From the IMG/VR virus record IMGVR_UViG_3300025617_000001, positions 1 through 64,000 of that record: a stretch of DNA of 64,000 nucleotides; one strand, written 5' to 3'. Position 1 is the first letter of the stretch, and the number at the start of each line of letters is the position of its first letter. The position numbers and the translations under genes were made by a program. This document shows positions 1 to 64,000 of this stretch, in pieces. The stretch is from a virus. The notes beneath the pieces are model-generated. The model was not told the origin of the DNA, ran no database searches, and worked only from the letters and a program-made list of their open reading frames with translations.

Positions 1-206
1 GTATCAGTATTCCCAATTCCAACAATAAGATTCGTTGTGCCAAAACCTACGCCATTTGAAGCAGCATCTACATATAGTGTATCAGTATCTACTGCAAGGT
101 TGCCCGTAATAGTAAGATTACCTCCCATAGAGACATTTGTCCCAGTGGTTATGGTTAACTGACCTGCGTCGTATTTTTCTATTTCATTAACAATTAGTTT
201 ACTCAT
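1..206 (-). CDS. Tail fibre-like protein, 5' part only (runs off window start)
   Basis: The reading frame starts with ATG at 206 and stays open to base 1, giving 68 residues that begin MSKLIVNEIEKYDAGQ. The residues TNVSMGGNLTITGNLAVDTD and a following VDAASNGVGFGT segment match the collagen-free fibre pattern 'GNLTITGNL...VDASSNRVGIGT' found in marine phage appendages. The gene is the fourth leftward member of the appendage cluster and starts 2 bp past the stop of its upstream neighbour. Its C-terminus lies outside the window, so the receptor-binding part is unseen. Confidence 0.75.
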   Translation of the reverse strand, partial: MSKLIVNEIEKYDAGQLTITTGTNVSMGGNLTITGNLAVDTDTLYVDAASNGVGFGTTNLIVGIGNTD

Positions 207-207
207 C

Positions 208-1449
208 TTATATTATTGTTAGATCTGCATTTGTAGATACTGTTATTTGTCCTTCTAGTGTTGTTGGCCCTATAAGTAGTGCGTTATAATTTTCAGGTAC
301 TGTATGGGTTTCTGTAAATGTTTTTGGTGTTTGAAATATGATAGCCTCCATAACTCTTACGTTAGGAGCATCTGTGTTTTTCCAAGTGCCCGTTGCACTA
401 TCATAATTTAGCAAATCATTATTTGTAGGAGACGTCACGTTGACATCGTGCAATTCACCAAGCTCATGATACCATGTAGGGCGGATAAATAATACACCTT
501 CGTTTTGGTGTGACCTGATAACCGATGCAACCTGTATTTTAGCAAGTGGCGGAGCAGGTTCTGTTGTTGTAAGTGCTCCTGCTGTAGATCCGCCAGCATC
601 AAACCATAGTATATCACCAGCTGTGTAGCCACTTGTATCTAAAGATGAAATGTTACCAAACTCTGTAACATAACCATATTCATTATTAGCTAAGTCTTGG
701 GTGGCTAAACCTATTAAGTATTCGTGGTTAGCTTCAATAGCTGCCTGCGTAGCTCTCGCAAAAAGAAAATGATCTCCTTCTGATCCAGCAAACATAACAG
801 CATCACCTTTTGATATAGCTCCAGATGCCTTACCGTAAAATAAAAGTTCTTGGCTATAAGCCTCTTCACCTGCGGCAGCAGAAGCAATGCTAATCACCTC
901 GATGTTAACACCATTTGAAGGCGCGGTATCAAATGTAATAAGCGTTCCGTTAACAGTGTAGGTACCTTTAAACTGATACACACCGTTAAAGTAGATCATT
1001 GTCTTTACCTCGTTGTCTACAGACTGAGCCATGTTGAACTCTGTCTCTACACCATCACCAGTAAAGTTATCTTGGTATATTGTAGTTGGACCTACGTTAA
1101 TACCTGAAATAGAAATAACTTCTACGCTATGTCCAGATTCTGGAGCAGTGGTAAAAGTTATAACATCGGTATTTAAAGAGTAGTTGTCTTTTTCTTGATA
1201 AACACCATCTATATAAATAAATGTCTGGTCTTCATCAGATAAGCTGTTTTGTAAAGTAAACGCTGTAGTAGTACCATCTCCTGTGAAGTTGTCTCTGTAT
1301 ATGATTGATGCAGAGCTTGATGTAGATGGATCAGCAAAACTTAGGTTACCTGAACCGTCAGTTGTAATGACTTGGCCATTAGAACCATCTGACGCAGGAA
1401 AAGTATATGCGTCGTTTATCTTTATATTACTAAGAAAACGATTTGCCAT
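208..1449 (-). CDS. Tail appendage protein with two tandem beta-modules
   Basis: The protein has 413 aa. The N-terminus (residues 4-38) has the fibre-type signature LSNIKIND followed by DGSNGQVITTDGSGNLSF. Residues 51-115 and 125-188 are two tandem copies of one module: Y-x-DNFTGDG, then an IY-x-x-GVYQ hairpin, ITF-x-TAP and EVISI. The rest resembles phage fibre shaft domains and ends without a chaperone domain. The likely role is a virion tail appendage or adapter; this is inferred from the module and from being packed between other fibre genes. The same module occurs at the N-terminus of the connector-like protein at 44521-45618. No exact function is assignable. Confidence 0.75.
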   Translation of the reverse strand: MANRFLSNIKINDAYTFPASDGSNGQVITTDGSGNLSFADPSTSSSASIIYRDNFTGDGTTTAFTLQNSLSDEDQTFIYIDGVYQEKDNYSLNTDVITFTTAPESGHSVEVISISGINVGPTTIYQDNFTGDGVETEFNMAQSVDNEVKTMIYFNGVYQFKGTYTVNGTLITFDTAPSNGVNIEVISIASAAAGEEAYSQELLFYGKASGAISKGDAVMFAGSEGDHFLFARATQAAIEANHEYLIGLATQDLANNEYGYVTEFGNISSLDTSGYTAGDILWFDAGGSTAGALTTTEPAPPLAKIQVASVIRSHQNEGVLFIRPTWYHELGELHDVNVTSPTNNDLLNYDSATGTWKNTDAPNVRVMEAIIFQTPKTFTETHTVPENYNALLIGPTTLEGQITVSTNADLTII

Positions 1450-1467
1450 GAATTATATTATATGTTA

Positions 1468-2463
1468 TTACCCGATCATAGTAACGAGTACTCTAATATC
1501 GTTACTTGTTGGAGCTGTAGCGAAGTTCACTGTAAGCGTATTAACTGTAGTTCTTTCAACATCTGCAAAAACAGTGTCGTAAGTACTATTGTCAAAAAGC
1601 TGTACGATGACATCTCTTGTATTTAAATTGTGCGTTACAGTATAAGATGTGGCTGAGCCATCACCGATGCTTGTAGCGTGCTCTCTGTCAGTTATAGGAT
1701 CAGTTAACTCTGAAGTAATAGGAATATTGTAAAACGTAGATCCGTCGTTAGTAAATGTCCAACGATCGGTTGTTTCGTTCCACTCAAGAGATACGTTAGT
1801 ATCATCACCTCTTTCTACTTCAATACCAGCATCTTCACTTGCATAACCTGTAGCATTACTATTTAAAGTAATAATATTATCAGCAAGGTTGATTGTCTCA
1901 GTGTTAACTGTAGTAGTTGTACCTGAAACTGTTAAGTTACCTGTAACGGTAAGGTTATTCCCGATTGTTACATCGTTAGGCAGTCCAATAGTTACCGTGT
2001 CTCCAGAGATCGATGTTTCAATCTCATTTGCAGTACCAGCAATAGTGAAAGTGTCAGCGGCAAGATCTACACCATCACCAGATCCAGTATCAGCAGCAAC
2101 AGTAAGTGTAGTAGTAATACTAGCGGTACCAGCAGCTGTTAAACGACCTTGAGCATCTACAGTAAACGTAGGTATCTCAGTTGAAGAACCATAGCTTCCA
2201 GCTGTAACAGCAGTGTCTGCTAGATCTAACGTAATATCACCGCTAGTACCAGTGCCGTTAAGTCCTGTACCTGCAGTTATAGATGTAATATCACCAGATA
2301 CATCAATCCAGTTAGAACCATCATATACGTATAGCTTGTCGTCTGTTGTGTTAAAATATACCTGACCTTCTACAGGATTTGATGGTGCCGTTGCTGTCGG
2401 GTGCAGCGTAGCGTTTTGTAACTGATTGTTACTTAAGTTAATGTTAGATAAATACCTTGCCAT
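1468..2463 (-). CDS. Tail fibre-like protein
   Basis: The protein has 331 aa and starts MARYLSNINLSNNQL. Residues about 29-55 read EGQVYFNTTDDKLYVYDGSNW, a motif common at the N-terminus of phage fibre proteins. The middle contains TVDAQGRLTAAGTAS and GNNLTVTGNLTVSGTTTTVNTETINLADNIITLNS, both recurrent fibre repeats. The C-terminal 65 residues (GDGSATSYTVTHNL to IRVLVTMIG) look like another copy of the small beta-module seen in neighbouring tail proteins. It is probably a trimeric tail appendage. It is co-directional with its neighbours, with 18 bp to the downstream gene and 3 bp to the upstream gene. Confidence 0.75.
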   Translation of the reverse strand: MARYLSNINLSNNQLQNATLHPTATAPSNPVEGQVYFNTTDDKLYVYDGSNWIDVSGDITSITAGTGLNGTGTSGDITLDLADTAVTAGSYGSSTEIPTFTVDAQGRLTAAGTASITTTLTVAADTGSGDGVDLAADTFTIAGTANEIETSISGDTVTIGLPNDVTIGNNLTVTGNLTVSGTTTTVNTETINLADNIITLNSNATGYASEDAGIEVERGDDTNVSLEWNETTDRWTFTNDGSTFYNIPITSELTDPITDREHATSIGDGSATSYTVTHNLNTRDVIVQLFDNSTYDTVFADVERTTVNTLTVNFATAPTSNDIRVLVTMIG

Positions 2464-2466
2464 AGT

Positions 2467-3168
2467 TTAGTTTAAGTATGCTTTACCGGATATGCTACCG
2501 TTAAAAGTTATAGTTAGTTCGTTTTGTGCTAAATAGTAAATGTCTCCTATGACAACATTACCGCCATCATCGACGACTGTTACAGAAGGAAACTTGTTTA
2601 AAGCGTGACTCACAGTCCATATAGACTGAGCTGTTACTTGCGTGTGTACGTGTGTTTTATCGCCTGAAGCATAAACCGTAGACAGCGTTAATGTTTCACC
2701 GCCTGTTATAGTTCCGTTACTTGAGATGACATCTACATTAATTCTTATTACATCATTAGGCAAAGAATTAATTGATTGCATACGGAAAACACCAAAGTTG
2801 GTTGTATCATCACCGTTTCTAATCTCTAGTATAGCGTCTCCGTTATAAGATGCTGATAAAAAGTCAGATATATTATTGCCAGATGCGTTATACTTACTTA
2901 AGTATATTTGAGTGACACCTGAAAAAGGCGTGTTAGTAACTGACTTATTGTTAAAAGAACATTTACCGCTACCTATAGAAAGTGAAGTAGAAGTTTGGTC
3001 ATATATAAAAGCAAACTTGTCACCTAGTATCTGGTCTTGTTTACCAAAAAATGTAGACAAGTCGTCTAACTTGTAGTTCCTAGTTCTTTTTGTTCTACCA
3101 TCAGAACCTATAACAAAGTCGTCGCTTGTTACGTCTTGATCAAATTGATATTTACTTATTCTTGCCAT
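2467..3168 (-). CDS. Tail appendage protein sharing the N-terminal anchor of the 1076-aa fibre
   Basis: The protein has 233 aa. Residues 1-40 (MARISKYQFDQDVTSDDFVIGSDG, then TRNYKLDDLSTFF) closely parallel the start of the 3908-7138 fibre (MARIKNYIKDTNITNDDLLVGS, then TRNYRLDDLAEYF). The shared segment probably docks both proteins on the same tail structure. The C-terminal 60 residues again look like the small beta-module (SIWTVSHALNKFPSVTVVD, then LTITFNGSISGKAYLN). The function beyond a structural tail component is unknown. Confidence 0.7.
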   Translation of the reverse strand: MARISKYQFDQDVTSDDFVIGSDGRTKRTRNYKLDDLSTFFGKQDQILGDKFAFIYDQTSTSLSIGSGKCSFNNKSVTNTPFSGVTQIYLSKYNASGNNISDFLSASYNGDAILEIRNGDDTTNFGVFRMQSINSLPNDVIRINVDVISSNGTITGGETLTLSTVYASGDKTHVHTQVTAQSIWTVSHALNKFPSVTVVDDGGNVVIGDIYYLAQNELTITFNGSISGKAYLN

Positions 3169-3183
3169 TTATTGCTTTTATTT

Positions 3184-3924
3184 CTATTGATTACCTCCTC
3201 CTGGTCTTTCGCCAAGACCTCCGCCTCCGCCTCCACCGCCTGAACCTGCGGCTTGTGTAATAGTTATAGTATGGGAAAGATTTGCTGTTGAGTAACAGCT
3301 ACCACTAATATAAATACTTAAAGTTAGTGATCTTGAACTAGTAGTACTATTTGTGGCTACATTTAAATACCTAACTGTACTTCCACTAGTAGCTGTAAAA
3401 CTTATGTTTTGATTACCAGTTCCTCCTGTAGTATCAGACGTGCTACTTAATCCAGCCCATGATTGGTTTATTTCCATATATATAATTGCTCCAGTACCTT
3501 TTGGCGTGTAGTTTAAGTCAGCTTCCCACCTTAAACTTTGTCCTGCCGCAGCTACACTAATAGAAGATCCCGAAAAGCAAGCCGTATTATTGTTGAGTTT
3601 CATGCACCCTAATTCTCTATTACCTACATGACCCTTAAATTCTGACATCGCATAAGGAGTAGCTAGATAACCACTACCTTGTTCTAGGTTAGGGTCGTAA
3701 GGCGCGTCAACGGTAAAACCGTTTACAGTCCACTCATTAGTCATAGGTGGACAAAAGTCAAAATCACTACCATTAGCGTCACCTCCACGAGTAAGGTCAT
3801 ACATAGAGATATTAGTAAGGTTTACAGTAGAACCGCTAACATAACCATTAACACCTACATCATTATACCTTCGTTCTTTAGCAACACCACGCATTGATAT
3901 TGCCCCGCTAGTTGGTACTGCCAT
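3184..3924 (-). CDS. Putative tail tip adhesin with polyglycine C-terminus
   Basis: The protein has 246 aa. The start MAVPTSGAISMRGVAKER and the later PYAMSEFKGH segment are hallmarks of a widespread marine-phage structural family that often carries variable adhesive ends. Residues about 120-220 are Ser/Thr-rich beta sequence. The C-terminus (about 228-246) contains a run of eight glycines followed by LGERPGGGNQ, recalling the glycine-rich tips of gp38-type adhesins; that link is an analogy only. The start codon overlaps the last 17 bp of the upstream fibre gene, suggesting translational coupling. Confidence 0.65.
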   Translation of the reverse strand: MAVPTSGAISMRGVAKERRYNDVGVNGYVSGSTVNLTNISMYDLTRGGDANGSDFDFCPPMTNEWTVNGFTVDAPYDPNLEQGSGYLATPYAMSEFKGHVGNRELGCMKLNNNTACFSGSSISVAAAGQSLRWEADLNYTPKGTGAIIYMEINQSWAGLSSTSDTTGGTGNQNISFTATSGSTVRYLNVATNSTTSSRSLTLSIYISGSCYSTANLSHTITITQAAGSGGGGGGGGLGERPGGGNQ

Positions 3925-6900
3925 TGATTATTGATTTTAGTTCTTCAATTTGGTTTTGCTGTTCTTTTACAGCTTCTATTAATAAAGCCACTATTCTATC
4001 ATACTTAACAGCTTTATATCCATTAGATCTTGTAGAAACAATTTCAGGTAGTATTTCTTCTATTTCTTGCGCAATAACACCTATATCGTGTCCTTGATAA
4101 GTATCTTGTTTATTATTCCAGTCAAACTCATAACCACCTATACTTTTTACTTTATCTATAGGATTTGTTATTGTTTTTATATTTTCTTTTAATCTACGGT
4201 CGGATGTACCATAAGCAATAATATCACCTGTTGCTGTTAAAGTACCATCTATTGTATCACTCTGATCTTTTCTAAGGTATCTAGTGTCGTGATTGTGTGA
4301 ACTAGAAGCAGCACTTATTAGAGTTCTAACTTCTGCAGCTGTTACACCTGTAGCTAGTGTTGGCGTTCCACCACCGCTAAATATACCAGGCTCTGCATAA
4401 ACAGTTGGTTTGTTTGTTAAATCATCATAGTCTCCACTAAAGCTACTAGTACCAGAGCCAATCAAGGTTCTTACTTCTGCAGCGGTAACACCTGTAGTTA
4501 ACTGAGGATTACCACTACCATCTGCATATATAGCTGGCGTATCAGTTGAAACTGTCCCTGTTGTATACGATTGTACGTGACCGTATGAGTCAAAGTCAAG
4601 ATTCTGAATAAAAGTTTGACCAGTGTTATTGGAATCTGTAACACTACTAGTATTAGGGTGAGATGATGAAGAGGTAAACGAAACATTACCTTGAACCTCT
4701 AAGTCGCCTTCTATGATAGTTGTATGCGATCCTCCTGTAGTTGTAGACTTTCTAAGTGTTATCTCATCAGCTTTTAAGAAAAGCTTCTTAGAACCGCCAT
4801 AAACATCAAGGGTCATGTGATGATTACCAGTCGTTGTAGTTCCGTTGCCAGAATACATGTAAGCAACACCACCAAACTGTAAAAAACCAGGACTTAATTG
4901 ATTTGAAGCGTCATCAAAGTTAGTACCACCAGCCCAAGAGTTAAAGTTGATCTTGTGACCAAATAGCCTGTATTTAGATCCACCAGTATCATTTTGTATC
5001 TCAAACCTAGATGACGTATCACCTGCTTTAATAGTTGTGCTACCCGATGTAGATACTAAAAATCTATTATTGATATTTAGACCACCAGTGAAAGTACCAG
5101 TAGCAGCAGATATATCACCTGAGAATGTGGCGTTACCATTAGAATCAATAGAAAACTCATTTGATGTTATACCATTTGAATTTAAAGTAACACCACCAAA
5201 TGTACCAGAAGCTGCAGATATATCTCCAGAAAAGCTTCCTGACACACCATTTAACGGTACATTTAACTGTAATCCGTTAGAGTCAAGTAAAAATGGTGCT
5301 TGTGAAGCTGGAGAAGATTCTGAACCTGTAAAAATCTTAAACACGTCAGCGTTAAAGGCGATGGCTGAGCTTGAAACTCCGTCGTCACTAGCGTCTGCAG
5401 AAAGCTTCATACCTGCTACAGCGTTACCCGCCGTTACTTGTAAACCGTATTGAGCGTTTAAGTTTCCGTTGGCTTCAGCTGCTGCCGATCTGTTTTCTTC
5501 TACACTTGCTACAAGGCCTGAGCTTGCATCACCTACAGTAGCCTCTAATGTCTCTACTTTACTTGCCGTGGCCGAGTTGTCATCTACATAAGTAGATATT
5601 TCTTCAAAGTAATCTGCTTTTGTAGCTACTTGTAAATCACCGTTAGCGTCTAGTATTTCTAATACTGCGTTTAGGTTAGTAACTCTACTTGCTTCTGCGC
5701 TAATGTCTGAAGCATTTGTATTTATATCTTCAGTGGCAGATGATTTAAACGTTTGAAACTCACCATCTTCTAAAACATTCCAAGTATTCGGCGTGCCCGA
5801 CGTTAGAATATACCTTTTATTGTCGTCGTCGGTGTCAAACCATAACGACCCTAACGGGCTATCAACAGGCGGTGCGTCGTTCTGTTTGAATATAAGAGGT
5901 ATGTTGCCTACTTCTGTTTCTATAGTGTCAACCCTTGATGTAGACGCGTAGCTTGGTAGTGATAAAGCATCTACGATAGTTTCCATTGAAGCGTTACTTA
6001 CGCTAAACGTGTTTGTTTCAGCATCGTAAGAACCAAACGTGGTGCCAATAGAATCTACCTTTTGTGCTGTAGCAGAGCCCGTATCCGCATACGTTTTAAC
6101 CTCTTCAAAGTAATCAGAGTTAGAGTCAATAGTAAACGTATCTGTAACTGGATCGTATACACCAAACTGAGCAGTAAGCGTTGTTGTTTTACTAGCTAGT
6201 GCGCTCTGATCTGTAGATAACGTGTTAACCGTTTCTTGTAGCTCAGCGGTACTTTGTATAAGATCACCTAGTGCTTCTGAGCTTGTAGCCTGCCAGAACA
6301 CGCTTGGCGTTTGGCTTAAATCCTCTGTAAGTATATAAAGAGCGTTACTATCATTAGTATCCACCCATATAGAACCTAATGGGTTTATAAGCTCGTTTTG
6401 AGCATCGTAAATAGCAGGCTCATCATCTTGTCGTATTGTAACAGGTATATTACTTACCTGGGTTTGAAGTTCTGTAAGTTGAGATGCCGTAGCGTATTCT
6501 GACGATGTTGTTGTACTAAATACTTCGTTTGCAAAAGCCTCTGATATAGTTACTGCACCGTTTGCACCTACCGTACCAAAGCTGGAACCTAAGTTAGTTA
6601 CAAATTGCGAAGTTGCAAATGTATCTGAGGTAGTAGTAGTCATTACCTGGTTAGCGAAAGACTCTGCTAAACTAACTAAGTTACCGTCTTCGTCAAACGT
6701 TCCGACAGAAGTAGCTAGGTTGGTTACAAACTGCGCGTTAGCATATCTGTCCGATGCTGTAGTTTGAAGCACTTGATCTGCAAAAGACTGCGATAAGCTT
6801 TGTAGTACACCCTGATCATTGAACGTCCCAAAGGTAGCGGCAAGGTTAGTTTGAAACGTAGCCTGCGCTAACTGGTCGTTTGCTATAGTAGTAATGCTCT

Positions 6901-7138
6901 GGTTAGCCGATGCTATTGCAATACTGTTATCATTTATATCTACAGCTAACTGGCTAAGGTCGTAGTTTACACCATCTAAATCAAAGTTACGGCTAAAGTA
7001 CTCTGCCAGGTCATCAAGCCTATAGTTGCGTGTTCTATATACAGCCCCTGCTTGACCCTGCCCTTCGTATGAAGAACCTACCAATAAGTCATCATTGGTG
7101 ATATTAGTGTCTTTAATATAGTTTTTTATCCTAGCCAT
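3908..7138 (-). CDS. Large tail fibre/spike with C-terminal intramolecular chaperone (Peptidase S74)
   Basis: The protein has 1076 aa. Residues 1-60 form the anchor shared with the protein at 2467-3168. The region of about 95-480 is repetitive, with 'LATSVGTFDEDGNLVSLAESFANQV'-type units and two copies of NIP-x-x-x-x-QxDxP...PLGS-x-W-x-DT-x-x-x-N-x-x-YIL, as in the lambda J-like central tip region. The shaft of about 640-800 has GDISAATGTF repeats. The C-terminus from residue 979 is a Peptidase S74/endosialidase chaperone domain: SDRRLKENI supplies the Ser979 and Lys984 cleavage dyad, followed by GHDIGVIAQEIEEILPE and a terminal coiled coil. The expected role is trimer folding followed by self-cleavage just before Ser979. 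Confidence 0.88.
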   Translation of the reverse strand: MARIKNYIKDTNITNDDLLVGSSYEGQGQAGAVYRTRNYRLDDLAEYFSRNFDLDGVNYDLSQLAVDINDNSIAIASANQSITTIANDQLAQATFQTNLAATFGTFNDQGVLQSLSQSFADQVLQTTASDRYANAQFVTNLATSVGTFDEDGNLVSLAESFANQVMTTTTSDTFATSQFVTNLGSSFGTVGANGAVTISEAFANEVFSTTTSSEYATASQLTELQTQVSNIPVTIRQDDEPAIYDAQNELINPLGSIWVDTNDSNALYILTEDLSQTPSVFWQATSSEALGDLIQSTAELQETVNTLSTDQSALASKTTTLTAQFGVYDPVTDTFTIDSNSDYFEEVKTYADTGSATAQKVDSIGTTFGSYDAETNTFSVSNASMETIVDALSLPSYASTSRVDTIETEVGNIPLIFKQNDAPPVDSPLGSLWFDTDDDNKRYILTSGTPNTWNVLEDGEFQTFKSSATEDINTNASDISAEASRVTNLNAVLEILDANGDLQVATKADYFEEISTYVDDNSATASKVETLEATVGDASSGLVASVEENRSAAAEANGNLNAQYGLQVTAGNAVAGMKLSADASDDGVSSSAIAFNADVFKIFTGSESSPASQAPFLLDSNGLQLNVPLNGVSGSFSGDISAASGTFGGVTLNSNGITSNEFSIDSNGNATFSGDISAATGTFTGGLNINNRFLVSTSGSTTIKAGDTSSRFEIQNDTGGSKYRLFGHKINFNSWAGGTNFDDASNQLSPGFLQFGGVAYMYSGNGTTTTGNHHMTLDVYGGSKKLFLKADEITLRKSTTTGGSHTTIIEGDLEVQGNVSFTSSSSHPNTSSVTDSNNTGQTFIQNLDFDSYGHVQSYTTGTVSTDTPAIYADGSGNPQLTTGVTAAEVRTLIGSGTSSFSGDYDDLTNKPTVYAEPGIFSGGGTPTLATGVTAAEVRTLISAASSSHNHDTRYLRKDQSDTIDGTLTATGDIIAYGTSDRRLKENIKTITNPIDKVKSIGGYEFDWNNKQDTYQGHDIGVIAQEIEEILPEIVSTRSNGYKAVKYDRIVALLIEAVKEQQNQIEELKSIINGSTN

Positions 7139-7381
7139 TTACTTACAGTTGTTCTTTCTAGTTCCTTTACCATGGCCTGAACGGTTAGCTTTAACCGATA
7201 CAAACTTTTTCTTTGTATGGTCGTAGTCCTTACCGTTAATATCCTTCCCAGCTTTAATTGCAGCTCTGCGCTTTCTCTGATTCTCGGCCTTCATCTTCCG
7301 ACGCCGTGGAGTCATCGCTGCCGCAATATCTCGCTTACGTTTAGCCAGCAATGCTTTTTTTGATAATTTCTGTTTTGCCAT
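7139..7381 (-). CDS. Small very basic protein
   Basis: The protein has 80 aa, starting MAKQKLSKKALLAKRKRD. An upstream in-frame ATG at 7405 exists, but the one at 7381 matches the MAKQK-type start and the leader 'gcttact'. The protein is about 40 percent Lys/Arg with no Trp, consistent with nucleic-acid binding or a virion DNA-associated role; no family is recognised. It is the first gene of the leftward appendage unit and abuts the start of the 1076-aa fibre gene (stop at 7139-7141, ATG at 7138). It resembles in style the Lys-rich proteins at 56191-56537. Confidence 0.6.
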   Translation of the reverse strand: MAKQKLSKKALLAKRKRDIAAAMTPRRRKMKAENQRKRRAAIKAGKDINGKDYDHTKKKFVSVKANRSGHGKGTRKNNCK

Positions 7382-7420
7382 AAGTAAGCTATTACATATA
7401 AGCATCGTAAATTAAAGGGG

Positions 7421-7463
7421 GCGACAATAGCCTCTACTCTTATATCTTAAGGCTTAATGTCAC
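7421..7463 (+). repeat. Element E1 of a three-copy interrupted palindrome
   Basis: The sequence starts GCGACAATAGCC and ends GGCTTAATGTCAC, 43 bp end to end. It matches E2 (9417-9460) and E3 (16422-16466) at both ends and in spacing. The arms are imperfect inverted repeats, so the element could be an operator for a dimeric protein or a structured RNA. It lies 40 bp upstream of the leftward start at 7381. Confidence 0.7.
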
Positions 7464-7482
7464 ACATTACCCGAATTAGTAT

Positions 7483-7502
7483 GGCTACGCTAAAAGCGAG
7501 CC
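7483..7502 (+). terminator. Hairpin, possible terminator
   Basis: GGCT(A)CGCT, loop AAA, AGCGAGCC forms an 8-bp stem with one bulged A. A run of six T follows about 10 nt later on the plus strand. The spacing is too long for a classic intrinsic terminator, so the role is uncertain. Confidence 0.35.
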
Positions 7503-7516
7503 TAGTGTCATCTTTT

Positions 7517-7540
7517 TTAGGGGTTAGATATTTAGGGGTT
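7517..7540 (+). repeat. Direct repeat TTTAGGGGTT x2
   Basis: Two identical 10-mers at 7517-7526 and 7531-7540 are separated by 4 bp, in the control region upstream of the early promoters. They could be paired protein-binding sites; nothing else supports a function. Confidence 0.4.
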
Positions 7541-7691
7541 GGGTATTATACCTATACTTTACAGTACACAACACGAAAGGGAAAACGCTTTAGAAAACCC
7601 CACGGGCCCCGTAACAGGGCGTAAGCCTAGAAATGTTTTGGCTTTTGCTGCAGACACTATACGGACCTCAACACTATACTATTTTGTACAG

Positions 7692-7713
7692 CGCGCCCCG
7701 CGCGTGTATAGCA
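7692..7713 (+). terminator. GC hairpin followed by TGTATAGCA
   Basis: CGCGC, loop CCC, GCGCG is directly followed by TGTATAGCA. The same tail follows unrelated hairpins at 8710-8725 and 9355-9370. The hairpin lies just upstream of promoter P1. It may end or insulate transcripts, but there is no U-tract. Confidence 0.4.
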
Positions 7714-7717
7714 AAGT

Positions 7718-7750
7718 GCAGACTCTCTACGAGTTGAGTTAGATAATATA
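7718..7750 (+). promoter_or_regulatory. Early promoter motif P1
   Basis: GCAGA, 5 nt, TACGA, 9 nt, GATAATATA. This is the first of 13 copies with identical spacing and one of three in tandem before the gene at 7928. The GATAAT part resembles a -10 box. The TACGA and GCAGA boxes do not fit the sigma-70 -35 position or the Bacteroidota TTTG/TAnnTTTG promoter. Confidence 0.8.
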
Positions 7751-7785
7751 TATGTACTGAGTTACTGACAGAGCCAAGAGCAAAT

Positions 7786-7818
7786 GCAGACAGAGTACGA
7801 GTGGAGTTGGATAATATA
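7786..7818 (+). promoter_or_regulatory. Early promoter motif P2
   Basis: GCAGA, 5 nt, TACGA, 9 nt, GATAATATA, with the same spacing as P1. It is the middle copy of the tandem triplet upstream of 7928. An AT-only leader follows. Confidence 0.8.
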
Positions 7819-7854
7819 TTTGATTAAAAAATAAATAAATAAAAAAATATAATA

Positions 7855-7887
7855 ACAGAATTAATACGAGTTATATCAGATAATATA
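7855..7887 (+). promoter_or_regulatory. Early promoter motif P3
   Basis: ACAGA, 5 nt, TACGA, 9 nt, GATAATATA. It ends 40 bp before the ATG at 7928, the usual distance in this genome from motif to start codon. Confidence 0.8.
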
Positions 7888-7927
7888 ATAAATTAAAATA
7901 AATAATAACTAAATTAAATTAATTACT

Positions 7928-8149
7928 ATGCAAACAAAAAGATTCGTAATTCGCAAATCACTAGTTGGAAAGAATGTTACAATTACATTCACAAATGCCA
8001 AAGGCCAAGTGTACAAGTACAATCATGATGAAGTGTACAATGCTAACAAGAAAAAGCTTGAAGCTATGAACTGCTTTCAAAAGTACAAAAGCTACACAGC
8101 TACAAACAATGTGCCTTCATTCGCTAAAGAGTTACTCATCACTGAGTAG
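7928..8149 (+). CDS. Small basic early protein, paralogue of 9121-9339
   Basis: The protein has 73 aa, starting MQTKRFVIRKSLVGKNV. It aligns over its full length with the 72-aa product at 9121-9339, sharing for example the KRFVIRKSL start, KYNHDEV and FQKYKSYTATNNVPSFAK. This points to a gene duplication. The predicted fold is a small beta-strand N-terminus plus a Lys-rich helix; no known family is recognised. It follows three tandem promoters, so it is probably the most strongly expressed early gene. The start follows the A/T leader 'aattaattact' without a Shine-Dalgarno sequence. Confidence 0.75.
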   Translation: MQTKRFVIRKSLVGKNVTITFTNAKGQVYKYNHDEVYNANKKKLEAMNCFQKYKSYTATNNVPSFAKELLITE

Positions 8150-8167
8150 CTCTTAGCTAAACCAAAA

Positions 8168-8200
8168 GCAGATATACTACGATATGGTCTTGATAATATC
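8168..8200 (+). promoter_or_regulatory. Early promoter motif P4
   Basis: GCAGA, 5 nt, TACGA, 9 nt, GATAATATC. It ends 43 bp before the ATG at 8244 and separates that unit from the preceding gene. Confidence 0.8.
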
Positions 8201-8243
8201 TTTGATAACAATAATAACAATATTAATTACTAAATACTAAATT

Positions 8244-8525
8244 ATGTCACAATTAATCAGTAACTGCTGCGGTGCAAGTCCGTGGCTCGGTAACGAACAG
8301 TTAGAACGTTGCGCTGAGTGCCTTGAGCACTGCGAGTTCGAAACCGAAGACAAAACGTTCTCTAAGAGATTCTTTCTGGGTTCACTAGCCTCTAAGTTGT
8401 TCATCTTACACAACGTACAACAAAGAGGCTTAGGATCAGCCAGACGTGAACTAATGGGTATGGATCTTCCTATCTCAGATGTTCAAGAGGTAAGTAGAAT
8501 GTTAATACACATGTGCCATGAGTAA
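8244..8525 (+). CDS. Small zinc-ribbon protein
   Basis: The protein has 93 aa. The N-terminus NCCGASPWLGNEQLERCAEC, followed by LEHC, supplies a Cys pair and a CxxC-x3-C cluster (C8, C9, C23, C26, C30), a phage-type zinc ribbon. The remaining 60 residues look alpha-helical. No enzymatic motif is seen. It may bind nucleic acid or a host protein; that is inference from the fold. It follows promoter P4 and overlaps the next gene by 8 bp. Confidence 0.7.
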   Translation: MSQLISNCCGASPWLGNEQLERCAECLEHCEFETEDKTFSKRFFLGSLASKLFILHNVQQRGLGSARRELMGMDLPISDVQEVSRMLIHMCHE

Positions 8526-8706
8526 ATTTGTAGATCAACCAGCTGAAAAGATAGCTGAACAGTTAGAGAGGGTTATTCAGTTCAAGAAGGATAATCCTCT
8601 GTTAGCTGACCTTGTAAAGATACGTGCATGGGAAAAATGGTGTACAAGCTATGAGTACCGTAAGAATGAATGGGAGTGGAGACAGAAGTACTTTGCAAAC
8701 CGTTAA
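8518..8706 (+). CDS. Hypothetical helical early protein
   Basis: The protein has 62 aa, starting MSKFVDQPAEKIAEQLERV. It is rich in charged and aromatic residues (five Trp/Tyr in the last 25 residues) and predicted mostly helical. The ATG lies inside the stop region of the zinc-ribbon gene, so the two are probably co-translated. No family is recognised. Confidence 0.6.
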   Translation: MSKFVDQPAEKIAEQLERVIQFKKDNPLLADLVKIRAWEKWCTSYEYRKNEWEWRQKYFANR

Positions 8707-8709
8707 TAG

Positions 8710-8732
8710 CACCTCGCCAGAGGTGTATAGCA
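8710..8732 (+). terminator. Hairpin merging into TGTATAGCA
   Basis: CACCTC, loop GCCA, GAGGTG. The last TG of the stem begins TGTATAGCA, the tail also found after the hairpins at 7692 and 9355. It lies right after the stop at 8706 and right before promoter P5. Confidence 0.4.
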
Positions 8733-8765
8733 GCAGACACGGTACGGGAACAGTTTGATAATATA
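8733..8765 (+). promoter_or_regulatory. Early promoter motif P5
   Basis: GCAGA, 5 nt, TACGG, 9 nt, GATAATATA, followed by ACTGAAT. This is the only copy with TACGG instead of TACGA. It drives the small gene at 8787. Confidence 0.75.
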
Positions 8766-8786
8766 ACTGAATAAAAAATAAATATT

Positions 8787-8933
8787 ATGCCAAAAAAAAT
8801 GTCACCATCGGAAATTAAAAACCACATCGAACGCCTTGAAGCTGTTGAGGCAAAATACCAACACCTGTACGATACCTTCGAGGATCACGACGACTGGGTA
8901 TGGTTTATCGGTGAACGTATGGCAGAGGAATAA
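8787..8933 (+). CDS. Hypothetical 48-aa early protein
   Basis: The protein starts MPKKMSPSEIKNHIERLE and ends DDWVWFIGERMAEE. It has an N-terminal helix with coiled-coil character and an acidic C-terminus. It has its own promoter (P5) 21 bp upstream and the usual 'aatattATG' leader, which supports it as a real gene despite its size. No family is recognised. Confidence 0.6.
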   Translation: MPKKMSPSEIKNHIERLEAVEAKYQHLYDTFEDHDDWVWFIGERMAEE

Positions 8934-8988
8934 TCCCTGCCACCTAACATAGAGTAATTACTTGGCCTGGTTTTGAAATAGGATCGGA

Positions 8989-9010
8989 AGAGTAGACTCC
9001 GTCATACTCT
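8989..9010 (+). terminator. Bulged hairpin, possible transcript end
   Basis: AGAGTAGAC, loop TCC, GTC(A)TACTCT forms a 9-bp stem with one bulged A. It sits in the 119-bp gap between the gene at 8787 and promoter P6. No U-tract follows. Confidence 0.35.
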
Positions 9011-9052
9011 ATACTTAAGTGCTATACACGAGTGAAGTAAAGAATAAAAGTT

Positions 9053-9085
9053 GCAGACAGGATACGAGATCAGATCGATAATATA
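9053..9085 (+). promoter_or_regulatory. Early promoter motif P6
   Basis: GCAGA (preceded by TT), 5 nt, TACGA, 9 nt, GATAATATA, followed by ACTGTTC. It ends 35 bp before the ATG at 9121. Confidence 0.8.
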
Positions 9086-9120
9086 ACTGTTCAATAATTA
9101 ATAACTTAAATTTTATTACT

Positions 9121-9339
9121 ATGACTACAAAAAGATTCGTTATCAGAAAATCATTACTTGGAAAAAATGAAGTAATTACCTTCACTAACAAGAAAGGTGA
9201 AACCTTCAAGTACAACCACGACGAAGTATTCAAAGCGAACAAAGAAAAACTCGAAGCGATGCCTTGCTTCCAGAAGTACAAATCTTACACTGCTACGAAT
9301 AACGTACCATCCTTCGCTAAAGATCTACTACTGAAGTAA
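9121..9339 (+). CDS. Small basic early protein, paralogue of 7928-8149
   Basis: The protein has 72 aa and is a close duplicate of the 73-aa product at 7928-8149 (about 70 percent identical by eye). Synonymous codon choices differ between the two copies, so the duplication is not recent. Both copies have a dedicated promoter, suggesting dosage or two specialised roles. The function is unknown; the small size, basic charge and early position fit a host-takeover factor, which is inference only. Confidence 0.75.
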   Translation: MTTKRFVIRKSLLGKNEVITFTNKKGETFKYNHDEVFKANKEKLEAMPCFQKYKSYTATNNVPSFAKDLLLK

Positions 9340-9354
9340 GATCTTAAAAGTATG

Positions 9355-9379
9355 CGCTCCTTCGGGAGCGTGTATAGCA
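9355..9379 (+). terminator. UUCG-loop hairpin followed by TGTATAGCA
   Basis: CGCTCC, loop TTCG, GGAGCG, then TGTATAGCA. The very stable UUCG tetraloop lies 15 bp after the stop at 9339. It fits a transcript end or a 3' stabiliser for the preceding short mRNA. Confidence 0.5.
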
Positions 9380-9416
9380 CTTCACTTCACCTTTACCAGA
9401 ATCACCACGAAGCAGG

Positions 9417-9460
9417 GTGACAATTGCCTCGGAATATACTACTTATAAGGCTACTGTCAC
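9417..9460 (+). repeat. Element E2 of a three-copy interrupted palindrome
   Basis: It starts GTGACAATTGCC and ends GGCTACTGTCAC, 44 bp. The outer GTGACA and TGTCAC are perfect inverted repeats. It has the same orientation as E1 and E3. It lies in the 280-bp gene-free stretch between 9340 and 9619, which otherwise holds the UUCG hairpin and promoter P7. Confidence 0.7.
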
Positions 9461-9552
9461 ACTTTTTCTTAAGACACACTCAGAAGCGTGGTTTTATACC
9501 TCTCCCTACTTTTTAAACTATAACTAAACTATCCACTTTATATTACACTTTT

Positions 9553-9585
9553 GCAGATATAATACGATGCGAGTAAGATAATATA
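9553..9585 (+). promoter_or_regulatory. Early promoter motif P7
   Basis: GCAGA (preceded by TT), 5 nt, TACGA, 9 nt, GATAATATA, followed by ACTGTAATT. It heads the five-gene unit starting at 9620. Confidence 0.8.
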
Positions 9586-9619
9586 ACTGTAATTAATAAA
9601 TAACTTAAAATTTATAACT

Positions 9620-9808
9620 ATGACTATTAAATTTACTTCAAAAAGCAAACGACCTTATTTAAAGTTCAACCATTCTAAGTACTATGGTTTTAAGATCAGT
9701 AAACTACCTAAAGCGTTCGCTGAAATAACCTCGGAAGAACCAATTAACGAGTGGTTCAACTACGCTGGCTTTACTTTTATACACCAATCTTATATTAAAA
9801 CAGTATAA
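9620..9808 (+). CDS. Hypothetical early protein
   Basis: The protein has 62 aa, starting MTIKFTSKSKRPYLKFNHSK. It is basic at the N-terminus and aromatic-rich, with no recognised domain. It is the first gene after promoter P7. The next gene begins 2 bp after its stop. Confidence 0.6.
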   Translation: MTIKFTSKSKRPYLKFNHSKYYGFKISKLPKAFAEITSEEPINEWFNYAGFTFIHQSYIKTV

Positions 9809-9810
9809 CT

Positions 9811-9951
9811 ATGATAAGTATATTACAAGTATTAGAACAAGGTGGTTTAGAGTACGACGGAGTATGGATCACTGATATTTACTACGACGAGACAGGTAGA
9901 CACGAAGTAGATCCTCGCGAGTATTATAATATTAACTTTAAACTAGATTAA
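9811..9951 (+). CDS. Hypothetical 46-aa early protein
   Basis: The protein starts MISILQVLEQGGLEYDGVWI and ends NINFKLD. It is acidic and mostly predicted beta. It is packed 2 bp from both neighbours with the same 'aactATG' start context, which supports it as a gene. No family is recognised. Confidence 0.55.
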   Translation: MISILQVLEQGGLEYDGVWITDIYYDETGRHEVDPREYYNINFKLD

Positions 9952-9953
9952 CT

Positions 9954-10160
9954 ATGATCTTTGAACTTGAAATAGAATTTTACTTAACTGAAGAACAAAA
10001 GAAAGAGTATGGTATGGAAGACTTCATTATCTATGTAGAATCTAGCACACCTTACGTTACTCCTGAGCTCTTAGAGTCAGAGTATAATATGGCGACGGAT
10101 TGCCACGATGCACTATTACAACCTTTCAAACTATTAACTTCTAGGTGGATAAAACTATAA
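9954..10160 (+). CDS. Hypothetical acidic early protein
   Basis: The protein has 68 aa, starting MIFELEIEFYLTEEQKKEYG. It is strongly acidic in the first half, with C-terminal LLTSRWIKL. It is the third gene of the P7 unit. No family is recognised. Confidence 0.6.
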   Translation: MIFELEIEFYLTEEQKKEYGMEDFIIYVESSTPYVTPELLESEYNMATDCHDALLQPFKLLTSRWIKL

Positions 10161-10165
10161 CTACA

Positions 10166-10297
10166 ATGGATAAGAATACTATTGAAAAATTAAAGCAATT
10201 ATTTCCTTATAAATCAGAGTACGATCCAGACAAGTATATGGAAACAGTGATGGATTATATATACTCTGAAATAGTAGACGAACTAATTACAAATTAA
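10166..10297 (+). CDS. Hypothetical 43-aa early protein
   Basis: The protein starts MDKNTIEKLKQLFPYKSEYD and is mostly helical and acidic. Its last codons overlap the upstream box of promoter P8, so it closes the P7 unit. Function unknown. Confidence 0.5.
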   Translation: MDKNTIEKLKQLFPYKSEYDPDKYMETVMDYIYSEIVDELITN

Positions 10298-10321
10298 ATA
10301 CGATTGAAGTAAGATAATATA
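10289..10321 (+). promoter_or_regulatory. Early promoter motif P8
   Basis: ACAAA, 5 nt, TACGA, 9 nt, GATAATATA. The upstream box is degenerate, while the other boxes and the spacing are intact. It lies 19 bp before the ATG at 10341. Confidence 0.75.
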
Positions 10322-10340
10322 ATAAACTAATATAATAATT

Positions 10341-10511
10341 ATGAAGAATTTATTACTAAACTACGATCGCGAAGAAATATTCGACAAAGTTGTAGAAACT
10401 GAAATCTTTGATTACTACATGGATAAACTCCACATGGACGACTTCTGTACACTTCAAAACGACATAGCGTACTTCATCAGTACATTAGAAACTAAAATAG
10501 TAAAAGAATAA
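10341..10511 (+). CDS. Hypothetical 56-aa early protein
   Basis: The protein starts MKNLLLNYDREEIFDKVVE. It is acidic and helical, with a single Cys. It follows promoter P8 and is 2 bp from the next gene. No family is recognised. Confidence 0.55.
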   Translation: MKNLLLNYDREEIFDKVVETEIFDYYMDKLHMDDFCTLQNDIAYFISTLETKIVKE

Positions 10512-10513
10512 CT

Positions 10514-10693
10514 ATGAGTTATACTAGAGAAGAACTAGAGAAGCGCGACTTGTTGCTATACATCGACTTTCAACGTATCTGCGAAGAATTCGACTTAGAC
10601 GAAGGTGGACTGGCGCCTGAGCAACACTTAGAACTAGAAAATATATTAATAGAATTTATACTACAGAATAAATGGCAAAATCAAGACAAGTAA
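10514..10693 (+). CDS. Hypothetical 59-aa early protein
   Basis: The protein starts MSYTREELEKRDLLLYIDFQ. It is a helical acidic protein with no recognised motif. Its 3' end overlaps the next gene by 22 bp. Confidence 0.55.
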   Translation: MSYTREELEKRDLLLYIDFQRICEEFDLDEGGLAPEQHLELENILIEFILQNKWQNQDK

Positions 10694-10821
10694 CAGTAAA
10701 ATTAACCTCATGGCAATCAGAAAAAGATTTAAACAAAGTATTAGAAGAAATATTCTGGGACTCGAAGTATTCTTACGAGTTCGACACTAACGAGTGGGAG
10801 ATCGATGAAGTTGCAGATTAA
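10672..10821 (+). CDS. Hypothetical 49-aa early protein
   Basis: The protein starts MAKSRQVTVKLTSWQSEKDL and ends NEWEIDEVAD. The start lies inside the previous gene, and the stop lies inside the first boxes of promoter P9, so coding and regulatory sequence overlap. Function unknown. Confidence 0.5.
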   Translation: MAKSRQVTVKLTSWQSEKDLNKVLEEIFWDSKYSYEFDTNEWEIDEVAD

Positions 10822-10845
10822 ATACGACTGAAGTAAGATAATATT
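10813..10845 (+). promoter_or_regulatory. Early promoter motif P9
   Basis: GCAGA (preceded by TT), 5 nt, TACGA, 9 nt, GATAATATT, followed by CATGTAAC. It overlaps the end of the gene at 10672 and ends 22 bp before the ATG at 10868. Confidence 0.8.
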
Positions 10846-10867
10846 CATGTAACAAAAATTAATAACT

Positions 10868-11119
10868 ATGCAAGATTACTTAACAACTCCAATTACCAAT
10901 AACGAGCAAGCCAAAAAATATATCTGCGACTTGTACTTTGACGGCAAACTGTACCATTTAGATGAGTCAGCAAGTATTATTATTAATATTAAAACAGGCG
11001 AAGACTTTTTTACGCCTGAAGAGTGCGAGCTTCTCGATAAAAGACGAGACGAAGTATTCGAGCACATGGAAATAGATCCACATCAACTTTGTTGTGCTTT
11101 GCATGATATTAAACTTTAA
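10868..11119 (+). CDS. Hypothetical acidic early protein
   Basis: The protein has 83 aa, starting MQDYLTTPITNNEQAKKYIC. It is acidic overall, with a Cys-Cys pair near the C-terminus (QLCCALHD). It is the first gene after P9. No family is recognised. Confidence 0.6.
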   Translation: MQDYLTTPITNNEQAKKYICDLYFDGKLYHLDESASIIINIKTGEDFFTPEECELLDKRRDEVFEHMEIDPHQLCCALHDIKL

Positions 11120-11130
11120 AATTAAACGCT

Positions 11131-11280
11131 ATGTATTTAACAGAACAAGAATTAGCATTAGTATTCGAGAATATGAAGTTTGCACTCGAGCACTTGACCG
11201 ATGACTTTACTGATCCAGTATTCACCGATCACTACAGAAAAGATATAGATTTATTAAATAAAATAAGCAATACGTTATGA
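11131..11280 (+). CDS. Hypothetical 49-aa early protein
   Basis: The protein starts MYLTEQELALVFENMKFALE. It is helical and acidic. The stop overlaps the next start as ATGA, a classic coupling arrangement that supports both genes. Confidence 0.55.
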   Translation: MYLTEQELALVFENMKFALEHLTDDFTDPVFTDHYRKDIDLLNKISNTL

Positions 11281-11606
11281 CTACACTAATTAAACCACAG
11301 AAGAAAAACCACATTTACTACTTCAATGAAGACACAGTAAAAGATTACATGTACGAAACCCACACTGCGAAGTACGAGTTTGTTCGCTACAACTGCGACT
11401 GGGAAGACGACGAGTTACTGTTCAACGAGATACTCGAAGACTTTGACGATCAGATACAAGAAGCAGAAATCGCCGAGTTTATAGAAATGAAATCTTGGGA
11501 TCCAGAGTATTTAGCTATGGCACTACGTCGTGAGTGGCGTAAACAAAGTATATTACAATTAGAAATTAAAAAAATTAAAGAAGCAGTAAATAACGTTCGT
11601 TACTAA
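11277..11606 (+). CDS. Hypothetical acidic early protein
   Basis: The protein has 109 aa, starting MTTLIKPQKKNHIYYFNEDT. It has a highly acidic centre (about 40-75, with many Asp/Glu) and a basic helical C-terminus. A strongly acidic phage early protein could act as a DNA mimic or bind a basic host target; this is speculative. It is coupled to the upstream gene by a 4-bp overlap and lies 1 bp from the next. Confidence 0.6.
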   Translation: MTTLIKPQKKNHIYYFNEDTVKDYMYETHTAKYEFVRYNCDWEDDELLFNEILEDFDDQIQEAEIAEFIEMKSWDPEYLAMALRREWRKQSILQLEIKKIKEAVNNVRY

Positions 11607-11607
11607 T

Positions 11608-11877
11608 ATGGGAGCAATATCAATACACGAAGTAGCAAGTAAAAAAGTATACCGTAATGCAGTTGAAGCATACGAAGATTTAGTAGACAATGCAAGAGAG
11701 CAGTATGGCACGGATCCTTACTCAGGCACTATTGCCACAACACAGTTGCAAGGTAAAATTAGTGAGCCAGAAAACTACGAAGATTTCTACAATAAACTCG
11801 ATGCTATACACAAGCGTGACTGCTGGTACTACGAAACTGACGAGCATTATCACTTTATCGGGTGGGCTTCAAGCTAA
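11608..11877 (+). CDS. Conserved small phage protein
   Basis: The protein has 89 aa, starting MGAISIHEVASKKVYRNAVE. The segment YGTDPYSGTIATTQ and a later WYYETDEHYHFIGWASS recall a small protein recurrent in phage early regions that has a 'YSGTIxTT' core. The function of that family is not known to me. It is the last gene of the P9 unit; promoter P10 begins 3 bp after the stop. Confidence 0.6.
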   Translation: MGAISIHEVASKKVYRNAVEAYEDLVDNAREQYGTDPYSGTIATTQLQGKISEPENYEDFYNKLDAIHKRDCWYYETDEHYHFIGWASS

Positions 11878-11879
11878 AT

Positions 11880-11912
11880 ACAGACTTAATACGACAACAG
11901 CGCGATAATATA
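11880..11912 (+). promoter_or_regulatory. Early promoter motif P10
   Basis: ACAGA, 5 nt, TACGA, 9 nt, GATAATATA, followed by ACTGTAAC. It ends 26 bp before the ATG at 11939. Confidence 0.8.
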
Positions 11913-11938
11913 ACTGTAACAAATTAAATTATATAGAT

Positions 11939-12193
11939 ATGGAAAAATTACTACAAGAATTACGTTCAACAGGCGGCATCTTCAATGTACGCTTCTACAA
12001 AAAAGACGGTTCACGTCGCAGTATTAATGCACGCTTCGGTGTTCGCAAAGGTGTAAGCGGTGTAGGCCTTAAGTACGATCCAGCTTCACGTAACAACATC
12101 ATAGTATACTCTATGGTTGACGGTGGCTTCAGAACTATCAACCTCGATAGTATCTACAGAATCAAGTTTAACGGTCAAGAATATATACTGTAA
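11939..12193 (+). CDS. Small SH3/Sm-like beta-barrel protein (WYL_2-type)
   Basis: The protein has 84 aa. The pattern GIFNVRFYKKDGSRRSINAR, followed by a variable loop, NNIIVYSMVDGGFRTINLDSIYRIKFNG, is that of small phage beta-barrel proteins often annotated as WYL_2/Sm-like: paired strands with KKDGS and FR-x-INL-x-x-I turns. Related folds bind nucleic acid or ligands. It follows promoter P10 and overlaps the next start by 1 bp (TAATG). Confidence 0.6.
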   Translation: MEKLLQELRSTGGIFNVRFYKKDGSRRSINARFGVRKGVSGVGLKYDPASRNNIIVYSMVDGGFRTINLDSIYRIKFNGQEYIL

Positions 12194-12477
12194 TGTCTAA
12201 CACACCTACAAGTCACAAAGCCTTGCTGTGGCGTATCTCTCGTCACATGCAAGACATGCGTGAAGTTTGGGACTATGATGGTTCTGAAGAATATACTGAC
12301 GCAGAGATCGATATCCACAATGCAGCTATCAAGTTAGGTATTGTAGATCAAGACTGGTACGATCGTCGCCTCAAGGCTACGTTTGATGAGTTATTATGTG
12401 AGCTTATCTATGTTACTGGTTTACATCACATGAAACAAAGAATAGACGAAATAATTATTAACCATGGAACCAGTTAG
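12193..12477 (+). CDS. Hypothetical early protein
   Basis: The protein has 94 aa, starting MSNTPTSHKALLWRISRHMQ. It is predicted all-helical, with several His residues and one Cys. No family is recognised. The start overlaps the upstream stop by one base, and the stop overlaps the next gene by 14 bp. Confidence 0.6.
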   Translation: MSNTPTSHKALLWRISRHMQDMREVWDYDGSEEYTDAEIDIHNAAIKLGIVDQDWYDRRLKATFDELLCELIYVTGLHHMKQRIDEIIINHGTS

Positions 12478-12583
12478 ATCAGGTCAAGGTAGATCTAAAA
12501 ATCAGATTGCCTGTAACGAAAAAGTAGCAGGCTATACAGCGGTTGGCTTTATAGCTTTATTAATATTAGCAATTGTATTATGA
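12464..12583 (+). CDS. Single-span membrane microprotein
   Basis: The protein has 39 aa, with a basic N-terminus (MEPVRSGQGRSKNQIACNE) followed by one hydrophobic span (YTAVGFIALLILAIVL). It is likely an inner-membrane protein with an N-in orientation by the positive-inside rule. The stop overlaps the next start as ATGA. Function unknown; superinfection exclusion or membrane targeting are possibilities. Confidence 0.6.
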   Translation: MEPVRSGQGRSKNQIACNEKVAGYTAVGFIALLILAIVL

Positions 12584-13071
12584 ATATATTTTACTTACAT
12601 AGTAACCCTTTCAAAGCTGCTGAGTATCAGTATAACAAGCATGTAGTGAAAATGGTTTTAGAGTCAGCGCAAATGCTTTGTACTGCTCACCACCATTACG
12701 GCAACGGCGATAATGTTCCGTACCGAAAAGCTCATTACAACCACCCTTCAACAGTGTGGGCTAGACAAAGTACTCAGCACTATGATTGGTTACGCGATCA
12801 CTTCATTGGTTTAGCTGACGAATATACCAAGCGATATGGTAAACGTCATTTAGCTTTTGAAAAATGTATTGACTCTTTACTTAATCCACCTACTGGTATG
12901 CCTGACAATGGTTTTACTGAACCTCCACAGTGTATGCCTGACGAGTTCAAAGCGCCTAGTGCTATACACGCGTACTGGAATTACTATCTTACTGACAAAC
13001 GTAGCGTTGTTAATTCTGATGAGAAAGCTTATGAGGCTATGCCTTCAGAACTTGCAGACAAAATACGATAG
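12580..13071 (+). CDS. Pyr_excise-like phage protein
   Basis: The protein has 163 aa. The start MNIFYLHSNPFKAAEYQYNK, followed by HVVKMVLESAQMLCTAHH, the segment YNHPSTVWARQSTQHYDWLRDHF and CMPDEFK...IHAYWNYYLTDKR match a phage family commonly named pyrimidine dimer DNA glycosylase (Pyr_excise). Its conserved HVVKM and NHP-S-x-W motifs are present. If that name is right, the protein excises UV damage, which would suit a surface-ocean phage, but activity of this family form is uncertain. Promoter P11 overlaps its last codons. Confidence 0.55.
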   Translation: MNIFYLHSNPFKAAEYQYNKHVVKMVLESAQMLCTAHHHYGNGDNVPYRKAHYNHPSTVWARQSTQHYDWLRDHFIGLADEYTKRYGKRHLAFEKCIDSLLNPPTGMPDNGFTEPPQCMPDEFKAPSAIHAYWNYYLTDKRSVVNSDEKAYEAMPSELADKIR

Positions 13072-13086
13072 CGGTTCGATAATATA
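13054..13086 (+). promoter_or_regulatory. Early promoter motif P11
   Basis: GCAGA (preceded by TT), 5 nt, TACGA, 9 nt, GATAATATA, followed by TCTGTAAC. The first half is also the end of the gene at 12580, encoding its last residues. Confidence 0.8.
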
Positions 13087-13106
13087 TCTGTAACAAATTA
13101 ATTATT

Positions 13107-13202
13107 ATGACTTTAAAATGTGAAATGTGCGGTCAACTTATGTCTCAAAGCGATTATGACTTCAGCGACATCTGTTCTGACTGTTTAGAAGAATTAAATT
13201 AA
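13107..13202 (+). CDS. 31-aa zinc-finger microprotein
   Basis: The protein starts MTLKCEMCGQLMSQSDYDFS and ends ICSDCLEELN. Two CxxC knuckles (C5-C8 and C23-C26) separated by 14 residues form a complete rubredoxin-like zinc ribbon in only 31 residues. It has a dedicated promoter (P11) and an A/T leader 'aattattATG', which support it as a real gene. Such ribbons bind DNA, RNA or a protein surface. Confidence 0.65.
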   Translation: MTLKCEMCGQLMSQSDYDFSDICSDCLEELN

Positions 13203-13207
13203 CTATT

Positions 13208-13411
13208 ATGAGAGGACCAAACATGAGTTATTGCGCAGCAGAAAACACAGAGCGCGCAATGCAGCAATTATTAGAGCTACTCGATGAAGGCGCAAAAGAC
13301 GTTGACATCAGAGAACAGACTACTGAAGGTTATGCATTAGAGTCTGTTATGGAATTATCCAGAGAATTACAAAGAATTATTCAAGACAAAATCGACGAAG
13401 CATGGGAGTAA
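13208..13411 (+). CDS. Hypothetical helical early protein
   Basis: The protein has 67 aa, starting MRGPNMSYCAAENTERAMQQ. An internal Met at residue 6 is an alternative start. It is acidic, helical and coiled-coil-prone in the second half. The C-terminus overlaps the next gene by 10 bp. No family is recognised. Confidence 0.6.
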   Translation: MRGPNMSYCAAENTERAMQQLLELLDEGAKDVDIREQTTEGYALESVMELSRELQRIIQDKIDEAWE

Positions 13412-13629
13412 CATTAAACGATATGGAGCTTGAGGTATATCATATATGTGAAGCTCAAATAGAAAAATACATTAACGATTTTATAGAAACAACAGTTTGG
13501 GATATGATTTCTGACGAAGTTTGCGATTATCCTTTTAAAAACGAATCGGACATTCCACCTGGTTCAAGATCAGTTGATGCAGCAATAGAACGTATACATT
13601 ATCATTTATCTAAAAAATTCAAACAATGA
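13402..13629 (+). CDS. Hypothetical acidic early protein
   Basis: The protein has 75 aa, starting MGVTLNDMELEVYHICEAQI. It is acidic and helical, with two Cys. The start and stop overlap both neighbours by 10 and 4 bp, so it is part of a tightly coupled string. No family is recognised. Confidence 0.6.
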   Translation: MGVTLNDMELEVYHICEAQIEKYINDFIETTVWDMISDEVCDYPFKNESDIPPGSRSVDAAIERIHYHLSKKFKQ

Positions 13630-13901
13630 AAACAGTAAAATTACCTAAGTTTAAATTAGCAGGTGAGTTAACAATTTATGACAGCGGAGACACTGTACAA
13701 AATCCTTTTTCAGGCGAAACGTACGAGCTTACAGCCGAAGAGTTGTCAGTGTACGACTATATCATTGGTTTACAACACCTTATAAATCGCTCAGGTGGAG
13801 CTTTTTCACCAACAACTCGTAAATACCAACAAGACATGCGTATCGGTCTTGACTGGTTCAGAAAAAATAACGCGTCAGCATACATGGCATTATTAGATTA
13901 A
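13626..13901 (+). CDS. Conserved marine-phage small protein
   Basis: The protein has 91 aa. The segment NPFSGETYELTAEELSVYDYI and a C-terminal MRIGLDWFRKNNASAYMALLD are recurrent in small proteins of marine phages. Molecular function is unknown. It starts with ATGA overlapping the previous stop. Confidence 0.6.
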   Translation: MKTVKLPKFKLAGELTIYDSGDTVQNPFSGETYELTAEELSVYDYIIGLQHLINRSGGAFSPTTRKYQQDMRIGLDWFRKNNASAYMALLD

Positions 13902-13903
13902 TT

Positions 13904-14017
13904 ATGAAAAAAGCATTACAATACTTATTTTACGCTTGGGTTGCTGTTATGGTAACAATTATCAGTGTTTCATCTGCAGGCTTACTGTACGGTATATTTA
14001 CCGGTCAAATACATTAG
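13904..14017 (+). CDS. Single-span membrane microprotein
   Basis: The protein has 37 aa, starting MKKALQYLFYAWVAVMVTII, followed by SVSSAGLLYGIFTGQIH. There is a Lys pair at the N-terminus and then one or two hydrophobic stretches. It is likely inserted in the inner membrane. It is 2 bp from both neighbours. Function unknown. Confidence 0.6.
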   Translation: MKKALQYLFYAWVAVMVTIISVSSAGLLYGIFTGQIH

Positions 14018-14019
14018 TC

Positions 14020-14157
14020 ATGAGGCATTACGAAAACAAGCATATAGATTATTTAGTAACACAAATCACACCAAAAGGTTTATGGGATTACTGTATCGCT
14101 AAAAAATGGTACGACGATTCAGAGTATATCAGAAAAAAATATTTAAATTATGAGTAG
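14020..14157 (+). CDS. Hypothetical 45-aa early protein
   Basis: The protein starts MRHYENKHIDYLVTQITPKG and ends IRKKYLNYE. A longer in-frame version starting at 13936 would lie entirely within the membrane microprotein gene, so the ATG at 14020, 2 bp after that stop, is preferred. It is basic and aromatic-rich. No family is recognised. Confidence 0.55.
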   Translation: MRHYENKHIDYLVTQITPKGLWDYCIAKKWYDDSEYIRKKYLNYE

Positions 14158-14290
14158 AAAATTATATTTATTCGAGCAAGAACAACAAGTATTAAAAATT
14201 CAAAACAAGCGTACAGACAAAATACGATCTGAGCGTGATAATAATGTAAATATAAAATTACAACCATGGATTACAAAGCAAAAGTTTTAG
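14150..14290 (+). CDS. Possible 46-aa basic protein overlapping promoter P12
   Basis: The protein starts MSRKLYLFEQEQQVLKIQNK. The ATG overlaps the previous stop by 8 bp (ATGAGTAG), as in real neighbours here. However, the second half is read through promoter P12 and into the next gene, so translation may be incidental. Confidence 0.35.
   Translation: MSRKLYLFEQEQQVLKIQNKRTDKIRSERDNNVNIKLQPWITKQKF
14213..14245 (+). promoter_or_regulatory. Early promoter motif P12
   Basis: ACAGA, 5 nt, TACGA, 9 nt, GATAATAAT. The final box deviates at two positions. It ends 20 bp before the ATG at 14266. Confidence 0.7.
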
Positions 14291-14619
14291 AATATTACGG
14301 ATCAGAACTAGAAACTGACTACGATTGTTGGGCAGATACTAAGTTTCAAATTAAGTATACGACAATCAGCACAGCTGATGACTACCAAATCTTTAACCGT
14401 AACGACGGTGGTTCTACAGTCTTTTATGATGAAGATCTGTTTTACTACGCAGAAAACTGTCTTGACTGCATAGTTGATGACATCAAAGACGGTTTAACAC
14501 TGTTCGTCGATGCAGATATCGCGCACGAGTGTGGTCTTGGTGATGATCAGGGTGAAAACTGGCATTGGCAAGAATTATACGAAGAGTTTTATGAAGAAGA
14601 AGATGATGATGAAGATTGA
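14266..14619 (+). CDS. Highly acidic early protein
   Basis: The protein has 117 aa, starting MDYKAKVLEYYGSELETDYD. It is strongly acidic, ending in an EEFYEEEDDDED tail, with four Cys residues around 70-90 (including AENCLDCIVDD). The charge suggests a DNA mimic or a binder of a basic host protein; this is inference. It has its own promoter (P12). Confidence 0.6.
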   Translation: MDYKAKVLEYYGSELETDYDCWADTKFQIKYTTISTADDYQIFNRNDGGSTVFYDEDLFYYAENCLDCIVDDIKDGLTLFVDADIAHECGLGDDQGENWHWQELYEEFYEEEDDDED

Positions 14620-14749
14620 TGCCGGAAAGCAAGAGGAGATACACAACATGGTAGGTCGTTACGGTGTAACAGGTACTCTTGCGTATTACCAACAAGAAGA
14701 CGACGATGAAGCTGTTTATTATATATCACTTAAATACTTTAACTCATGA
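14609..14749 (+). CDS. Hypothetical 46-aa early protein
   Basis: The protein starts MKIDAGKQEEIHNMVGRYGV. Three ATG codons follow in a row at 14603, 14606 and 14609, and the last gives the shortest overlap with the upstream gene. It is acidic in the middle (QQEDDDEAVYY). The stop overlaps the next start by 4 bp. Confidence 0.5.
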   Translation: MKIDAGKQEEIHNMVGRYGVTGTLAYYQQEDDDEAVYYISLKYFNS

Positions 14750-14952
14750 CAACTAAAGAAAAAGCTAGAAATTATATCTGGTCTCGTATTCAGTCTACCG
14801 AAAGAGAATACACTCAGATACACGACGATATGAGACAACCTGGTGATAGACGCATAAGCATGGATAAGCTAGAGCTCATGCTTGATGCTACGGATCGTAA
14901 ACTAGACATGTATAACTATTTATTTAAATTAGTAGAATTAGATGAAGGATAA
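14746..14952 (+). CDS. Hypothetical helical early protein
   Basis: The protein has 68 aa, starting MTTKEKARNYIWSRIQSTER. It is amphipathic and helical throughout and possibly a coiled coil. It is coupled on both sides: ATGA with the upstream gene and an 11-bp overlap with the DnaA-like gene. No family is recognised. Confidence 0.6.
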   Translation: MTTKEKARNYIWSRIQSTEREYTQIHDDMRQPGDRRISMDKLELMLDATDRKLDMYNYLFKLVELDEG

Positions 14953-15403
14953 ATTAAACGAAGACAAACACAAAGCATTATACGTAATCAAACATGAAAC
15001 AGAAAAAATCACTGGCATCGAAGATATTAGTTGTAAGTCCCGCGCACGGGAATATGTCTTTGCAAGATTCTTATACATCAAAGCAGCAAGAGAATTTACC
15101 GACTACGCAATGTCAGCAATAGGCGGCGGTATTGATAGAGATCATGCTACAGTTATGCACTCGCTTGTAAACTTACAGTGGGACTTTGACCATAATAAAG
15201 ATTTACAGACTAAATACGATGAGCTTGCGATAATATTAACGAACAAATTAAATATCAATGCTATCAGTAAGCTTGATGAGCAAATCGATAAGCTTTTAGA
15301 TCAGTTACATACATTACGTAAACGCAGACAAATACTTATAAATTATGAATCTTCTGACACAAAACTCGAAAATAAAGAAAACGTCCAAGTTTTTTGGAGT
15401 TAA
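14942..15403 (+). CDS. Stand-alone DnaA domain IV-like DNA-binding protein
   Basis: The protein has 153 aa. Residues 31-77 contain SRAREYVFARFLYIKAAREF, TDYAMSAIGGGI and DRDHATVMHSL. This is the helix-turn-helix pattern of DnaA domain IV, whose signature is GxRDHTTVLHAC, with R66, D67, H68, T70 and H73 matching. No AAA+ domain is present, so the protein should bind DnaA-box-like DNA without ATPase activity. The C-terminal third (about 95-140) is a coiled coil. Possible roles are origin marking for the phage or competition with host DnaA. Promoter P13 lies inside the gene. The gene overlaps its downstream neighbour by 59 bp. Confidence 0.7.
   Translation: MKDKLNEDKHKALYVIKHETEKITGIEDISCKSRAREYVFARFLYIKAAREFTDYAMSAIGGGIDRDHATVMHSLVNLQWDFDHNKDLQTKYDELAIILTNKLNINAISKLDEQIDKLLDQLHTLRKRRQILINYESSDTKLENKENVQVFWS
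15205..15237 (+). promoter_or_regulatory. Intragenic early promoter motif P13
   Basis: ACAGA, 5 nt, TACGA, 9 nt, GATAATATT, wholly inside the coding sequence of the DnaA-like gene. It lies 108 bp upstream of the ATG at 15345, so it could supply extra transcripts of the GP88-like gene and genes beyond. Confidence 0.7.
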
Positions 15404-15947
15404 AGTTTTTAATTGGACATTACCAGCTTACAAATCTAAATCAGGTAAAATGATTTGCCCTATGGCAGGCGATTGTAAAGACTTCTGTTATGCACGTAAA
15501 GGCGCATACATCTGGTCTAACGTAAACAAAGCGCACGAAGAACGTTATGAGTTCAGTAAAACAGATCTATTTGTACCTGTTATGATTGCTGAGATCAAAC
15601 GTAAAAAAGCTGATTATATTCGTGTACATGACTCTGGCGACTATTACAGTCCGATGTATTTAGCTAAGTGGTTTGAAATAGCTCGAGCATTACCTGATGT
15701 ACGTTTTTATAGCTACACCAATATGATCGACTTAGTGCAAAACGTAAACGTACCAGACAACTATGATTTTATATATTCAGACTCAGGTAAGCAATCACAT
15801 CTGATTGATCCTCGCGTCCATAGACACACAAAGATATTTTCGTTAGGTTCAGATATGGGTAATTACGTAAACGCGTCAGAATATGATTTATATGCAACAA
15901 AATGGTTTAGCCCAGAAAATCATCGCATTGGCTTAATGTTTCATTAA
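15345..15947 (+). CDS. GP88-family phage protein
   Basis: The protein has 200 aa. The start MNLLTQNSKIKKTSKFFGVK, followed by VFNWTLPAYKSKSGKMICPMAGDC, then KDFCYARKGAYIW, is the signature of the GP88 family ('gene product 88') with its CP-x-AGDC-x-x-FCYA cysteine cluster. Downstream VHDSGDYYS and YSYTNM segments are also conserved. The clustered Cys suggest metal or iron-sulfur binding; the biochemical role is not established. The family-type N-terminus supports the start at 15345 despite the overlap with the upstream gene. Confidence 0.75.
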   Translation: MNLLTQNSKIKKTSKFFGVKVFNWTLPAYKSKSGKMICPMAGDCKDFCYARKGAYIWSNVNKAHEERYEFSKTDLFVPVMIAEIKRKKADYIRVHDSGDYYSPMYLAKWFEIARALPDVRFYSYTNMIDLVQNVNVPDNYDFIYSDSGKQSHLIDPRVHRHTKIFSLGSDMGNYVNASEYDLYATKWFSPENHRIGLMFH

Positions 15948-16090
15948 TGAAAGAAATACTAGAACTTAGAAAAGGATTAAATGAACTAGCAGTTATCGAA
16001 GAAATAATGTTTGGCGTATTAGTCATACTTATTGTCGAGGCACTGCTCATAATGCTATACACATGGCAGATTTCGACTACGAAAAACTAG
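15947..16090 (+). CDS. Single-span membrane microprotein
   Basis: The protein has 47 aa. It has an N-terminal helix (MKEILELRKGLNELAVIEEI) and then a hydrophobic span (MFGVLVILIVEALLIMLYTW). The start overlaps the GP88-like stop as TAATG. The 3' end overlaps the next gene by 28 bp. Function unknown. Confidence 0.55.
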   Translation: MKEILELRKGLNELAVIEEIMFGVLVILIVEALLIMLYTWQISTTKN

Positions 16091-16302
16091 CAGATCTCAT
16101 TGTAGATCGACTAATGAAAAAACAAGAAGAATATGAAAAAGAACAAGAGCAAAACGAACATCAGATCGCAGAGTTAGCGCGTCTTGAAACGTTAATAAGT
16201 TTATACGAACAACAAGAAAAATATGAACATGCGGCAATGGTTATGCGTAAATTACAAAACCTAAAAGCTCGTTTAATTAAAAAGGGTATTATAGATAAAT
16301 AA
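16063..16302 (+). CDS. Coiled-coil protein with UVR-like motif
   Basis: The protein has 79 aa. Residues 15-70 form a charged coiled coil. The C-terminal stretch LISLYEQQEKYEHAAMVMRK, followed by LQNLKARL, resembles the UVR motif of UvrB/UvrC and Clp adaptors (a helical hairpin with 'x-x-E-x-AA-x-x-R-x-x-I'). This is a weak similarity. It is the last gene before the 169-bp regulatory gap at 16303-16471. Confidence 0.55.
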   Translation: MADFDYEKLADLIVDRLMKKQEEYEKEQEQNEHQIAELARLETLISLYEQQEKYEHAAMVMRKLQNLKARLIKKGIIDK

Positions 16303-16380
16303 AAACTTCAAAAAAAAATATTAATTTTACAAGGTTGTTTTCATAATAATAGTTATTTAGTTTGTTTACAGTAGTTACAT

Positions 16381-16408
16381 ACCCGGAGTGATAACCTTGG
16401 CTTCGGGT
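16381..16408 (+). terminator. Hairpin upstream of the replication block
   Basis: ACCCGGAG, 12-nt loop, CTTCGGGT forms an 8-bp stem with one G-T pair, in the gap between 16302 and 16472. It may separate the small-gene block from the replication block. No U-tract follows directly. Confidence 0.4.
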
Positions 16409-16421
16409 TGTAACAAAAACT

Positions 16422-16466
16422 GTGACAATAGGCTATAAGATTATAAGAGATAGGGGCTAATGTCAC
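16422..16466 (+). repeat. Element E3 of a three-copy interrupted palindrome
   Basis: It starts GTGACAATAGGC and ends GGGCTAATGTCAC, 45 bp. The outer 6-mers are perfect inverted repeats. It lies directly on the start of the HTH gene and may be the operator through which that protein, or another regulator, controls the replication block. Confidence 0.7.
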
Positions 16467-16471
16467 ACAAT

Positions 16472-17080
16472 ATGGATTACTTACATGACAATAAGATTAT
16501 ATACAAGCGTTTGCCTGTTTCAGATCTTCCGTCTGCTACGTATCATTGGGGTTGGCACTATGAAAACGGCACACATGAATACTACGCGTTGTTTCATTCT
16601 AAAAGCCAAATAACGTCTTATAAGTCATTAAAATGGCATTTGTATGTATTATTACATCTAAATCCAGAAATGTCCAGAGAACGTTTTATTGAACTTACTG
16701 ATTATATAACTAATAAAGATAATGGGTTTATTTCCTTTACTATCAATCGCGATGATCTTAGCGATATTATTGAGAAAGTATTAATGTACAATGTTGATCA
16801 ACCACCGAACAACAGAATACGTAAAGTAATATTTAAAGACGGTACAGGTTTGTCTGTATCTGATAAACTAAAAATAACAGGTCAACTCATCGGAAGAAAT
16901 AAAAACGCTTCTGAAAGTGATATATATGAAATAATGTTGTATCTTCATGACCAAGGTGAAAAGATTACAGTTAAAAAAATATCTGAAGCCTTAAAAGTTA
17001 CAACACGTACAATATATAGAAACATAACCGATGAGTTAAAAAAAGAAAAAGACCTACTTAATGAAGAATTACAATCTTGA
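16472..17080 (+). CDS. HTH regulatory protein
   Basis: The protein has 202 aa from the ATG at 16472. An in-frame ATG at 16460 adds four residues, but it is part of the conserved E-element sequence, so the later start is preferred. The N-terminal 130 residues are unrecognised. Near the C-terminus, EKITVKKISEALKVTTRTIY followed by RNITDELKKEKDLL is a helix-turn-helix with a basic recognition helix, like RpiR/MarR-type or replication-initiator winged helices. Position at element E3 and immediately before the sigma factor suggests control of the replication block. The stop overlaps the sigma gene by 20 bp. Confidence 0.6.
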   Translation: MDYLHDNKIIYKRLPVSDLPSATYHWGWHYENGTHEYYALFHSKSQITSYKSLKWHLYVLLHLNPEMSRERFIELTDYITNKDNGFISFTINRDDLSDIIEKVLMYNVDQPPNNRIRKVIFKDGTGLSVSDKLKITGQLIGRNKNASESDIYEIMLYLHDQGEKITVKKISEALKVTTRTIYRNITDELKKEKDLLNEELQS

Positions 17081-17807
17081 CAATTACCTACGTTTCAAGA
17101 GAGACCTTGAAGAGGTAATGCCCGAAGATAAGCCGTGGATGGAATATTCACGAGACGAGTTGATTACAAAACTAATGCCGTTTGCTATTGATGTAGCAAG
17201 ATCGTTTTCAACGTCAGATCAGGCATCAGGTGTAATGAGTATAAACGACATAATGCAAGAAGCTTTCTTATCCTTGACACTAGCTGTAGATCGCATCGAC
17301 TGGAACATGATGAACCATAACGATGATCTTGAGCGTCAGATAAAAGGCTTTGTAAGCAAAAGAATAAAAGGTGGTGTTCGCAGAGCTATTGATATTAATC
17401 GCGGCGATATTAGAATACCAGAACATAAGATTAATGAGATACGTAAAAACGAAGGTAAAGACAAAGAGCTTGTTCAGATGTTTTTTAACTCTATATTTTT
17501 AAGTATCGATGAAAATGAAGAAGAAAACGGATTTGAAGTTGAAGACAAATCCAAAGACTATAACATAAATATTCTTAATAAATATATATTATCTTTGATG
17601 CGACAGTATCTAAGTGATCGTGAATACGATGTAGTTCGTATGAGCTTTGGTTTAGACTGTGATAAGTTACCCGCAAAAAAGATAGCCAAGTTGCTTGATA
17701 TACAGGGTGTTGCGGACTTCGTTCGTGTATCTCAGATTAAACGTGATGCTATTGACAAATTGATCGATAACGTGGACCCTGATCAAGTAATGGACTTTAT
17801 GAACTAA
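17061..17807 (+). CDS. Sigma-70 family RNA polymerase sigma factor
   Basis: The protein has 248 aa. Residues 33-112 fit sigma region 2: AIDVARSFS, then SINDIMQEAFLSLTLAVDRI (region 2.2 core-binding helix) and a basic QIKGFVSKRIKGGVRRAID. Residues about 184-235 fit region 4: LSDREYDVVRMSFGL, then AKKIAKLLDI and VRVSQIKRDAIDKL. Region 3 is replaced by an acidic linker (about 145-170). It likely redirects host RNA polymerase to phage promoters; which class is unknown. The GATAATATA motif family is absent in front of this gene, so that family may be read by host polymerase or by this factor in a feedback loop. Confidence 0.85.
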   Translation: MKNYNLDNYLRFKRDLEEVMPEDKPWMEYSRDELITKLMPFAIDVARSFSTSDQASGVMSINDIMQEAFLSLTLAVDRIDWNMMNHNDDLERQIKGFVSKRIKGGVRRAIDINRGDIRIPEHKINEIRKNEGKDKELVQMFFNSIFLSIDENEEENGFEVEDKSKDYNINILNKYILSLMRQYLSDREYDVVRMSFGLDCDKLPAKKIAKLLDIQGVADFVRVSQIKRDAIDKLIDNVDPDQVMDFMN

Positions 17808-17820
17808 TAAATCAATATAA

Positions 17821-18234
17821 ATGAGTACCTTGACTAAAACAGAAGTGTTAAGAGAGTTATACAAAAAGTATGGCTTAAACCAAGAAGACACGTTCAAGTC
17901 TCCACAAGGCTGGACAATTATTACTCGATCTGGTATCGACAAGATTCAAGCGGAAGCTGATATCGATATTGACTACGATGTTATCGAGTATGCACCAGGA
18001 GAGTCTGCAGCAGTAAAAGCTACAGCAAGCTGGAATGATCGTAAGCTGACAACGTTTGGCGAAGCATCACCTAAAAACTGTCGTCAGAGCTATGTATTAG
18101 CTATGGCTGAAAAACGAGCTATGTCTCGTATTGTGCTAAAGCTTACAGGCTTTTATGCATTAGGCGTATTTGGTCAAGATGAATCAGAAGACTTTATTGA
18201 TGCAAATAAATATCAGTTAAAGAAAACTTTGTAA
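17821..18234 (+). CDS. Conserved phage recombination-associated protein (function uncertain)
   Basis: The protein has 137 aa. Residues about 27-125 read GWTIITRSGIDKIQAEADID, TTFGEASPKNCRQSYVLAMA and EKRAMSRIVLKLTGFYALGV. This pattern recurs in phage proteins encoded next to a PDDEXK exonuclease and SSB, as it is here. By position it could be an annealing or Rad52-like partner of the exonuclease, but no diagnostic motif was verified. It is followed 1 bp later by the exonuclease gene. Confidence 0.5.
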   Translation: MSTLTKTEVLRELYKKYGLNQEDTFKSPQGWTIITRSGIDKIQAEADIDIDYDVIEYAPGESAAVKATASWNDRKLTTFGEASPKNCRQSYVLAMAEKRAMSRIVLKLTGFYALGVFGQDESEDFIDANKYQLKKTL

Positions 18235-18235
18235 T

Positions 18236-18967
18236 ATGAAACAAGCCGAAGTGCTTGACCGTCTGAAAAATGACGAGGACTACTATGGTAAATTTGGAAA
18301 GCAGTATCTATCAAACTCTGATATTGGTACTCTTTTCAAAAACCCCATGGATCTAGGTAAGCCAACCGAAAAAACAGTTCCGATGCTTATCGGCGGTTAC
18401 TTACACACGTGTATACTTGAGCCTGAAAAGCTACATACATTCAAAATTATACCTGCAACAACTCGTAATACTAAACAGTATAAAGAGATATCAGAAGGTG
18501 AGCTTTGTTTGTTACAGCATGAGGTTGATCGTATAGAATTATTAAGAGATACAATACTTGATAATGATATATGTAGAGATCTTATAAAAGCTGATGGCAA
18601 TGAGTATGAAAAACCAGCGATCACAGAGTTATTCGGTAATCAATGGAAAGGTAAAGCTGATATTATAAACCATAATGAAAAGCTTATCATTGATATTAAG
18701 ACGACTTCAGATATTGACGGTTTTAAATGGAGTGCTAAAAAATATAACTACGACAGTCAAGCTTATATTTACAGGCATTTATTTGGGTATGAATTTATTT
18801 TCATAGCGATCGATAAAACTTCATATAAAATTAATATATTTGAATGTTCGGATAATTTTTATCTGACTGGTGAAGACAAAGTAGAAAAAGCAAGTCACAT
18901 TTATGACCTGTTCTACAAAACAGATGGGTTCGACCCGAAACAATATTTAGAAACCAATACATTATAG
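18236..18967 (+). CDS. RecE/RecB-like PDDEXK exonuclease
   Basis: The protein has 243 aa. The start region LSNSDIGTLFKNPMDLGKP followed by MLIGGYLHTCILEPEKL is typical of RecE/lambda-type exonucleases of the PDDEXK superfamily. Catalytic motifs appear as WKGKADIIN (Asp), LIIDIKTTSD (Asp-x-Lys) and DSQAYIYRHLF (Gln/Tyr helix). It is expected to resect double-stranded ends for recombination or host DNA degradation. It lies between the annealing-candidate gene and SSB, a standard recombination operon. Confidence 0.8.
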   Translation: MKQAEVLDRLKNDEDYYGKFGKQYLSNSDIGTLFKNPMDLGKPTEKTVPMLIGGYLHTCILEPEKLHTFKIIPATTRNTKQYKEISEGELCLLQHEVDRIELLRDTILDNDICRDLIKADGNEYEKPAITELFGNQWKGKADIINHNEKLIIDIKTTSDIDGFKWSAKKYNYDSQAYIYRHLFGYEFIFIAIDKTSYKINIFECSDNFYLTGEDKVEKASHIYDLFYKTDGFDPKQYLETNTL

Positions 18968-18969
18968 AT

Positions 18970-19278
18970 ATGGCGATTATTTTAAAAACAAGTATTAATC
19001 TGTCTGAAATACCAAAAGACAAGATTATTGACGGTAAAAAAGGAAAGTATTTACCGATCACAATTACTATCAACAACGAGCCAGACCAGTTTGGAAACAA
19101 CGGTCCAGTAATTGTTGAACAGTCTATGGAAGAGCGTCAAGCCAAAGCACAAAAGACTTACTTAGGTAATGTTAAAGTAGTTTGGACTGATGGCCAACCA
19201 GCAACGGTAGCACCACGTGAAGGTCAACCTCAACAACAACAATCAAACGTAGTAGCAAACGACGATTTACCATTTTAA
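18970..19278 (+). CDS. Single-stranded DNA-binding protein
   Basis: The protein has 102 aa. The N-terminal 75 residues are predicted beta-rich (ILKTSINLSEIPKDKI, then GKYLPITITINNEPDQFGNN). The tail is Pro/Gln-rich and ends in NDDLPF, equivalent to the acidic DDDIPF tip that bacterial SSBs use to recruit partner proteins. It is shorter than E. coli SSB, as usual in podoviruses. It sits between the exonuclease and the primase-helicase. Confidence 0.8.
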   Translation: MAIILKTSINLSEIPKDKIIDGKKGKYLPITITINNEPDQFGNNGPVIVEQSMEERQAKAQKTYLGNVKVVWTDGQPATVAPREGQPQQQQSNVVANDDLPF

Positions 19279-19288
19279 TTAAATAGAC

Positions 19289-21004
19289 ATGCACGTTAAC
19301 GACGTAGAGATCAATGGCTTCTTAATTGACGAGTTCAACCAACACGGACTAGAGGTTGGCAAAACGCAAGGTATCTGCCCCTTGTGTAGTCATGAAAGAA
19401 AACCCGAAAATAAAAAGAGCAAATGCGCTAGTTATGATTGGGAACGGGGTCTCGGGACATGTCACAACTGTCATCAAACATTTCAGCTACATACTTATCA
19501 TAGGAATGGCTCTACTGAAAAAGAGTACGTAATTCCAGATGTAGAACCTGTTTTAATCCAAAACCCTAAAGTAGTGGCTTGGTTTGATAGCAGAGGTATT
19601 TCAGCTCAAACCCTCAAAGATATTGGTATCGGCGAGGGTTTAGAGTTTATGCCCCAGACCGGTAAACAAGAAAATACTATTCAGTTTAATTACTATATCG
19701 GAGGTAACTTAGTTAATATTAAGTATCGAGACGGTAGAAAAAACTTTAAGCTTTATAAAGGCGCTGAAAAAGTATTTTACAATATTGACGCAACGGTTGG
19801 TTACGACACTATTGTTATAGTTGAAGGTGAGATGGACGTGTTATCGTTCCATGAAGCCGGAATTAAAAACGTTATCAGTGTACCCAACGGTGCAACTTTA
19901 AACAATAACAACTTAGATTATCTTGATAACTGTATTGATTATTTTTCTGATAAAGAAAGAGTTATCATTGCAGTTGATAATGACGAGGCTGGTCAAGCAT
20001 TACAACAAGAGTTAGTTAGACGCCTTGGCGCAGAACTATGCTATACACTCAGTTTCGACGACGTCAAAGATGCTAACGATTATTTACAAAAGTATGGAAA
20101 ACAAAAACTGGCGCAGCATATTGCCCAAGCAAAACCAGTCCCTCTCGAAAACGTATCAACATATAAGGACATCGAACATGAAGTCCTTGATTTTGTCCAT
20201 AACGGTTTTAAACCAGGCTTTCAAGTCGGTCTTAAAAACTTTGATGATATATTTTCTACTTACACTGGTCAATTTATTACTGTTACTGGTATTCCTAGTT
20301 CCGGTAAGAGTGATTTTGTCGATCAAATGGTTGTCGGCTATAACAAGAATTATGGGTGGAAAACAGCGTATGCTTCTCCAGAAAATGCACCAACTTACTT
20401 ACACGCACACAAACTTATTAGAAAAGTGTGGGAAGGTATGCCAACAAAGGCTGATGTAGGTACAGACAAATGGAATACAGTGACTCAGCATGTTAATGAC
20501 AACTTCTTTTTCATTGATATGGATCGTTACTCTCTTGAGTCTGTCTTACGCAAAGGTGCTGAGCTTGTAAAACGTAAAGGTATAAAGTGTTTAGTTATTG
20601 ACCCTTTTAATAAAGTAAGAGATGTTGATGCTAAAACTGAAGACGTTAACCGTTATACAATGGAGTATTTAACTAAGATCGAAAGCTTTTGTAAGAAGTA
20701 TGATGTATTAGTTATTATTGTAGCACATCCTACTAAAATGTATAAAAACAGTGATGGTCAAATTGAAGAACCAACAATGTATAATATTAAAGGCGGTGGC
20801 GAATGGTACGATGCATCATATCATGGTATTCTGGTACATAGAAATTATGAGGAGAAAACGGTTAAGGCAAAAATACTTAAGGTTAAATTCCAAAACTTAG
20901 GTGAAAACGGTGCTGAAGCTCATTTCAAATGGGAACCAAAGTCAGGTTGTTTTATACCTCATGAACGAATAGAAATTAATAACGAACCAATGCCTTGGGA
21001 ATAA
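19289..21004 (+). CDS. T7 gp4/Twinkle-like DNA primase-helicase
   Basis: The protein has 571 aa. An N-terminal zinc domain has C30, C33, C58 and C61. The TOPRIM primase core is at about 172-235, with VIVEGEMDVLS (Glu180) and VIIAVDNDEAG (Asp230, Asp232). The RecA-like helicase follows, with Walker A GIPSSGKS at 334-341, Walker B CLVIDPF at about 434-440 and the VAHPTK motif at 478-483. It primes and unwinds DNA for phage replication. It is a full-length, two-activity protein. No DNA polymerase gene accompanies it in this window. Confidence 0.92.
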   Translation: MHVNDVEINGFLIDEFNQHGLEVGKTQGICPLCSHERKPENKKSKCASYDWERGLGTCHNCHQTFQLHTYHRNGSTEKEYVIPDVEPVLIQNPKVVAWFDSRGISAQTLKDIGIGEGLEFMPQTGKQENTIQFNYYIGGNLVNIKYRDGRKNFKLYKGAEKVFYNIDATVGYDTIVIVEGEMDVLSFHEAGIKNVISVPNGATLNNNNLDYLDNCIDYFSDKERVIIAVDNDEAGQALQQELVRRLGAELCYTLSFDDVKDANDYLQKYGKQKLAQHIAQAKPVPLENVSTYKDIEHEVLDFVHNGFKPGFQVGLKNFDDIFSTYTGQFITVTGIPSSGKSDFVDQMVVGYNKNYGWKTAYASPENAPTYLHAHKLIRKVWEGMPTKADVGTDKWNTVTQHVNDNFFFIDMDRYSLESVLRKGAELVKRKGIKCLVIDPFNKVRDVDAKTEDVNRYTMEYLTKIESFCKKYDVLVIIVAHPTKMYKNSDGQIEEPTMYNIKGGGEWYDASYHGILVHRNYEEKTVKAKILKVKFQNLGENGAEAHFKWEPKSGCFIPHERIEINNEPMPWE

Positions 21005-21007
21005 AGT

Positions 21008-21289
21008 ATGGCAAAAAGACACTGGACATCAGAGTCATTAATGGCTCCAGACTACGGTTACTACGATTGGACTTACGAAGATCGTTTGGCTTACGTCTGG
21101 TGCGTTCAGAACAAGATTATAGTTTATCCAGATCATGAGCCTCACGCAGGTCCTTGGAAAATAAATATTAAACTTGATAAGAAAGTAAATAAATCACCAC
21201 AGGCGTATGGGCCTGATGAAATATTAGAGAAAATTTTTGAATTTTATAGATACTATGCAAACAAATATCGACCTAAGGACGAGCTTTAG
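21008..21289 (+). CDS. Hypothetical protein
   Basis: The protein has 93 aa, starting MAKRHWTSESLMAPDYGYYD. It is rich in Trp and Tyr (for example YYDWTYEDRLAYVWCV), with a predicted alpha/beta fold. It recurs by look in marine phage replication regions, but the function is unknown. It overlaps the thymidylate synthase-family gene by 35 bp. Confidence 0.6.
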   Translation: MAKRHWTSESLMAPDYGYYDWTYEDRLAYVWCVQNKIIVYPDHEPHAGPWKINIKLDKKVNKSPQAYGPDEILEKIFEFYRYYANKYRPKDEL

Positions 21290-21914
21290 TAATGCCACTG
21301 AGGCGTTCGAGTATTGGTTAGAAATTATTAGGCATTCAGGTGTTGAGTTTCAGAACACCAAAGCATTATTTAACATTGGCTTTTGGCTTGAAAACCCGCT
21401 AGACAACATTGTAATACATCGCGAAAGACCTTGGAACCACAAATACGCTGAAGCTGAATGGGAGTGGTATATGTCAGGTGACAATAGGCTTTCTACTCTT
21501 GGTGATATCTATGGTAAAATACCTCAGATATGGCAGAAAATGGGTAACAAATACGGACGCGTAAACTCTAACTATGGTTGGCAATGGAACCGTAATAACC
21601 AATTAGATTATGTTATTGATCTACTAGAGCGTGATCCGAGCACTAGACAAGCTGCAATTAGTATTTACGATGGTAAAGAAAACTTAGATTATGCTTACGA
21701 CACGCCTTGCACTTATGCAGTTCAGTTTTACATAACCAACAACAAGCTAAACATGTCTGTTATGATGCGTTCTAATGATCTCTGGTACGGTTTTGCGATC
21801 GATCAGTATTGTTTTTCAAGACTACAACAGATGGTTGCCCAGAGACTGTCTATTGACGTCGGCCAATATTACCACTTTGCAAATAATTTACACGTTTATG
21901 ATGACAGACTCTGA
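21255..21914 (+). CDS. Thymidylate synthase-family enzyme, probably dCMP-specific
   Basis: The protein has 219 aa from the ATG at 21255; a TTG at 21237 is a less likely start. Family landmarks are AEWEWYMSGD (68-76), NYGWQW (106-111), the catalytic Cys152 in DTPCTY, R172-S-N-D175, and H213-x-Y215. Eight residues after D175 and 30 before H213, exactly where E. coli TS has Asn177, this protein has Asp183. Asp at this position is known to shift TS-family enzymes to dCMP (T4 dCMP hydroxymethylase), so the product may be 5-hydroxymethyl- or 5-methyl-dCMP. The chain ends six residues after H213, about 45 short of TS. Confidence 0.8.
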   Translation: MQTNIDLRTSFSNATEAFEYWLEIIRHSGVEFQNTKALFNIGFWLENPLDNIVIHRERPWNHKYAEAEWEWYMSGDNRLSTLGDIYGKIPQIWQKMGNKYGRVNSNYGWQWNRNNQLDYVIDLLERDPSTRQAAISIYDGKENLDYAYDTPCTYAVQFYITNNKLNMSVMMRSNDLWYGFAIDQYCFSRLQQMVAQRLSIDVGQYYHFANNLHVYDDRL

Positions 21915-22737
21915 AAAAATTTATTATATTTACCATATACCAGGCCAAAAGGTCGGTGTAACAGTTGATCCTCGAATAAGAGTAGAGAAGCAACAAGGTT
22001 ATAAGCCTAACCAGTACGAAATACTAATGACGACTGATGATATTGATGAGGTATCAAAAATGGAAATTGAGTTTCAAAGACGTTATGGCTACAAAGTAGA
22101 TCGTAAACTCTATAAAAATTTAAATAATAAATCAATGAAAGTAAATTCTACAGAACAAACAAGTACTTTTCCAGTGTCAGTAGATGATATTGGCGAATTT
22201 GTTCATGAAAACACAGGTTTAACTTGGACGACACATTTAGGTCAGTTTGAAATAACTGAAGAAAGTGGTCGTTGGATAAAACAAAACGTATTTAAATCTC
22301 AATACACTAATGATCGTTGCTATATCTACAATAAAGCTTATTATGAAGCCTTTATTCAAGGTACAGATATGGATCAGTTCAATGATGAACTCAATTTAAT
22401 CGGTGGTCTTACAATGCCTAACAAGCCTATTGGTCCATCAATGCGTGATATTTTTCCGTTAATTAGAGACTGGGCTGATAAACGTGGTTTATATACTAAA
22501 GGAGATGAAAGAACACAGTACATTAAACTTATGGAGGAAGCTGGAGAGCTTGCGCAGGGTCTACTTAAACAAAACAAAGAAGAAGTCGTTGATGCTATTG
22601 GCGATATGGTTGTTGTTCTTACTAACCTGTCGCACTTTGTTGGTGTTGATATTGAAGACTGTATTGTATCTGCCTATAATGAAATAAAAGATCGTAAAGG
22701 TAAAATGTCTAACGGAACATTTGTAAAACAGTTATGA
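21898..22737 (+). CDS. GIY-YIG nuclease-like / MazG pyrophosphohydrolase fusion
   Basis: The protein has 279 aa. The ATG pair at 21898 and 21901 overlaps the end of the TS-family gene; an upstream in-frame ATG at 21775 would lie far inside that gene. Residues about 8-75 (KIYYIYHIPGQKVGVTVDPR, then VEKQQGY and MEIEFQRRYGYKV) fit a GIY-YIG fold with the conserved Tyr, Gly, Arg and Glu. Residues about 185-275 are a MazG domain with the metal-binding EEAGELAQG and EEVVDAIGDMVVV motifs. MazG enzymes hydrolyse NTPs or dNTPs and fit the nucleotide-pool theme of the neighbours. The middle 100 residues are unassigned. Confidence 0.7.
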   Translation: MMTDSEKIYYIYHIPGQKVGVTVDPRIRVEKQQGYKPNQYEILMTTDDIDEVSKMEIEFQRRYGYKVDRKLYKNLNNKSMKVNSTEQTSTFPVSVDDIGEFVHENTGLTWTTHLGQFEITEESGRWIKQNVFKSQYTNDRCYIYNKAYYEAFIQGTDMDQFNDELNLIGGLTMPNKPIGPSMRDIFPLIRDWADKRGLYTKGDERTQYIKLMEEAGELAQGLLKQNKEEVVDAIGDMVVVLTNLSHFVGVDIEDCIVSAYNEIKDRKGKMSNGTFVKQL

Positions 22738-23078
22738 ATAAAAAAGAGATAACATTTAGAGATCCAGTTGTAGAACGCGTTGTTGATAAGTTTGTTAGTC
22801 GTTCAGATGTTGGTTTTGAAAAGTACGGCCAAACACTAGATAAAGAACGTAAGACAAAACAAAAAGACTTACTTGGTTATCTTAATGATATTCAAGAAGA
22901 ATTAATGGACGCGATCTTATATATTCAGGCTGCACGTGAAGAGCTAGTTGATCTTTCTGAAGAAGCTTTAATAAAACGAATGGATGTCATCGGACAAAAC
23001 GGAAATGATGGTTTACATTATCAAGCCGAGCATGATGGCTATATGCTAGACAACGATCAAATATGGGAAGAAAAATAA
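22734..23078 (+). CDS. All-alpha MazG-like (dNTP diphosphohydrolase-type) protein
   Basis: The protein has 114 aa. VERVVDKFVSRSDVGFEKYG, then LLGYLNDIQEELMDAILYIQ and AAREEL fit the 'F-x-KYG-x-x-L...EE-x-x-DA-x-x-Y' pattern of small all-alpha NTP pyrophosphohydrolases encoded by phages. It may remove a dNTP such as dCTP or dUTP, working with the TS-family enzyme. The start ATGA overlaps the upstream MazG fusion stop. Confidence 0.6.
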   Translation: MNKKEITFRDPVVERVVDKFVSRSDVGFEKYGQTLDKERKTKQKDLLGYLNDIQEELMDAILYIQAAREELVDLSEEALIKRMDVIGQNGNDGLHYQAEHDGYMLDNDQIWEEK

Positions 23079-23515
23079 CACGAAGAAAAAAAGGTCCTGT
23101 ACAGGCTAAAAAAATCAAATATGATGGGATTAATTTTGCCTCGGGCCTTGAAAGACACATGTATATGGCTTTACAAAAAGCTAAAATAAAAGCAGAATAT
23201 GAAGGTAAAACTTATACGCTACTTGATGGCTTTGATTTCACGTCCGAGTGCTACGAAAGACAATCGAACGGTAAAGGAGACTTTACAAACCGTGGCAATA
23301 AACGTATTCTTCCTATTCGTTATACTCCTGATTTTATTGCCGATGATTTTATTATCGAGTGTAAAGGCCGTGCTAATGAATCTTTTCCAATGCGTTGGAA
23401 GCTTTTTAAAAAACACGTACAGGAGAATATGCCTAATGTTACATTATACAAACCACAAAACCAAAACGAATGCGACCAAGTAATTCAACACATCCTGGCA
23501 AAGAGAAACAAATAG
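23063..23515 (+). CDS. T7 endonuclease I-like Holliday junction resolvase
   Basis: The protein has 150 aa. A basic N-terminus (MGRKITRRKKGPVQAKKIKY) is followed by the PDDEXK residues of phage endonuclease I: Glu30 in SGLERHMY, Asp90 in RYTPDFI, and Glu99-x-Lys101 in IIECKGR. The length matches T7 gp3 (149 aa). It resolves branched DNA before packaging and can contribute to host DNA breakdown. It overlaps the upstream gene by 16 bp. Confidence 0.82.
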   Translation: MGRKITRRKKGPVQAKKIKYDGINFASGLERHMYMALQKAKIKAEYEGKTYTLLDGFDFTSECYERQSNGKGDFTNRGNKRILPIRYTPDFIADDFIIECKGRANESFPMRWKLFKKHVQENMPNVTLYKPQNQNECDQVIQHILAKRNK

Positions 23516-23640
23516 CCAGAAGACGTTATGCGGGTCGTCAGATCGATAAATTTATTAAATGGAGTATTTCACAACGTGGATACGTGAAGTACTCTGATAT
23601 TGTTGAACTCCACGAAAAATATAACATCTATGTCTACTAG
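23470..23640 (+). CDS. Hypothetical basic 56-aa protein
   Basis: The protein starts MRPSNSTHPGKEKQIARRRY. It is basic in the first half, then has a predicted helix (YSDIVELHEKYNIYVY). It overlaps both neighbours by 46 and 11 bp. It may be a small DNA-binding protein; no family is recognised. Confidence 0.5.
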   Translation: MRPSNSTHPGKEKQIARRRYAGRQIDKFIKWSISQRGYVKYSDIVELHEKYNIYVY

Positions 23641-23773
23641 TAAAAATTGGGAAATTAGCCTTGGATTTTACCCAGGTGTACTATTCGGATCACGAATGTA
23701 CGAAGCAGAAGAATTTACAACATACGTTCTGTATGTACCTTTTATTGATATCGCTATAATTGTAGAAAATTAA
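23630..23773 (+). CDS. Hypothetical 47-aa protein
   Basis: The protein starts MSTSKNWEISLGFYPGVLFG and ends IDIAIIVEN. It is beta-rich and hydrophobic. The stop lies 1 bp before the NrdB start. It resembles short proteins often found just upstream of phage ribonucleotide reductase genes; the function is unknown. Confidence 0.5.
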   Translation: MSTSKNWEISLGFYPGVLFGSRMYEAEEFTTYVLYVPFIDIAIIVEN

Positions 23774-23774
23774 T

Positions 23775-24743
23775 ATGGGTTTATTTGATGAGCGCATAGC
23801 GTACAAACCATTTGAGTACCCTGACTATTATACTGAAGGGTGGCTTAAGCAAGCGCAGGCATTTTGGTTACATACCGAAATACCTATGTCAGGTGATGTT
23901 AAAGACTGGAACGAACGTCTTACACCTGCAGAAAAAAACTTGGTCGGAAATATCTTACTTGGATTTGCACAAACTGAGTGTGCGGTTTCTGACTATTGGA
24001 CTCAGAACGTTGTCTCGTGGTTTCCAAAACATGAAATACAACAAATGGCTATGATGTTTGGTTCACAAGAAACAATTCATGCTGTAGCTTACTCTTATTT
24101 AAATGAAACACTTGGACTTGATGATTTCGAAGCTTTTTTACATGATGAAGCAACAATGGCTCGTTTTGACAATTTGGTTGCTTGTGACGATAATGATCGT
24201 ACCGGCATTGGCCGAAGCCTTGCTATCTTTAGTGCTTTTGCAGAGGGCGTTTCCTTATATAGCGCTTTCGCTGTTTTATATAGTTTTCAGCTACGTAATC
24301 TTCTTAAAGGTATTGGACAACAAATGAAATGGAGTGTAAGAGATGAAAGCTTGCACAGTAAAATGGGTTGCCAACTGTTCAGACACATGTGTGAAGAAGA
24401 TGTGAGACTTTTAGAACATTGTCGAGAAGATATTATTTCAGCTGCTGAAGCTATGCACGATGCAGAAATGAATTACATTGACAAGATGTTTGAGATGGGT
24501 GACATTGAAAACTTAAAGTCTTATGATCTTAAACAGTTTATTAAAAAGAGATTAAATGAAAAACTCGGAGAACTTGGGTATGTTGATCTTACTAATCATT
24601 TTGATTTTGACTCAGATGCTGCAAATAATCTTGATTGGTTCTACCACTTAACTGGTGGTGTAACTCATACAGACTTTTTTGCTATTAGACCAACAGACTA
24701 TTCTAAAGCTAATGAAGGTGAGGACTTCGATGATATTTGGTAG
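23775..24743 (+). CDS. nrdB: Ribonucleotide reductase class I beta subunit
   Basis: The protein has 322 aa. Di-iron ligands are placed as in the R2 family: Glu68 (E. coli Asp84 position), Glu99 and His102 in QETIH, Glu157, and Glu191 and His194 in DESLH. The radical tyrosine position is Tyr106, four residues after His102 as in E. coli. Glu instead of Asp as first ligand is seen in several phage and class Ic-like R2 proteins. It generates the radical used by the alpha subunit to make dNTPs. It is transcribed with nrdA, 2 bp apart. Confidence 0.93.
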   Translation: MGLFDERIAYKPFEYPDYYTEGWLKQAQAFWLHTEIPMSGDVKDWNERLTPAEKNLVGNILLGFAQTECAVSDYWTQNVVSWFPKHEIQQMAMMFGSQETIHAVAYSYLNETLGLDDFEAFLHDEATMARFDNLVACDDNDRTGIGRSLAIFSAFAEGVSLYSAFAVLYSFQLRNLLKGIGQQMKWSVRDESLHSKMGCQLFRHMCEEDVRLLEHCREDIISAAEAMHDAEMNYIDKMFEMGDIENLKSYDLKQFIKKRLNEKLGELGYVDLTNHFDFDSDAANNLDWFYHLTGGVTHTDFFAIRPTDYSKANEGEDFDDIW

Positions 24744-24745
24744 TT

Positions 24746-26515
24746 ATGTGGAAAGATGAATGGAAAAAAGGTGTAGACTATCCTACGTGGGGAGACACTG
24801 ATGTCTACAAGAAAACAATTACAGGAGGGTACTTATTACCTTGGGAAACTCCGAAAGATGCGTATATGCGAGTTGCGTCAACTGTTGCTAAGAGGTTGTA
24901 CAAGCCGGAACTAACTGAAGTGTTTTTCGACTATATATGGAAGGGCTGGTTAAACTTAGCATCGCCAGTCCTTTCAAATACAGGTACCGATCGTGGTTTA
25001 CCTATATCATGCTTCGGTATCGATGTAGGTGATAGTATTCACGATATTGGTTCTAAAAACTTAGAAATGATGTTGCTAGCGAAACACGGCGGGGGCGTTG
25101 GCATCGGAATTAACATGATTCGTCCTGCCGGAGCTAAAATTACAAACAATGGAACATCTGACGGCGTGGTTCCGTTTTGCAAGATTTACGATTCAACTAT
25201 ACTTGCCACGAATCAAGGATCTGTCAGACGAGGAGCTGCATCAGTTAATATCAATATTGATCACCCCGATTTCTTGGAGTGGCTTGAGATTAGAGAGCCC
25301 AAGGGTGACGTTAATCGACAGTCGCTTAATCTCCATCAGTGCGCTGTCGTCGGTGATAAGTTTATGCGAAGACTTGAGTCAGGAGATAAAGACGCTAGGA
25401 CGCGATGGTCAAAGCTTCTCCAAAAACGTAAAGCAACTGGAGAACCTTATATTCTTTTTAAGGGAAATACAAACAAGAACAACCCAAGAGCTTACAAAGA
25501 CAACGGACTTAAAGTTCACATGACAAACATCTGTTCTGAGATTACATTACATACTGACGAGAGTCATAGTTTTGTTTGTTGTCTTAGTTCAGTTAATATA
25601 GCTAAGTATGATGAATGGAAAGATACTAACCTCATATACCACAGTACTTGGTTCCTTGATGGCGTTCTTGAGGAGTTTATTCAAAAAGCAAAAGGGCTTA
25701 AAGGTTTTGATAATAGTGTGCGCAGTGCGGAAAAAGGACGGGCACTGGGACTTGGAGTTCTGGGATGGCACACTTATTTACAGCAAAAAGGTATTCCTTT
25801 TGAAGGTATGCAGGCGCAGTTCGAAACCAGAAGAATATTCAGTCAAATTAAGATTGAGTCCGAGAGAGCTTCTAGGGACCTTGCAGAGGTGTATGGTGAA
25901 CCACTATGGTGTAAAGATACCGGATTTAGAAATACACATCTTCGAGCGATTGCACCCACAGTTTCTAATTCTAAACTGTCAGGCAATGTATCACCAGGCA
26001 TTGAACCTTGGGCTGCTAACGTATTTACGGAACAGTCTGCAAAGGGCACTTTTATCCGCAAGAATAAAGAGCTTGAGAAGGTACTTAAGAAATCTGGAAT
26101 TAATAATTCTGAAACATGGAACAAAATCCTAGAGGACAAAGGCTCTATACAAGACATAGAGGAGCTGAATGACTGGGGTTACATACAAGGCAAGTTATGT
26201 AAGCTCAGTGAGTCTGAAGAGGATATTGCCAAATACGGTTTTGATACAGTTAAAGATGTATTTAAAACGTTCAAAGAGATTAATCAACTAGAACTGGTAA
26301 ATCAAGCTGGTATAAGACAGCAATATGTTGATCAGTCAGTATCTTTGAATTTGGCCTTCCCGTCTGTAGCGACGCCTAAATGGATAAACCAGGTTCATTT
26401 GGAAGCATGGAAAAAGGGTATTAAAACCCTCTATTACATGAGAACAGAATCAGTCTTGCGAGGAGACATTGCAACTAAAGCTATGGATCCAGACTGTTTA
26501 TCGTGTGACGGGTAA
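24746..26515 (+). CDS. nrdA: Ribonucleotide reductase class I alpha subunit
   Basis: The protein has 589 aa from the ATG at 24746; an upstream TTG is less likely. Redox Cys89 lies in LPISCFG, the thiyl Cys263 with Asn261 and Glu265 in MTNICSEI, and the partner Cys279 in FVCCLSS. The C-terminal swinging pair is CLSC just before the end. The N-terminal ATP-cone is absent, making it shorter than E. coli NrdA (761 aa) and likely insensitive to dATP inhibition, as in many phage enzymes. It is the last gene of the rightward block, 5 bp before the terminator. Confidence 0.93.
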   Translation: MWKDEWKKGVDYPTWGDTDVYKKTITGGYLLPWETPKDAYMRVASTVAKRLYKPELTEVFFDYIWKGWLNLASPVLSNTGTDRGLPISCFGIDVGDSIHDIGSKNLEMMLLAKHGGGVGIGINMIRPAGAKITNNGTSDGVVPFCKIYDSTILATNQGSVRRGAASVNINIDHPDFLEWLEIREPKGDVNRQSLNLHQCAVVGDKFMRRLESGDKDARTRWSKLLQKRKATGEPYILFKGNTNKNNPRAYKDNGLKVHMTNICSEITLHTDESHSFVCCLSSVNIAKYDEWKDTNLIYHSTWFLDGVLEEFIQKAKGLKGFDNSVRSAEKGRALGLGVLGWHTYLQQKGIPFEGMQAQFETRRIFSQIKIESERASRDLAEVYGEPLWCKDTGFRNTHLRAIAPTVSNSKLSGNVSPGIEPWAANVFTEQSAKGTFIRKNKELEKVLKKSGINNSETWNKILEDKGSIQDIEELNDWGYIQGKLCKLSESEEDIAKYGFDTVKDVFKTFKEINQLELVNQAGIRQQYVDQSVSLNLAFPSVATPKWINQVHLEAWKKGIKTLYYMRTESVLRGDIATKAMDPDCLSCDG

Positions 26516-26519
26516 TAAG

Positions 26520-26547
26520 AAAGGGAGCTTTGCGGCTCCCTTTTTTT
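26520..26547. terminator. Strong intrinsic terminator between convergent blocks
   Basis: AAAGGGAGC, loop TTTGCG, GCTCCCTTT forms a 9-bp stem followed by T on the plus strand (seven T in all at 26541-26547). It ends the nrdA transcript. The complementary A-run makes it at least partly active for the leftward late transcript too. The last gene of the late block stops at 26546, inside it. Confidence 0.9.
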
Positions 26548-26956
26548 ATTTACTAATAATGTTATTTACTACAAAAGCTAAACCAATAGCTGAACCTATT
26601 TTGTAAAGCTTTTTGTTTCTACGTTCTCGTTTCAAAGCTTTTTTAAGTTCGTCTGAAATGCTTATGTAGTTTTCTATTTGAGCATCTTTTTGCTCTATTG
26701 TTTTATTCCTATTGTCTAACTGAGCTTGGATATTATTTATAACATCTTGTAATGTTAAAACTTTATCTTCAAGTATTGTTATTCTCTGTTTAGTTAGTTT
26801 ATGTTCCGATGTTAAGCCATCAAAAGTAACTAAGTCTTTTACAACTAATCTAGCGGTTGTTTCAGTTAGAAGTATTTTTGTATCGTTCTGAGAAAAACTT
26901 TTGAAGCTGACGCTTATTATAACGATCAACAGAATCAAGTTTCTTTTTAGTTTCAT
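26546..26956 (-). CDS. Exported coiled-coil protein, spanin-like
   Basis: The protein has 136 aa from Met at 26956 (MKLKRNLILLIVIISVSFKS). An ATG at 26968 adds four residues. The N-terminus is a flavobacterial-type signal peptide ending SFSQ. Residues about 40-110 form a long coiled coil, and a C-terminal GSAIGLAFVVNNIISK stretch may touch membrane. It overlaps the next spanin-like gene by 95 bp in another frame, like Rz/Rz1 pairs. It is probably part of the outer-membrane disruption step of lysis. Confidence 0.55.
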   Translation of the reverse strand: MKLKRNLILLIVIISVSFKSFSQNDTKILLTETTARLVVKDLVTFDGLTSEHKLTKQRITILEDKVLTLQDVINNIQAQLDNRNKTIEQKDAQIENYISISDELKKALKRERRNKKLYKIGSAIGLAFVVNNIISK

Positions 26957-27200
26957 CTTGTATAACATCTATTTCATTATTTAATTCTTGTATAGTGTTA
27001 TCGTAATCAACTAGCTTTTGATTCAACAGAGCTTCTTCTATTTTTAAACTATCATTAGCCACCTCTAAAGAGTCTATTGCTCCTTGAAGTAAACTAATTT
27101 GATCTTCATACTTCTGTATATCTAGTTTAGGCTTTTCCTTTAACATAAAGAAAATAACCAGCGTTGTAATACAGAGCAATATAACACTTGCTCTATTCAT
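26862..27200 (-). CDS. Membrane-anchored coiled-coil protein, inner spanin-like
   Basis: The protein has 112 aa. An N-terminal transmembrane helix (SVILLCITTLVIFFML) is followed by a periplasmic coiled coil over about 28-90. This is the layout of Rz-type inner spanins. It directly follows the amidase gene (3 bp) and overlaps the secreted coiled-coil gene. The assignment rests on topology and position, since spanins share little sequence. Confidence 0.65.
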   Translation of the reverse strand: MNRASVILLCITTLVIFFMLKEKPKLDIQKYEDQISLLQGAIDSLEVANDSLKIEEALLNQKLVDYDNTIQELNNEIDVIQDETKKKLDSVDRYNKRQLQKFFSERYKNTSN

Positions 27201-27203
27201 TGT

Positions 27204-27695
27204 TTACGATAATAATCCTTTTTTAAACTCAGCCCAATTAAACGCCGAACCTGGATCTGTTTTGCCTTTGCCTTCACCACGTACATGATCACCAGAACAA
27301 TCTGAATGACGCACTACGTTTTCAGCAGGGATATTATATTCTTTCATCCACCACTTGCAAACTTCTATTGCTGTGGCCATTTGTTCTTTGGTATACGTGC
27401 CTTCAGTGTCAATAGCTTTTGAAAACGTTCCGAAGTCATGCTCGCCTGGTACAAGTAGTTCAAATCCCAAGTAGTGAGAGTTAAGATTACTAAGCCCGTT
27501 CCACTCAGACTTACCTGCGTGTAAAGCTTTTCCAGGTGTTTCCACCATTTTTTCATAAGTACCATCAGGGTGAATAAAACCATGTACTGATAAATTTACT
27601 GACTTTAAAAAGTCGTGAGCTTTCATTGGACCTTCTGGCATTTTCAAGTACTCCGCCATTGAGTGTACAATAATTCCTTTTGGTTCGATTGCCAT
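27204..27695 (-). CDS. N-acetylmuramoyl-L-alanine amidase (endolysin, Amidase_2/T7 lysozyme-like)
   Basis: The protein has 163 aa. The fold landmarks of T7 lysozyme-type zinc amidases are present: His11 in IIVHS, VHGFIHPDGT around 37-46, Tyr47, ALHAG at 57-61, and VVRHSDCSG with His130, followed by GKTDPG with Lys145 and Asp147 as third zinc ligand. It cleaves the glycan-peptide bond of peptidoglycan at lysis. There is no signal peptide, so release needs a holin, provided by the gene 2 bp upstream. Confidence 0.88.
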   Translation of the reverse strand: MAIEPKGIIVHSMAEYLKMPEGPMKAHDFLKSVNLSVHGFIHPDGTYEKMVETPGKALHAGKSEWNGLSNLNSHYLGFELLVPGEHDFGTFSKAIDTEGTYTKEQMATAIEVCKWWMKEYNIPAENVVRHSDCSGDHVRGEGKGKTDPGSAFNWAEFKKGLLS

Positions 27696-27697
27696 AA

Positions 27698-27925
27698 TTA
27701 ATCTTTTTTACCGAATACTTTTCCAGCTTCTGCAATACCAAACGCGCCTAAAGTGATAATAACAAATGAGTTATAGATAAACTCTTGTACAACAAGATCT
27801 TTACCTACAAAACCTGTTACAATATCTGCTAACGCAAATACCACCATAATTGCAAATGATGCGAAACCTACGATTGATTTTTCGTTTAAGTCGTTTTCGT
27901 CTTTAAACATGTCTTTAAAAGCCAT
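27698..27925 (-). CDS. Holin-like two-span membrane protein
   Basis: The protein has 75 aa. It has two predicted transmembrane segments (GFASFAIMVVFALADIVTGF and FVIITLGAFGIAEAG), a short loop and a charged C-terminus (KVFGKKD). Its position immediately upstream of the amidase supports a class II holin role. Confidence 0.65.
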   Translation of the reverse strand: MAFKDMFKDENDLNEKSIVGFASFAIMVVFALADIVTGFVGKDLVVQEFIYNSFVIITLGAFGIAEAGKVFGKKD

Positions 27926-27945
27926 AATGTAGTTTTAGTTGTTAT

Positions 27946-29247
27946 TTAAAATTGAAACCTACTTCCGATTGTTATAGCCCAGGTCATTGGCAAGTTAGCC
28001 GTGCTTTCAACTATATTAAAACCTAAGTTGGCATAAAAGTTTCTTGTTAAATTGAAACTGTCGCTAGCTCCTAAAACGAACATAGCGTTCTTATTAAATA
28101 AAAAACTATTGTCTACTGTATTAAACATTACCGGGTTAATAGCTACTGCTACCATCGGCGAGATTGTGTGTCGGTTAAAGCTGCAAGGTTTCGTAGCAAA
28201 ACCTATAGCTGTAGGTATAAATGAATAATCTTTACCAGATTTCATAACCATAAAATTCGTTGCCCAACCGACTATTTTATTTTTAGGCAACAAATAAACT
28301 TTACTAGAACCTAAAGCTATATTGAACATACCAAACGAATACATTGCGTTTATTGATGTAGTAGATATGTTTTTAACATTTCCACCTGTAAACACGTTTT
28401 TATTTGGCCTGTACAATACTACTGATTGTTCCTTGTTAGTGTATGATTTACCTAGATTTATATTAAACTGCTGTAAGTTGTCCCATATCATGGCGTTTAA
28501 AGAATAACTTGTAACACCTGATAAACTAGCCTGTGATAAACCTACGTTTGTCACAAAACTTACAGTTCCATCTAAGGCAGACATAGTAGCTACATTTGCA
28601 GCTACAATTACTGGGTTTGTTTTTTGTTTTGATTTGGAGTCTTCTTCTTCAGACTCTTCTCCATCGTCTGAATCTTTTCCATCGTCTTCGCTCTCTCCTT
28701 CTGAGCTGTCCTCTTCGCTGGTCTCTTCTGAGCTACTTTCTTCTGAGCTGGCTTCATCTGTTGAGTCACTGTTCCCCTCTTCACTCGAGCTTGTTTCACT
28801 GCTTGAGTCATTTCCTGAATCGCTTCCTCCGGTTTGATCGGTTGTTGAGTCTGTTGAGCTTGCGCTAGATTCAGTACTACTTGTTTGATTTTGGCTAGTA
28901 CCTCCTTGAGGTGGCGGACTTGTTGAACTAGTCGCTGTAGCCGTGGCATTTTGTGTAGCATTTGATGTTGTTGTTTGTGTTGCTGTTGTTGTTGCTTGAT
29001 TTGTAGAGCATGGAGATATCGTTGCCCACCACGCATAAGTTTCTTCTAACCAAGCTTGTAATTTACCAGATCGTACGTCGTTAATAGTAAACGACTCTGA
29101 TCTATTATAAAAAGCGACAACCGTAGAACCTTCAAACGGTATAACTATAGTTTTTATTTCATTAGTACATCTATCTGTAAATGTCTGCACAAATGCTTGT
29201 GAGTAGATAGACGATGAAAATAATAAAAATAGCCTCAACCATTTCAT
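27946..29247 (-). CDS. Exported outer-membrane beta-barrel protein with long Ser/Thr/Glu/Asp linker
   Basis: The protein has 433 aa. The signal peptide is MKWLRLFLLFSSSIYSQ. A globular part of about 60 residues follows, and then roughly residues 80-215 are a low-complexity tract of Ser/Thr/Gln turning to Ser/Glu/Asp, ending in KSKQKT. Residues about 220-433 are alternating amphipathic strands that end in Phe (IGSRFQF), the BAM-recognition signature of outer-membrane beta-barrels. It would place an acidic, possibly surface-exposed arm on the outer membrane of the infected host. It lies between the lysis genes and the CsgG-like gene. Confidence 0.65.
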   Translation of the reverse strand: MKWLRLFLLFSSSIYSQAFVQTFTDRCTNEIKTIVIPFEGSTVVAFYNRSESFTINDVRSGKLQAWLEETYAWWATISPCSTNQATTTATQTTTSNATQNATATATSSTSPPPQGGTSQNQTSSTESSASSTDSTTDQTGGSDSGNDSSSETSSSEEGNSDSTDEASSEESSSEETSEEDSSEGESEDDGKDSDDGEESEEEDSKSKQKTNPVIVAANVATMSALDGTVSFVTNVGLSQASLSGVTSYSLNAMIWDNLQQFNINLGKSYTNKEQSVVLYRPNKNVFTGGNVKNISTTSINAMYSFGMFNIALGSSKVYLLPKNKIVGWATNFMVMKSGKDYSFIPTAIGFATKPCSFNRHTISPMVAVAINPVMFNTVDNSFLFNKNAMFVLGASDSFNLTRNFYANLGFNIVESTANLPMTWAITIGSRFQF

Positions 29248-29972
29248 TAGTGATCAAATACGCGCTTACGAATCATGCGTTTAACAATCTTCGCAACTGC
29301 AGTTTCTAATGCTTTTTTTGTCGATGTACCTATCGAAGACTGATTAAACTTTACTTCGTCTAAATTAGCATCGTTAAGTAGTGTTAGTTCTCTAATAGTT
29401 GTAGCTTTACCAAGTCCTGAACCTGTCATATAAAGTCCAGTCTCAGCATCTACCATTTTGACTTGCATACCAAGTCTTGTTACTAATGTATTTTTTACGC
29501 CATCTTTAAGATTAAGCGTTTCGTCTTCAGATATAGAAAAATCATAAACTTCTATATAACAAAAATATTTAGCAAGCATAATGTTGCCTACAATATTAAT
29601 CTCGTTAGCAGATAATCCTCGCTGACTAGCTTTATATTGCGCTACCATTCTATCTTTAATCTCATCTTTAGTTTCAACAAACTCAAATCTGAATGTTTCG
29701 TCTAAAAATGCTGTAGTAATATTTGTAAGACCAAGACCAACTCTGTAGTCTCCAAGCTCTGGATATTGATCTAAAACTTCTTGTGATACGCCAATACTTA
29801 AAATAGCCACGGTTACTGGATCCCCGTTGTATTCTGGGATGCTCCAGATTGATTCTCTGGCCTCGAAATCAGCTACGTAATCTTCTGTTACAGTTTTACC
29901 TAAAACCTGTCCATAGAGAGCTCCTATTGAGCCGAAAAATAATAACAGTAATCTACCAATCAAATCCTTCAT
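29247..29972 (-). CDS. CsgG-like outer-membrane pore/secretion protein
   Basis: The protein has 241 aa from ATG 29972 (MKDLIGRLLLLFFGSIGALY, then GQ); the ATG at 30017 gives an N-terminus unlike a signal peptide. Residues about 75-110 (VGLGLTNITTAFLDETFRFE) and AKYFCYIEVYDF, then RLGMQVKMVDAETGLYMTGS with GLGKA, match the curli secretion channel family CsgG. Family members form nonameric outer-membrane pores. Unlike E. coli CsgG, no lipidated Cys follows the signal peptide. It may export a phage product or permeabilise the outer membrane at lysis. Confidence 0.75.
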   Translation of the reverse strand: MKDLIGRLLLLFFGSIGALYGQVLGKTVTEDYVADFEARESIWSIPEYNGDPVTVAILSIGVSQEVLDQYPELGDYRVGLGLTNITTAFLDETFRFEFVETKDEIKDRMVAQYKASQRGLSANEINIVGNIMLAKYFCYIEVYDFSISEDETLNLKDGVKNTLVTRLGMQVKMVDAETGLYMTGSGLGKATTIRELTLLNDANLDEVKFNQSSIGTSTKKALETAVAKIVKRMIRKRVFDH

Positions 29973-30237
29973 CTTTGCGTTTTTGAGTTGCTGTCTTCTC
30001 TTTCTTTGGCTTAACAATAACTGTTTTAACTACAGTGTCTTTCTTTTGCTCAGGCATGTTGATAACAATCTCTTGAGGCTTAGCTGGTTCAGCCGCGACC
30101 TCTTCAGTTTTTTCTTCAAGACCAACCATAACTTTTAGTTCGTCTAAGAAAACAGTTCCAGCAGTAGTTAGCGCAACACCAACTCCTGCTATAATTTTAT
30201 TTTTTAATTGCCCAATAAAGCTTTGATCTTCACTCAT
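29953..30237 (-). CDS. Membrane-associated protein with charged tail
   Basis: The protein has 94 aa. It has a short N-terminus, one likely membrane helix (KIIAGVGVALTTAGTVFL), then a Lys/Glu-rich tail with a Pro-rich and valine-rich stretch (MPEQKKDTVVKTVIVKPKK). It could span the inner membrane with a periplasmic arm, giving a TonB- or spanin-like topology; that is inference. It overlaps the CsgG-like gene by 20 bp and the lipoprotein gene by 8 bp. Confidence 0.55.
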   Translation of the reverse strand: MSEDQSFIGQLKNKIIAGVGVALTTAGTVFLDELKVMVGLEEKTEEVAAEPAKPQEIVINMPEQKKDTVVKTVIVKPKKEKTATQKRKDEGFDW

Positions 30238-30583
30238 TTGTAAAATATTCTTTTCCTATTAATAAATCACCGTCGTACAAAGCAACGGTATATGAACTAG
30301 GAGGCAAAGCGTTTACATAAACATTTAGTATATTATCACCTTTGTCTCCTTTTAAAGTTTCTTGACTAACAATATTATTTGTAAAGTCTAGTATTTTAAC
30401 TCTATATTGATCTGTTCTAGGTAACTTTATATTTACCTGCACTTTGTCTGATACAATATAATTTTCTAGTTTAATACCTGATACCTCTGGTATTTCTAGA
30501 TTTTCAGGAACATAAGTAAAAGTGGTAATATCTTTCTGGCAAGAGAAAAATAGTATCACTAGTAATCCAATAAGTTTCTTCAT
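30230..30583 (-). CDS. Bacteroidota-type lipoprotein
   Basis: The protein has 117 aa. It has a signal peptide with lipobox LFFSCQKD (Cys at residue 15), the most typical lipoprotein start in Flavobacteriia. The mature part looks like a single Ig-like beta domain (NIKLPRTDQYRVKILDFTNN, then SYTVALYDGDLLIGKEYFTN). It is expected to be anchored in the outer membrane. It shares one base with the upstream gene stop, within the export cassette. Confidence 0.7.
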   Translation of the reverse strand: MKKLIGLLVILFFSCQKDITTFTYVPENLEIPEVSGIKLENYIVSDKVQVNIKLPRTDQYRVKILDFTNNIVSQETLKGDKGDNILNVYVNALPPSSYTVALYDGDLLIGKEYFTNE

Positions 30584-32118
30584 TATTTAAGGTTTAGGTT
30601 TATTTTCTGACCTTCTGTCGTAACTGCTTCTTGTCTCTTAAAATATATAAGACCTGCAGCGTTTGTAACCTGTACTTTTGGATTAAATACTATTTTATAT
30701 GATTGACCAGTTTTAACTTGTAGTTGAGCGCTAGGATCAATACTACCGAAGTATACTGCTTTTTCTTTTTTAGTACTATAGTTAGTTATATTATCACCTG
30801 TATTGAAGATAATTTTATCAAACTCTAATTTGGTATCATCATAGTTAACAATAAATTCAAGTGCTGATAAATCAGAACGATCTAAGTTTACAGTGAACTC
30901 TATTTTACCATCAATTAATTCTGTAGTTAAATCTAGATCGTGATTTACTATTTCTTGTTTTGCTAATGAAAACGTGGCAGCAGCAACTTGTTCTTCATAA
31001 TACGAGTGTGAAAAGTCTGTGTCACCAGCTAAGTAATGATATATATTAAATGACTTGTTTGTTTCTGTAGGCTTAAAAGGAACATCCGTAGTACTTATGT
31101 TGTAAGCCAAACTATCAGTAGTTATATAAGTATTGTCTAGTGGTTCCCCAACAACATGCATTAACAAAGCGTAGGAGTCGTCAAAATCAATAACACCGTT
31201 ACCTGTGACGTCAAATAATACTTTTTTAATATCATCTACTTGATTGCTGTTAGAGGCTGTAGGATAGTCTCCATTATTAATAGCTTCCAAGAATAACATG
31301 TATGCATCAGTAATACTAACAACGTCACCTAACCAATCAGTGTTTTGATCGTCTACATAAGCGTATACTTGATACTCTTCGTCATTTTGTAATTCAGTAA
31401 TAACAGCTTCACCATTGATATCAAAACTTCCAGAAGTTATATAAATAGTATCTTGCTGTATGCTATACATGTAATCGCTTTTAGCTTCAGCTTGTGTCTG
31501 TAATTTAAGTACAACGTCACCAGCTCCACCACCTTTAATATCGTTCAAGTTTATAGTATGAGTCATTGCTTGAATACTATTGCTTGTTGATGTAGAGTTA
31601 TCGTTAGATCTAGCCCAACTTAAATTAGATACGTTTGTATAATCAGTATAATTAGTGTTAGCTTTATCTTTTACTAAAAATCTTATAGTTAAAAATGTAT
31701 CTGCATGAGGTATAGCCGCGCTACCTTGTAATGTTATACGTTCTACGGACCAATCGGATGATCCACTGTAGGAACTAGTACCCGTTTGTCCAGCTCCGCC
31801 TGCCCACCAATTAAATTGAGCTGTAAGATCGCTTGTTGATTTGTCTGGATCTGGATTAAACTTATATCCGTCCCAATGGTTTAATGAAGCTTGAGCGTTA
31901 GTGTTAAAAGTATGATCTATTTTTTGTAAAAGCTTGTTGTTGTATTGATAATCAAACTGTAAAAAGTTAAACGTAGTCTGATTGTTATCAATAGTATTAA
32001 ACTTAATAGATAATGTATCACCTACAAGTATAGGCGTGGCATTTGTAAAGCTGTGATCAAGATACATGTCTTGAGCAAAACCTATAAAAGGCAGTAACAT
32101 TAACAATAGTTTTTTCAT
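30583..32118 (-). CDS. Secreted protein with dockerin- and cohesin-like domains
   Basis: The protein has 511 aa. The signal peptide is MKKLLLMLLPFIGFAQ. Residues 20-190 are a beta-rich domain. Residues 262-280 and 303-320 form a dockerin-like pair: WLGDVVSITDAYMLFLEA, and DVTGNGVIDFDDSYALLM with its calcium-binding Asp/Asn loop. Residues about 385-511 resemble a cohesin-type domain (FTVNLDRSDLSALEFIVNYD, then TKLEFDKI). Such modules mediate extracellular protein assembly in bacteria. A secreted scaffold in a phage is unusual; it might be the cargo of the CsgG-like pore or a host surface modifier. Both ideas are inference. Confidence 0.65.
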   Translation of the reverse strand: MKKLLLMLLPFIGFAQDMYLDHSFTNATPILVGDTLSIKFNTIDNNQTTFNFLQFDYQYNNKLLQKIDHTFNTNAQASLNHWDGYKFNPDPDKSTSDLTAQFNWWAGGAGQTGTSSYSGSSDWSVERITLQGSAAIPHADTFLTIRFLVKDKANTNYTDYTNVSNLSWARSNDNSTSTSNSIQAMTHTINLNDIKGGGAGDVVLKLQTQAEAKSDYMYSIQQDTIYITSGSFDINGEAVITELQNDEEYQVYAYVDDQNTDWLGDVVSITDAYMLFLEAINNGDYPTASNSNQVDDIKKVLFDVTGNGVIDFDDSYALLMHVVGEPLDNTYITTDSLAYNISTTDVPFKPTETNKSFNIYHYLAGDTDFSHSYYEEQVAAATFSLAKQEIVNHDLDLTTELIDGKIEFTVNLDRSDLSALEFIVNYDDTKLEFDKIIFNTGDNITNYSTKKEKAVYFGSIDPSAQLQVKTGQSYKIVFNPKVQVTNAAGLIYFKRQEAVTTEGQKINLNLK

Positions 32119-32567
32119 AGTTTTAGTTTACGGATTATTTGTTCACAAAGTTTTTTAAGAGCAACTGATACGCTTTGTTGGTTAAACGTACCTCCATTAT
32201 TTAATACTATTGTAGATGTTATTATATTATCTGCAGTGGCTGATACTTTTTTCTTTTTACCGTTGAAACTAGCCTCTGCAATAATTTCAACTTGATTATT
32301 TGTTTTTGTAGCAAAACCTACAGTTGTAGATTTACGTACTACATCAAAATATAATAAGTCGACCGTTAAGATCGACTCACTGTTTTCGTATAAATCATAT
32401 CCTTGATCTTGAACTAACTCATCTAAAATGTTTTTTACACCAAACGATATATCTCTATTACCTGCGAGATCACCATAAACTATTTTATTCTTAACTTCTG
32501 TGTTTATGGTTTGTGCGCTAACTAAAAAAGTAAATAAAACATTACTTATTACGATTATGAATCTCAT
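32115..32567 (-). CDS. Small exported protein of the CsgG cassette
   Basis: The protein has 150 aa. The signal peptide is MRFIIVISNVLFTFLVSAQ. The mature part (SFGVKNILDELVQDQGYDLY, then SILTVDLLYFDVVRKSTTVG and a C-terminal QQSVSVALKKLCEQII helix) resembles in pattern the small periplasmic YajG/LptE/FlgO type of alpha/beta proteins that assemble at the outer membrane. It overlaps the next gene by 4 bp (ATGA). It could be an accessory factor of the CsgG-like pore. Confidence 0.55.
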   Translation of the reverse strand: MRFIIVISNVLFTFLVSAQTINTEVKNKIVYGDLAGNRDISFGVKNILDELVQDQGYDLYENSESILTVDLLYFDVVRKSTTVGFATKTNNQVEIIAEASFNGKKKKVSATADNIITSTIVLNNGGTFNQQSVSVALKKLCEQIIRKLKL

Positions 32568-32697
32568 GCCATTTGGTTAAAGTATACCCAATAGAAACTA
32601 GTAATAGAGTTATTTTTAGAAACATCTCTATTTGAGTCATTGTTATCGCCATTGTAGCTATATTAATAAAGTATAGTTTAATATCTTGAATATCCAT
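32542..32697 (-). CDS. Small two-span membrane protein
   Basis: The protein has 51 aa, starting MDIQDIKLYFINIATMAITM. Two hydrophobic segments (about 9-23 and 26-39) are followed by a basic end (KWHEIHNRNK). It overlaps the next gene by 26 bp. Small membrane proteins of this type recur after the large internal virion genes of marine phages. A second holin or a DNA-ejection helper is possible. Confidence 0.6.
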   Translation of the reverse strand: MDIQDIKLYFINIATMAITMTQIEMFLKITLLLVSIGYTLTKWHEIHNRNK

Positions 32698-32698
32698 T

Positions 32699-35600
32699 TT
32701 ACTTGTTTTTCATGTACTTTTTGTACTCGTCTAGAGACATGTTATTCAAATTACTTGTTTTTTTAGATTTTTTAACTTTCTTTTTATCTCTTGACTCAAC
32801 ACCCACGTTCCAAGTATTCCAACCTAGCACTAAAGCTATTTTAGCCCAAGTCTCCGTTTCAGCATCTGAAGCCGCTTTTAAATTTCTAACTTTAGTAAGC
32901 GCTCTATCAAGAGGTACGTTTAATGTAAATGCTGAAGCTGATCCAACAATATCTAAAGCAGGATTATCAATAGTAACACCCATTTCAGCCATGCGATCTT
33001 TGTTGTATCTGTAGTTTTGGATAGAACTGTACATTTGTCTACCTTTAATACCGATAGCAGGAGATATGTTCATGGCTTCAATTAATGTGTAAGCGTGATC
33101 CGCGCGTCCCCTACCTTCTTCTTGTTTAGCTTCTTGTTCAGCAAACTTGAGTATAACGTTTTTAGCGGTAGCAAGAACTCCACCGTAAAGACCGGTACCT
33201 CTAACAACTGTATCAACTACGTTATTAATCAGTCTTAGTTTTTTCTTTTCGTTATCTTCTTTGTTTTCTTCTTCATCATCTTCGAACAACATGCCAAACA
33301 TTGCTTGCTGCATGGCTGAGAATACGATGTTCTGAACTACCATATAATAAGCTATCTTGCTAATATTTGTTTTCATATCACCGCGTCCAGCAGCTAAGTC
33401 TTTTGCAGCCTTAACTATAATTCTAGTGTACTGCATTGGTGTATTCTGGAAGGCAAGGAATACACGACCAATAACATCTGTTTGTTGTTTAGCAAGACGA
33501 TCAGGTCTAGCAGACTGTTGACTTTCTTCAGATATTTCTTGAAAGTCTAAGAAAGCTTGTTGTTCTGCTGCTTGTTGATTCATGCCTTGAGACAGATATG
33601 TATTTATTCTGTTTCTAAGGAATGGCGCGCCACCTGTTGCAATAGCAAAACTATCACCGATCTGTGTAAAACTAAAACCAAGTTGCAGTAATCTGGCGTG
33701 CATACCTTTTACACCACCTTTTTTAAGAGCTTCTGCTAAATCAGCAGCGTTAACGTCTGTTTTAAGACCTCCACGTCTTTCTTTTAAATAATCAGAGTTG
33801 AATATAAACGCCCAATCTTGAGTATACTGTTTTATATTAGCTACCGCAGCCGCGGCTTTAATAGGATTATTGTCGCTCCAATTTATAAAGTTAACTAGAG
33901 ATATTTGCTGTAGTATTGCGGATCTAGTATTAAAGAACATAGTTACAGCCACAGACCCTCTGATCCAGTTTAAAAACTGATTCATTTGCTTGTTAGTACC
34001 TTCAGGTCTTGCCGTGCCGTTTTCCATTCGGTAATGCATATCTTCAAGAGCTGATCTAAAATCAGGACCGTAAGTGGCCTCAATTTTATTCATATTATTT
34101 TCTGAAAAGATCGTGTTTTTATTGTCGATCCACTCTTGTAGCATAGCTTTTCGAGAAACTTTCTCTACAGCTTTCACCATGTCAGACTTTATAGAATCTA
34201 TCTGCCAGTTTTTAGCATCAGGCTCCACCCAAAATTCCTCAATACCTAATATGCTTGATAATTCTTTACCATAAGCTTCTATATCAGGATTATTTTTTAC
34301 AATTTTAACTAGCGCCGACTGAGTATCTTCATTTAAACCGGAAGGGTTAAATCCAGCTTTACCAAAAAGCCAAACTCTTAAAGCTTGCTCAAATGTAAAA
34401 CCACCAAAACCTGTATCTTGTTTTAGTTTTTTAACAACATCAGGGTTAGCTTTATTTATCGCTTTATATCTTTTAGTTACAAGTTGTCTTTTTGCATTTA
34501 GTGCTTGATAAGCTTTAGCAAAAGGTTTTATAAGCTTATTTTCAAAAAACTTATATTGCTCTTCTCCTAGTTTTCCTTTGTCTAAAAATCTATAAATTAA
34601 ACCTACATAATCGTCTGCAGATGGAGCTAATATATCTCTTCTTTTAGCTCTAGTAGCAGCTAAGTTTTTAGCTGTAGCCCTGTCAAGTATTTGACCGGCA
34701 GTATATCTTTTATCTACATTAGCAAGTATAGCTGACATTCTAGACTCGTCGTTAGAAATAGTCTCGTTGTTTTCTATACTATATAGCTTATTAATTTTAT
34801 CTACTTTTACAGCAAAGTCACTAGTCTTTGTTGTTTTGTCAGCTTGTCTAGCTACCCTTAAAGGTATAATTTGAGCTCTAGACTGTACTTGTTCTAATCT
34901 TTGGTCAGAAAGTATAGACGCTGCTCTTTTCACGTTTGTTTGTAATGTAGGATCTAAGTGCTCTAGTCTGTATTTTTTTCTTCTTCCAGATAAAGTTTTA
35001 GTACCATCAACTACAGAATCGTCAACTATTTCTGCTAACGCTTTTAAACCTGTGTTTATATTAGAATCAAAAGCTGCTAACTGTAAAGCGAAAACTATAC
35101 GATCAGTTAACTCTTCTTTTGTTTCAGCAGCATTAATAAAATCGTGTATGTAAGATTCAGTAATACCAAACAATCCTCTTCTTACAGCGTTGTTTTTTCT
35201 ATAGCTTTCTAATATCTTTAATCTTTCTGTTTCAGTCTTAGCTTTGTTTATCTTTCTTGTCATGTCAGAAAGAGGAACGTTATTTATTTGCTTTTTACCA
35301 TGTTTTTCAATAAAAGCATTAACAAGTTCTTGTGTTCTTTCAGAAATATTAGTGTTCGTAGATATATTTCTATTTATTTCACCTGCTTTTTTAATTATGT
35401 TTTCTAACTCTTTTTTATCAATTAAAATATTTCCTTCTTCGTCAATTATACTTTTAACGTTATCAGGATCAATTAAAGTTTCTAGTTTTATACCATAAGC
35501 GTTGGTCCTGTAGCTATATCCCGATAAAGATTTAGTCAAACTACTGTATACTTTAAAAATTGCAGGAAGACCATTTAAGAACTTAAACTGCATTTTTTCT

Positions 35601-38600
35601 AGCTCTTTTATTTTTTCAGCTTCAAATTTCTGAACACCTTTTCCAGTAGATGAAGTTCTATACTTGTCTAGTTTAGAAACAATATCTTCTACGGTAAGAT
35701 CTCTATCCTCAAGAGCTTCTTGTATAACTGGGTTTGTTAAAATAACCGTTAACGCAGATCTAAAGTCTTTTTCATGCTTAGCGTCAACTACAATTTCGTC
35801 TATAGTTGTTGCTATAGAAAACATTTTATCAGACTTACCTGCGGCAATGTTTTGTATGATATTTGGATTAACGCCTTGATCAATTAAATACTTTCTAACT
35901 TCAGCGTTTGTGATAAGCTTACCTAAAAGATTTAGCGTAGCTTTTACGGTTTGAGATTCTGGTGATCTTCCTGAAACTCCAGGTTTAAAATCACCGTTAG
36001 CATCTAAACCAATAGCTTCGTTAAACTCTTCTTTTGTTATGTTATTTAACCTTTTAAATTCCCAAAGACCTTGTGCTTCTGTTCTTCTTACTGTGTCCTT
36101 TTCATAAAAAGCCTTAAGTATATTCTTAGGCATACCTGTAGACGTGCCTATCAATGCTTCTGACGCAGCTTCTGTTATTGCACCTTCTGGTAATATATTT
36201 ATTATTGTAGAAGACTTCTCTGACAATAATTTAGCAGCTGACTTATATTCACCGCTACTAAGATTTTTCTTAGGATCAGTTATTTTTGCAGCGGGCACAC
36301 CAAAAGTGTCACTTAATTGTTCTGCTACCAAGTTAGGAACTTTTTTAAACACAAGTGCTTCAACCTCAATATTTGGTATTTCTTGCTGTATAGCCTCAGT
36401 AGCTCCTTCAACATCATCAAGTATAGATACGGGATCAATAAGACTAAGACCTCTTTGCATTTCAATCTCCATCTCATCCATCGCATCGATATCAAACTCT
36501 TCGGTGATAGCTTCTTCAGGCGCTTGTCTTACTTCGTCAATGTCAGTAGCAATACCCTCTTCTACACTAGCAATACCTAATCTACTAGCTAAGTTATTTG
36601 CTCTAAGATTAAGCCTGTTATTAACGAATTTAGTTAAAGATTGCTTGTCAGCATCATACTCGTTTTGAACCATAGCCGCGGCTTCTGATATCAAAGCGTC
36701 TTTATAATCAGATCTGCTAACTAACAATTTGTTATCAGCAGGTATAGGATCATAAAGTCTTTTAGTGATACTTTCAACAGTGCCACCAATCATATTACCA
36801 AACTTAGTATTTTGTAGATTAAAGTCCATCAAAGGTTGGTCTTTAATATCTACAGCTAGAGTTCTATTTACAAAGTCTCTAGGGTTTTTATATTTAGCAA
36901 ATTCAGTGTTTATGTCTATAGACGCAAATGTACCTTGTATACCTGCTCCAGTAGCGGCTAGCTTCTGTGCTCTTTTGCTGAGTTTACCGTCTGTGTCAAA
37001 TTCTTTTCTGTAGCTTTTTAAAAACTCAAAAACATCTTTACCAGATTTAAATTCTGCTTTTTCAAAACCAAACGTAGCAAATACTTTTTCAAGCATGCGT
37101 TTGATTTTATCCATTACTGTATCTGTAGCTTTTATTTGACCTTTAGCCATAGCATCACTAGTTAAAGTAATTATTTCTTCTAACTGCGCAGGATTACCAT
37201 CGTATGCTTCTAGTCTTTTTTGTATATTTTCAAATCCATCTAGTCCTTCAACTATAGACTTGAATTCATTTACAATTTGCTCTGATTTAGTTGGATCAAT
37301 AAATGTAGATCTTAATATATTGTGTAACAATTCGTGAGAACCGACATTGTATTGTTTTGTTTTAGCAGCACCTTCTAAGTTTATTACTAAAGTACCATCA
37401 TCTTTTCTGAAACCACCTACTTCGCCTTGCTCTTGTTTAGCGTCAGGATATTGAGAATAAAACTCTTCCGATGTTTCTATTGTTTCTACATTAGCGTAGT
37501 TTTTAGCAATGTCAACTTCGCTAAGAACAGCTGTTTTAGCTTCTGTTAATTGTTTTTCTGCAGATACTTCTTCTTCGGTTACTTTGTATTTAGAATATAG
37601 CTCACCGAGTCTTTCGTCTATTTCAGCTATTCTTTTTTTACCTATAAACGTTTTATTGTCTAGTTTAGATTTTTCATTTTCTAGCTCAACGAACTCGTTA
37701 GCGTCGGTTTCATCTTGTATAAAGTTTTCTATAGCTTTTTTAGATCTAGCTTTTGTTATTTTATCTTGACCTTTTTCGTAAAGAACTTTATCGTCTTTTA
37801 TTTTTATCCTAGCAGTAGCAATATTTTCGCCATTGTCAGAGTCAATAAACTCTTCCATTTGCTGCTTAGTAATTTCTTCGCCATTTAATATATATCTAGG
37901 TTTTGTAGTTGCTGCTTTAACAAACGCTAAAGGAGCACCAGTCATACCACCTACAGCTTCTAAACCAATTTCCGCAGCATCCATCTCTTGACCAGCTACT
38001 GCTCTACCAGCCGCTTCACCGACACCACCAACAGCGCCTTCAACTGCAAACGCTGTTGCTGTTTCAGCTATATTAGTAAGTTTAGCACCTGCTTTTACTG
38101 TTTTAGCTCCAGCGGTTACAGCTTTTATTGCGCCACCAGTTACCGCAGTACCTAAACCTTCAATAACACCTATAGTAGCACCTCTACCAATAGACCTGTT
38201 TTTTATGGATCTAAATTTTTCTTCGTCTTCTAGTAAAGCTTTTACAGTTTCTTTATCAAAGTCTTTACCTTCTTTTTGAAGTTCTTCTTGTAATAATTCT
38301 GCAAACGTTAAACCAGATTCCATAGCTCCAGAAACACCACCTACTAGACCGGCTATACCACCAGGAACAGCACCAACACCACCAGCAGCAGCAGTAGCAG
38401 CACCACCAGCAGTAGCTCCAGTTACTAAACCTGCTAAACCAGCTTGAGCAACCTCATCTGCATTTAAAAAAGAACCTGCCATAGTGGCCATACTAGAAGC
38501 CATTACTTGAGGCACTACTTGGAAACGTGTTTTAACCATGCCTTTTAAAAAGCCAAAAACACCTCCACCCTCTTCGTCGTATATCTTTTGAAACTCCATC

Positions 38601-39037
38601 ATTTCATCAGACATAGCAGCTTCTTGAGAATACCGGTTTGCGTCTATAAATTCTTGAATTTCTTCGTAACTAGCAGAAGAGCCTTTAGCCATTATATTTA
38701 GATCTTCATCTATTGATGTAGATTGTCTATAACCAGACTTAAAAGCTCTGTAAAAATCACCAAAGTAATCTGTTACAAAGTTTTTACCAAATGTTCTTTC
38801 AACTAGAGTATCTTGTTCTTGTGAATCCGAAGAACCAGTCTCCAAGTTGAAGTCCATATCGGGTGCTGCAGTTTCTTCCACAGGCGCACCCGTTACCTGT
38901 GGTTGTTGCTTTTCCACGTTTTCTACTTGCTTCATTTCTGGATTTTTAGCAAGTAGTTCATCTACAGTAATACCATTACTTGAAGCTAATTGTTCAAGCT
39001 CTTCTGGACTGAATTGTTGACCGTTTAATTCGTACAT
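32699..39037 (-). CDS. Giant internal virion protein with HELLH zinc-protease motif
   Basis: The protein has 2112 aa. The N-terminus MYELNGQQFSPEELEQLASS is typical of phage internal/ejected proteins. Residues about 175-375 are Gly/Ala-rich and hydrophobic, as expected for a protein that crosses or lines the cell envelope during ejection. HELLH at 568-572 (GSHELLHNIL) is a zincin metallopeptidase motif. Much of the rest is helical and charged. The C-terminus ends in basic KKKVKKSKKTSN. It probably forms the ejection channel core like T7 gp15/gp16, with protease activity instead of a transglycosylase motif. Confidence 0.75.
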   Translation of the reverse strand: MYELNGQQFSPEELEQLASSNGITVDELLAKNPEMKQVENVEKQQPQVTGAPVEETAAPDMDFNLETGSSDSQEQDTLVERTFGKNFVTDYFGDFYRAFKSGYRQSTSIDEDLNIMAKGSSASYEEIQEFIDANRYSQEAAMSDEMMEFQKIYDEEGGGVFGFLKGMVKTRFQVVPQVMASSMATMAGSFLNADEVAQAGLAGLVTGATAGGAATAAAGGVGAVPGGIAGLVGGVSGAMESGLTFAELLQEELQKEGKDFDKETVKALLEDEEKFRSIKNRSIGRGATIGVIEGLGTAVTGGAIKAVTAGAKTVKAGAKLTNIAETATAFAVEGAVGGVGEAAGRAVAGQEMDAAEIGLEAVGGMTGAPLAFVKAATTKPRYILNGEEITKQQMEEFIDSDNGENIATARIKIKDDKVLYEKGQDKITKARSKKAIENFIQDETDANEFVELENEKSKLDNKTFIGKKRIAEIDERLGELYSKYKVTEEEVSAEKQLTEAKTAVLSEVDIAKNYANVETIETSEEFYSQYPDAKQEQGEVGGFRKDDGTLVINLEGAAKTKQYNVGSHELLHNILRSTFIDPTKSEQIVNEFKSIVEGLDGFENIQKRLEAYDGNPAQLEEIITLTSDAMAKGQIKATDTVMDKIKRMLEKVFATFGFEKAEFKSGKDVFEFLKSYRKEFDTDGKLSKRAQKLAATGAGIQGTFASIDINTEFAKYKNPRDFVNRTLAVDIKDQPLMDFNLQNTKFGNMIGGTVESITKRLYDPIPADNKLLVSRSDYKDALISEAAAMVQNEYDADKQSLTKFVNNRLNLRANNLASRLGIASVEEGIATDIDEVRQAPEEAITEEFDIDAMDEMEIEMQRGLSLIDPVSILDDVEGATEAIQQEIPNIEVEALVFKKVPNLVAEQLSDTFGVPAAKITDPKKNLSSGEYKSAAKLLSEKSSTIINILPEGAITEAASEALIGTSTGMPKNILKAFYEKDTVRRTEAQGLWEFKRLNNITKEEFNEAIGLDANGDFKPGVSGRSPESQTVKATLNLLGKLITNAEVRKYLIDQGVNPNIIQNIAAGKSDKMFSIATTIDEIVVDAKHEKDFRSALTVILTNPVIQEALEDRDLTVEDIVSKLDKYRTSSTGKGVQKFEAEKIKELEKMQFKFLNGLPAIFKVYSSLTKSLSGYSYRTNAYGIKLETLIDPDNVKSIIDEEGNILIDKKELENIIKKAGEINRNISTNTNISERTQELVNAFIEKHGKKQINNVPLSDMTRKINKAKTETERLKILESYRKNNAVRRGLFGITESYIHDFINAAETKEELTDRIVFALQLAAFDSNINTGLKALAEIVDDSVVDGTKTLSGRRKKYRLEHLDPTLQTNVKRAASILSDQRLEQVQSRAQIIPLRVARQADKTTKTSDFAVKVDKINKLYSIENNETISNDESRMSAILANVDKRYTAGQILDRATAKNLAATRAKRRDILAPSADDYVGLIYRFLDKGKLGEEQYKFFENKLIKPFAKAYQALNAKRQLVTKRYKAINKANPDVVKKLKQDTGFGGFTFEQALRVWLFGKAGFNPSGLNEDTQSALVKIVKNNPDIEAYGKELSSILGIEEFWVEPDAKNWQIDSIKSDMVKAVEKVSRKAMLQEWIDNKNTIFSENNMNKIEATYGPDFRSALEDMHYRMENGTARPEGTNKQMNQFLNWIRGSVAVTMFFNTRSAILQQISLVNFINWSDNNPIKAAAAVANIKQYTQDWAFIFNSDYLKERRGGLKTDVNAADLAEALKKGGVKGMHARLLQLGFSFTQIGDSFAIATGGAPFLRNRINTYLSQGMNQQAAEQQAFLDFQEISEESQQSARPDRLAKQQTDVIGRVFLAFQNTPMQYTRIIVKAAKDLAAGRGDMKTNISKIAYYMVVQNIVFSAMQQAMFGMLFEDDEEENKEDNEKKKLRLINNVVDTVVRGTGLYGGVLATAKNVILKFAEQEAKQEEGRGRADHAYTLIEAMNISPAIGIKGRQMYSSIQNYRYNKDRMAEMGVTIDNPALDIVGSASAFTLNVPLDRALTKVRNLKAASDAETETWAKIALVLGWNTWNVGVESRDKKKVKKSKKTSNLNNMSLDEYKKYMKNK

Positions 39038-39043
39038 GTTGTA

Positions 39044-40360
39044 TTAAAATTTAAGACCTGCTTGTTGAGCCTTGTTTCTTGTAGTTAAATCTTGTAAGCC
39101 AAATTCTTTTTCAAAGTCTGCTTTTGATATTTCTTGATATTCAGCAGGTTCTTCTCCTTTTTTAGCTTTTTTTCTGTATAAGATTTGCCCATCAGGAGAA
39201 ACTGTCATTTCATAATTTTCTTTTTGAAAATCATTAGTTCCTTTAAATCTTATTTCAAACACTTCACCAGGAGGTGTTGTAACTATCTGTGTAGCAGCAT
39301 TAACTCTATCTTGAAGATCCATGCCTGTTCTTTCTTCTGCAGGATCAACTACACTAGTAGATCTTTGCATTGGAGCTTTATTACCTTGCTTTTCAGCATA
39401 ACCAATTATCTGCTGTGATATAGCTTGTTTAATTTCTAGCTCTTGTTCTTCAGAACCTGTATACTCTTGATCTAAAATATCTTCGGCTACGTCTTTACCG
39501 ATTTTTTGATAAATAGCATTTACTTGTGCACTTTCAGCAAAAGCGCTAGCCGCGGCTTCTTCGTCAAGAACTTGATAACCGTTTCTAACACCAGTCTTGT
39601 ACATGTCACCCATTTGTTGATCAAAAACTTTAGCAGTTTTAGAGAATAGGTCAACCATTGAGTCGTTGTTAAAATCAATTTTAGTTTTTAAGTCAAAGTA
39701 ATTGTCTGGATTAGCGATCATTTCAGATACAGGAACACGCTGTGTAGTGTAAGCTTCTTCTGGAATACCATTAATTTCTTGAACAGTTTTACCGTCAAGT
39801 TTAGACATATCTAAACCTTGATATTCTAAAAACCATTGCTTTGTTTCAGGGTCCCAGATTTCTTTAGCGTTTCCTGATTCTAAAGACTTTTGAAGTAAAA
39901 AGTTTTTTAAACTATTATTATCTTTTAACATAGAAGGTTTTACTCCATCTAAGTCTATTTTATCTTTTACTTGATGTAATGCAATTATATCTTTTACAGC
40001 AGCATCTAAAACTGTTTTTTGTTTTAAATATTCTTCTCTTGTATAAACTCCTTTTCTGAAATCAAGATCTAACTGTCCATGCTGCTCTGATATGTCAATA
40101 ACACTTTGAGTGTTTTGCATTTTAGTTTCCTTATCAAATCTATTATAAGCATCTACAATAGCTTTGTCAAGTATTTCTTTTTCTTTTTCTTTTTCAGCTT
40201 TGTTTTGTTTTATACTCTGGCCAATTGTTTGACCAGCAACGGCTAAACCTTGCCCTATAGCAGCTCCAATAGCTTCTTGACCACCTCTATATCTGATAGG
40301 TGTTGGGTTAGCGTATTCGCCGTAGTTGTATGTTCCCGGTGTTACTTTTGGTAGTGCCAT
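39044..40360 (-). CDS. Internal virion protein
   Basis: The protein has 438 aa, starting MALPKVTPGTYNYGEYANPT. A short hydrophobic Gly-rich segment (about 28-48, AIGAAIGQGLAVAGQTIGQS) is followed by a long charged helical region with coiled coils. It lies between the 204-aa and 2112-aa internal proteins, matching the three-protein ejection set of podoviruses (gp14, gp15, gp16 analogues). No enzymatic motif was recognised. Confidence 0.65.
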   Translation of the reverse strand: MALPKVTPGTYNYGEYANPTPIRYRGGQEAIGAAIGQGLAVAGQTIGQSIKQNKAEKEKEKEILDKAIVDAYNRFDKETKMQNTQSVIDISEQHGQLDLDFRKGVYTREEYLKQKTVLDAAVKDIIALHQVKDKIDLDGVKPSMLKDNNSLKNFLLQKSLESGNAKEIWDPETKQWFLEYQGLDMSKLDGKTVQEINGIPEEAYTTQRVPVSEMIANPDNYFDLKTKIDFNNDSMVDLFSKTAKVFDQQMGDMYKTGVRNGYQVLDEEAAASAFAESAQVNAIYQKIGKDVAEDILDQEYTGSEEQELEIKQAISQQIIGYAEKQGNKAPMQRSTSVVDPAEERTGMDLQDRVNAATQIVTTPPGEVFEIRFKGTNDFQKENYEMTVSPDGQILYRKKAKKGEEPAEYQEISKADFEKEFGLQDLTTRNKAQQAGLKF

Positions 40361-40363
40361 AAT

Positions 40364-40978
40364 TTATCCTGCAAATAATTTTCCAAATCCACCAGCTCCT
40401 CCAGCAGCAGAACCAACAGCACTTAAAGCTCCACCAACAATGCTACCAATCATAGCTTTGTTAGCCGCTTTAATATCTTGTGCCCACTGCCCTGTTTGTT
40501 GTATCATGGCTGATTGTCTGGAAATATCAGCAACGTCTCTTTGTTCTTGTCCTTGGAAAGTAAATGTTTTACCAAGTATATCAGCTTCTTGCATACGTTG
40601 AGCTTCTTGCATACGCATCTGCATTGCTTGTTGCTCTCCTTGAGCTGCTAGTTGGGCATTTTTCGCCTCTTGTTGTTCAATGCTAGCAGAAACTCCTTGT
40701 TTAGCTCTAGACGCGGCTTGCGCTAAAGCTGTAGCACTGCCACCACCTGTAGCTCTTAAAGCGTCAAGCGTGCTAGCTAAACTAATATCTGTTTCTCTTG
40801 CTTGCATTTCAGCTGCTTTTGTTGCAACTTGCAAATTAGCAAAAGGATTAGATATCATAGCAGAAAGATCCTTTACTCCAGCGTAAGGATCTATAATAGC
40901 TTGTCTGCTGCCTAACATGGTATCGAGCTTTTGTTGCTCTCTATCCATTTGACGCATCATTTTTTTATACTTACTCAT
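40364..40978 (-). CDS. Internal virion/ejection protein with C-terminal membrane segment
   Basis: The protein has 204 aa. It has a helical, Gln/Ala-rich body with many Met residues (for example QAMQMRMQEAQRMQEAD) and a C-terminal Gly/Ala hydrophobic segment (AMIGSIVGGALSAVGSAAGG). Size and make-up match T7 gp14-like proteins that insert in the host outer membrane at ejection. It lies just after the tail nozzle gene. Confidence 0.65.
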   Translation of the reverse strand: MSKYKKMMRQMDREQQKLDTMLGSRQAIIDPYAGVKDLSAMISNPFANLQVATKAAEMQARETDISLASTLDALRATGGGSATALAQAASRAKQGVSASIEQQEAKNAQLAAQGEQQAMQMRMQEAQRMQEADILGKTFTFQGQEQRDVADISRQSAMIQQTGQWAQDIKAANKAMIGSIVGGALSAVGSAAGGAGGFGKLFAG

Positions 40979-40979
40979 A

Positions 40980-43900
40980 TTAGTAACTATTTATATTATA
41001 GTTAGTTGAAACTGAAAACAACTCAGCGTTAGCATCTGAGCTCGTTAACTTTAATTTTATAAAGTGACCTTTTACACCAGATATACTTCCTCCGAAAGAT
41101 ATTTCGTTATCAGTTTCTGTCGTGTTATTTATGATATTAGCGAAGTATTTACCGTCAAAGTTTCTAAAAATGTTTAGATACATGTCAGTATTAGTATCTT
41201 GCTTAGTATTATCATAAGCTATGATGTTGTTTGCTGTGTCGGTATCTGTCGCTATACTATTTATATTCCACGTTTCTGTTCCTTCATAATTAAATGACAA
41301 GAAATTTTTGCTTGCAGAAGGGTTTTGGTTCATTACTAGATCTATGCTAGCATCAAAAGACTCGCCGTAAAATTGAGTTCCGTTGTAGTGCTCATACAAC
41401 AAGCCATTTTTAAAAGTATAAAACTTACCATCTAAGCTTCCACCAGACTCAGGCGCGTAATCGTAAAAACTTACAAAACCTTTAGCGCTCTCGTCATAAC
41501 TTAATGTGTCAGTGTTATAAGAAAAAACGTATTGACGCTTAGCCATGTCCCAGGCACCTAGTATAGTTGTAGCAGTTTGTAAGTTTTGCACTAAATACGT
41601 TCTCATGCCGTAATTAGATATTTCTGTAAAACCATCACGAGAAAGCCTTAAAACAGCTCCTTTTGGCTGATCTACAAAGTATTTTCTACCAGCATAGTAA
41701 GCGAAGCTTTCAGGGTTTGTACCAATACCATAGTTACCTAAGTAAGCCATAGGATCACCAAATACTTTATTTGATGTTATAACCTGAGGTATGCCTTCTG
41801 CTGTATATATAATATCTCTATCAATAGGTATGCTACTTACTTTTTCTTCTTGAAAAACTACAAGGTCTCTCTCTTCTGCAAAAAGCTTTTGTATACTACC
41901 ATACTGTATATCAAGAGACTTAGTTATGTTTTCACCTAATGGAAACTGATTAGTTTCGTTAAAACCAGTTCTTGGGTTGTATATACCAGAGTATATTAAC
42001 GTATTTTCTCTAACAGTTGTTCCGTAATCATTGTTTGTAACGTGAGCAACAACACCGAAGTCTACAGAGTCAGCGTTGAAGTCACCTCTAATTCTAGACT
42101 CTTCAACATGCCATATATCCTCTGAACTTGGAGGCGTGTCTCCTTTTACAATAAATGTATTATAGTAATCAATTTCTATTTCAGTTACTAAATCAAGATC
42201 AGAAACTAAACCGCTTGTAGGTGTCTCATAATATATATCTAGCGCAGACTCAAAAGGCTTTGTTTCAAGTACTGCTAAGTCGTGTACTTTACCAGTTATA
42301 ATTAAATTATCACCAGTTAAATTAAAACCAATATCATCAGCTACAGAAGCTACAAGATAATTGTTATTTGCCTTGTAAAAACCTCTATTGTTTTCTGAGT
42401 CAGATGTAGATATAAACGTATCAGTAATGTCACTGTAGCTATTAAGCGTACCAATACCTTGTACTTTTACTAAGCCGCCACCAGATATAGTCTGATAAAC
42501 ATCTCCGCCATCTGTTCCAGGGTAAAGAGGCGTGGTGCCGTCTCCTGTGTAAGTGTATATATTAAACTCTTCAGAAGCACCAGCTGTGGCGCTACCGCCT
42601 GCAAAAGTGCCTTCTGGATATGTCAAAGATTTTATTGTATGGCCAGCTGTTCCAGCGCTACCATTGAATCTTAGCTTTTTAAATATAGTTATTTTTCTGC
42701 CTGTAGGTTGAGCGTAAATGCCAGTAAACGTTATACTTGTAACGTTAGAGCCACCGGTTTTAGTATAGTGAGTATTAACAGCACATAATAAGCCGTCAAC
42801 GTAAACCTTAACGTCTTCAACAGTAGGTGTTAGTCCACCAACAGCGTCACCTGCAGGCACGTTTATCGTCTGGCTTCCAGATATTTCATCAACAACATAA
42901 TCACCATCATCTGCAGCCCAATAAGACCAGTTTACACTATTTCCAGAAGGTATAACTATAGTGTAGCTAGTTCTATTTAAATCAGTACCGTTTTTATTTT
43001 CAACATGTGCTGTGTAGAATCTACCATTTATAACTTTAGGATATATATACGTATTAGAACTAGAGATCTCACTCTCAAAGCTAATAGCCTCTGAGTTTCT
43101 AGGCACTTTATTTACGTTGTCACCAAAAGTTGTAAAATACGTTATACCATTAAAAAATGATAAGCCAGGTATATATACATTGTAATACTCTTGCTGCGTT
43201 TGTTTTACAACAACTCTATAAGAGTGCCAATGATCACCTGTTGGTAGCTCTGAAAAAGTTAATTTTATAGAGTCGCCGTTCCATGAGCTTGCACTATCAG
43301 TTTTAGCAGGAATATTTATAGTAGGATTGTCACCAAGTATAACAGGTGATTTTCTACCGTACTTATCAGAAAGAACAATACCTACTTCGTAGTTTCTTCT
43401 TTGTTTTATAGAGTGATGAGGATAAGCTGTATTAGCACTTGTAGATTTAGCACTATATGTTAACGTGTAGTTTAAGCTAGGCAGCTCATAGTTTTCTTCA
43501 AAGTTACCATAAACTATTCTATTACCAACAACTTCTTGAGCAGCTGCTTTTATAGGCGCGTTATCTGACACTCTTAGAAGCTCTTTTTCGTTAAGTGTTG
43601 ATGTTGGTATCTCTGATTTGTATATGTGCTGCTTAGAAGTGTCTGAATTAGATACGCTAAGTTTCTTTATAATTCTTACTGCAGAAGAGTTAGCATCTTT
43701 CATTAATATTTCTACAGACTCTATACCGTAATCGTCTACAGGGTTTGTAGGTAGATCTACATCAATAGTAACTTGTCTAGCGTCGTTTACAAAAGTTTCT
43801 AGTAAACCTTGCTCGTAAGCTTTTTGTACTTGAGAAGAAGTTAGTTGATTGTTTGCTAGTTTAAAAGCTATAGGTGAAAAAGGCGCTAACTGAGAATAAG

Positions 43901-44516
43901 TGCCGTCGTTGTATTTGTATCTATAAGAAAACCTGACAAACTTTTCCTCGATGTAGTTGTTTTCTATTGATGCATTTGCTAAAGATATAGACGGCGCTAA
44001 AAATGGAGAATACTTAACTACAGAAACCTTTGTTTCATCAGTTAAGTCATGATAATAAGTATTGTCTGCATTAAACTTTTTCAACTCTATACGCCTTGGA
44101 GGATTTTCATTGTCTGTCCAAAAAAGTATATCGTCTAATATGTTTATACCAGTTATAAGTCTTTGCTTGTCAAAGTTAAGATAAGATCCTTTAGCTATAG
44201 TACTTAGCGTAGTTGTGTCTGTTTTGTACTGATATATTTTATGATTAGTGTCGTCAGTTACAAAATAATATATAGCGTTATTTTTGTCGTCAAAAAAACT
44301 ACCAACAGTTTTAGGTGTTCCTGTAAAATAAGGATCAGCGCTAGTTAACGCTGTATTTCCTTTTACTTTTCTTACAGTACCTATATCACCTCCACCGTCA
44401 ATGTCTGTTGTGACTTGAATATTCTGTGCATCTCGATATTCGCCTTCTGGCACCAATCGGTCATCAAGGCTTTTATTCATCTTTCCGGCAAGGAAAGTGT
44501 GCTTAATTTCCGGCAT
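40980..44516 (-). CDS. Tail nozzle/tubular protein B-like structural protein
   Basis: The protein has 1178 aa. The N-terminus MPEIKHTFLAGKMNKSLDDR, then LVPEGEYRDAQNIQV is characteristic of a large podovirus tail protein thought to equal T7 gp12 (nozzle). The body is beta-rich with propeller-like repeats. Near residue 585 it includes a VKVYVDGLLCAVNTHY...SITFTG module resembling that in other tail proteins here. It is placed between the connector-like and internal virion genes, as in podoviruses. The T7 equivalence is by position and size, not proven. Confidence 0.7.
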   Translation of the reverse strand: MPEIKHTFLAGKMNKSLDDRLVPEGEYRDAQNIQVTTDIDGGGDIGTVRKVKGNTALTSADPYFTGTPKTVGSFFDDKNNAIYYFVTDDTNHKIYQYKTDTTTLSTIAKGSYLNFDKQRLITGINILDDILFWTDNENPPRRIELKKFNADNTYYHDLTDETKVSVVKYSPFLAPSISLANASIENNYIEEKFVRFSYRYKYNDGTYSQLAPFSPIAFKLANNQLTSSQVQKAYEQGLLETFVNDARQVTIDVDLPTNPVDDYGIESVEILMKDANSSAVRIIKKLSVSNSDTSKQHIYKSEIPTSTLNEKELLRVSDNAPIKAAAQEVVGNRIVYGNFEENYELPSLNYTLTYSAKSTSANTAYPHHSIKQRRNYEVGIVLSDKYGRKSPVILGDNPTINIPAKTDSASSWNGDSIKLTFSELPTGDHWHSYRVVVKQTQQEYYNVYIPGLSFFNGITYFTTFGDNVNKVPRNSEAISFESEISSSNTYIYPKVINGRFYTAHVENKNGTDLNRTSYTIVIPSGNSVNWSYWAADDGDYVVDEISGSQTINVPAGDAVGGLTPTVEDVKVYVDGLLCAVNTHYTKTGGSNVTSITFTGIYAQPTGRKITIFKKLRFNGSAGTAGHTIKSLTYPEGTFAGGSATAGASEEFNIYTYTGDGTTPLYPGTDGGDVYQTISGGGLVKVQGIGTLNSYSDITDTFISTSDSENNRGFYKANNNYLVASVADDIGFNLTGDNLIITGKVHDLAVLETKPFESALDIYYETPTSGLVSDLDLVTEIEIDYYNTFIVKGDTPPSSEDIWHVEESRIRGDFNADSVDFGVVAHVTNNDYGTTVRENTLIYSGIYNPRTGFNETNQFPLGENITKSLDIQYGSIQKLFAEERDLVVFQEEKVSSIPIDRDIIYTAEGIPQVITSNKVFGDPMAYLGNYGIGTNPESFAYYAGRKYFVDQPKGAVLRLSRDGFTEISNYGMRTYLVQNLQTATTILGAWDMAKRQYVFSYNTDTLSYDESAKGFVSFYDYAPESGGSLDGKFYTFKNGLLYEHYNGTQFYGESFDASIDLVMNQNPSASKNFLSFNYEGTETWNINSIATDTDTANNIIAYDNTKQDTNTDMYLNIFRNFDGKYFANIINNTTETDNEISFGGSISGVKGHFIKLKLTSSDANAELFSVSTNYNINSY

Positions 44517-44520
44517 TTAA

Positions 44521-45618
44521 CTAGTGTTTAATTTGTTTCGATTTACCACGCATAACTTGAGTAAGCTCTGGCAGTTTTAAATCGTATAGTCTTAGCTTAG
44601 CGTTACGCATAGCAGCTCTTCTGTCTCTTTTAAAACGAGCTACAATATATTCTGGTACTTGAGCCATAGTAGAAAGTATTGCATGAGCTACAGATTTATA
44701 AATAGCTTCTTCTGCAAACTTGTGTACTTTCATCTCGTCATCAGTACCAAGACCGTCAGATAAGTATTTTATAGTTATAAGCGCGTTAGCTAAGTTGCTA
44801 GTGAAGTTAATAGTGCCTTTGTTTTCATCTATAATAAAAAAACCATTTTGGTTCATTAGCTCAGCGTCTCCACCATATCTAGCGCCTGAATTAACAAGTT
44901 TGTCCGCGTTATACTCTACATTGTAATAATAATCTTCATTGCTGTAAGATCCAGAAAACTCTCCATAATCTAGCGATTTAAATCTTTCATCTGTTAAAGC
45001 AGATGTTGTAGCTAAATTATCACTGTCATCATATTGGTAGTTAAATTCGTCATCTTGAAGTATAGCCTCTGATGGCTTTGATGATATACGACCTCTTGGA
45101 ATAACGTGCTCTATACCATATTCATCAACGTATGATATAGAAACATAATTTACATAGTCTTGAGGCATTGGTATAGACAAGCTAGGACCAACCTCTATTT
45201 CTTGTATTTTTTCTACGCGTGAAATATCGTACGAAAACTCTTGAATAGTTCTTTTAACATGAAACAACACATCTCTTCTTTTGGCTCTGTTAATAATTTT
45301 ACCATCACCAACATAAGACACCATAAAGTTAGTAACAATGTCAGCCATAGAAATATACCTGTAATCGCCGTATTTTTTATCTTTTAATGTTACTAGTATT
45401 TCAGCATCATCAGCGGGAGCTGTAGTGAAAGTAATCGTAGGGTTGCTATACACATACGAACTTTCCGACTGCAACACACCATCAATATAAACATAAAATT
45501 GCAGCGCTGAAGTAGGCTGCGGTGAAAGATTTATTGTGAAAGCTACTGTGCTAGCATCACCAATAAAGTTTTGGCTACCAGCATAGTAGTTAAATGCGTT
45601 GTCAGTTATAAGTCCCAT
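44521..45618 (-). CDS. Connector/tail-tube A-like protein with N-terminal beta-module
   Basis: The protein has 365 aa. Residues about 14-78 (QNFIGDASTVAFTINLSPQP, YVYIDGVLQ and ITFTTAPADDAEILVTL) are the same module as in the appendage protein at 208-1449. The remainder has AEEAIYKSVAHAILSTMAQV and VARFKRDRRAAMRNAKLRL, like helical head-tail adaptor proteins. It probably bridges portal and nozzle while its module docks appendages. It lies 4 bp upstream of the nozzle gene. Confidence 0.65.
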   Translation of the reverse strand: MGLITDNAFNYYAGSQNFIGDASTVAFTINLSPQPTSALQFYVYIDGVLQSESSYVYSNPTITFTTAPADDAEILVTLKDKKYGDYRYISMADIVTNFMVSYVGDGKIINRAKRRDVLFHVKRTIQEFSYDISRVEKIQEIEVGPSLSIPMPQDYVNYVSISYVDEYGIEHVIPRGRISSKPSEAILQDDEFNYQYDDSDNLATTSALTDERFKSLDYGEFSGSYSNEDYYYNVEYNADKLVNSGARYGGDAELMNQNGFFIIDENKGTINFTSNLANALITIKYLSDGLGTDDEMKVHKFAEEAIYKSVAHAILSTMAQVPEYIVARFKRDRRAAMRNAKLRLYDLKLPELTQVMRGKSKQIKH

Positions 45619-45621
45619 TTA

Positions 45622-46329
45622 TTAAGAGTTTTCTTGGTTGAAGTTTGCAGCTTCTTCTGTTTGAGCAATTTGTATTACGGTTGGGTCTTTAATTACCACA
45701 CCAGCTAGCGCTAGTATTTTAACAACTAAATCTGTTTCTTCAGAAGGATGTAACTCAAAATTAACAGAGCTACTAGAGTTGTATATGTATTGACCGTTAC
45801 CACCAACGGTAAATGCCCAACTAGGATCAGCTGGTTTTTTGATATAATCAAGCGTTACTGATGTTGTTGTGGTAGGAAAAACTTTAATGTTGCTACCTTC
45901 TAAATAATAAGCTGGAAAATCAGAAGTTGGTGCTGTTAATTTAGAAGCGTTCATATATGTAAGCTCTGATTTTTTAACTTGCTCTACCTCCGTAGCTCTA
46001 TTATCAGTAGTTAACTGGATTATCTTGTAAATAGTATCACTTAAATTTGACGTATCGTAAACGCCATTTGTTAAAGAAATACTAGCTTCTTTTGATAACA
46101 CATCGATTTTTTCTTCAATACGATCAGCAATATCACCATACTCACTATTAACACCTTGGATGTTTCTACGAGTTAGGTGACGATTATAATCATAAAAAGA
46201 CTTGTCCAACAGACCTAGTTGTGCCTGCTTTCCAAGTCTATTAAATTGATCAGGGGTTAGATATCCCCTCTGCTCTTTGTTTAGAACAGAGAGGATCACC
46301 CTGTAAACACTGTTTACGTTTATAGCCAT
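45622..46329 (-). CDS. Structural (neck-like) protein
   Basis: The protein has 235 aa, starting MAINVNSVYRVILSVLNKEQ. The sequence RGYLTPDQFNRLGKQAQLGL and a later IKVFPTTTTSVTLDYIKKPA recur in marine podovirus structural proteins near the connector. The fold appears alpha/beta. It is likely a head-tail joining component; the exact role is unknown. Confidence 0.65.
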   Translation of the reverse strand: MAINVNSVYRVILSVLNKEQRGYLTPDQFNRLGKQAQLGLLDKSFYDYNRHLTRRNIQGVNSEYGDIADRIEEKIDVLSKEASISLTNGVYDTSNLSDTIYKIIQLTTDNRATEVEQVKKSELTYMNASKLTAPTSDFPAYYLEGSNIKVFPTTTTSVTLDYIKKPADPSWAFTVGGNGQYIYNSSSSVNFELHPSEETDLVVKILALAGVVIKDPTVIQIAQTEEAANFNQENS

Positions 46330-46340
46330 AGCTAATTATT

Positions 46341-46886
46341 TTATTTGTTTCTAAGCTTGTTTAATCGCTTAGCTCCAGATGAAAGTTGAGATCTTGAAAC
46401 GCTAGCGTCTAGTCCTTTAGACTCTCTTTTAGCAATCCTGTCAGCTCTTCTTTTCTGACGTTTTTCAACTCTTGCAATTTTATTGTCTGTTCGCTGTTGT
46501 TTAGCTACTGATCTACCAACTTTTTTAGCTAGTTTTTTACCATCAACAGATGGAGAATTAAAATTACCAGCCATAGCAGCTAAATTAGCTTGATCACTAG
46601 ATCTAAAAGGAGTTGGTGATGCAATTTGTTTAGAACCAATACCTTTAAGTGGTCTAGTATCAACCTTAAGATCTTTAACAGCTGGTCGAGAAGGCTTTGC
46701 CGCTGCGGGTTTGTTAGCTTTACTAGTAGACATCATAGAGTCACTCGAGCTCATATACTCTCTTTTAGGTCCTTGTGTTGCAAGCCCTTTTGTTGGAGCA
46801 GCGCTGTATTGAAGCGGCGCTTGAGTAGCTCTTGCTTTTTTTAGTTTTTCTGCAGCAATTTCTGCTTTGGTTTGTCCTTTACTCAT
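46341..46886 (-). CDS. Basic low-complexity virion-associated protein
   Basis: The protein has 181 aa. It is rich in Ala, Ser, Lys and Arg, disordered in the first half and very basic in the last 60 residues (KIARVEKRQKRRADRIAKRE). It is probably DNA- or RNA-binding and packaged or used in assembly. It lies between the connector-like genes and the gene beside the capsid. No family is recognised. Confidence 0.55.
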   Translation of the reverse strand: MSKGQTKAEIAAEKLKKARATQAPLQYSAAPTKGLATQGPKREYMSSSDSMMSTSKANKPAAAKPSRPAVKDLKVDTRPLKGIGSKQIASPTPFRSSDQANLAAMAGNFNSPSVDGKKLAKKVGRSVAKQQRTDNKIARVEKRQKRRADRIAKRESKGLDASVSRSQLSSGAKRLNKLRNK

Positions 46887-46914
46887 CGTAAATAGTGTTT
46901 AGTTGTGTTTGTGT

Positions 46915-47667
46915 TTATTTTAATCGTTTCTCTATTGTTTGATAAACTTCTACACCTTCATCAGTTTTAAACCATGCAGCTAATGCTGAGTATGGATTTT
47001 CATCGAAAGGTACAGTCATTAATATTCTACCGTTTGACGACCACTTAAATGTTCTCTGGTCATCTGATAGCTTAATTAATCCTTGCTCTACCGCTTTAAC
47101 ACCAATGTTTCTAATAGCAACGTTCTCGTCGTTTGCTAACTCTAAGAATACTTTTGGGTTTCTACGCGCAAATACAAGTAAATCTCTTTTAAGCTCTTTA
47201 GACGTCATCTCTGACACCTTAGAACCAATCTCTACACGCATAATAGCTTCAGCTCTATCAATATCAAGCTCTCTAGCTAGTACAAGTGCATCGACTTCTT
47301 GTTCAATATCCGCAAGATCGTCTTCAGCCTCTAATTCAGCATCGTACTCCTCGTAGATTTTATTTAGATCTGGATGATATAGTGAAAGGATTTTTTGTAG
47401 TACTTGTTTTTCTCTTGGTACCATTAAAATACCATTTTCAAATACGATGTGAGATAATCTAGCGTCACCGTTAAACTCATCGACAAATGGAGTTTTTTGA
47501 TTTACAGTAAACTTAATTTCTCTTTCATATCCCTTGTCTTCATCAAACCAGTATATGTTTCTTGATTTTAAAGTATAAGTTATTGGTGTTTTACCACTTT
47601 TAAGCATATACAGTCTGTCTTTGATAGCCCAACCGTCTTGGGTCTTTGTAATTTGTTTTTTTGCCAT
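46915..47667 (-). CDS. Conserved structural-region protein
   Basis: The protein has 250 aa, starting MAKKQITKTQDGWAIKDRLY. It has a beta-rich N-terminal half (IKFTVNQKTPFVDEF, then HIVFENGILMVPREKQVLQK) and a helical acidic middle. Similar proteins occur beside the capsid gene in marine phages; the role is unknown. It lies 78 bp downstream of the capsid stop, after the hairpin terminator. Confidence 0.6.
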   Translation of the reverse strand: MAKKQITKTQDGWAIKDRLYMLKSGKTPITYTLKSRNIYWFDEDKGYEREIKFTVNQKTPFVDEFNGDARLSHIVFENGILMVPREKQVLQKILSLYHPDLNKIYEEYDAELEAEDDLADIEQEVDALVLARELDIDRAEAIMRVEIGSKVSEMTSKELKRDLLVFARRNPKVFLELANDENVAIRNIGVKAVEQGLIKLSDDQRTFKWSSNGRILMTVPFDENPYSALAAWFKTDEGVEVYQTIEKRLK

Positions 47668-47706
47668 AATAAAATAATATATAAGAGTAGAAAAAGTAAG
47701 AATTTA

Positions 47707-47727
47707 CCCCCGTCGATAAGACGAGGG
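47707..47727 (-). terminator. Hairpin after the capsid gene
   Basis: Read on the minus strand: CCCTCGTC, loop TTATC, GACGGGGG, an 8-bp stem with one T-G pair, then a T-rich stretch. It lies 19 bp after the capsid stop. It may partially terminate so that capsid is over-expressed relative to downstream genes. Confidence 0.65.
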
Positions 47728-47745
47728 CAAAACTTACATTAGTTA

Positions 47746-49137
47746 TTAGTTAAATAATACAAAGTTGTTAGCTCCTTGTACTACTAAACATCTTTCAGTT
47801 AGATAGTGTACTTCCATCTTGTCATCTCCTGAAGTAGCAGCGCCACCAACAGAACCAGTAATCCAAGACTTCATACGACGATCATCAGCTTCAGAAGCAC
47901 GGTAACGTACGTGTAGGAAAGGACGTTTGATGTTCTTACCTAGAAGTTGATCGTAAACTGAAGAAGTACCAGCAGGTACTAATACACCTTCAACACCACC
48001 GATAAGACCACGAGTAGTAGCATCGTTTAAGTATTTCCAGTCAGTTTTGTAGAAATCATAAGATCCACGACGGAAACCTGAGAATCCTAAGTTAAGTGCC
48101 ATATCCTCAGAGTTGTTGAATACTCCGTAAGAAGTACCACCAGCACCGTAAGAATTTTGAGCAGCTAACATATCGTCGATAGATAGAGCGATATCACGGT
48201 TAACGAAAAGCATGTTCTCTTCGATAGCACCTTCTTTGTCAAGTTTCTTAAGTAGAGTGTCAAAGTCTTGTAAAGACTCAGTAGCAGTTCCACCTACAAA
48301 ACCATCAAATTGGTGACCACGTGATTCAATAGCAGAGAAAAGACCTTCAGTACCGTCTACATCAACAACACCGCTAGCTCCTTTTTTCTCAGCTTCAACA
48401 AGTGACATTTCAGCGTAATCTTCGAAACGAGTACGAGTATCACCTTCAGCTTTGATGTACCATAGGTAACCAGTTTGACCTGATTCACCAGTTACTTCAA
48501 TCCAACCAATTTGAGAAGCGTCAGATCCAGAAATTTCATAATGATCTTTAAGGATAATTGGCTTGTTAGTTAGAGAGATGAAATCTGGCTCAACAGCGTC
48601 AGACATTGCAGCAGTTCCTTTTTTGAATTCAGAACCGTAAACAAATAACTGAACATCTTCAGCAGAAGAAATTCCAAGACCGTCAGCAGCGTAGCAAGAT
48701 ACAGTAATTGTAGTTGCACCAACAGCAGTAACTAAAGCCTTAAAGATACCTGTAGAAGCAGAAATAACTACAGTCTGATTAAGACGTACAGCGTGATTTG
48801 CTCCAACAGTGATAACGTTTACTTCAGATCCAGAAGTTCCTGAGTCTGCAGCAGCTTCAACACCGTCAAAAGAGATGTGAAGACGTCCTTGTTCTGACCA
48901 GATAACTTGGTCTGAAGTCATAGGCATTTCAGCACCTACCATTTGTAAGAATCCAGAAACAGAGCGGTTTCCATAACGCTCTACCTCAGCTTCGTATAGC
49001 TCTGGTAAGTATTGTTGAGCCCAACCAGCAGTTCCAGCTGCTGTGAAATCGATATAGTTAGTCGATAAAGTTTGTTTTACTGGGGCAGCATTTGATAGGA
49101 TTAAGCTGCTACCTGCAGTATAAGTTGCATTTGCCAT
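47746..49137 (-). CDS. Major capsid protein
   Basis: The protein has 463 aa. It follows the scaffold gene and is followed by a terminator hairpin. The sequence is rich in small residues and codons differ from its neighbours: many GCT/GCA/GGT-type preferred codons, consistent with high expression. Segments TDWKYLNDATTRGLIG, VRYRASEADDRRMKSW and WIKAEGDTRTRF-like beta/alpha patterns fit an HK97-fold shell protein of the marine podovirus type. An inserted Ig-like region (about 95-165) may decorate the capsid. No prohead protease gene was seen nearby. Confidence 0.8.
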   Translation of the reverse strand: MANATYTAGSSLILSNAAPVKQTLSTNYIDFTAAGTAGWAQQYLPELYEAEVERYGNRSVSGFLQMVGAEMPMTSDQVIWSEQGRLHISFDGVEAAADSGTSGSEVNVITVGANHAVRLNQTVVISASTGIFKALVTAVGATTITVSCYAADGLGISSAEDVQLFVYGSEFKKGTAAMSDAVEPDFISLTNKPIILKDHYEISGSDASQIGWIEVTGESGQTGYLWYIKAEGDTRTRFEDYAEMSLVEAEKKGASGVVDVDGTEGLFSAIESRGHQFDGFVGGTATESLQDFDTLLKKLDKEGAIEENMLFVNRDIALSIDDMLAAQNSYGAGGTSYGVFNNSEDMALNLGFSGFRRGSYDFYKTDWKYLNDATTRGLIGGVEGVLVPAGTSSVYDQLLGKNIKRPFLHVRYRASEADDRRMKSWITGSVGGAATSGDDKMEVHYLTERCLVVQGANNFVLFN

Positions 49138-49156
49138 TTTTTAATTTTTTAGCTTT

Positions 49157-50371
49157 TTAGTTTTTAATTTTAACTCTTAGTTTTGAACTATTATCGCCTG
49201 TTACTGCTCTCACTTTTAATCCACCAGCTTCAATAAATCCTTCGTTAGTTTTTCTAGGGTCCATGTTTATATTCTTAGACTCTGCTTCTAATTGACGGAT
49301 CGCATCAGCTTTTCCTTGTTCATAAAAGTGGTTTGCAATTTTATCGGCATTTTTTGCAGCAAATAAAGCTTTGTGGTAATCAGCAGCATTATCTAATAAA
49401 CCTTGTTCGTTTACAAAACTTCCAAGAAATTCGTTTATGTCGCTTTGTTGCTTTTTCACTTGTTGAGTATCACTAACTTTAAACCTGTACTTGTTTTCAC
49501 CTACCTTGAAATCAAAACCTTTGAATTCTTCGTTGAATAGCTTGTTGGTTTGTTCGCTAAAATACTCATTTTGCTTCTGCGTAAGAGTAGATAGTTCTTC
49601 TTGCTCTTTTTTATAATTGTTATAAAACTCTACAGCTTCTTTTTGTTCTGGGGCTAAACGAGATGTCAACTTGACTTCGTCGTAGTATTTGCCTTTTAGA
49701 TCATCAAGAAAACCTCGAGCCTTAGCAATTTCTTCTTTATATGCGAGTTTTTTACGTTTGATGTCTCGATCATCATCAACTTCCTCATCAAAAGAAAAAT
49801 TATCTTCAATTAAAAAATCGATCTCATCATTATCTAAATGAGAACGTGTTTGTCGATAGTATTCTTTCAATAATGTTTTTTCGTCTACATTAGAATAGTC
49901 TGTATTTAATCTTACATAATCTTCTAATGTACCGCCAGTTTCACTCATAAAGTCAACAACTTTTTGAATGTTTTCTGGTAGTAAGACTTCTTCTTTTACT
50001 TCTTCTTTTTGTAAGAGCTTTTCTTCATTGGCTTCTTGGCCATTGGTTTCTTGCTCTTCGACTTGCAGCTTTTCGGCATCGTTATCTTCTTTAATTAATT
50101 CTAAAACTTGTTCTACTTCTTCTTTTTGTTCGGTAGGTTCTTCGGAACTCCGTACTTCTTCGACCACTTCTTGGCTAGCTTCGGGTTCGTCTTGAACAGG
50201 AACCTCATCTGTGCTTTGCTCTTGAACGGCATTTTCTTGTGTTTTTGTTAAATCAAGTTTGTACGTGTTGTCTTGTCCAACGTCGGCGCCAGCATCTTTA
50301 AGAACTTTTTCTTCACGCTCTTGAATAGATGGTTGCTCGTCGTTTACTAAGTTTACTTTGTAATCTGACAT
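49157..50371 (-). CDS. Scaffolding protein
   Basis: The protein has 404 aa. The first 140 residues are extremely Glu/Gln/Val-rich and disordered (for example QEVVEEVRSSEEPTEQKEEV). The rest is helical and charged, with a short basic end (SSKLRVKIKN) that could bind the capsid protein. Composition, size and location between portal and capsid genes are standard for phage scaffolds. Confidence 0.75.
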   Translation of the reverse strand: MSDYKVNLVNDEQPSIQEREEKVLKDAGADVGQDNTYKLDLTKTQENAVQEQSTDEVPVQDEPEASQEVVEEVRSSEEPTEQKEEVEQVLELIKEDNDAEKLQVEEQETNGQEANEEKLLQKEEVKEEVLLPENIQKVVDFMSETGGTLEDYVRLNTDYSNVDEKTLLKEYYRQTRSHLDNDEIDFLIEDNFSFDEEVDDDRDIKRKKLAYKEEIAKARGFLDDLKGKYYDEVKLTSRLAPEQKEAVEFYNNYKKEQEELSTLTQKQNEYFSEQTNKLFNEEFKGFDFKVGENKYRFKVSDTQQVKKQQSDINEFLGSFVNEQGLLDNAADYHKALFAAKNADKIANHFYEQGKADAIRQLEAESKNINMDPRKTNEGFIEAGGLKVRAVTGDNSSKLRVKIKN

Positions 50372-50397
50372 AATATGATATTATAAAAATTTAAAAA

Positions 50398-52815
50398 TTA
50401 TCTTGGATCAAATTGCTCTAATCCAAATCCACCTAAGGTGTCAAAACCTGCAGATTCAAAATCTTTAGGTCCACTGTTACCCTTTCTCTGTTCAATAAGC
50501 TCAGACTGCTGGGTAGCTTGTATTTTGGTTCTTTTATCTTTACGATCTTCTTTAAAACCTTCTTTATCTTTAATTACTTGCGATTCAATTTGTTTAAGTT
50601 TCATGTTTAACTCAAACTCATGATACATAAGCTCTTTTTTAATTTGAGCTTCTCTTTCTAATTTCTGTATTTCAAGATTAGATTTTATTTGTTCTAATTG
50701 TGCTTTACTTTCAGTTAACGCTTGTTCTTTCTGCATTTCAGCTTGAGCAGACTCTTGAGCAGCTCTAGCATTAGATTCAGATTGTGCTTGAATATTCTGC
50801 ATCTGCACAGCTCTATCTTCAGCCGCTTTACGTTTTCTACGAACTTTAAGTAGTTGATTAGCTAGTTTTGTGTTTTTTATTTCTCTAATATCAATAGCAT
50901 CTTCAAGGTATATTTGATCTCTTTGTAATGCTATTTGAATATTATTTTCTAGCTTTTGCTTTTCTTCCTCGTCTGGCGCTAAATCAATATAAATGCCAAA
51001 TTCATGAAGATGTAGGTTTTGTATCTCTTCTAATGTACCAACATTAAATCTACCTATACCACCTATAAAAGAAGACTTAGTATTTGAAAACTTAAGTACG
51101 TCAGCTATTCTTAGTGATATATTTTCAGCTGTTTTTAATGCTAAGTACAAACTACCTTGTAGTATATGCCTAGTTGCTGTGTTTGAATTAGCAGCTGCTA
51201 GTTTTTGTATTCCTACAAGCGCTTTTTCATCAGGCATACTACCATCTCTTGCCTCGTTAAGACCAGTTACATCTCGCATCATTTGCAAGTAGTAATTGTA
51301 AGAGTTAATTAGGCTAGCTATTTTTTGACCACCACTTGAAGACTGTAATTCTTGAATAGGTGCTTTACCATGATTAAACTCTCCATCTTGAGTCATTGAT
51401 CTACCGATAACAGATCCAGTTTGGAAGTACATGTTAAGTGCTTCTTGTGGATTATAATTTGTACCGTTACCTAAATCAATTTCAGCAATACCATCAGCAT
51501 CTAAATAAACACCATCAGGTACCATGCGAGATAAAACCTGTTGTAGCTTTAAATGTGTTAATTGAATCATGTCAGCAAATGAAGTCATTCTACCAACAAG
51601 TGATTCAACTTTACCTTTGTATATTCTTGGAGCTACAATATTATAAGACATGTTAACCTTCGTCGTATCAGAATAAGGTCTTGTCATGTTTTCAGCTAGC
51701 TTCCATTTAAGCATTTTATTAGTACCAATAATTTTAGCTCCTTCATATAACACTTCTATAGATCTATTTACTTTTTCAAATCTAGATCTAGCATCTCTTG
51801 GAGGATTAAATTGATCAGTTTTCTGTATTGCTTTTTCAGCGCCAGAAGCTGTTTCTTTTATTTTATATACTTGGTTTTGAAAAGTTTTATATTCATAATA
51901 AAGAACATACACGTGGTTAGTGTCTTCAGCATCAGAAGCAGCAAACGACTTATTATAAAGCATCATATTGCTACCAGTTCCTTCTATGTCTTTAATATCT
52001 TCTTCTGTAAGATATGGAAATTGCTTTTTAAGTTCTACTAAACTAACTCTACGTATTTCACCTACATAATATAAATCGTCAAAGTACGGTGACTCTGTAT
52101 ATGAATAAACAATATCAGCAGGATCTACGTATTCTATTTTAATACCTTCCGCTGTATTGAATGTTGTTTTATCACAAGCAATACCTATAGTTACTAAATC
52201 GTAGTCAAAACGTTTTTTAAGTAAATGATACTTGTTAAAATCTAGTACATTATTTATAGCTTGCTCTTCTGCAATTTCTATAGACTGTTTGTAGTCTAAC
52301 TGCATGTGTAACTCTAATTCTTCGTCTGAATTAGGTATTTGCTCTTCTGGAATACTAAAAGTATCTACACCGATGTTATCTTTAATAGAACGCTTAACGT
52401 CGTAAGCATACATATCTTTCATAACATCTTCAAGATATTGTGTTTTTTTCTTTACAGAAAAAGGATCTGAGGAATATGCTTTAATATCAAAAGTCCTTTC
52501 ACCAATACCATTAACTACAATATCTACAAATTTAGGTATAATAGGTACTGGCTTCCAGTCTAAATTAAGATAAGACAAATCACCGTTGATAGATAATTCA
52601 TCTTTGTATTTTTGTATTGACTGTTCACCTCTTGCGTACAATCGAAGTCTGTGGTAGTTATCTCTATTTGCATAGAACCTAACACTTCCTGAGTCTCTCT
52701 TAAACCATTCAGACTCGATAGCTTTGGCCACTTCCATACCATACTCTAAACTAGCTTTAGTAGCATCATCTACTGATTGGCTTGGAAATATACCCTTAGG
52801 TAACGTTTTTGACAT
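50398..52815 (-). CDS. Portal protein
   Basis: The protein has 805 aa. The N-terminal half (YHRLRLYARGEQSIQKYKDE, VPIIPKFVDIVVNGIGERTF) and the central PDGVYLDADGIAEIDLG and LMRDVTGLNEARDGS-like segments match the large portals of marine podoviruses. The C-terminal 150 residues are a long coiled coil (QSESNARAAQESAQAEMQKE onward), likely the barrel inside the capsid. It is directly downstream of the large terminase gene with no gap. Confidence 0.82.
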   Translation of the reverse strand: MSKTLPKGIFPSQSVDDATKASLEYGMEVAKAIESEWFKRDSGSVRFYANRDNYHRLRLYARGEQSIQKYKDELSINGDLSYLNLDWKPVPIIPKFVDIVVNGIGERTFDIKAYSSDPFSVKKKTQYLEDVMKDMYAYDVKRSIKDNIGVDTFSIPEEQIPNSDEELELHMQLDYKQSIEIAEEQAINNVLDFNKYHLLKKRFDYDLVTIGIACDKTTFNTAEGIKIEYVDPADIVYSYTESPYFDDLYYVGEIRRVSLVELKKQFPYLTEEDIKDIEGTGSNMMLYNKSFAASDAEDTNHVYVLYYEYKTFQNQVYKIKETASGAEKAIQKTDQFNPPRDARSRFEKVNRSIEVLYEGAKIIGTNKMLKWKLAENMTRPYSDTTKVNMSYNIVAPRIYKGKVESLVGRMTSFADMIQLTHLKLQQVLSRMVPDGVYLDADGIAEIDLGNGTNYNPQEALNMYFQTGSVIGRSMTQDGEFNHGKAPIQELQSSSGGQKIASLINSYNYYLQMMRDVTGLNEARDGSMPDEKALVGIQKLAAANSNTATRHILQGSLYLALKTAENISLRIADVLKFSNTKSSFIGGIGRFNVGTLEEIQNLHLHEFGIYIDLAPDEEEKQKLENNIQIALQRDQIYLEDAIDIREIKNTKLANQLLKVRRKRKAAEDRAVQMQNIQAQSESNARAAQESAQAEMQKEQALTESKAQLEQIKSNLEIQKLEREAQIKKELMYHEFELNMKLKQIESQVIKDKEGFKEDRKDKRTKIQATQQSELIEQRKGNSGPKDFESAGFDTLGGFGLEQFDPR

Positions 52816-55023
52816 CTATTCTATTATTTTTGAAGTATATCCGTTGTTATTGTATTTTTTAAAACCAAAGTTTAAAGCTCTAGTTGTTCTTTCTTGTTTT
52901 GGTGCGTACATGTGCTTATTGCAAGCCATAATAGCTAAACCAGAAGATATAGCCGCATCAAACAATGTTCTTTTATTTATATCGAACTTAGCCCAGTCGT
53001 TTAAAGTTTTGGTAAAATACATGTTTCCATAATCACCATTATCTAATTGACCTACATGCTTCTGTATATAGCTTTCTATTGCAGCCGCGTGCGCTTGTTT
53101 AATGTCTTCACCTGAATTTGGTATACCTCCGATCTCTTTTTCTGTCGTAGATAACTTGTTGTATGTTTTATCAGGTCTATTTATTGAGTAGCCTCTATAA
53201 CCTCTACGTTTTAAATAGTAAAGCAGTCTCGGCTTGTTATTTTCAGCAAGCATAGGCATGCCATAAAAAACTAAAGCCATTAACACGTCTTCAAAAAACA
53301 TTTCAGCGGTTTGAGGTCTAGCTATATATTCTAAGAAAAAAGTATTAGGCGGCGCGTCTTCCATACTAAACTTTGTAAGGCCGTGTAATGCACCTTTAGA
53401 TCCTCTACCATCAACTGTTCCTGATATATCGTAGCTATCACAACCAAAAGCGCCAACGTGTTCGTTAGCAGGATATTTTATACCACCTCTTATTTCATAC
53501 TTATTTTGCATGTGTACTGGTGGCACCCAAGAAACTAAAAATCTACCATTTTGATCTGGCGAAAAAACTACCTTAGTGTCTTTAACACCATTTAACCATT
53601 GAAAACTACCACGAGTAGTTAATCCTTGATATTTAGCTTCTTCATTAAAATCTATTTGATCGTATATTCTAGTTAAATTAAATATACTGTTTTTTGTTTC
53701 ATCACGAAACGCATGCTCCTCTGTTCTTGGAAACTGTCGATAAAATTCGTTTAGACCATCTTGATCTTGTTTTAAACCTGCAGCTTCGTTTTCCCAATGC
53801 TCTATTACTCCAACCTCAATACTCTCTCCCATCGGTCCTTTAACTGGTTCTGATGGTGTATCGAATACAGGTATTCCATAAGCGTCAATGAATCCTTCGT
53901 AATTCCACTCCATAGGTATGAACAAACTATATAGTCCACTGCGAGTCTGTCCATTGCGGTTTCGTTGTGTGACGTCTGAATCATTGTAAAGTTTTTTAAA
54001 GTTGTCACCACCTTTGTCAAGTGCATTTGAGGTTGAACCCATCATACACTTACCAATGATACGACTACCTAGTCTAAGACATGTTTTTGTAACGCGCCAG
54101 TTGTTTAATATATTATCAGGTCTTTCCCACTTACCACTTTCATCGTGAACTAGTAACGCTAGTTTTTCACCATCGTACGAGTTGTCTCCCGTGTTCTTCC
54201 AGTCGATCGTTGTGTCGAGACCTTCCATGATCTCCCTCTCTCTGTTTTGTATAGACTTCTTTGTGAGTTTCGACGCTGGTACTCTATACGCGAGTTCTGA
54301 TTTCGGTCTATCCATACCGTCTTGTATCGGTTTGAAAAAGAACGGGTAGTTAATTGATATTGGTACAACCTTGTCTGTAAACATCTTCTTAGCATCGGAT
54401 CCAGACTTTGACAAGATGCCAAATCTAGCATCTGATGTAATTGTAGCAAGGTTAATGGTTTCTGAGCTTGACATAAACGAAAACCCAGAACGTCTGTTTT
54501 TAAGGTAGCACATTCCGTAGCATCTTGGATCTGCCTTACAAGCTTCCCAGAATATAAAAAATAATCTATTTGCTTCACGGAAGTCTGGGTGGCCAACGTC
54601 AATCTTGGTCCACTGCAAGTACATGTAGTGAGTGCCAGTAATATAAGTAGGCTTATCTTTGTTAACGAACCAAAAACCTTTTTCACGTCTATCAAATTCA
54701 TCTTCAATATAATCCTCCCACTGTTCTTTAAACTCACTAGATGTATCTCTCCAGTCAAATATTGTTTTTATTCTACCTAATTCCTTAGGATAGTCAAATG
54801 GTATCCAACGTTTTTCTTTGTTGCTATACACATTATCTTCTTTAGGCAGAGCTATACGTAAATTTTGTATCTCGTATATTTCACCGATCTCTCCAGTCTT
54901 GCTTATAACTACAATATCATTTTCTTTATCATAACCGTATTCCCAAGACTTAGCCTTGTTTCTACGATGTATTGTAGTCAGTTTCACTGGTTCTATGATC
55001 TTATATAATGTTTGTTGATACAT
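52816..55023 (-). CDS. Terminase large subunit
   Basis: The protein has 735 aa. The ATPase has a deviant Walker A at 175-182 (KNRRSGFS) and Walker B at 288-295 (LALLVHDE) with the catalytic Glu. The C-terminal nuclease has an acidic GAFGCDSYDI segment followed by a Gly-rich loop. The N-terminal 110 residues are an extra domain. It powers DNA packaging and cuts the genome. It is followed by the portal gene, the normal order. Confidence 0.85.
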   Translation of the reverse strand: MYQQTLYKIIEPVKLTTIHRRNKAKSWEYGYDKENDIVVISKTGEIGEIYEIQNLRIALPKEDNVYSNKEKRWIPFDYPKELGRIKTIFDWRDTSSEFKEQWEDYIEDEFDRREKGFWFVNKDKPTYITGTHYMYLQWTKIDVGHPDFREANRLFFIFWEACKADPRCYGMCYLKNRRSGFSFMSSSETINLATITSDARFGILSKSGSDAKKMFTDKVVPISINYPFFFKPIQDGMDRPKSELAYRVPASKLTKKSIQNREREIMEGLDTTIDWKNTGDNSYDGEKLALLVHDESGKWERPDNILNNWRVTKTCLRLGSRIIGKCMMGSTSNALDKGGDNFKKLYNDSDVTQRNRNGQTRSGLYSLFIPMEWNYEGFIDAYGIPVFDTPSEPVKGPMGESIEVGVIEHWENEAAGLKQDQDGLNEFYRQFPRTEEHAFRDETKNSIFNLTRIYDQIDFNEEAKYQGLTTRGSFQWLNGVKDTKVVFSPDQNGRFLVSWVPPVHMQNKYEIRGGIKYPANEHVGAFGCDSYDISGTVDGRGSKGALHGLTKFSMEDAPPNTFFLEYIARPQTAEMFFEDVLMALVFYGMPMLAENNKPRLLYYLKRRGYRGYSINRPDKTYNKLSTTEKEIGGIPNSGEDIKQAHAAAIESYIQKHVGQLDNGDYGNMYFTKTLNDWAKFDINKRTLFDAAISSGLAIMACNKHMYAPKQERTTRALNFGFKKYNNNGYTSKIIE

Positions 55024-55298
55024 TACTTAGACCTCCTTTCTGCAAACCCTTTAAATGATTCTTTTTCATTTTCTTTAGGTTTGTTATCTAGCATAGCTTC
55101 TTCTTCTTGAATCTTATTCAATATTTCAAAAGCGTCGAATATTGCTAGCTTTTTAGTTGCTGCAGCGTTTTTAAGTCTGTCAGCAGATACATCATCTTCT
55201 GTATGAGTAATAATTTTTTCTTCAGCTACACGTATTAGTTCATCAACTGCTTTGTAGCCAGACTGGATTATACTCCTCTTCAGTTCCTTGATATCCAT
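55023..55298 (-). CDS. Putative terminase small subunit
   Basis: The protein has 91 aa. It is helical, with DDVSADRLKNAAATKKLAIF, then DAFEILNKIQEEE, a pattern common in small marine-phage proteins placed before terL. The stop overlaps the terL start by one base. It may be the DNA-recognition subunit, but no HTH is clear. Confidence 0.5.
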   Translation of the reverse strand: MDIKELKRSIIQSGYKAVDELIRVAEEKIITHTEDDVSADRLKNAAATKKLAIFDAFEILNKIQEEEAMLDNKPKENEKESFKGFAERRSK

Positions 55299-55848
55299 AT
55301 TTAATACAAATTGAATTAGTTGGTACTCTGTAAAGACGCTGGTTATCTATGATAAACTCATACTCGCTGTCTGGAGTAAAACCTATAAGATCGTCTTTTT
55401 TAAGACCGTTTTTTATAAGACCATTATCAAGGTATTTCAACACACCGGTATGTTCTTCTTCTGGGTTAGTTGAAAATAACTTTTTGCTCTTTATTGGTTG
55501 GACAAAGCAAAAACCTTCAAGCGGTTTCCACTCTCCGTTTCTTTTATACATAAACACTTGTTCTGGAAAAACAAAGTATTTATCTTCTTCGAAATAACTT
55601 TTACTATTTTTTTCTTCTCCTCTTACGTCATGAAACCTTCTAAAGACATTATGGTGAACGATTACTTCATCACCTTTTTTAATACCTGTTTTACCAACGA
55701 TCGGAGTTTCTAATACAACACCTATTCTACTTACAAACTTGTGGTCTTGTATTTCTGTATTTAATATAAGTTCAACGTCATCGACTTTAGTCGTATTTTC
55801 GTATCTATTGTTTTTAGGCTCTATAATAAAACTATATAAGCTCCTCAT
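55243..55848 (-). CDS. Possible tandem Cpn10-like protein
   Basis: The protein has 201 aa. Two halves each show the strand pattern of a GroES-like barrel: SRIGVVLETPIVGKTGIKKG, DEVIVHHN...FVFPEQVFMY, and later TGVLKYLDNGLIKNGLKKDD, LIGFTPDSEYEFII...YRVPTNSICI. The 'GxKKGDxVIxH' turn is the clearest sign. If correct, it would be a double co-chaperonin-type fold beside the groES/groEL pair, but it could also be a virion protein with a similar barrel. It overlaps the next gene by 56 bp. Confidence 0.5.
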   Translation of the reverse strand: MRSLYSFIIEPKNNRYENTTKVDDVELILNTEIQDHKFVSRIGVVLETPIVGKTGIKKGDEVIVHHNVFRRFHDVRGEEKNSKSYFEEDKYFVFPEQVFMYKRNGEWKPLEGFCFVQPIKSKKLFSTNPEEEHTGVLKYLDNGLIKNGLKKDDLIGFTPDSEYEFIIDNQRLYRVPTNSICIKYGYQGTEEEYNPVWLQSS

Positions 55849-56066
55849 TAATATTCTAAGTTAAATTCAATACTAATTGCCATGTTCTTATTAAAATCCT
55901 TCCAAGGTAAAACTTCACCTCTTTTAGTTATATATATTCTATACCTATCATTCTCTTCAATAATATCACAAATAGTATGTCCGCCATAGACTTCTTGGCC
56001 TACAGCGTAGTGCATTGCAGAGTCTTTGTAATCTCTACCAATGCTTATCTTTCTGATTAAATTCAT
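55848..56066 (-). CDS. Small conserved phage protein
   Basis: The protein has 72 aa, starting MNLIRKISIGRDYKDSAMHY. It has the beta-rich core HTICDIIEENDRYRIYITKR, then GEVLPWKDF. It resembles small proteins found before terminase genes in marine phages. Function unknown. It overlaps its downstream neighbour by one base. Confidence 0.6.
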   Translation of the reverse strand: MNLIRKISIGRDYKDSAMHYAVGQEVYGGHTICDIIEENDRYRIYITKRGEVLPWKDFNKNMAISIEFNLEY

Positions 56067-56078
56067 ATTAAATTGTTT

Positions 56079-56189
56079 TTACTTCTTCTTTCTGCGTTTA
56101 GGCACGCAGTTAGGTACTTTTTTACCTTTCTTTTTTTTCATGCCAATCATTTCGTATCCTGACCAGCAAGGTGACTTTTTCTTTTTCAT
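56079..56189 (-). CDS. 36-aa Lys-rich protein with paired Cys motif
   Basis: It contains SPCWSGYEMIGMKKKKG, then KKVPNCVPKRRKKK. The C-W-x-GYEMIG-x-K...VPNCVP pattern recurs in marine phages, either as a tiny gene or at the end of structural proteins, and probably binds metal or forms a disulfide. It is too short to be found by size-limited gene callers. The start is 2 bp after the upstream stop. Confidence 0.6.
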   Translation of the reverse strand: MKKKKSPCWSGYEMIGMKKKKGKKVPNCVPKRRKKK

Positions 56190-56190
56190 G

Positions 56191-56454
56191 CTACCACTTT
56201 ACTTTATCAGCCCAATAGGCAGCTGACATTTTACCTTTCTTAATGTTTTTAGAGTGACGAGCCTTAAAACTCTTACGTCTCGCTTTAGACTTAGTATCGC
56301 TCTTTTTTCCTGCTCCACTAACTCCTTGCTGCCCAAATCTAATAATTTTCTCTTTTCCATTTGCACATGCTTTTACAACGTGAGATTTAGTCTTGTGCCC
56401 AGGAGTTCTTTTAGGCTTGTTGCAAGCCATTTTAGATTTGTTAACGCTAGCCAT
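56191..56454 (-). CDS. Conserved basic marine-phage protein (DUF5872-like)
   Basis: The protein has 87 aa. The segments ACNKPKRTPGHKTKSHVVKA, then IIRFGQQG, RRKSFKARHSKNI and MSAAYWADKVKW are highly conserved in marine phage genomes. The family name DUF5872 is given from memory with moderate certainty. It is strongly basic, so a nucleic-acid role in the virion or assembly is likely. A second Met at residue 9 is an alternative start. Confidence 0.7.
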   Translation of the reverse strand: MASVNKSKMACNKPKRTPGHKTKSHVVKACANGKEKIIRFGQQGVSGAGKKSDTKSKARRKSFKARHSKNIKKGKMSAAYWADKVKW

Positions 56455-56537
56455 TACTTTTTACATTTACAGCTAACACGTCCACATTTCTTACATTTCT
56501 TGCTCGAGGCTTTCTTTTTACTTTTTCCGTAAGGCAT
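56454..56537 (-). CDS. 27-aa Cys/Lys-rich microprotein
   Basis: The protein is MPYGKSKKKASSKK followed by CKKCGRVSCKCKK. A CxxC knuckle plus a CxC pair gives four Cys within 11 residues, enough for one metal site. It starts inside the preceding lipoprotein gene (20-bp overlap) and its stop overlaps the next start as TAATG. Coding status rests on the motif and packing. Confidence 0.5.
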   Translation of the reverse strand: MPYGKSKKKASSKKCKKCGRVSCKCKK

Positions 56538-56793
56538 AGTTTCTAGTTGTTTGTTTGTTAATAATCTTTTTACCTCTACGTTGCATTATCTTAACGTAGT
56601 CTGTCGTGTATTTTTTTTTAATGACAATCTCAAGATCATCATTTGCATAAACTTTCTGAATAACGTTGATAATTGGATTATCTTCGCTAGACTCTAACCA
56701 TTGAGTCCTAGATGTTATATCTTCTGAAGACACGATCTTCGTTGAAGAACAACTAGCCAAAAAGAAAGCTGAAATAATTAATAGTTTTCTCAT
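56518..56793 (-). CDS. Small lipoprotein
   Basis: The protein has 91 aa. It has a signal peptide with lipobox LASCSS (Cys at residue 15). The mature part is basic with KKKYTTDYVKIMQRRGKKII. It is expected at the outer membrane. It is far from the lysis genes, so a spanin role is less likely; surface exclusion is a possibility. It overlaps the next gene by 4 bp. Confidence 0.65.
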   Translation of the reverse strand: MRKLLIISAFFLASCSSTKIVSSEDITSRTQWLESSEDNPIINVIQKVYANDDLEIVIKKKYTTDYVKIMQRRGKKIINKQTTRNYALRKK

Positions 56794-57230
56794 CTTTCTT
56801 TATCTTTAATCATATCATCTATAGCTTTATTCATAACCTTATCGCTATAGCTTTTATTTTTATAAAATACATTTGACTCAGTAACAGGTATATCTTCTTG
56901 ACCTAGCATGATTTTATACATCCTGTTAATCATCAATTTGGTTTTTAGAGAGGTTTTATAAACAGCGTATTTACTGTCCTTGCGATTTCTCTCTTTCCAG
57001 ACATCGACCCAACCGTCTCGTCTTAATCGCTCCCAGCGATGTTTATCCCAAGTATAAGTATATACACCGTTTATAAAATCTTCTCTGGTAAACAAACCTT
57101 TACAGTCTAAATATACTAGCAGTTCTAAATCTGCATCTTTTAATTTATACTGTTTACATGCCCAACGTCTTACTAATCTATAGTATTTAAGGATTTTGAG
57201 CTCCCTTAAATCCTCTGGAGAAAGTCTCAT
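56790..57230 (-). CDS. Winged-helix-like DNA-binding protein
   Basis: The protein has 146 aa. Residues about 15-95 (YYRLVRRWACKQYKLKDADL, LFTREDFINGV, RWERLRRDGWVDVWKERNRK and KYAVYKTS) fit a winged helix with a basic wing, like MarR-type or phage replication/packaging adaptors. It may be a late regulator or a small terminase; position just before the small genes and terL allows either. It overlaps the groES-like gene by 4 bp. Confidence 0.55.
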   Translation of the reverse strand: MRLSPEDLRELKILKYYRLVRRWACKQYKLKDADLELLVYLDCKGLFTREDFINGVYTYTWDKHRWERLRRDGWVDVWKERNRKDSKYAVYKTSLKTKLMINRMYKIMLGQEDIPVTESNVFYKNKSYSDKVMNKAIDDMIKDKER

Positions 57231-57484
57231 TCAACGACGACAACGTCTCCTTGTCTGATAACATGATAGAGTATACCGCCAAACTCAATCCCATGACCGG
57301 CATGGCGATCATAATAAATTGTATCATTTTCTTTTAATCCTTCGGTTAAACCACCTACACTTATTATTCTACCTTTAAGATATCTAATATCTTTATTTTG
57401 GTTATCAGTTATTAGAAGACCGTTTTGCTTTTTAGGTTCCTCTTTAATTTTCTCTATGATGATATAATTATTAATCGCCTGCAT
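57227..57484 (-). CDS. groES: GroES-like co-chaperonin
   Basis: The protein has 85 aa. It has the Cpn10 barrel pattern: NYIIIEKIKEEPKKQNGLLI, then LKGRIISVGG, GLKENDTIYYDRHAGHGIEF and DVVVVE at the C-terminus. The mobile loop (about 17-28) is present but atypical, KKQNGLLITD instead of KSAGGIVLT. It should cap the GroEL encoded just upstream; the two overlap by 14 bp, so they are co-translated. Confidence 0.82.
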   Translation of the reverse strand: MQAINNYIIIEKIKEEPKKQNGLLITDNQNKDIRYLKGRIISVGGLTEGLKENDTIYYDRHAGHGIEFGGILYHVIRQGDVVVVE

Positions 57485-59039
57485 TGAGTCTCTTATTTGA
57501 AATTATAGCATCTGCTGAGATTATAGTACTCGCAACACTAACCGCATTTTTCAAAGCTGTTTTTGTAACAAGTGCCGGATCAATAATACCAGCTTTAATC
57601 ATATTAACAACGTTACCAGTTGTTACATCTATACCTTTACCTGCGTTACCATCAATGCTTGTCATTTCAATACCAGCATTGGCAAGTATAATTTTAAATG
57701 GTGCTTTTATCGCTCTCATTAAAGCTTTTTCACCTGCATTATTCCAAGATAATCTATTTGACGCGTCAAGCAGTGTGATACCACCACCGGGAACAATACC
57801 ATCTTGTAAAGCAGCTTTAGTAGCGTAAATCGCATCTTCAACACGATCTTTCTTTTCTTTTAATTCTACTTTACTGTTAGCACCAACTTTAATTACTCCA
57901 ACAGAACCTGATAGCATAGCTAATCTTTGTTCTAGTTTTTTCTTTAAAAACGGGTTTTGTTCGTCTTGCATTTTCTTTTCTACAAGCTCTACACGTTCTT
58001 TAGCTAATTCAGATATCTCTTTAACTGTAAGAACAGTGTTTTTAGCATCTGTAACAGACTTTAAAGCTTCACCTAATACAGAAGGATCTATAAGATCTAA
58101 ATCATCTCCTAACTGCTCGTCTATAATAGTAGCTCCAGTTAATAAGGCTAGGTCTTCAATAGTATCTTTTTTAGTAGAACCAAAACCTGGTAGATCAACA
58201 ATATTTACTTTAATATTACCTTTAACTTTGTTAGTTAATAATGCTGAGTAAGGTTGTTGATCAACAGAAGCTACAATAAGTAAACTTCTTTTTTCTTTTA
58301 TAACATGTTCTAATACAGACTGTATTTTTCTTATATTAGGTATTGGTGAAGCTACAATAAGTACAAATGGATTTTCAAGCTCTGCTTTTTCACCGTCTTT
58401 GTCAGTAGCTAAGTGCTGTGACTTAAGTGGTGAATCAAACTGCACACCGTCTACAACTTCAAAATAAGTTTGCTCTGACTCTGACTCCTCCATTAATACT
58501 ACACCGTGCTTGCCTACTTTGATATATGCATCAGCAATAATCTTACCTAACGCTTTATCGTTGTTTGTAGATATAGTAGCTACGTTTAGTATTTTATTAT
58601 CTGTTACTTCTTTTTTAACTCCGTCGATGTATTTGATAACCTTTTTAAGTCCTGAATCAAGACCGTATTGTAGCTCTCTTAAATTAACACCTTCAGATAA
58701 AGCTTGTTTAGCTTCTTTTAAAATAGAATAAGCAAGTACGGTAGCTGTCGTAGTACCATCACCTGCTTCTTTTACCGTGTTTTTTGCCGCTTCTTTAATA
58801 AGCGTTGCTCCCATGTTTTCCACAGGGTCGAATAAAACCACTGACTCTGCAACGGTTACACCGTCTTTAGTGATCACTGGCTTGCCCATAGCATCTTCGT
58901 AAATAACACATTTACCCGATGCGCCTAAGGTTGACTGGACAGCCCTTGCGAGCTGCCCGACACCTTCCATTATTTTAGAACTAGCCACATCACCAAAAGA
59001 CAGATCTTTTACGATCTCACTTGGTTGATTGTATTCCAT
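57471..59039 (-). CDS. groEL: GroEL chaperonin
   Basis: The protein has 522 aa, near the bacterial 540-550. The nucleotide-binding motifs are intact: [11 protein letters not shown] (E. coli Asp52), [12 protein letters not shown] (Asp87) and [15 protein letters not shown] (Asp398), with the GIVPGGG loop. The equatorial, intermediate and apical domains are all complete. The C-terminal GGM repeat is absent. It is expected to form a ring that folds phage proteins, probably the capsid or the giant internal protein. It is transcribed with groES as in bacteria but in reverse order (groEL first). Confidence 0.93.
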
Positions 59040-59056
59040 TTAATTTAATTTAATGA

Positions 59057-59305
59057 TTAAGCTTGTTCTTCCTCGGTAATTTCTTCAAACGATCCGTCTT
59101 GGATGTTGATAGATACTTTACCGTACTCGTCTTGTAGAGCTGTTTGTAATTTCTGAAGCTCTTCTTGCACTCCTACTAGCTGATGTAGCAGAATATGCTT
59201 TTGACCTTCAACGTTACCAATTTGTGCTTGAAGCTGCTGGATAGTTCCAACTTTCTCTTGCAAGTCTTTTAATTGTTCGTCCTTGATTTTGTTTTCTGTC
59301 GACAT
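59057..59305 (-). CDS. Prefoldin-like coiled-coil protein
   Basis: The protein has 82 aa. Residues 5-60 form a coiled coil interrupted at ...IGNVEGQKHILLHQLVG, with a hairpin-like turn, and the short VSINIQDGSF strand follows. The layout of helix, strand, helix is that of prefoldin-type chaperones. Its place directly upstream of groEL suggests a substrate-delivery role, but a structural coiled coil is equally possible. Confidence 0.5.
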   Translation of the reverse strand: MSTENKIKDEQLKDLQEKVGTIQQLQAQIGNVEGQKHILLHQLVGVQEELQKLQTALQDEYGKVSINIQDGSFEEITEEEQA

Positions 59306-59354
59306 TGTGATAAAATTTAATATTAATGTTCAGTATTTATATTACATGCTAATA

Positions 59355-59609
59355 CTAATTATTAATAGTTTCTTGCGTGCTAGCGGTGTATGCATCCACA
59401 ATTTCTTGTGTCCACACAGCGTTAGCTATATCAACTATTTCTTGAGGCTGCCCTGTAAGATCAGAGCCTGGAGCTAATACATATCTGTGAAAAGATCTTG
59501 TAAGCTCTACGCCATCTTCTTCGATTACTGTAGCCTCACGTACCTGTAAGTGTTTAAAATCTCCTACGATTTCAATCTTGTCTACTTTTGTTGTTTTTGT
59601 TATTGCCAT
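59355..59609 (-). CDS. Conserved marine-phage virion-associated protein
   Basis: The protein has 84 aa, starting MAITKTTKVDKIEIVGDFKH. The following LQVREATVIEEDGVELTRSF, then HRYVLAPGSDL and VWTQEIVDAY, is a widely conserved small protein sitting beside tail fibre genes in marine phages. Function unknown. It lies 12 bp downstream of the 666-aa fibre gene. Confidence 0.7.
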   Translation of the reverse strand: MAITKTTKVDKIEIVGDFKHLQVREATVIEEDGVELTRSFHRYVLAPGSDLTGQPQEIVDIANAVWTQEIVDAYTASTQETINN

Positions 59610-59621
59610 TTTTTATCTTTA

Positions 59622-61622
59622 TTAAGCTATTATATAACTAAAGTGTCCTGTTATATATGCACTATCTACATGTGTTCCTACTGCAAATCCTGTTCTATTT
59701 AAATTATAATAAAATACAGGATTTGTACCGCCTCTCAATCCTATTGAAAAAGTACTATTTCCTGAGTGGTGTAAAGGTGCTTTAATGTATTGGTTATTGC
59801 TAGCTGGAGCAAAAGGTAGTCCTCCTAATCTAGCATAATAGTAACCTCCTGAGTTCATTCCGGTTCCGTATAGATCAAACCATACAGTTACTGTATTTCC
59901 TATTTTTTGATAATATCCTTGTTGGTTTACATAACTTATTGTAGGATTACCTATGTCAAAATGAAAACCAGGCGTCCAAGTCCCTTCTTCATAATCATCT
60001 AATGCATTAGCAGCAGCGGTGTCACCGTTGAAAGTTATACCATTATTTGAAATACGCATTCTTTCTGAGCCGCCTGTTTCAAATGTAAAGTGACCACCAC
60101 CAGCTGTAGTAACAAATTTTGTTTTATTAGAGTTTGAAGTATCTGCGTCTGGATAATTTATTATAGAAAAGTTATTTCCAGTTGTATCTAAAATCAATTC
60201 AGAAGTACAACCCACGCTAGAACCAGTGTTATGTATTCTTGTTTTTACACCGCTGCTTGAATTGCTTTCTACGTGTAATTTTTCACTTGGCGATGGCGTT
60301 CCAATTCCTACATTACCACTATGTTTAATTCTAAAAGCTTCATAATGAGTTCCATTATCTCTAACTTTTATAGTGAAAGTTCCATTGCTTAGATTTCCAC
60401 CTTCTTGTAAAACGCTTAATTGAGCTACACCAGTAGATTGGCCTTCCCAACCAGTGGCTGATAATACTATGTTAGATGTTTGATTAGAAACACCACTTGA
60501 ATTATCATTCGCGACTCTTAATTCTCCGTTTCTAAATCCAGTTGTATATGTAGAATTACTACTAGAATCAATATGTAGTTTAGAATCCGGGGATGTTTCC
60601 CCTATACCAAAATTGCCGCCATTGTTAAAGTATGTGTGTCTTAAAGAACCACTTCTTGAATCAATAACTACCGTTTTATTTCCTGATTGGTCATACAACC
60701 TCAATAAAGAACCTGCATCAGTTCCAGTTGTTCCGTAATTATCAACTCTAAATGTTAATTCTTCAGCATTAGGATGTTTTACATAAAGATTTTCAAGAAC
60801 TTCAAGCTTTGCTGTAGAAGAACTTAAGCCTATTCCTACCTTGCCTAAATAATCAATACGCATTTTTTCAACAGCGTCGGCTCCAGTACCGTTTGTATAA
60901 AATACTAAATCATGCTCACTATTAGCCGATTGCTGCTCTGCAACTATTTTAGCTTTTCTTGTGGAATTTCTACCTAACCAAAGTTCAGCGTTATAACCAG
61001 TAGTAGGTGAATAAACTCTTAAAAGCTTGTCTGAGTTAGAAGTAGCAGAACCAATATCTACATTACCTGAAGAATCTATGCGCATTGCTTCTGAATTCGA
61101 TATACTAAATGATATCAAACTCGGATTAAAAAACGCCATTGTATTTTGAGAACCATCAAGAAGCTGTATTTGATTCCCGCTACCCGTTTGTAGGTATAAA
61201 TAAGAGTTAGTGTCTCTTGAGAATATTCTTGCGGTACCTGCTGAAGGTATCGACGTATCTTGAAAAGATAAAGCGCCTGTTAACGTTCCACCAGCTAAAG
61301 GCAGCTTCGTACCAATAAGGTTAGCGGTCGTTGTTGCGTAGTTAGGGTCGTCACCTAGTGCAGCAGCTAATTCATTTAACGTATCAAGTGTTACAGGTGC
61401 CGAGTCAGTTATTGTAGCAATAATACTCGCGGCTGTATCGTAACCGTTAGTTGTAAGGTATGTACCTACCCTAGCATCAGTGTAGAATAATTTATCGCCT
61501 TCAGATATACTTGTTGTAGTTATACCTGTTAGCTTTGCAGCTGTTACAGCTCCGTCAGCTAAATTAGTGGCGGTTATTGTCGATGCCGCTATAAGATCAC
61601 CTGTTACTTTTGTATTAGCCAT
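59622..61622 (-). CDS. Tail fibre protein
   Basis: The protein has 666 aa. It has N-terminal repeats (MANTKVTGDLIAASTITATN, LFYTDARVGTYLTTNGYD, LDTLNELAAALGDDPNYATT and LPLAGGTLTGALSF) and then shaft repeats of the type GNVGIGTPSPSEKLHVES. The C-terminal 120 residues (GTWTPGFHFDIGNPTISYVN onward) resemble a C-terminal fibre head domain. There is no S74 domain, unlike its upstream partner. It is a likely receptor-binding trimer. It overlaps the upstream gene by 8 bp. Confidence 0.82.
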   Translation of the reverse strand: MANTKVTGDLIAASTITATNLADGAVTAAKLTGITTTSISEGDKLFYTDARVGTYLTTNGYDTAASIIATITDSAPVTLDTLNELAAALGDDPNYATTTANLIGTKLPLAGGTLTGALSFQDTSIPSAGTARIFSRDTNSYLYLQTGSGNQIQLLDGSQNTMAFFNPSLISFSISNSEAMRIDSSGNVDIGSATSNSDKLLRVYSPTTGYNAELWLGRNSTRKAKIVAEQQSANSEHDLVFYTNGTGADAVEKMRIDYLGKVGIGLSSSTAKLEVLENLYVKHPNAEELTFRVDNYGTTGTDAGSLLRLYDQSGNKTVVIDSRSGSLRHTYFNNGGNFGIGETSPDSKLHIDSSSNSTYTTGFRNGELRVANDNSSGVSNQTSNIVLSATGWEGQSTGVAQLSVLQEGGNLSNGTFTIKVRDNGTHYEAFRIKHSGNVGIGTPSPSEKLHVESNSSSGVKTRIHNTGSSVGCTSELILDTTGNNFSIINYPDADTSNSNKTKFVTTAGGGHFTFETGGSERMRISNNGITFNGDTAAANALDDYEEGTWTPGFHFDIGNPTISYVNQQGYYQKIGNTVTVWFDLYGTGMNSGGYYYARLGGLPFAPASNNQYIKAPLHHSGNSTFSIGLRGGTNPVFYYNLNRTGFAVGTHVDSAYITGHFSYIIA

Positions 61623-64000
61623 TTAATTGATCCTTTAAATCGTTTATTTCTTGTTGCTGGCCATCTATAATTTCTTTAAGCTCTTTTATAGCGCCAACTA
61701 TATAAGGCATAAAATCTTGACCAACTGTTTTGTATCTTGTTCCGTCTTCTAAAGGATCACCAGCTGTAAATTCTTTAACACATTCTGGTAATACCTGTTC
61801 TACTTCTTGCGCAACAAATCCTTTAGAGTTAATTTTCGAACCGTCTTTAAAGTCAAATGTTCTAGGCCTTAAAGAAGTTATTGTATCTAAGCTGCCAGTA
61901 AGATCTTGAATATTCTCTTTTAATCTTTCATCAGAAAGTGATTGTATTGTTACATCTCTAGCGTAAATTGTACCGTTATACGATACATAAAAATCATATC
62001 TATCGTTTAATGTGTTATATACATGGTATGTATTGTAAGGAGATCCTAACGAACTGTAAACCGCGCCATCATTAACAGCTTGTATAAAAACACCGTTTGT
62101 GTCAACAGAAGTAGTACTTTTACAAAAAGTTATATCGCCATTTGCATGAATACGCATTCTTTCTGATAACCCGTTAGTCGGAGTTGCTGTATTATAGAAT
62201 GCTATATGAGAGCCTGCTGAATAAACATCATCATAGATAGTAGCTATTTTAGCCTGTACTGCAGGACCACCACTTGAAGCATCTTCGCTATAAAATTGAA
62301 TTTCTGCCCAAGGATTTGTAGTGTCACCTGACCCTGTTGCTGCATTTCCTAAATCTGTCAATCTTAAAGTTACGGGACTGTCAACCGGTGAAGGATCTGC
62401 TCCTGCATTTTTTCCTATATCTAGTAGTGCCTTTGGATTATCTGTGCCGATTCCTACGTTGCCATTAGACTTGTTAATTAAAAGAACACTACTTGAAGTT
62501 CCATAAGAATAAAAATTCAAATTACCAGTAGTATTTAAATTTGTAATCTGCCAGTCTAAAGTATTGTCCCTTTGAATTAATATACCACCATCACGTCCTT
62601 CTTTTTTATTTAGCCATAAATAATAGTTAGCATCAGCATTATTGTTATTTAGTTTTATACTACCTCCTTCTACTGATAATCTTTGCGAAGGCGAAGTCGT
62701 GCCGATTCCTAGATTACCATTTGTCAGTAACCTTACCTTCTCGCTATTGTTTGTAGAAAAGATTAATGGGTGGTTTGTTTGTACGTTTAAAACACCTGCG
62801 CTTCCTGAAGAATATAATGAAGTTCCAACAGTATTATCACCAGTTGAAACCCTTAATAAACCAACACCATTACCACTAACGCCTCTAACTTCAAGCGTTC
62901 TAGCGGTTGCGCCATAACTAGTAGGCGAAGTCGTGCCGATTCCTACGTTGCCTTCTCCCTTTTCAATAATCATTGCTGCGGTATTTACCGAAGATAAAGA
63001 TTGGAAATCGCCAGTTGAAAATACTATATCCCTATTTCTTGAAGCAATTAACGCTTCTCCGTATGCGCCACTACCACTAAAAGAAGTTGATTCACCTATC
63101 TGTATTATTGGGCTATCTTCAGCATTATACCTACCTATAAATAAAGCAGCAGTATTTAAACTACTTTGCTGTATGTTTAATTTACCAGTTGGCGAAGTCG
63201 TGCCGATTCCTACGTTGCCAGCAGTATTAAAAGCCATTGAAACTACATCGTTACCAACAATAACGCCGCTATTTGTTAATGAACCAATATAAACAGTGTT
63301 GTTGCCACCAACCGCTTGCATATACGCTTTAGTACCACTAGCGCCTGAATGAAGTTCTAATAAAGCCCTTTGTGAATTAGATCCGCTTGTTGCTTTAATG
63401 ACTTGATAAGCCATTCCTGATTGAGAATAATGTGGCGCAGCATAAGTACCAACTGCCGTATAACCATTAACTTCAAGTTTTGCGCTAGGCGTAGTCGTGC
63501 CTATTCCTACATTGCCTGTAAGAATATTGGCCGTGATTATATTATCAACCCTAGTAGTGTTATTGTCGTTTAGCGATCGTATTTTGAATACATCACCAGC
63601 ATTTAACTCTATAGCTATTCTTTCAGCATTTGTACCTCCATCAGCATTCTGTATCAAAAGCTGAGGTAAAGATGTTGTGTTTATGTGCAGCCCGCCAGTT
63701 AATGTTCCACCAGCTAAAGGCAGCTTTCCAGCAATACTATTTGTAACTGTTGTAGCAAAGTTAGGGTCATCACCAAGGGCTGCAGCAAGCTCATTAAGCG
63801 TGTCTAAAGTACTCGGAGCTGATGCTACTAAGTCTGATACCGCTGTGGTAACAAAACCCTCTGTAGCGTAGCTATTTGTTGTTAGATACGATTGTACTCT
63901 TGCGTCTGTATAATACAGAGCCGTCCCCTCACCGATATTGGTAGTGGTAATGCCGTGGTTAGCTGCTAGGTGATCGACATCGATTACACCGTCAGCTACT
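61615..64000 (-). CDS. Tail fibre with C-terminal S74 chaperone domain, 5' end outside window
   Basis: The frame is open from the window edge to the stop at 61615, about 795 codons; a TTG at 63657 is not a real start because the frame continues upstream. The N-terminal part in the window (VADGVIDVDHLAANHGI, LYYTDARVQSYLTTN, LDTLNELAAALGDDPNFATT and KLPLAGGTLTGGLHI) parallels the 59622-61622 fibre. Five GNVGIGTTSP-type repeats follow. The C-terminus has SDERLKENIQDLTG, then SKGFVAQEVEQVLPE, a Peptidase S74 domain with the Ser/Lys dyad, and a terminal coiled coil. Confidence 0.88.
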   Translation of the reverse strand, partial: VADGVIDVDHLAANHGITTTNIGEGTALYYTDARVQSYLTTNSYATEGFVTTAVSDLVASAPSTLDTLNELAAALGDDPNFATTVTNSIAGKLPLAGGTLTGGLHINTTSLPQLLIQNADGGTNAERIAIELNAGDVFKIRSLNDNNTTRVDNIITANILTGNVGIGTTTPSAKLEVNGYTAVGTYAAPHYSQSGMAYQVIKATSGSNSQRALLELHSGASGTKAYMQAVGGNNTVYIGSLTNSGVIVGNDVVSMAFNTAGNVGIGTTSPTGKLNIQQSSLNTAALFIGRYNAEDSPIIQIGESTSFSGSGAYGEALIASRNRDIVFSTGDFQSLSSVNTAAMIIEKGEGNVGIGTTSPTSYGATARTLEVRGVSGNGVGLLRVSTGDNTVGTSLYSSGSAGVLNVQTNHPLIFSTNNSEKVRLLTNGNLGIGTTSPSQRLSVEGGSIKLNNNNADANYYLWLNKKEGRDGGILIQRDNTLDWQITNLNTTGNLNFYSYGTSSSVLLINKSNGNVGIGTDNPKALLDIGKNAGADPSPVDSPVTLRLTDLGNAATGSGDTTNPWAEIQFYSEDASSGGPAVQAKIATIYDDVYSAGSHIAFYNTATPTNGLSERMRIHANGDITFCKSTTSVDTNGVFIQAVNDGAVYSSLGSPYNTYHVYNTLNDRYDFYVSYNGTIYARDVTIQSLSDERLKENIQDLTGSLDTITSLRPRTFDFKDGSKINSKGFVAQEVEQVLPECVKEFTAGDPLEDGTRYKTVGQDFMPYIVGAIKELKEIIDGQQQEINDLKDQLNG
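62444..63516 (-). repeat. Five-copy nucleotide repeat inside the fibre gene
   Basis: On the plus strand, GGCGAAGTCGTGCCGATTCC, then TACGTTGCC, occurs exactly at 62924 and 63191, nearly so at 62690 and 63488, and as a 3' portion at 62444. The copies encode GNVGIGTTSP. They are 234-297 bp apart. Conservation at silent positions suggests recent duplication or gene conversion. Confidence 0.75.

Follow-up and report, generated by a model that had tools for sequence, protein, structure and literature searches.

The window analysed here, a stretch of 64,000 nucleotides from a virus (positions 1 to 64,000 of IMG/VR record IMGVR_UViG_3300025617_000001), carries thirteen copies of a 33-bp motif on the plus strand between 7718 and 15237. 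Further along the same strand lie overlapping genes for a helix-turn-helix (HTH) protein and a divergent sigma factor, and a palindrome, named E, occurs at three places. The features are listed in Table 1.

Table 1. Features of the promoter array and its surroundings; predicted +1 is motif position 37.
Feature	Position	Strand	Remarks
Array promoter 1	7718..7750	+	Predicted +1 7754 (G); leader 174 nt to ATG 7928
Array promoter 2	7786..7818	+	Predicted +1 7822 (G); leader 106 nt to ATG 7928
Array promoter 3	7855..7887	+	Predicted +1 7891 (A); leader 37 nt
Array promoter 4	8168..8200	+	Predicted +1 8204 (G); leader 40 nt
Array promoter 5, TACGG variant	8733..8765	+	Predicted +1 8769 (G); leader 18 nt
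Array promoter 6	9053..9085	+	Predicted +1 9089 (G); leader 32 nt
Array promoter 7	9553..9585	+	Predicted +1 9589 (G); leader 31 nt
Array promoter 8, ACAAA variant	10289..10321	+	Predicted +1 10325 (A); leader 16 nt
Array promoter 9	10813..10845	+	Predicted +1 10849 (G); leader 19 nt
Array promoter 10	11880..11912	+	Predicted +1 11916 (G); leader 23 nt
Array promoter 11	13054..13086	+	Predicted +1 13090 (G); leader 17 nt to 31-aa ORF
Array promoter 12, GATAATAAT variant	14213..14245	+	Predicted +1 14249 (A); leader 17 nt
Array promoter 13, array's last	15205..15237	+	Predicted +1 15241 (G); leader 104 nt to ATG 15345
Small protein, array's first gene	7928..8149	+	Domain recurs in Eudoraea defence-island protein
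Paralogue of 7928-8149	9121..9339	+	Behind array promoter 6
Palindrome E, weak copy	7420..7464	.	Score 26.3; before array, 14 nt from start of leftward gene 7139-7405
Palindrome E, in-array copy	9416..9461	.	Score 31.3
Palindrome E, copy over HTH gene start	16421..16467	.	Score 43.7
HTH protein, 206 aa	16460..17080	+	Start codon within palindrome E; overlaps sigma gene; HTH_11 E 9e-6
Divergent sigma-70-family sigma factor, 248 aa	17061..17807	+	Proposed array reader; syntenic in relatives

The original prediction had placed thirteen rigidly spaced copies in this region, and all of its coordinates proved correct, with identical internal spacing. When the full 66,248-bp record was scanned, 13 forward and 0 reverse matches were obtained and no copy lay in the late genes, both as had been proposed. 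The suggested weight matrix, built from the 13 sites, scored them at 29.8-42.6 bits (22.1-39.7 when each was left out in turn), while the best non-site on either strand of the 64 kb reached 10.9. A broader matrix gave the window sites 16.7-40.2 and peaked at 5.2 in 20 Markov-random 64-kb sequences. The boxes themselves are less uniform than first described: the literal string GCAGA-N5-TACGA-N9-GATAATATA is present at five of the thirteen sites (7718, 7786, 9053, 9553 and 13054), and the other eight deviate, with ACAGA or ACAAA as the first box (7855, 10289, 11880, 14213 and 15205), TACGG as the second (8733), or GATAATATC, GATAATATT or GATAATAAT as the third (8168, 10813, 14213 and 15205). The claimed proximity to an ATG applies to ten sites, where the next ORF starts 16-40 nt from the predicted +1, and fails at 7718, 7786 and 15205 (174, 106 and 104 nt), the first two of which are stacked with 7855 before one gene. 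The downstream ACTGTAAC, thought to follow often, is found literally only after 11880, with near variants after several other sites.

Over 291 sites from 32 related phages, the motif has the consensus T-ACARAC-TAAA-TACGA-N9-GATAATATAAATG. The hexamer GATAAT is intact in 290 of these sites, and position 37, seven bases past it, is a purine in every one. As an unbiased check of the -10, a scan with the upstream half only, leaving the -10 free, returned 275 matches on the array strand, 268 of them with GATA(A/G)TA; the seven without it equal in number the matches on the opposite strand. In 25 real ORFs, belonging to several gene families and including the sigma gene of genome G056, the ATG falls exactly at +1, and most of the other genes have leaders of about 20 nt (main peak 19-20 nt). 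Counted from this +1, ACARAC would be the -35 element (-36 to -31), TACGA an extra conserved spacer box (-26 to -22) and GATAAT the -10 element (-12 to -7). Transcripts would begin at the purine, being either leaderless or provided with an A/T-rich leader of about 20 nt. The conserved TACARAC occupies the -35 position, 17-18 bp before GATAAT, and its sequence is not TTGACA. Nearly all sites are intergenic, the motif lying inside an upstream ORF (at least 60 aa) at only 12 of 287. The array sites are taken as promoters of one class with sigma-70 architecture; this class, its strand rule, its location and an anatomy that fixes +1 are all read from the sequence.

This anatomy shows a sigma-70 likeness where the earlier view saw no match to a sigma-70 -35 box: GATAAT is a sigma-type -10, an invariant purine stands at the inferred +1 and ACARAC stands at the -35 position; a loose TTGACA/17/TATAAT scan even accepts several of the window sites, as CAGACA-17-GATAAT. 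The sigma-type -10 and the start point were thus overlooked in the first reading. That reading was right to set the motif apart from the Bacteroidota -33/-7 promoter, since leaderless genes fix +1 where a TAnnTTTG reading forbids it. A single full TTTG-N17-21-TAnnTTTG lies in the window, against 2.4 expected by chance, and it is not at an array site. We also considered the downstream end of the motif (positions 30-37) as a Bacteroidota -7 box, TAnnTTTG, and rejected it because the starts of 25 ORFs coincide with position 37 and the fit is limited to some of the sites. Terminators between the proposed mini-operons did not exceed chance (7 found, 5.0 expected). Judged from their content, the genes behind the array are probably early.

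The array-bearing phages form a clade of podoviruses of Bacteroidota, all uncultured, with the Flavobacterium elemo and Cellulophaga phages as relatives. About 40 related contigs carry the motif, and bacterial genomes essentially lack it, which bears out the proposal of a phage-specific promoter class confined to one strand and one region. Among 84,980 bacterial and archaeal species only 5 strict matches were found, and the motif occurred in 2 of 395 Flavobacteriales and 1 of 397 Flavobacteriaceae genomes; it is almost absent from cells and has no cellular regulon. Among titles from an open-access literature subset, none described the motif or dealt with promoters in these phages. The sigma gene is present in all 23 array contigs of at least 58 kb, and the array contigs without it are all about 55 kb or less and hence possibly fragments. 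Neither sigma nor array was found in the sister phages, which comprise MW202828, elemoA, phi13:2, phi38:1 and 12 contigs of 36-65 kb. This co-occurrence is at clade level, close to a single evolutionary event.

The protein encoded at 17061-17807 has sigma-70 regions 2 and 4. It matched PHROG 351 (E 1.7e-11), with Pfam Sigma70_r2/r4 remaining below cut-off; its family profile matched SigA (E 1.3e-11), and a profile of 30 relatives matched SigA, FliA and RpoD (E 1e-11 to 1e-9). FliA was among its best sequence-profile matches in PDB. The AlphaFold model matched sigmaA/sigmaS chains with probability 1.00 and low TM-scores, the latter because domain placement is uncertain. Peptide patterns retrieved no relatives, which were found by family search. 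In SigA/sigma70, residues Q437 and T440 read the T at -12. The phage sigmas have invariant G104 and R107 at these positions, and WW is changed to KR; by analogy with established sigma structure, the arginine (R107) would fit the G at -12. A residue in the region 4.2 HTH, number 220, tells all five genomes in which G is substantial at -36 from the remaining 27; this is suggestive only. Mantel and partial Mantel tests compared the motif with the sigma, terminase, exonuclease, HTH and PDG proteins; four divergent genomes account for the -35 signal, and a modest signal was seen for the discriminator against N-terminal sigma. Neither the distance tests nor those of per-column co-variation singled out sigma, control proteins yielding similar columns. 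Motif position 24, uniform within most genomes and variable between them, is explained no better by sigma columns than by control proteins.

With moderate confidence, we consider it most likely that the array promoters would be read by host core RNA polymerase loaded with the phage's own divergent sigma, encoded at the array end. The joint presence of array and sigma in 23 of 23 long contigs, and the absence of both from sister phages, speak for this reading. Against it, in most genomes the sigma gene comes after the last motif, the usual place for an array-made regulator of later genes, and ordinary sigma promoters have nothing that corresponds to the conserved TACGA box. Sigma is itself driven by the motif in G056 and G009, and self-recognition would there be circular without another source of the first sigma, which might be a weak promoter read by the host or delivery within the virion.

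A second strongly conserved box, TACGA in the spacer, suggests an extra protein, and a sigma at the array end resembles a regulator of the next class; both would suit a sigma appropriation like that of T4 middle promoters. Here the host sigma would read GATAAT, a phage or virion protein would bind ACARAC-N4-TACGA and replace the -35 contact, and the phage sigma would then serve later genes. We regard this as unlikely. The HTH protein is not the factor and was rejected as a TACGA binder because two genomes without it, G020 and G035, still have the array. The primary sigma of Bacteroidota recognises TAnnTTTG (PMC2483708) rather than a GATAAT followed seven bases later by +1, and a search for a later promoter class for the phage sigma found none, only TTCGG-loop hairpins followed by A/T leaders.

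It is quite improbable that a phage RNA polymerase, whether an injected virion enzyme as in N4/crAss-like phages or a T7-type one, reads the motif, even though a long, highly conserved motif ahead of the first genes is typical of such enzymes, AATACGA resembles part of the T7 promoter and the phage encodes a 2,112-aa virion protein without known role. The large ORFs checked had no polymerase-like DxDxD (two matches fell in unrelated proteins), no single-subunit RNA polymerase or T7-type motif was found, and PF00940 had no match in 20 genomes in a search without positive control. The T7 likeness fails in spacing, and two boxes plus a -10 at sigma-type distances are unlike T7-type promoters. A host alternative sigma would agree with the sigma-like architecture and with phages that infect related Bacteroidota; it would need chromosomal target promoters, and the near absence of the motif from bacterial genomes makes it very improbable and already disfavoured. 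That the repeats are not promoters and serve as binding sites, such as iterons for replication or operators for a regulator, with unrelated promoters nearby, is hardly credible: three copies are stacked 68-69 bp apart within the divergent region 7718-7887, but the motif keeps to a single strand, with a constant distance to the start codons (0 or about 20 nt), an invariant +1 purine and nearly all copies intergenic.

Returning to reading by the phage sigma, regulation of the array may involve the HTH protein encoded just before sigma, which would bind palindrome E as its operator. Both the HTH protein and palindrome E are absent from G020 and G035. We suggest only tentatively that this operator and the HTH protein would switch both the array and the HTH-sigma operon.

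The 73-aa early protein gave a confident model (pLDDT 91) with no structural match in PDB or BFVD. A Eudoraea chromosome is the exception to the near absence of the motif from bacteria: in a defence island, two motif copies precede two genes at about the phage leader distance, and these genes adjoin those for AbiH, type II restriction-modification and DISARM DrmA/DrmB. One of the two encodes a 378-aa product whose terminal domain is homologous to the array's first phage protein, and a HEPN_Swt1 protein from a different Flavobacteriaceae genome has this domain at its end too; the phage small protein may thus act on its own as a decoy for defence proteins of this type, or as their inhibitor. It is conceivable, though we hold it with reserve, that bacteria captured the phage-only promoter as an infection sensor, in which case the Eudoraea genes would stay silent until the phage sigma appears and then switch on. 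Phage-triggered suicide circuits have been engineered; if the Eudoraea case is true, the phage's own promoter serves a bacterium as the trigger of a defence gene, a natural form of such circuits.

The transcription programme of a clade of widespread uncultured Bacteroidota phages is now readable, with its promoters, start points, leaderless genes, putative operator and sigma. Being almost unique to these phages, the motif marks their takeover genes, and it gives a clean test of a phage sigma changing -12 and -35 specificity.

Phage-encoded sigmas with their own promoter class are known from Bacillus phage SPO1 (gp28, gp33-gp34) and from T4 (gp55). As in those systems, a small divergent sigma-70-family protein accompanies a promoter class unlike the host's; here, in contrast, a long single-strand array precedes the sigma gene, the genes served are apparently early rather than middle or late, there is an extra TACGA spacer box with many leaderless starts, and recognition by the sigma is inferred. 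FliA (sigma-28) promoters have the form TAAAGTTT-N11-GCCGATAA. The array -10 shares GATAA with them, whereas its spacing is off by four bases and no GCC precedes GATAA. T7-type promoters (TAATACGACTCACTATAG) share the string AATACGA with the array, but the spacing to the TATA part is nine bases off and no T7-type polymerase was found. T4 middle promoters combine a MotA box with a -10 through sigma appropriation (PMC6755090). The array likewise joins a -10 to conserved upstream sequence at fixed spacing, with two boxes (-36/-31 and -26/-22) instead of one near -30, and no MotA/AsiA-like candidate was found among the families searched here. The Bacteroidota housekeeping promoter has -33 TTTG and -7 TAnnTTTG (PMC2483708). 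It serves the same hosts, and two window sites hold TAnnTTTG at motif positions 30-37; unlike it, the array has no TTTG at -33, its conserved element is GATAAT, and leaderless genes put its +1 (position 37) inside the supposed -7 box.

The original prediction placed thirteen plus-strand sites between 7718 and 15237, and all of them were verified at their coordinates, on a single strand and with the same internal spacing, while the proposed three-box string in its literal form was found in five of the 13, the actual shared core being RCARA-N5-TACG(A/G)-N9-GATAAT. A weight matrix built from the sites gave them 29.8-42.6 bits, above random sequence and far above the 10.9 of the highest-scoring non-site in the window, and the whole 66,248-bp record contained 13 forward and no reverse matches. 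The best other match, GTAGACTGAATACGA, lies on the minus strand without GATAAT. Upstream of the array, GCAGACACTATACGG is followed by TATACT in place of GATAAT and, judged by its sequence, looks like a decayed fourteenth copy.

Locations of the features discussed in the text
Feature	Source	Position	Remark
Palindrome E	window	7420-7464	weak
Palindrome E	window	9416-9461	
Palindrome E	window	16421-16467	
Best non-site match	window	14766-14798	minus strand
Putative decayed copy	window	7650-7683	
Sigma gene	window	17061-17807	
2,112-aa virion protein	window	32699-39037	
Phage copies of ~67-aa domain	window	7928-8149, 9121-9339	
ATG at position 37, examples	L354; L362; L368	12424; 11550; 5682	sigma-gene orientation
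Late hairpin, examples	L018; L041	11333; 11009	late regions of L001-L080
Lone motif, Prochlorococcus assembly	L324	3091-3132	
Lone motif, Flavobacteriales MAG	L325	322-363	
Eudoraea stretches	L407; L408; L327	15475-18966; 877-12812; 	
Eudoraea 378-aa protein	L327	4829-5965	
HEPN_Swt1 protein	L415	910-1737	

Across 291 sites in 32 genomes, the consensus was T-ACARAC-TAAA-TACGA-N9-GATAATATAAATG-TAA, with GATAAT unbroken in 290. The first scan had required GATAATA; when the search was redone with the upstream half alone and the -10 left free, GATA(A/G)TA was recovered in 268 of 275 hits, the seven exceptions equalling the opposite-strand background in number. Position 37 of the motif was G or A at all 291 sites (position 36 being mostly T), an ATG lies exactly at position 37 in 25 genes, and the other main class of genes has leaders of 18-23 nt, which together place the +1 at position 37. 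Thus, GATAAT becomes the -12 to -7 element in the usual sigma-70 geometry and ACARAC stands at the -35 place, the TACGA box in the spacer being extra to that geometry. The genes with an ATG at position 37 span several families (MTDEQ..., MRCKCNN..., MRIKTIYDRL...) and include, in one genome, the sigma gene itself; given the predicted start, these 25 would be leaderless mRNAs in Bacteroidota phages. Position 24 (-13, directly before GATAAT) is near-uniform inside most genomes and varies between them as G, T, C or A (T in 14/14 sites of genome G002, G in 7/7 of G013, C in 9/9 of G007). Promoters served by a reader particular to each genome would be expected to show this pattern, and shared descent would give the same pattern. 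That the array genes are early is suggested by what they encode and where they lie.

The window comes from a podovirus of the group including Flavobacterium elemo and Cellulophaga phages, with the markers terminase PHROG 6681, portal PHROG 6547 and a GroEL; a related terminase was found in 87 isolate records, and a virion protein of 1,178 aa matches the crAss muzzle family over part of its length. Another virion protein, of 2,112 aa, carries a HELLH zinc-protease-like motif, and the sister phages encode very large proteins (about 3,700-3,900 aa) at a similar place. When viral contigs were scanned for the exact pattern, at least 118 stretches matched, and 42 of the longer contigs behind these matches were searched whole. 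Forty of them, nearly all with the same terminase, carried up to 14 copies each, numbers that are not a survey since the contigs were picked by motif presence. All copies lay on the same strand, bar stray two-mismatch matches about as frequent as those of a reversed control pattern. The remaining two contigs were large and unrelated, with matches at chance level. Among cultured phages, the motif did not score in MW202828 (all but a stretch of the late region), elemoA and phi38:1 (whole genomes) or phi13:2 (first 40 kb).

Among 84,980 species genomes of bacteria and archaea, five contained the strict motif, where base composition led us to estimate less than one chance hit. Two of the five matches (L326, L328) were short contigs bearing the array itself, i.e. 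phage DNA in bins. A third (L324) was a lone 45-bit site, 8 nt before a 132-aa ORF, in an array-free contig of 64 kb from a single-cell assembly of Prochlorococcus; this contig may be another phage. One copy in a Flavobacteriales MAG, 96 nt before a TerB-domain gene adjoining chromosomal parA/parB, is possibly there by chance. Sampling 395 genomes of Flavobacteriales and 397 of Flavobacteriaceae revealed no further carriers. Because the motif is nearly absent from bacterial and archaeal genomes, the class cannot be in use as a regulon by a cellular sigma in these genomes.

On a Eudoraea chromosome (231,963-bp contig C5 of G070, beside mutS), the motif occurs twice within a defence island. The copies are separated by 1.2 kb and lie about 18-24 nt, counted from the inferred +1, before genes for 378-aa and 130-aa proteins, the upstream copy having T instead of a purine at position 37. 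Their neighbours encode AbiH (Pfam E-value 1.2e-28), a type II methyltransferase and restriction enzyme, and DISARM DrmB and DrmA. The C-terminal domain of the 378-aa protein, about 67 aa, matches a phage small protein (E-value 2.4e-14); it stands alone in 28 of 32 phages, and all 32 phage copies begin no more than 60 nt from an array promoter. The same domain is C-terminal in a HEPN_Swt1 protein of another Flavobacteriaceae genome, without the motif, and its confident AlphaFold model matched no known fold. As an alternative to a regulatory role, the Eudoraea pair would be a leftover of captured phage DNA.

A second element, E, is an imperfect palindrome of 45-48 bp (half-site TGTGACAWTAGCCTNTTA) present in the window and in relatives (L329-L368). 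Copies stand upstream of the array, sometimes inside it, and across the start of the HTH gene preceding sigma; most relatives have at least two, one of which always covers that gene's start codon. No copy was found in the fetched stretches of G020 and G035, two genomes without the HTH gene. The simplest reading of this arrangement is that E is probably the operator of the HTH protein. In the late regions of L001-L080, a hairpin with a TTCGG loop often stands in front of the genes, together with a T run and an A/T stretch (for example TTATATTATATC) that adjoins the ATG, and no late promoter class was found there.

The 248-aa sigma-70-family protein of the window is encoded, in most genomes, directly after the last motif. 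Its gene was present in all 23 array contigs of at least 58 kb, array contigs without it being all about 55 kb or less, and neither sigma nor array was found in near-complete sister phages. Sequence co-variation of sigma and motif, examined three ways, did not single out sigma decisively, and we infer the identity of the motif-reading protein. The sigma profile matches SigA and FliA, and an AlphaFold model (pLDDT 77, pTM 0.46), with uncertain domain placement, matches sigma chains. In region 2.4, the phage sigma has KR where SigA has WW. In E. coli sigma70, Q437 and T440 are the residues reading T at -12; at their places the phage sigmas carry invariant G104 and R107, which is compatible with the motif's invariant G at -12.

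Follow-up and report, generated by a model that had tools for sequence, protein, structure and literature searches.

On the combined evidence of sequence profiles and a predicted structure, we consider it secure that the phage gene described here encodes one complete DnaA domain IV with neither an ATPase domain nor domain I (DnaA-IV below), and its product is one of a widespread family of phage proteins, part of which already carries annotations. The stretch of DNA analysed, hereafter the window, comprises 64,000 bases of a 66,248-base IMG/VR virus record. Since the last 30 bases of the record are found again at offset 16 from its beginning, the ends are deduced to overlap by 46 bases, and the record therefore probably represents a complete circular map, about 66.2 kb long. 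The source virus is presented as a phage of Bacteroidota bacteria.

The reading frame named in the initial annotation is present, DRDHATVMH signature included, and the profile search proposed there gave a match to Bac_DnaA_C above the cut-off (PF08299, E 4.6e-10, 39.8 bits against 31.5), which is the only match to this family in the whole 66,248-bp record. The top three matches of a phmmer search against the PDB (E 9e-4 to 4e-3) were 1j1v, the E. coli DnaA domain IV, 3pvp, the M. tuberculosis DnaA DNA-binding domain, and 8btg, DnaA in a cryo-EM structure. An AlphaFold2 model of the protein, computed with 53 relatives as input, reached a mean pLDDT of 90.2, and its best PDB matches in Foldseek were DnaA domain IV on DnaA-box DNA (prob 1.00 and rmsd 1.5-1.8 over about 91 columns for 3pvp and 1j1v). 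Only positions 363-434 of 437 were matched in the NCBIfam full-length DnaA model TIGR00362, with a score of 38.8 bits where the cut-off is 343.9, and because the match is confined to these positions we conclude that the 153-aa ORF contains no AAA+ ATPase domain III; domain I is likewise absent in this comparison. Profile, full-length model, fold comparison and the contact residues considered next all agree with the earlier claim that the box-binding domain of DnaA is present and the ATPase domain is not.

In E. coli DnaA, readout of the box is divided between the major groove, where the helix of residues 434-451 recognises TnCACA, and the minor groove, where R399 recognises the TTA end (review, PMC5742627), and the residues listed as contacting the box are R399, 432-435 and 438-439, with 423 in helix 4 (PMC5043019). 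The window protein retains R399, R401, R407, R432, D433, H434, T436, V437 and H439 (E. coli numbering), with T435 replaced by Ala, P423 by Ser and L438 by Met; Ala at 435 is also found in 41 of 41 dereplicated host DnaAs, mostly from Bacteroidota. Across the phage family R399 is kept in 55/57 proteins, H434 in 55/57 and H439 in 57/57, a conservation that is partly built in, because motif patterns were used to find the relatives. Among 18 distinct proteins with the upstream R-x-R-E-Y-V motif, [DN]HAT is present in 10 and a close variant (DHTTV, DHASV or DHSTV) in 7, and the motif is lost in one, that of Nekkels_1. The box-reading residues are retained by the window protein and by the family, and on the strength of these sequences binding is predicted.

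Host DnaA continues for 27-35 residues past the HATVLH motif and the phage proteins for 55-201. Within this tail the window protein has a predicted helix with coiled-coil-like heptads (heptad score z 3.2, equalled in 0.7% of shuffled tails), which is without counterpart in host DnaA and which we propose may serve as a dimerisation segment.

A single-protein search of IMG/VR returned no close relatives, and an alignment-based search was needed to find them. The window gene is not unique: judged by their sequences, stand-alone relatives are encoded at about 100 viral loci, whose 102 proteins of 75-238 aa are too short to hold the ATPase part, and 78 of the 81 genomic matches exceed 300 aa and represent DnaA with its ATPase part. 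Several records labelled as phage that were matched by tblastn (Staphylococcus, Listeria, faecal) were set aside, since the DnaA they encode is bacterial and full-length and the records themselves resemble bacterial DNA. In a domain IV tree built on only 89 columns, 55 of 56 phage proteins, the window protein included, group apart from host DnaA (support 99/97). Near pairs of relatives have dN/dS of roughly 0.05-0.25, by which the phage family is under purifying selection. A further, shorter and more diverged stand-alone type of about 100 aa, also resembling domain IV, occurs in phages that carry the longer type as well (Table 1).

Stand-alone proteins of this kind were known beforehand, with annotated members, and the window protein adds one more. 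Olleya phage Harreka_1 gp24 and Cellulophaga phage phi10:1 gp034 are, like the window protein, stand-alone domains IV encoded in an early gene region, and both are annotated 'DnaA protein' from PF08299 or the DnaA HTH. Of the annotated relatives Harreka_1 gp24 comes closest (37% identity over 79% of the query); phi10:1 gp034 has diverged much further and no longer has the DHATV motif. Both phages are of other types than the window phage and have other neighbours, such as an adenine methyltransferase downstream in Harreka_1. A 'replication initiation protein DnaA', which may or may not be stand-alone, has been reported from Polaribacter phages P12002L/S (PMC4615864). A phage family named 'DnaA-like replication initiation protein' already exists as PHROG 27829 (72 aa), to which the window protein has no match at E 1 or better and one relative, L011, a weak match (E 0.007). 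We found no study in the open-access literature on the function of phage-encoded stand-alone DnaA. With bacterial DnaA domain IV the window protein shares the fold, the HTH, the basic-loop residues and, in Bacteroidota, Ala435, but it is without AAA+ domain III and domain I and has the extra C-terminal helix. The domain is also used outside DnaA, in the subclass 2.1 TnpA-REP-like HuH transposases, where the authors suggest that Bac_DnaA_C may have evolved to new targets (PMC6006769); there it is fused to the transposase, whereas in the window it stands alone.

The gene closes a region that contains 13 early-promoter-like elements, the last of them within the gene itself, and is followed by genes for an HTH protein, a sigma-70-like factor, a RecE-type exonuclease and the primase-helicase of the phage replication module (Table 1). 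The HTH protein and the sigma-70-like factor are both kept in relatives. The earlier description of a primase-helicase without a visible DNA polymerase holds across the large ORFs scanned in the window. The sequence TACGA-N9-GATAATA is matched 14 times in the window against 0.9 expected, and a 41-bp element with the core TACGA-N9-GATAATATA occurs in 13 copies between 7714 and 15241, within the early region and on the + strand only. This element may be a lineage-specific early promoter; as a target of DnaA-IV it was ruled out, since the early regions of relatives with and without the protein both contain it. Other observations on this genome are a pair of small early gene paralogues with about 74% DNA identity over 221 nt, a GroEL gene (PHROG 5725, E 4e-138) that relatives also have, and genes for the small and large subunits of ribonucleotide reductase, 77-85% identical to those of relatives G008 and G018.

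Table 1. Positions of features in the window and, where a locus name is given, in related viral loci
Feature	Position	Strand	Remarks
Stand-alone DnaA domain IV gene	14942..15403	+	153-aa ORF, ATG start
Bac_DnaA_C match	15017..15166	+	PF08299, residues 26-75
C-terminal helix, coiled-coil-like heptads (predicted)	15260..15355	+	residues 107-138; AlphaFold model, heptad score
68-aa ORF upstream	14746..14952	+	overlaps DnaA-IV start; no PHROG match
GP88 family gene (Pfam)	15345..15947	+	overlaps DnaA-IV end
HTH protein	16460-17080	+	adjoins sigma-70-like factor gene
Sigma-70-like factor	17061-17807	+	PHROG 351; NCBIfam sigma70-ECF E 4e-10, just below cut-off
Primase-helicase, phage replication module	19289..21004	+	PHROG 239, E 6e-89
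Early-promoter-like element	14223..14243	+	precedes gene group 14266-14746-14942
Last early-promoter-like element	15215..15235	+	within DnaA-IV gene
41-bp element, starts	7714, 7782, 7851, 8164, 8729, 9049, 9549, 10285, 10809, 11876, 13050, 14209, 15201	+	
Divergent control region	7406..7927	.	named in the initial annotation; first early-promoter-like elements
Small early gene paralogues	7928-8149, 9121-9339	+	
Ribonucleotide reductase genes	23775-26515	+	small and large subunits
GroEL gene	57471-59039	-	
Shorter DnaA-IV-like type	L028 942-1235; L038 2914-3204; L040 2998-3288; L115 1106-1408; L282 21033-21335		
15-bp tandem units	L064 6370-6490; L098 4925-5030; L095 12220-12270		

The sequence TTATCCACA is a DnaA box. 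The initial annotation was borne out in the type of domain and its box-reading residues, but not in the cluster of DnaA-box-like 9-mers that it anticipated at 7382-7927, where we found none and where repeated promoter-like elements lie instead. Under a 4th-order Markov model 1.7 TTATNCACA sites would be expected in the genome and 0 are present, and TTNTNCACA occurs at 5 unclustered sites with 8.6 expected. No 8- or 9-mer array comparable to those of other phages was found in this genome. There are 69 occurrences of TnCACA compared with 154 in dinucleotide shuffles, a shortage that we dismiss as box avoidance because CACA is scarce here and the 4th-order model predicts 74. A search for enriched words near host dnaA did not recover the oriC boxes.

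Among the relatives are phages with a primase-polymerase of about 750-800 aa, unlike the window's replication protein and named by sequence inspection rather than by profile search, in which an array of 7-12 copies of an 8-mer lies at most 900 bases upstream of the primase-polymerase gene. The repeated 8-mer varies by lineage (ATTTCACA, TTTCACAC, AGTTCACA, ATGTCACA, ATGTTACA, ACACGACA and GGTTTAAA), and the DnaA-box core TnCACA is contained in 3 of the 7, against a 0.6% chance for any one random 8-mer of like composition, with the caveat that the array lineages are related. DnaA-IV lies between array and terminase gene at 6 of the 6 array loci that reach a terminase gene, several other array-bearing contigs ending too early to be counted; the array-less loci L286 and L292 reach the terminase gene and neither has DnaA-IV there, and in array-less L284 the gene is present upstream. 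For part of the family, this arrangement speaks for a role in binding sites close to the origin. An equally simple candidate for reading the arrays is the C-terminal HTH of the primase itself. Many other phages have DnaA-IV flanked by an exonuclease gene and the terminase genes; in 19 of the 36 loci with enough sequence, the gene for the large terminase subunit follows at most 3 kb downstream. Regulators of late genes commonly sit just ahead of the terminase genes. In DnaA-IV phages we also saw a 15-bp unit, TTAAAC(AT/GC)AGTAGG, in tandem copies directly 3' of the gene for the large terminase subunit; it is conserved between different phages (Table 1).

The primase-helicase of the window is found in six comparison genomes, four of which carry DnaA-IV (the window phage, G023, G024 and G025); the gene was not seen in the other two, G008 and G018. 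G018 is probably near complete, because its opening 40 bases are found again close to the end, and G008, which may be a fragment, has homologues of the window genes at 13626 and 15345 only about 200 bases apart with a short ORF between them. In the domain IV tree, where L054, L072 and L082 are the DnaA-IVs of G025, G023 and G024, the proteins of the four carriers are not all mutual nearest relatives. Because two genomes appear to be without the gene and the carriers' proteins are not all nearest relatives, the gene looks, as far as sequences tell, to be accessory and exchanged between phages, which argues against DnaA-IV as obligatory initiator of this replication module; it probably does not have that part in this phage type.

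We propose that DnaA-IV would be expressed early, would dimerise via its tail and would bind double-stranded DNA in a sequence-specific manner, at sites akin to the DnaA box. Less certainly, it might bind DNA sites linked to replication, for example repeats near a phage primase gene, and a separate phage primase or helicase might be its partner, with DnaA-IV itself not melting DNA. Binding of DNA sites in connection with replication is our best single guess, tentative as it is, because of the family and fold, the kept contact residues and the purifying selection, because the gene adjoins the replication module behind an early-promoter-like element, and because the primase-polymerase phages pair arrays with DnaA-IV and 3 of 7 array types have TnCACA. 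Counted against it are the lack of a box cluster or array in this genome, G008 and G018, in which the gene was not seen, the carriers' proteins that are not nearest relatives, the primase C-terminal HTH that could read the arrays, the shared descent of the array loci, and array-less L284 with its DnaA-IV elsewhere. As suggested earlier, the protein might mark a phage origin: in other phages, relatives occur together with arrays that adjoin a primase gene.

Two other readings are serious rivals. The fold of domain IV might serve only as a DNA reader in a dimeric transcription regulator that switches phage gene classes from early to middle or late, and we regard this as rather unlikely: domain IV with a coiled coil suits such a regulator, and so do the location at the end of the early-promoter region, before the HTH protein and the sigma-70-like factor, and the frequent location just upstream of the terminase genes in other phages, but no target repeats are tied to the protein, the early-promoter element occurs also in relatives without it, and the arrays of other phages sit at the primase gene. 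Alternatively, the protein might occupy DnaA boxes of the host, whether at oriC or in promoters under DnaA control, and so block host initiation, as the initial annotation had also suggested, or alter it. Without an ATPase it could compete yet not initiate, its gene is early and accessory, the phage genome has no TTATNCACA site, and its box-reading residues match those of host Bacteroidota DnaA, including Ala435; the absence of boxes from the phage is within chance once short-word composition is allowed for, however, and the association of relatives with arrays points to phage sites, so that we think host takeover distinctly unlikely. Finally, domain IV is all that remains of DnaA here, as it would be in a functionless remnant of a captured host gene, but the phage proteins form a clan of their own with contact residues kept, near pairs are under purifying selection and the shared tail has no host counterpart. 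Clan, contact residues and selection rule out decay of a captured host gene, and a degenerate remnant is extremely improbable.

In DnaA, origin reading is coupled with ATP-driven opening, and a large phage family that retains the reader alone raises the question of what use there is for a bare DnaA-box reader. One answer, which we put forward as conjecture and think unlikely as a whole, would be a split initiator in Bacteroidota phages, in which an ATPase-free DnaA-IV with a coiled-coil tail binds lineage-specific arrays beside a separately encoded primase, the recognition helix co-evolving from TnCACA to new sites such as ACACGACA, and the reader having moved to other roles elsewhere, possibly including the window phage. 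If the occupation of host boxes were true, the protein would be a simple means of stopping host initiation. The pairs of DnaA-IV and array, whose repeats differ by lineage, offer a natural series for the recognition code of helix 5.

Follow-up and report, generated by a model that had tools for sequence, protein, structure and literature searches.

Pelagiphages carry curli-type gene clusters that encode CsgG, CsgF and curlin repeats and that have moved between podoviruses and myoviruses (PMC7029224, PMC9004378, PMC9599517). Here we describe a six-gene cassette in a phage genome that resembles these type VIII clusters (HTVC008M, Melnitz and HTVC023P-type) in being a CsgG-centred phage module that the host lacks and that has been transferred between podovirus and myovirus backbones. 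However, the pelagiphage clusters are of alphaproteobacterial origin and, besides CsgG, encode CsgF, curlin repeats, FecR and adenylate cyclase. In the cassette, a distantly related protein of CsgG/PelC type is joined by a separate barrel of 12 strands, a paralogue of ORF150 type, a cohesin-like cargo protein and a surface lipoprotein. The cassette thus differs from the pelagiphage clusters in every part except the distant CsgG relationship. Pfam searches detected no curlin repeats among the cassette proteins, and hhalign gave no match between the ORF150 or ORF433 families and Escherichia coli CsgE or CsgF. A tblastn search with E. coli CsgG did not find csgG in two regions (60–147 kb) of HTVC008M. 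In the open-access literature, we found no published description of the cassette. Gene content, conservation, homologies, export signals and folds were computed, and together they lead us to propose, with a probability of about 0.5, that the cassette is a late accessory module that uses an outer-membrane complex to present adhesive phage proteins at the surface of infected flavobacterial cells.

The stretch of DNA analysed here (the window) covers 64,000 nt of a virus record of 66,248 bases. The six cassette genes, all on the minus strand, span positions 32567 to 27946 and overlap or are nearly gap-free (Table 1). They lie downstream of a 2112-aa giant internal virion protein, which ends the virion module, and upstream of the holin, amidase and Rz-like pair, confirming the six adjacent genes between internal virion genes and holin, amidase and spanins that an earlier, sequence-only reading had described. 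Its count of five signal sequences also held, as signal peptides are present on five of the six products, including that of ORF117 with its lipobox FFSC followed by QKD, and ORF94 has instead a single N-terminal hydrophobic segment. The putative 75-aa holin has no family match in Pfam or PHROGs. The 2112-aa protein (window 32699–39037, minus strand) carries an HELLH motif, as is typical for zinc metallopeptidases, and has a PHROG match for its N-terminal part only. Elsewhere in the window, nrdB and nrdA (ribonucleotide reductase; 23775–26515, plus strand) lie tail to tail with the lysis genes, an arrangement that recurs in several cassette-bearing podovirus-type contigs, and a phage-encoded GroEL chaperonin (PHROG 5725, E = 4e-138) is encoded at 57471–59039 on the minus strand.

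Table 1 Genes of the cassette and of the adjoining lysis region, in window coordinates
Feature	Position	Strand	Description
ORF150	32115..32567	-	exported periplasmic protein, Lipoprotein_16 (YajG)-like
ORF511	30583..32118	-	exported, cohesin-like, one dockerin-like loop (DVTGNGVIDFDD); proposed cargo
ORF117	30230..30583	-	lipoprotein; surface-export motif C-QKD and T9SS-C-terminal-sorting-like domain
ORF94	29953..30237	-	inner-membrane-anchored; periplasmic tail ends Asp-Trp
CsgG-like protein	29247..29972	-	exported predicted ring protein, CsgG/PelC superfamily; not lipidated in phage
ORF433	27946..29247	-	predicted 12-stranded outer-membrane barrel; N-terminal periplasmic domain (2 Cys); disordered Ser/Asp/Glu-rich linker
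Putative holin	27698..27925	-	75-aa membrane protein; adjoins cassette in many contigs
Endolysin, N-acetylmuramoyl-L-alanine amidase	27204..27695	-	Pfam Amidase_2, E = 3e-19
Rz-like inner-membrane spanin candidate	26862..27200	-	PHROG Rz-like spanin, E = 1e-3
Exported coiled-coil protein, partner of Rz-like gene	26546..26968	-	ORF and signal sequence

The CsgG-like protein of the window has no CsgG match in Pfam, PHROGs or PDB sequences. Its bacterial relatives in KSB1 and Fibrobacterota exceed the Pfam CsgG cut-off, and the phage family aligns with these relatives in hhalign at 100% (E = 9e-39). Furthermore, the AlphaFold model (pLDDT 72) finds CsgG (E = 4e-7) and PelC (E = 9e-7) as its top PDB matches, with modest TM-scores. 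Bacterial bridge sequences and the predicted fold thus assign the phage protein to the CsgG/PelC superfamily; of the CsgG-like pore proposed earlier, the CsgG/PelC-type relationship is supported by these two routes. Although the fold is common to the outer-membrane rings of CsgG (curli) and PelC (Pel polysaccharide), the phage proteins differ from both in that they are not lipidated, have uncertain membrane hairpins and come together with a dedicated barrel and another CsgG-type protein. The cysteine that the bacterial relatives have at the signal-peptide cleavage site is absent from the phage proteins, and the two hairpins are 4 and 8 residues shorter than those of E. coli CsgG by hand count, with charged residues in the first. 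Because the hairpins are short and charged and the lipidated cysteine is missing, the protein may be a ring in the periplasm instead of a pore, and we consider the two equally likely.

ORF433 was modelled by AlphaFold as a 12-stranded barrel (pLDDT ~85) with a linker (residues 108–206) below 50, in agreement with the β-barrel outer-membrane protein of the earlier reading. The best PDB match of the model is FapF (E = 1.7e-7), with porins, autotransporters and other barrels close behind. Pseudomonas FapF (PMC5557850) likewise comprises a 12-stranded barrel, an N-terminal periplasmic domain and a disordered linker, a likeness of architecture only; the linker of ORF433 differs in being strongly acidic, and other barrels score nearly as high. 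Neither FapB/C/E-type cargo nor the FapD C39 peptidase was matched among the cassette proteins in Pfam or PHROGs. Comparison with phage barrels in BFVD returned generic matches only, and the ORF433 relatives end in F or L, with one Y. Structure prediction, suggested earlier as a check, thus gave a CsgG/PelC-type fold for the CsgG-like protein, an outer-membrane barrel for ORF433 and a virion tail fold for neither. The match of the barrel to porins also fits a pore through which the infected cell takes up nutrients, as proposed for a pelagimyophage CsgG (PMC7029224), but such a pore would leave the conserved cargo pair and its adhesin domains unaccounted for, and we regard it as very improbable.

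ORF150 matches Pfam Lipoprotein_16 with 27.0 bits against a cut-off of 25, and at E ≤ 1 the family is also hit by 13 of 16 relatives. Its profile aligns with the second CsgG-type protein of bacterial operons at 94% probability (E = 1e-7). What had been described as a small exported protein is therefore exported and, more precisely, a Lipoprotein_16 match and the counterpart of this bacterial protein. Neither ORF150 nor ORF511 has a match in the phage collection. In five bacterial loci from Fibrobacterota and KSB1, a CsgG lipoprotein is followed by a barrel and then by the second CsgG-type protein; a sixth bacterial contig ends inside CsgG. This cellular operon occurs in a small number of genomes from Fibrobacterota and KSB1 (loci L073–L076 and L048). 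Its CsgG-like, barrel and ORF150-like proteins are homologous to those of the cassette, the barrel less clearly so, with 64% at best for the N-terminal domain of ORF433, a value no more than suggestive of homology, and 44% for the barrel part. By contrast, its CsgG is a lipoprotein, and the surrounding genes include neither cohesin cargo nor a lipoprotein partner nor ORF94. The ORF150 homologue follows the barrel, as in bacteria, in Flavobacterium phage immuto and in locus L047, in the latter with two genes between.

Because the bacterial operons consist only of CsgG, the barrel and the ORF150-like gene, this trio resembles an outer-membrane machine of bacterial cells. In the cassette, ORF150, the CsgG-like protein and ORF433 look like a three-gene machine with bacterial relatives, ORF511 and ORF117 like a cargo pair and ORF94 like an inner-membrane protein. 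The 'complete cassette' of the sequence-only reading is a real unit, and it needs to be divided into these three components. A more specific proposal, which we put forward tentatively as possible rather than probable, is that ORF150, the ring and the barrel form a previously undescribed three-part export machine, common to flavophages and to Fibrobacterota and KSB1, that in the phages displays modular cohesin and lectin adhesins on the infected cell.

ORF511 matches the Pfam Cohesin family at E = 1.4e-4, with 22.6 bits, just below the cut-off of 24.1, and 8 of 11 relatives match this family, the best (5e-9) above the cut-off. ORF511 has one clear dockerin-like loop and no Pfam dockerin match, and such a loop is present in 15 of 41 relatives, compared with 1.4 expected after shuffling. 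It had been described as a secreted, dockerin/cohesin-like protein; secretion and the cohesin-like character, with relatives above the cut-off, are supported, whereas the cohesin match in the window itself is sub-threshold and the dockerin part comes down to a single motif. The surface-lipoprotein export signal of Bacteroidetes consists of a lipobox followed by, for example, QKDDE at positions +2 to +6 (PMC5080379). ORF117 carries a motif of this type (C-QKDIT in the window), and of 32 distinct lipoproteins of its family 94% have an acidic residue at +4 and 69% have one at +5. A Por_Secre_tail domain is matched by 10 of 18 ORF117 relatives at E ≤ 1 (best 1.3e-7), with the window ORF117 below the cut-off.

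Phage-encoded T9SS cargo has been reported in Cryophage (PMC7468147). Similarly, the cargo relatives in immuto and L047 are cohesin proteins fused to a T9SS type A sorting domain above the cut-off (TIGR04183; 9e-12 in immuto gp015 and 2e-7 in L047). In the window, by contrast, ORF511 has no T9SS signal of its own and the sorting-like domain is split off onto the lipoprotein ORF117, below the cut-off. The host T9SS could export such cargo without the cassette machine. The ORF511–ORF117 pair is duplicated as a unit in contigs L020 and L041, and duplicated or related cargo includes a C-type lectin (3e-15) and PA14/GLEYA domains (3e-11 and 4e-7). As the pair duplicates together, its relatives carry adhesin and sorting domains and ORF117 has a surface-export motif, we infer from their sequences that ORF511 and ORF117 look like cargo. 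ORF94 has no family match in Pfam or PHROGs, and 33 of 34 relatives end in DW. Charge matching between the ORF94 tail and the acidic linker of ORF433, examined as a possible sign of contact, was rejected (Spearman −0.07).

A scan of viral contigs for the CsgG-like protein yielded 43 loci, of which 34 had enough flanking sequence for synteny to be judged. Gene order and strand are identical in all 34, which excludes a chance arrangement and answers the synteny check in related marine phage contigs that the sequence-only reading had called for. All six genes were detected in 28 of the 34; in the other six the ORF picker had selected an ORF on the opposite strand where ORF94 would lie, and tblastn recovers ORF94 in three of these. 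Other versions also exist. In the rearranged cassette of the isolate immuto, genes for lectin, cohesin, transmembrane, CsgG-like, barrel and ORF150-like proteins adjoin ribonucleotide reductase genes, ~8 kb away from the endolysin, and two more phage-like contigs, from a Flavobacterium MAG and a Bacteroidetes MAG, have versions near endolysins that look GH19-type from sequence. Additional genes occur in or near some cassettes. In L023, ORF94 is separated from the CsgG-like gene by a gene for a DNA/RNA non-specific endonuclease (7162–7770, plus strand; Endonuclease_NS, E = 1e-19), and L020 has a similar gene. In the phage contig L037, an apparent TonB-dependent receptor of 825 aa and an apparent 256-aa nuclease of S1/P1 type, both recognized from sequence only, are encoded upstream of the cassette (607–3896, plus strand).

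In a tree of the CsgG-like protein, the podovirus-type neighbourhood, assigned from flanking genes alone, changes at least three times on well-supported branches, and the window sequence clusters with immuto-like contigs and not with all podovirus contigs. The cassette has thus, as far as the tree indicates, moved between phage backbones. Recent uptake from the host was rejected as a source, as the CsgG-like protein is found in no other of 397 Flavobacteriaceae genomes and, for the phylum of the genome containing L047, in no other of 395 genomes. The portal-protein relatives elemo, Panino and a Manatee Spring podovirus have no cassette past the giant virion protein and no CsgG-like gene. The absence of the cassette from these cultured or sequenced podovirus relatives, together with the transfer between backbones, indicates that it is accessory and not an essential part of the virion. 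The position directly after the giant internal virion protein would fit packaged proteins that form a channel for DNA ejection during entry. However, export signals on five of the six proteins, predicted folds of outer-membrane or periplasmic type and the lack of a cassette in cultured relatives whose portal and virion modules are homologous make a virion component highly unlikely. The earlier view of a phage-encoded secretion or outer-membrane device, rather than a set of tail proteins, is accordingly supported by two predicted folds and by synteny.

In most contigs, lysis genes come after or interrupt the cassette, and the lysins beside it are exchangeable (Amidase_2, Peptidase_M15 or GH19). 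This linkage raises the alternative of a lysis device in which large pores made by the CsgG-like ring and by ORF433 would act together with the holin, amidase and Rz-like proteins to permeabilize the outer membrane, and a gated-secretin or pinholin role has been proposed for the CsgG of phage Melnitz (PMC9004378). Such a lysis device would leave the cohesin, lectin, PA14 and T9SS-sorting cargo and the surface lipoprotein unexplained, the phage already has an Rz-like pair, the immuto cassette lies at a distance from its endolysin, and the bacterial three-gene machine is without lysis genes. We consider a lysis device unlikely, and opening of the outer membrane at lysis, one of the options raised by the sequence-only reading, fares less well than its suggestion that the proteins decorate the dying host surface, which best fits the adhesin and sorting domains of the cargo.

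Late surface display of phage adhesins is the reading favoured by the combination of adhesin-type cargo, signals for surface sorting and an outer-membrane machine. In the mechanism that we infer, the CsgG-like ring, ORF433 and ORF150 would form an outer-membrane export or anchoring complex that carries or holds ORF511 with its partner surface lipoprotein ORF117, and ORF94 would link this complex to the inner membrane. The pay-off for the phage may be adhesion near the time of lysis, which would keep neighbouring cells or progeny close, or mask the host envelope. A reasonable variant of surface display is receptor shielding or superinfection exclusion, in which covered host receptors would keep rival phages out and progeny free of debris. 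The surface-lipoprotein signal of ORF117, glycan-binding-type domains in cargo relatives and the late position beside the lysis genes are consistent with this variant, and phage T5 provides a familiar precedent in Llp, a lipoprotein that shields its receptor. Nevertheless, shielding would require neither so large an export machine nor modular adhesin domains, and no receptor link is known, so that we hold this variant to be distinctly unlikely.

To the phage-encoded curli-type clusters of pelagiphages, the cassette adds an independent module of different construction, which has recognizable adhesin and surface-sorting domains and belongs to phages that infect another bacterial phylum. It also leads to an uncharacterized outer-membrane operon in Fibrobacterota and KSB1, and Flavobacterium phage immuto with its host LMO8 offers one cultured system that carries a version of the cassette. 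Collectively, our findings suggest that the display of adhesive proteins on infected cells recurs as a strategy among marine phages.
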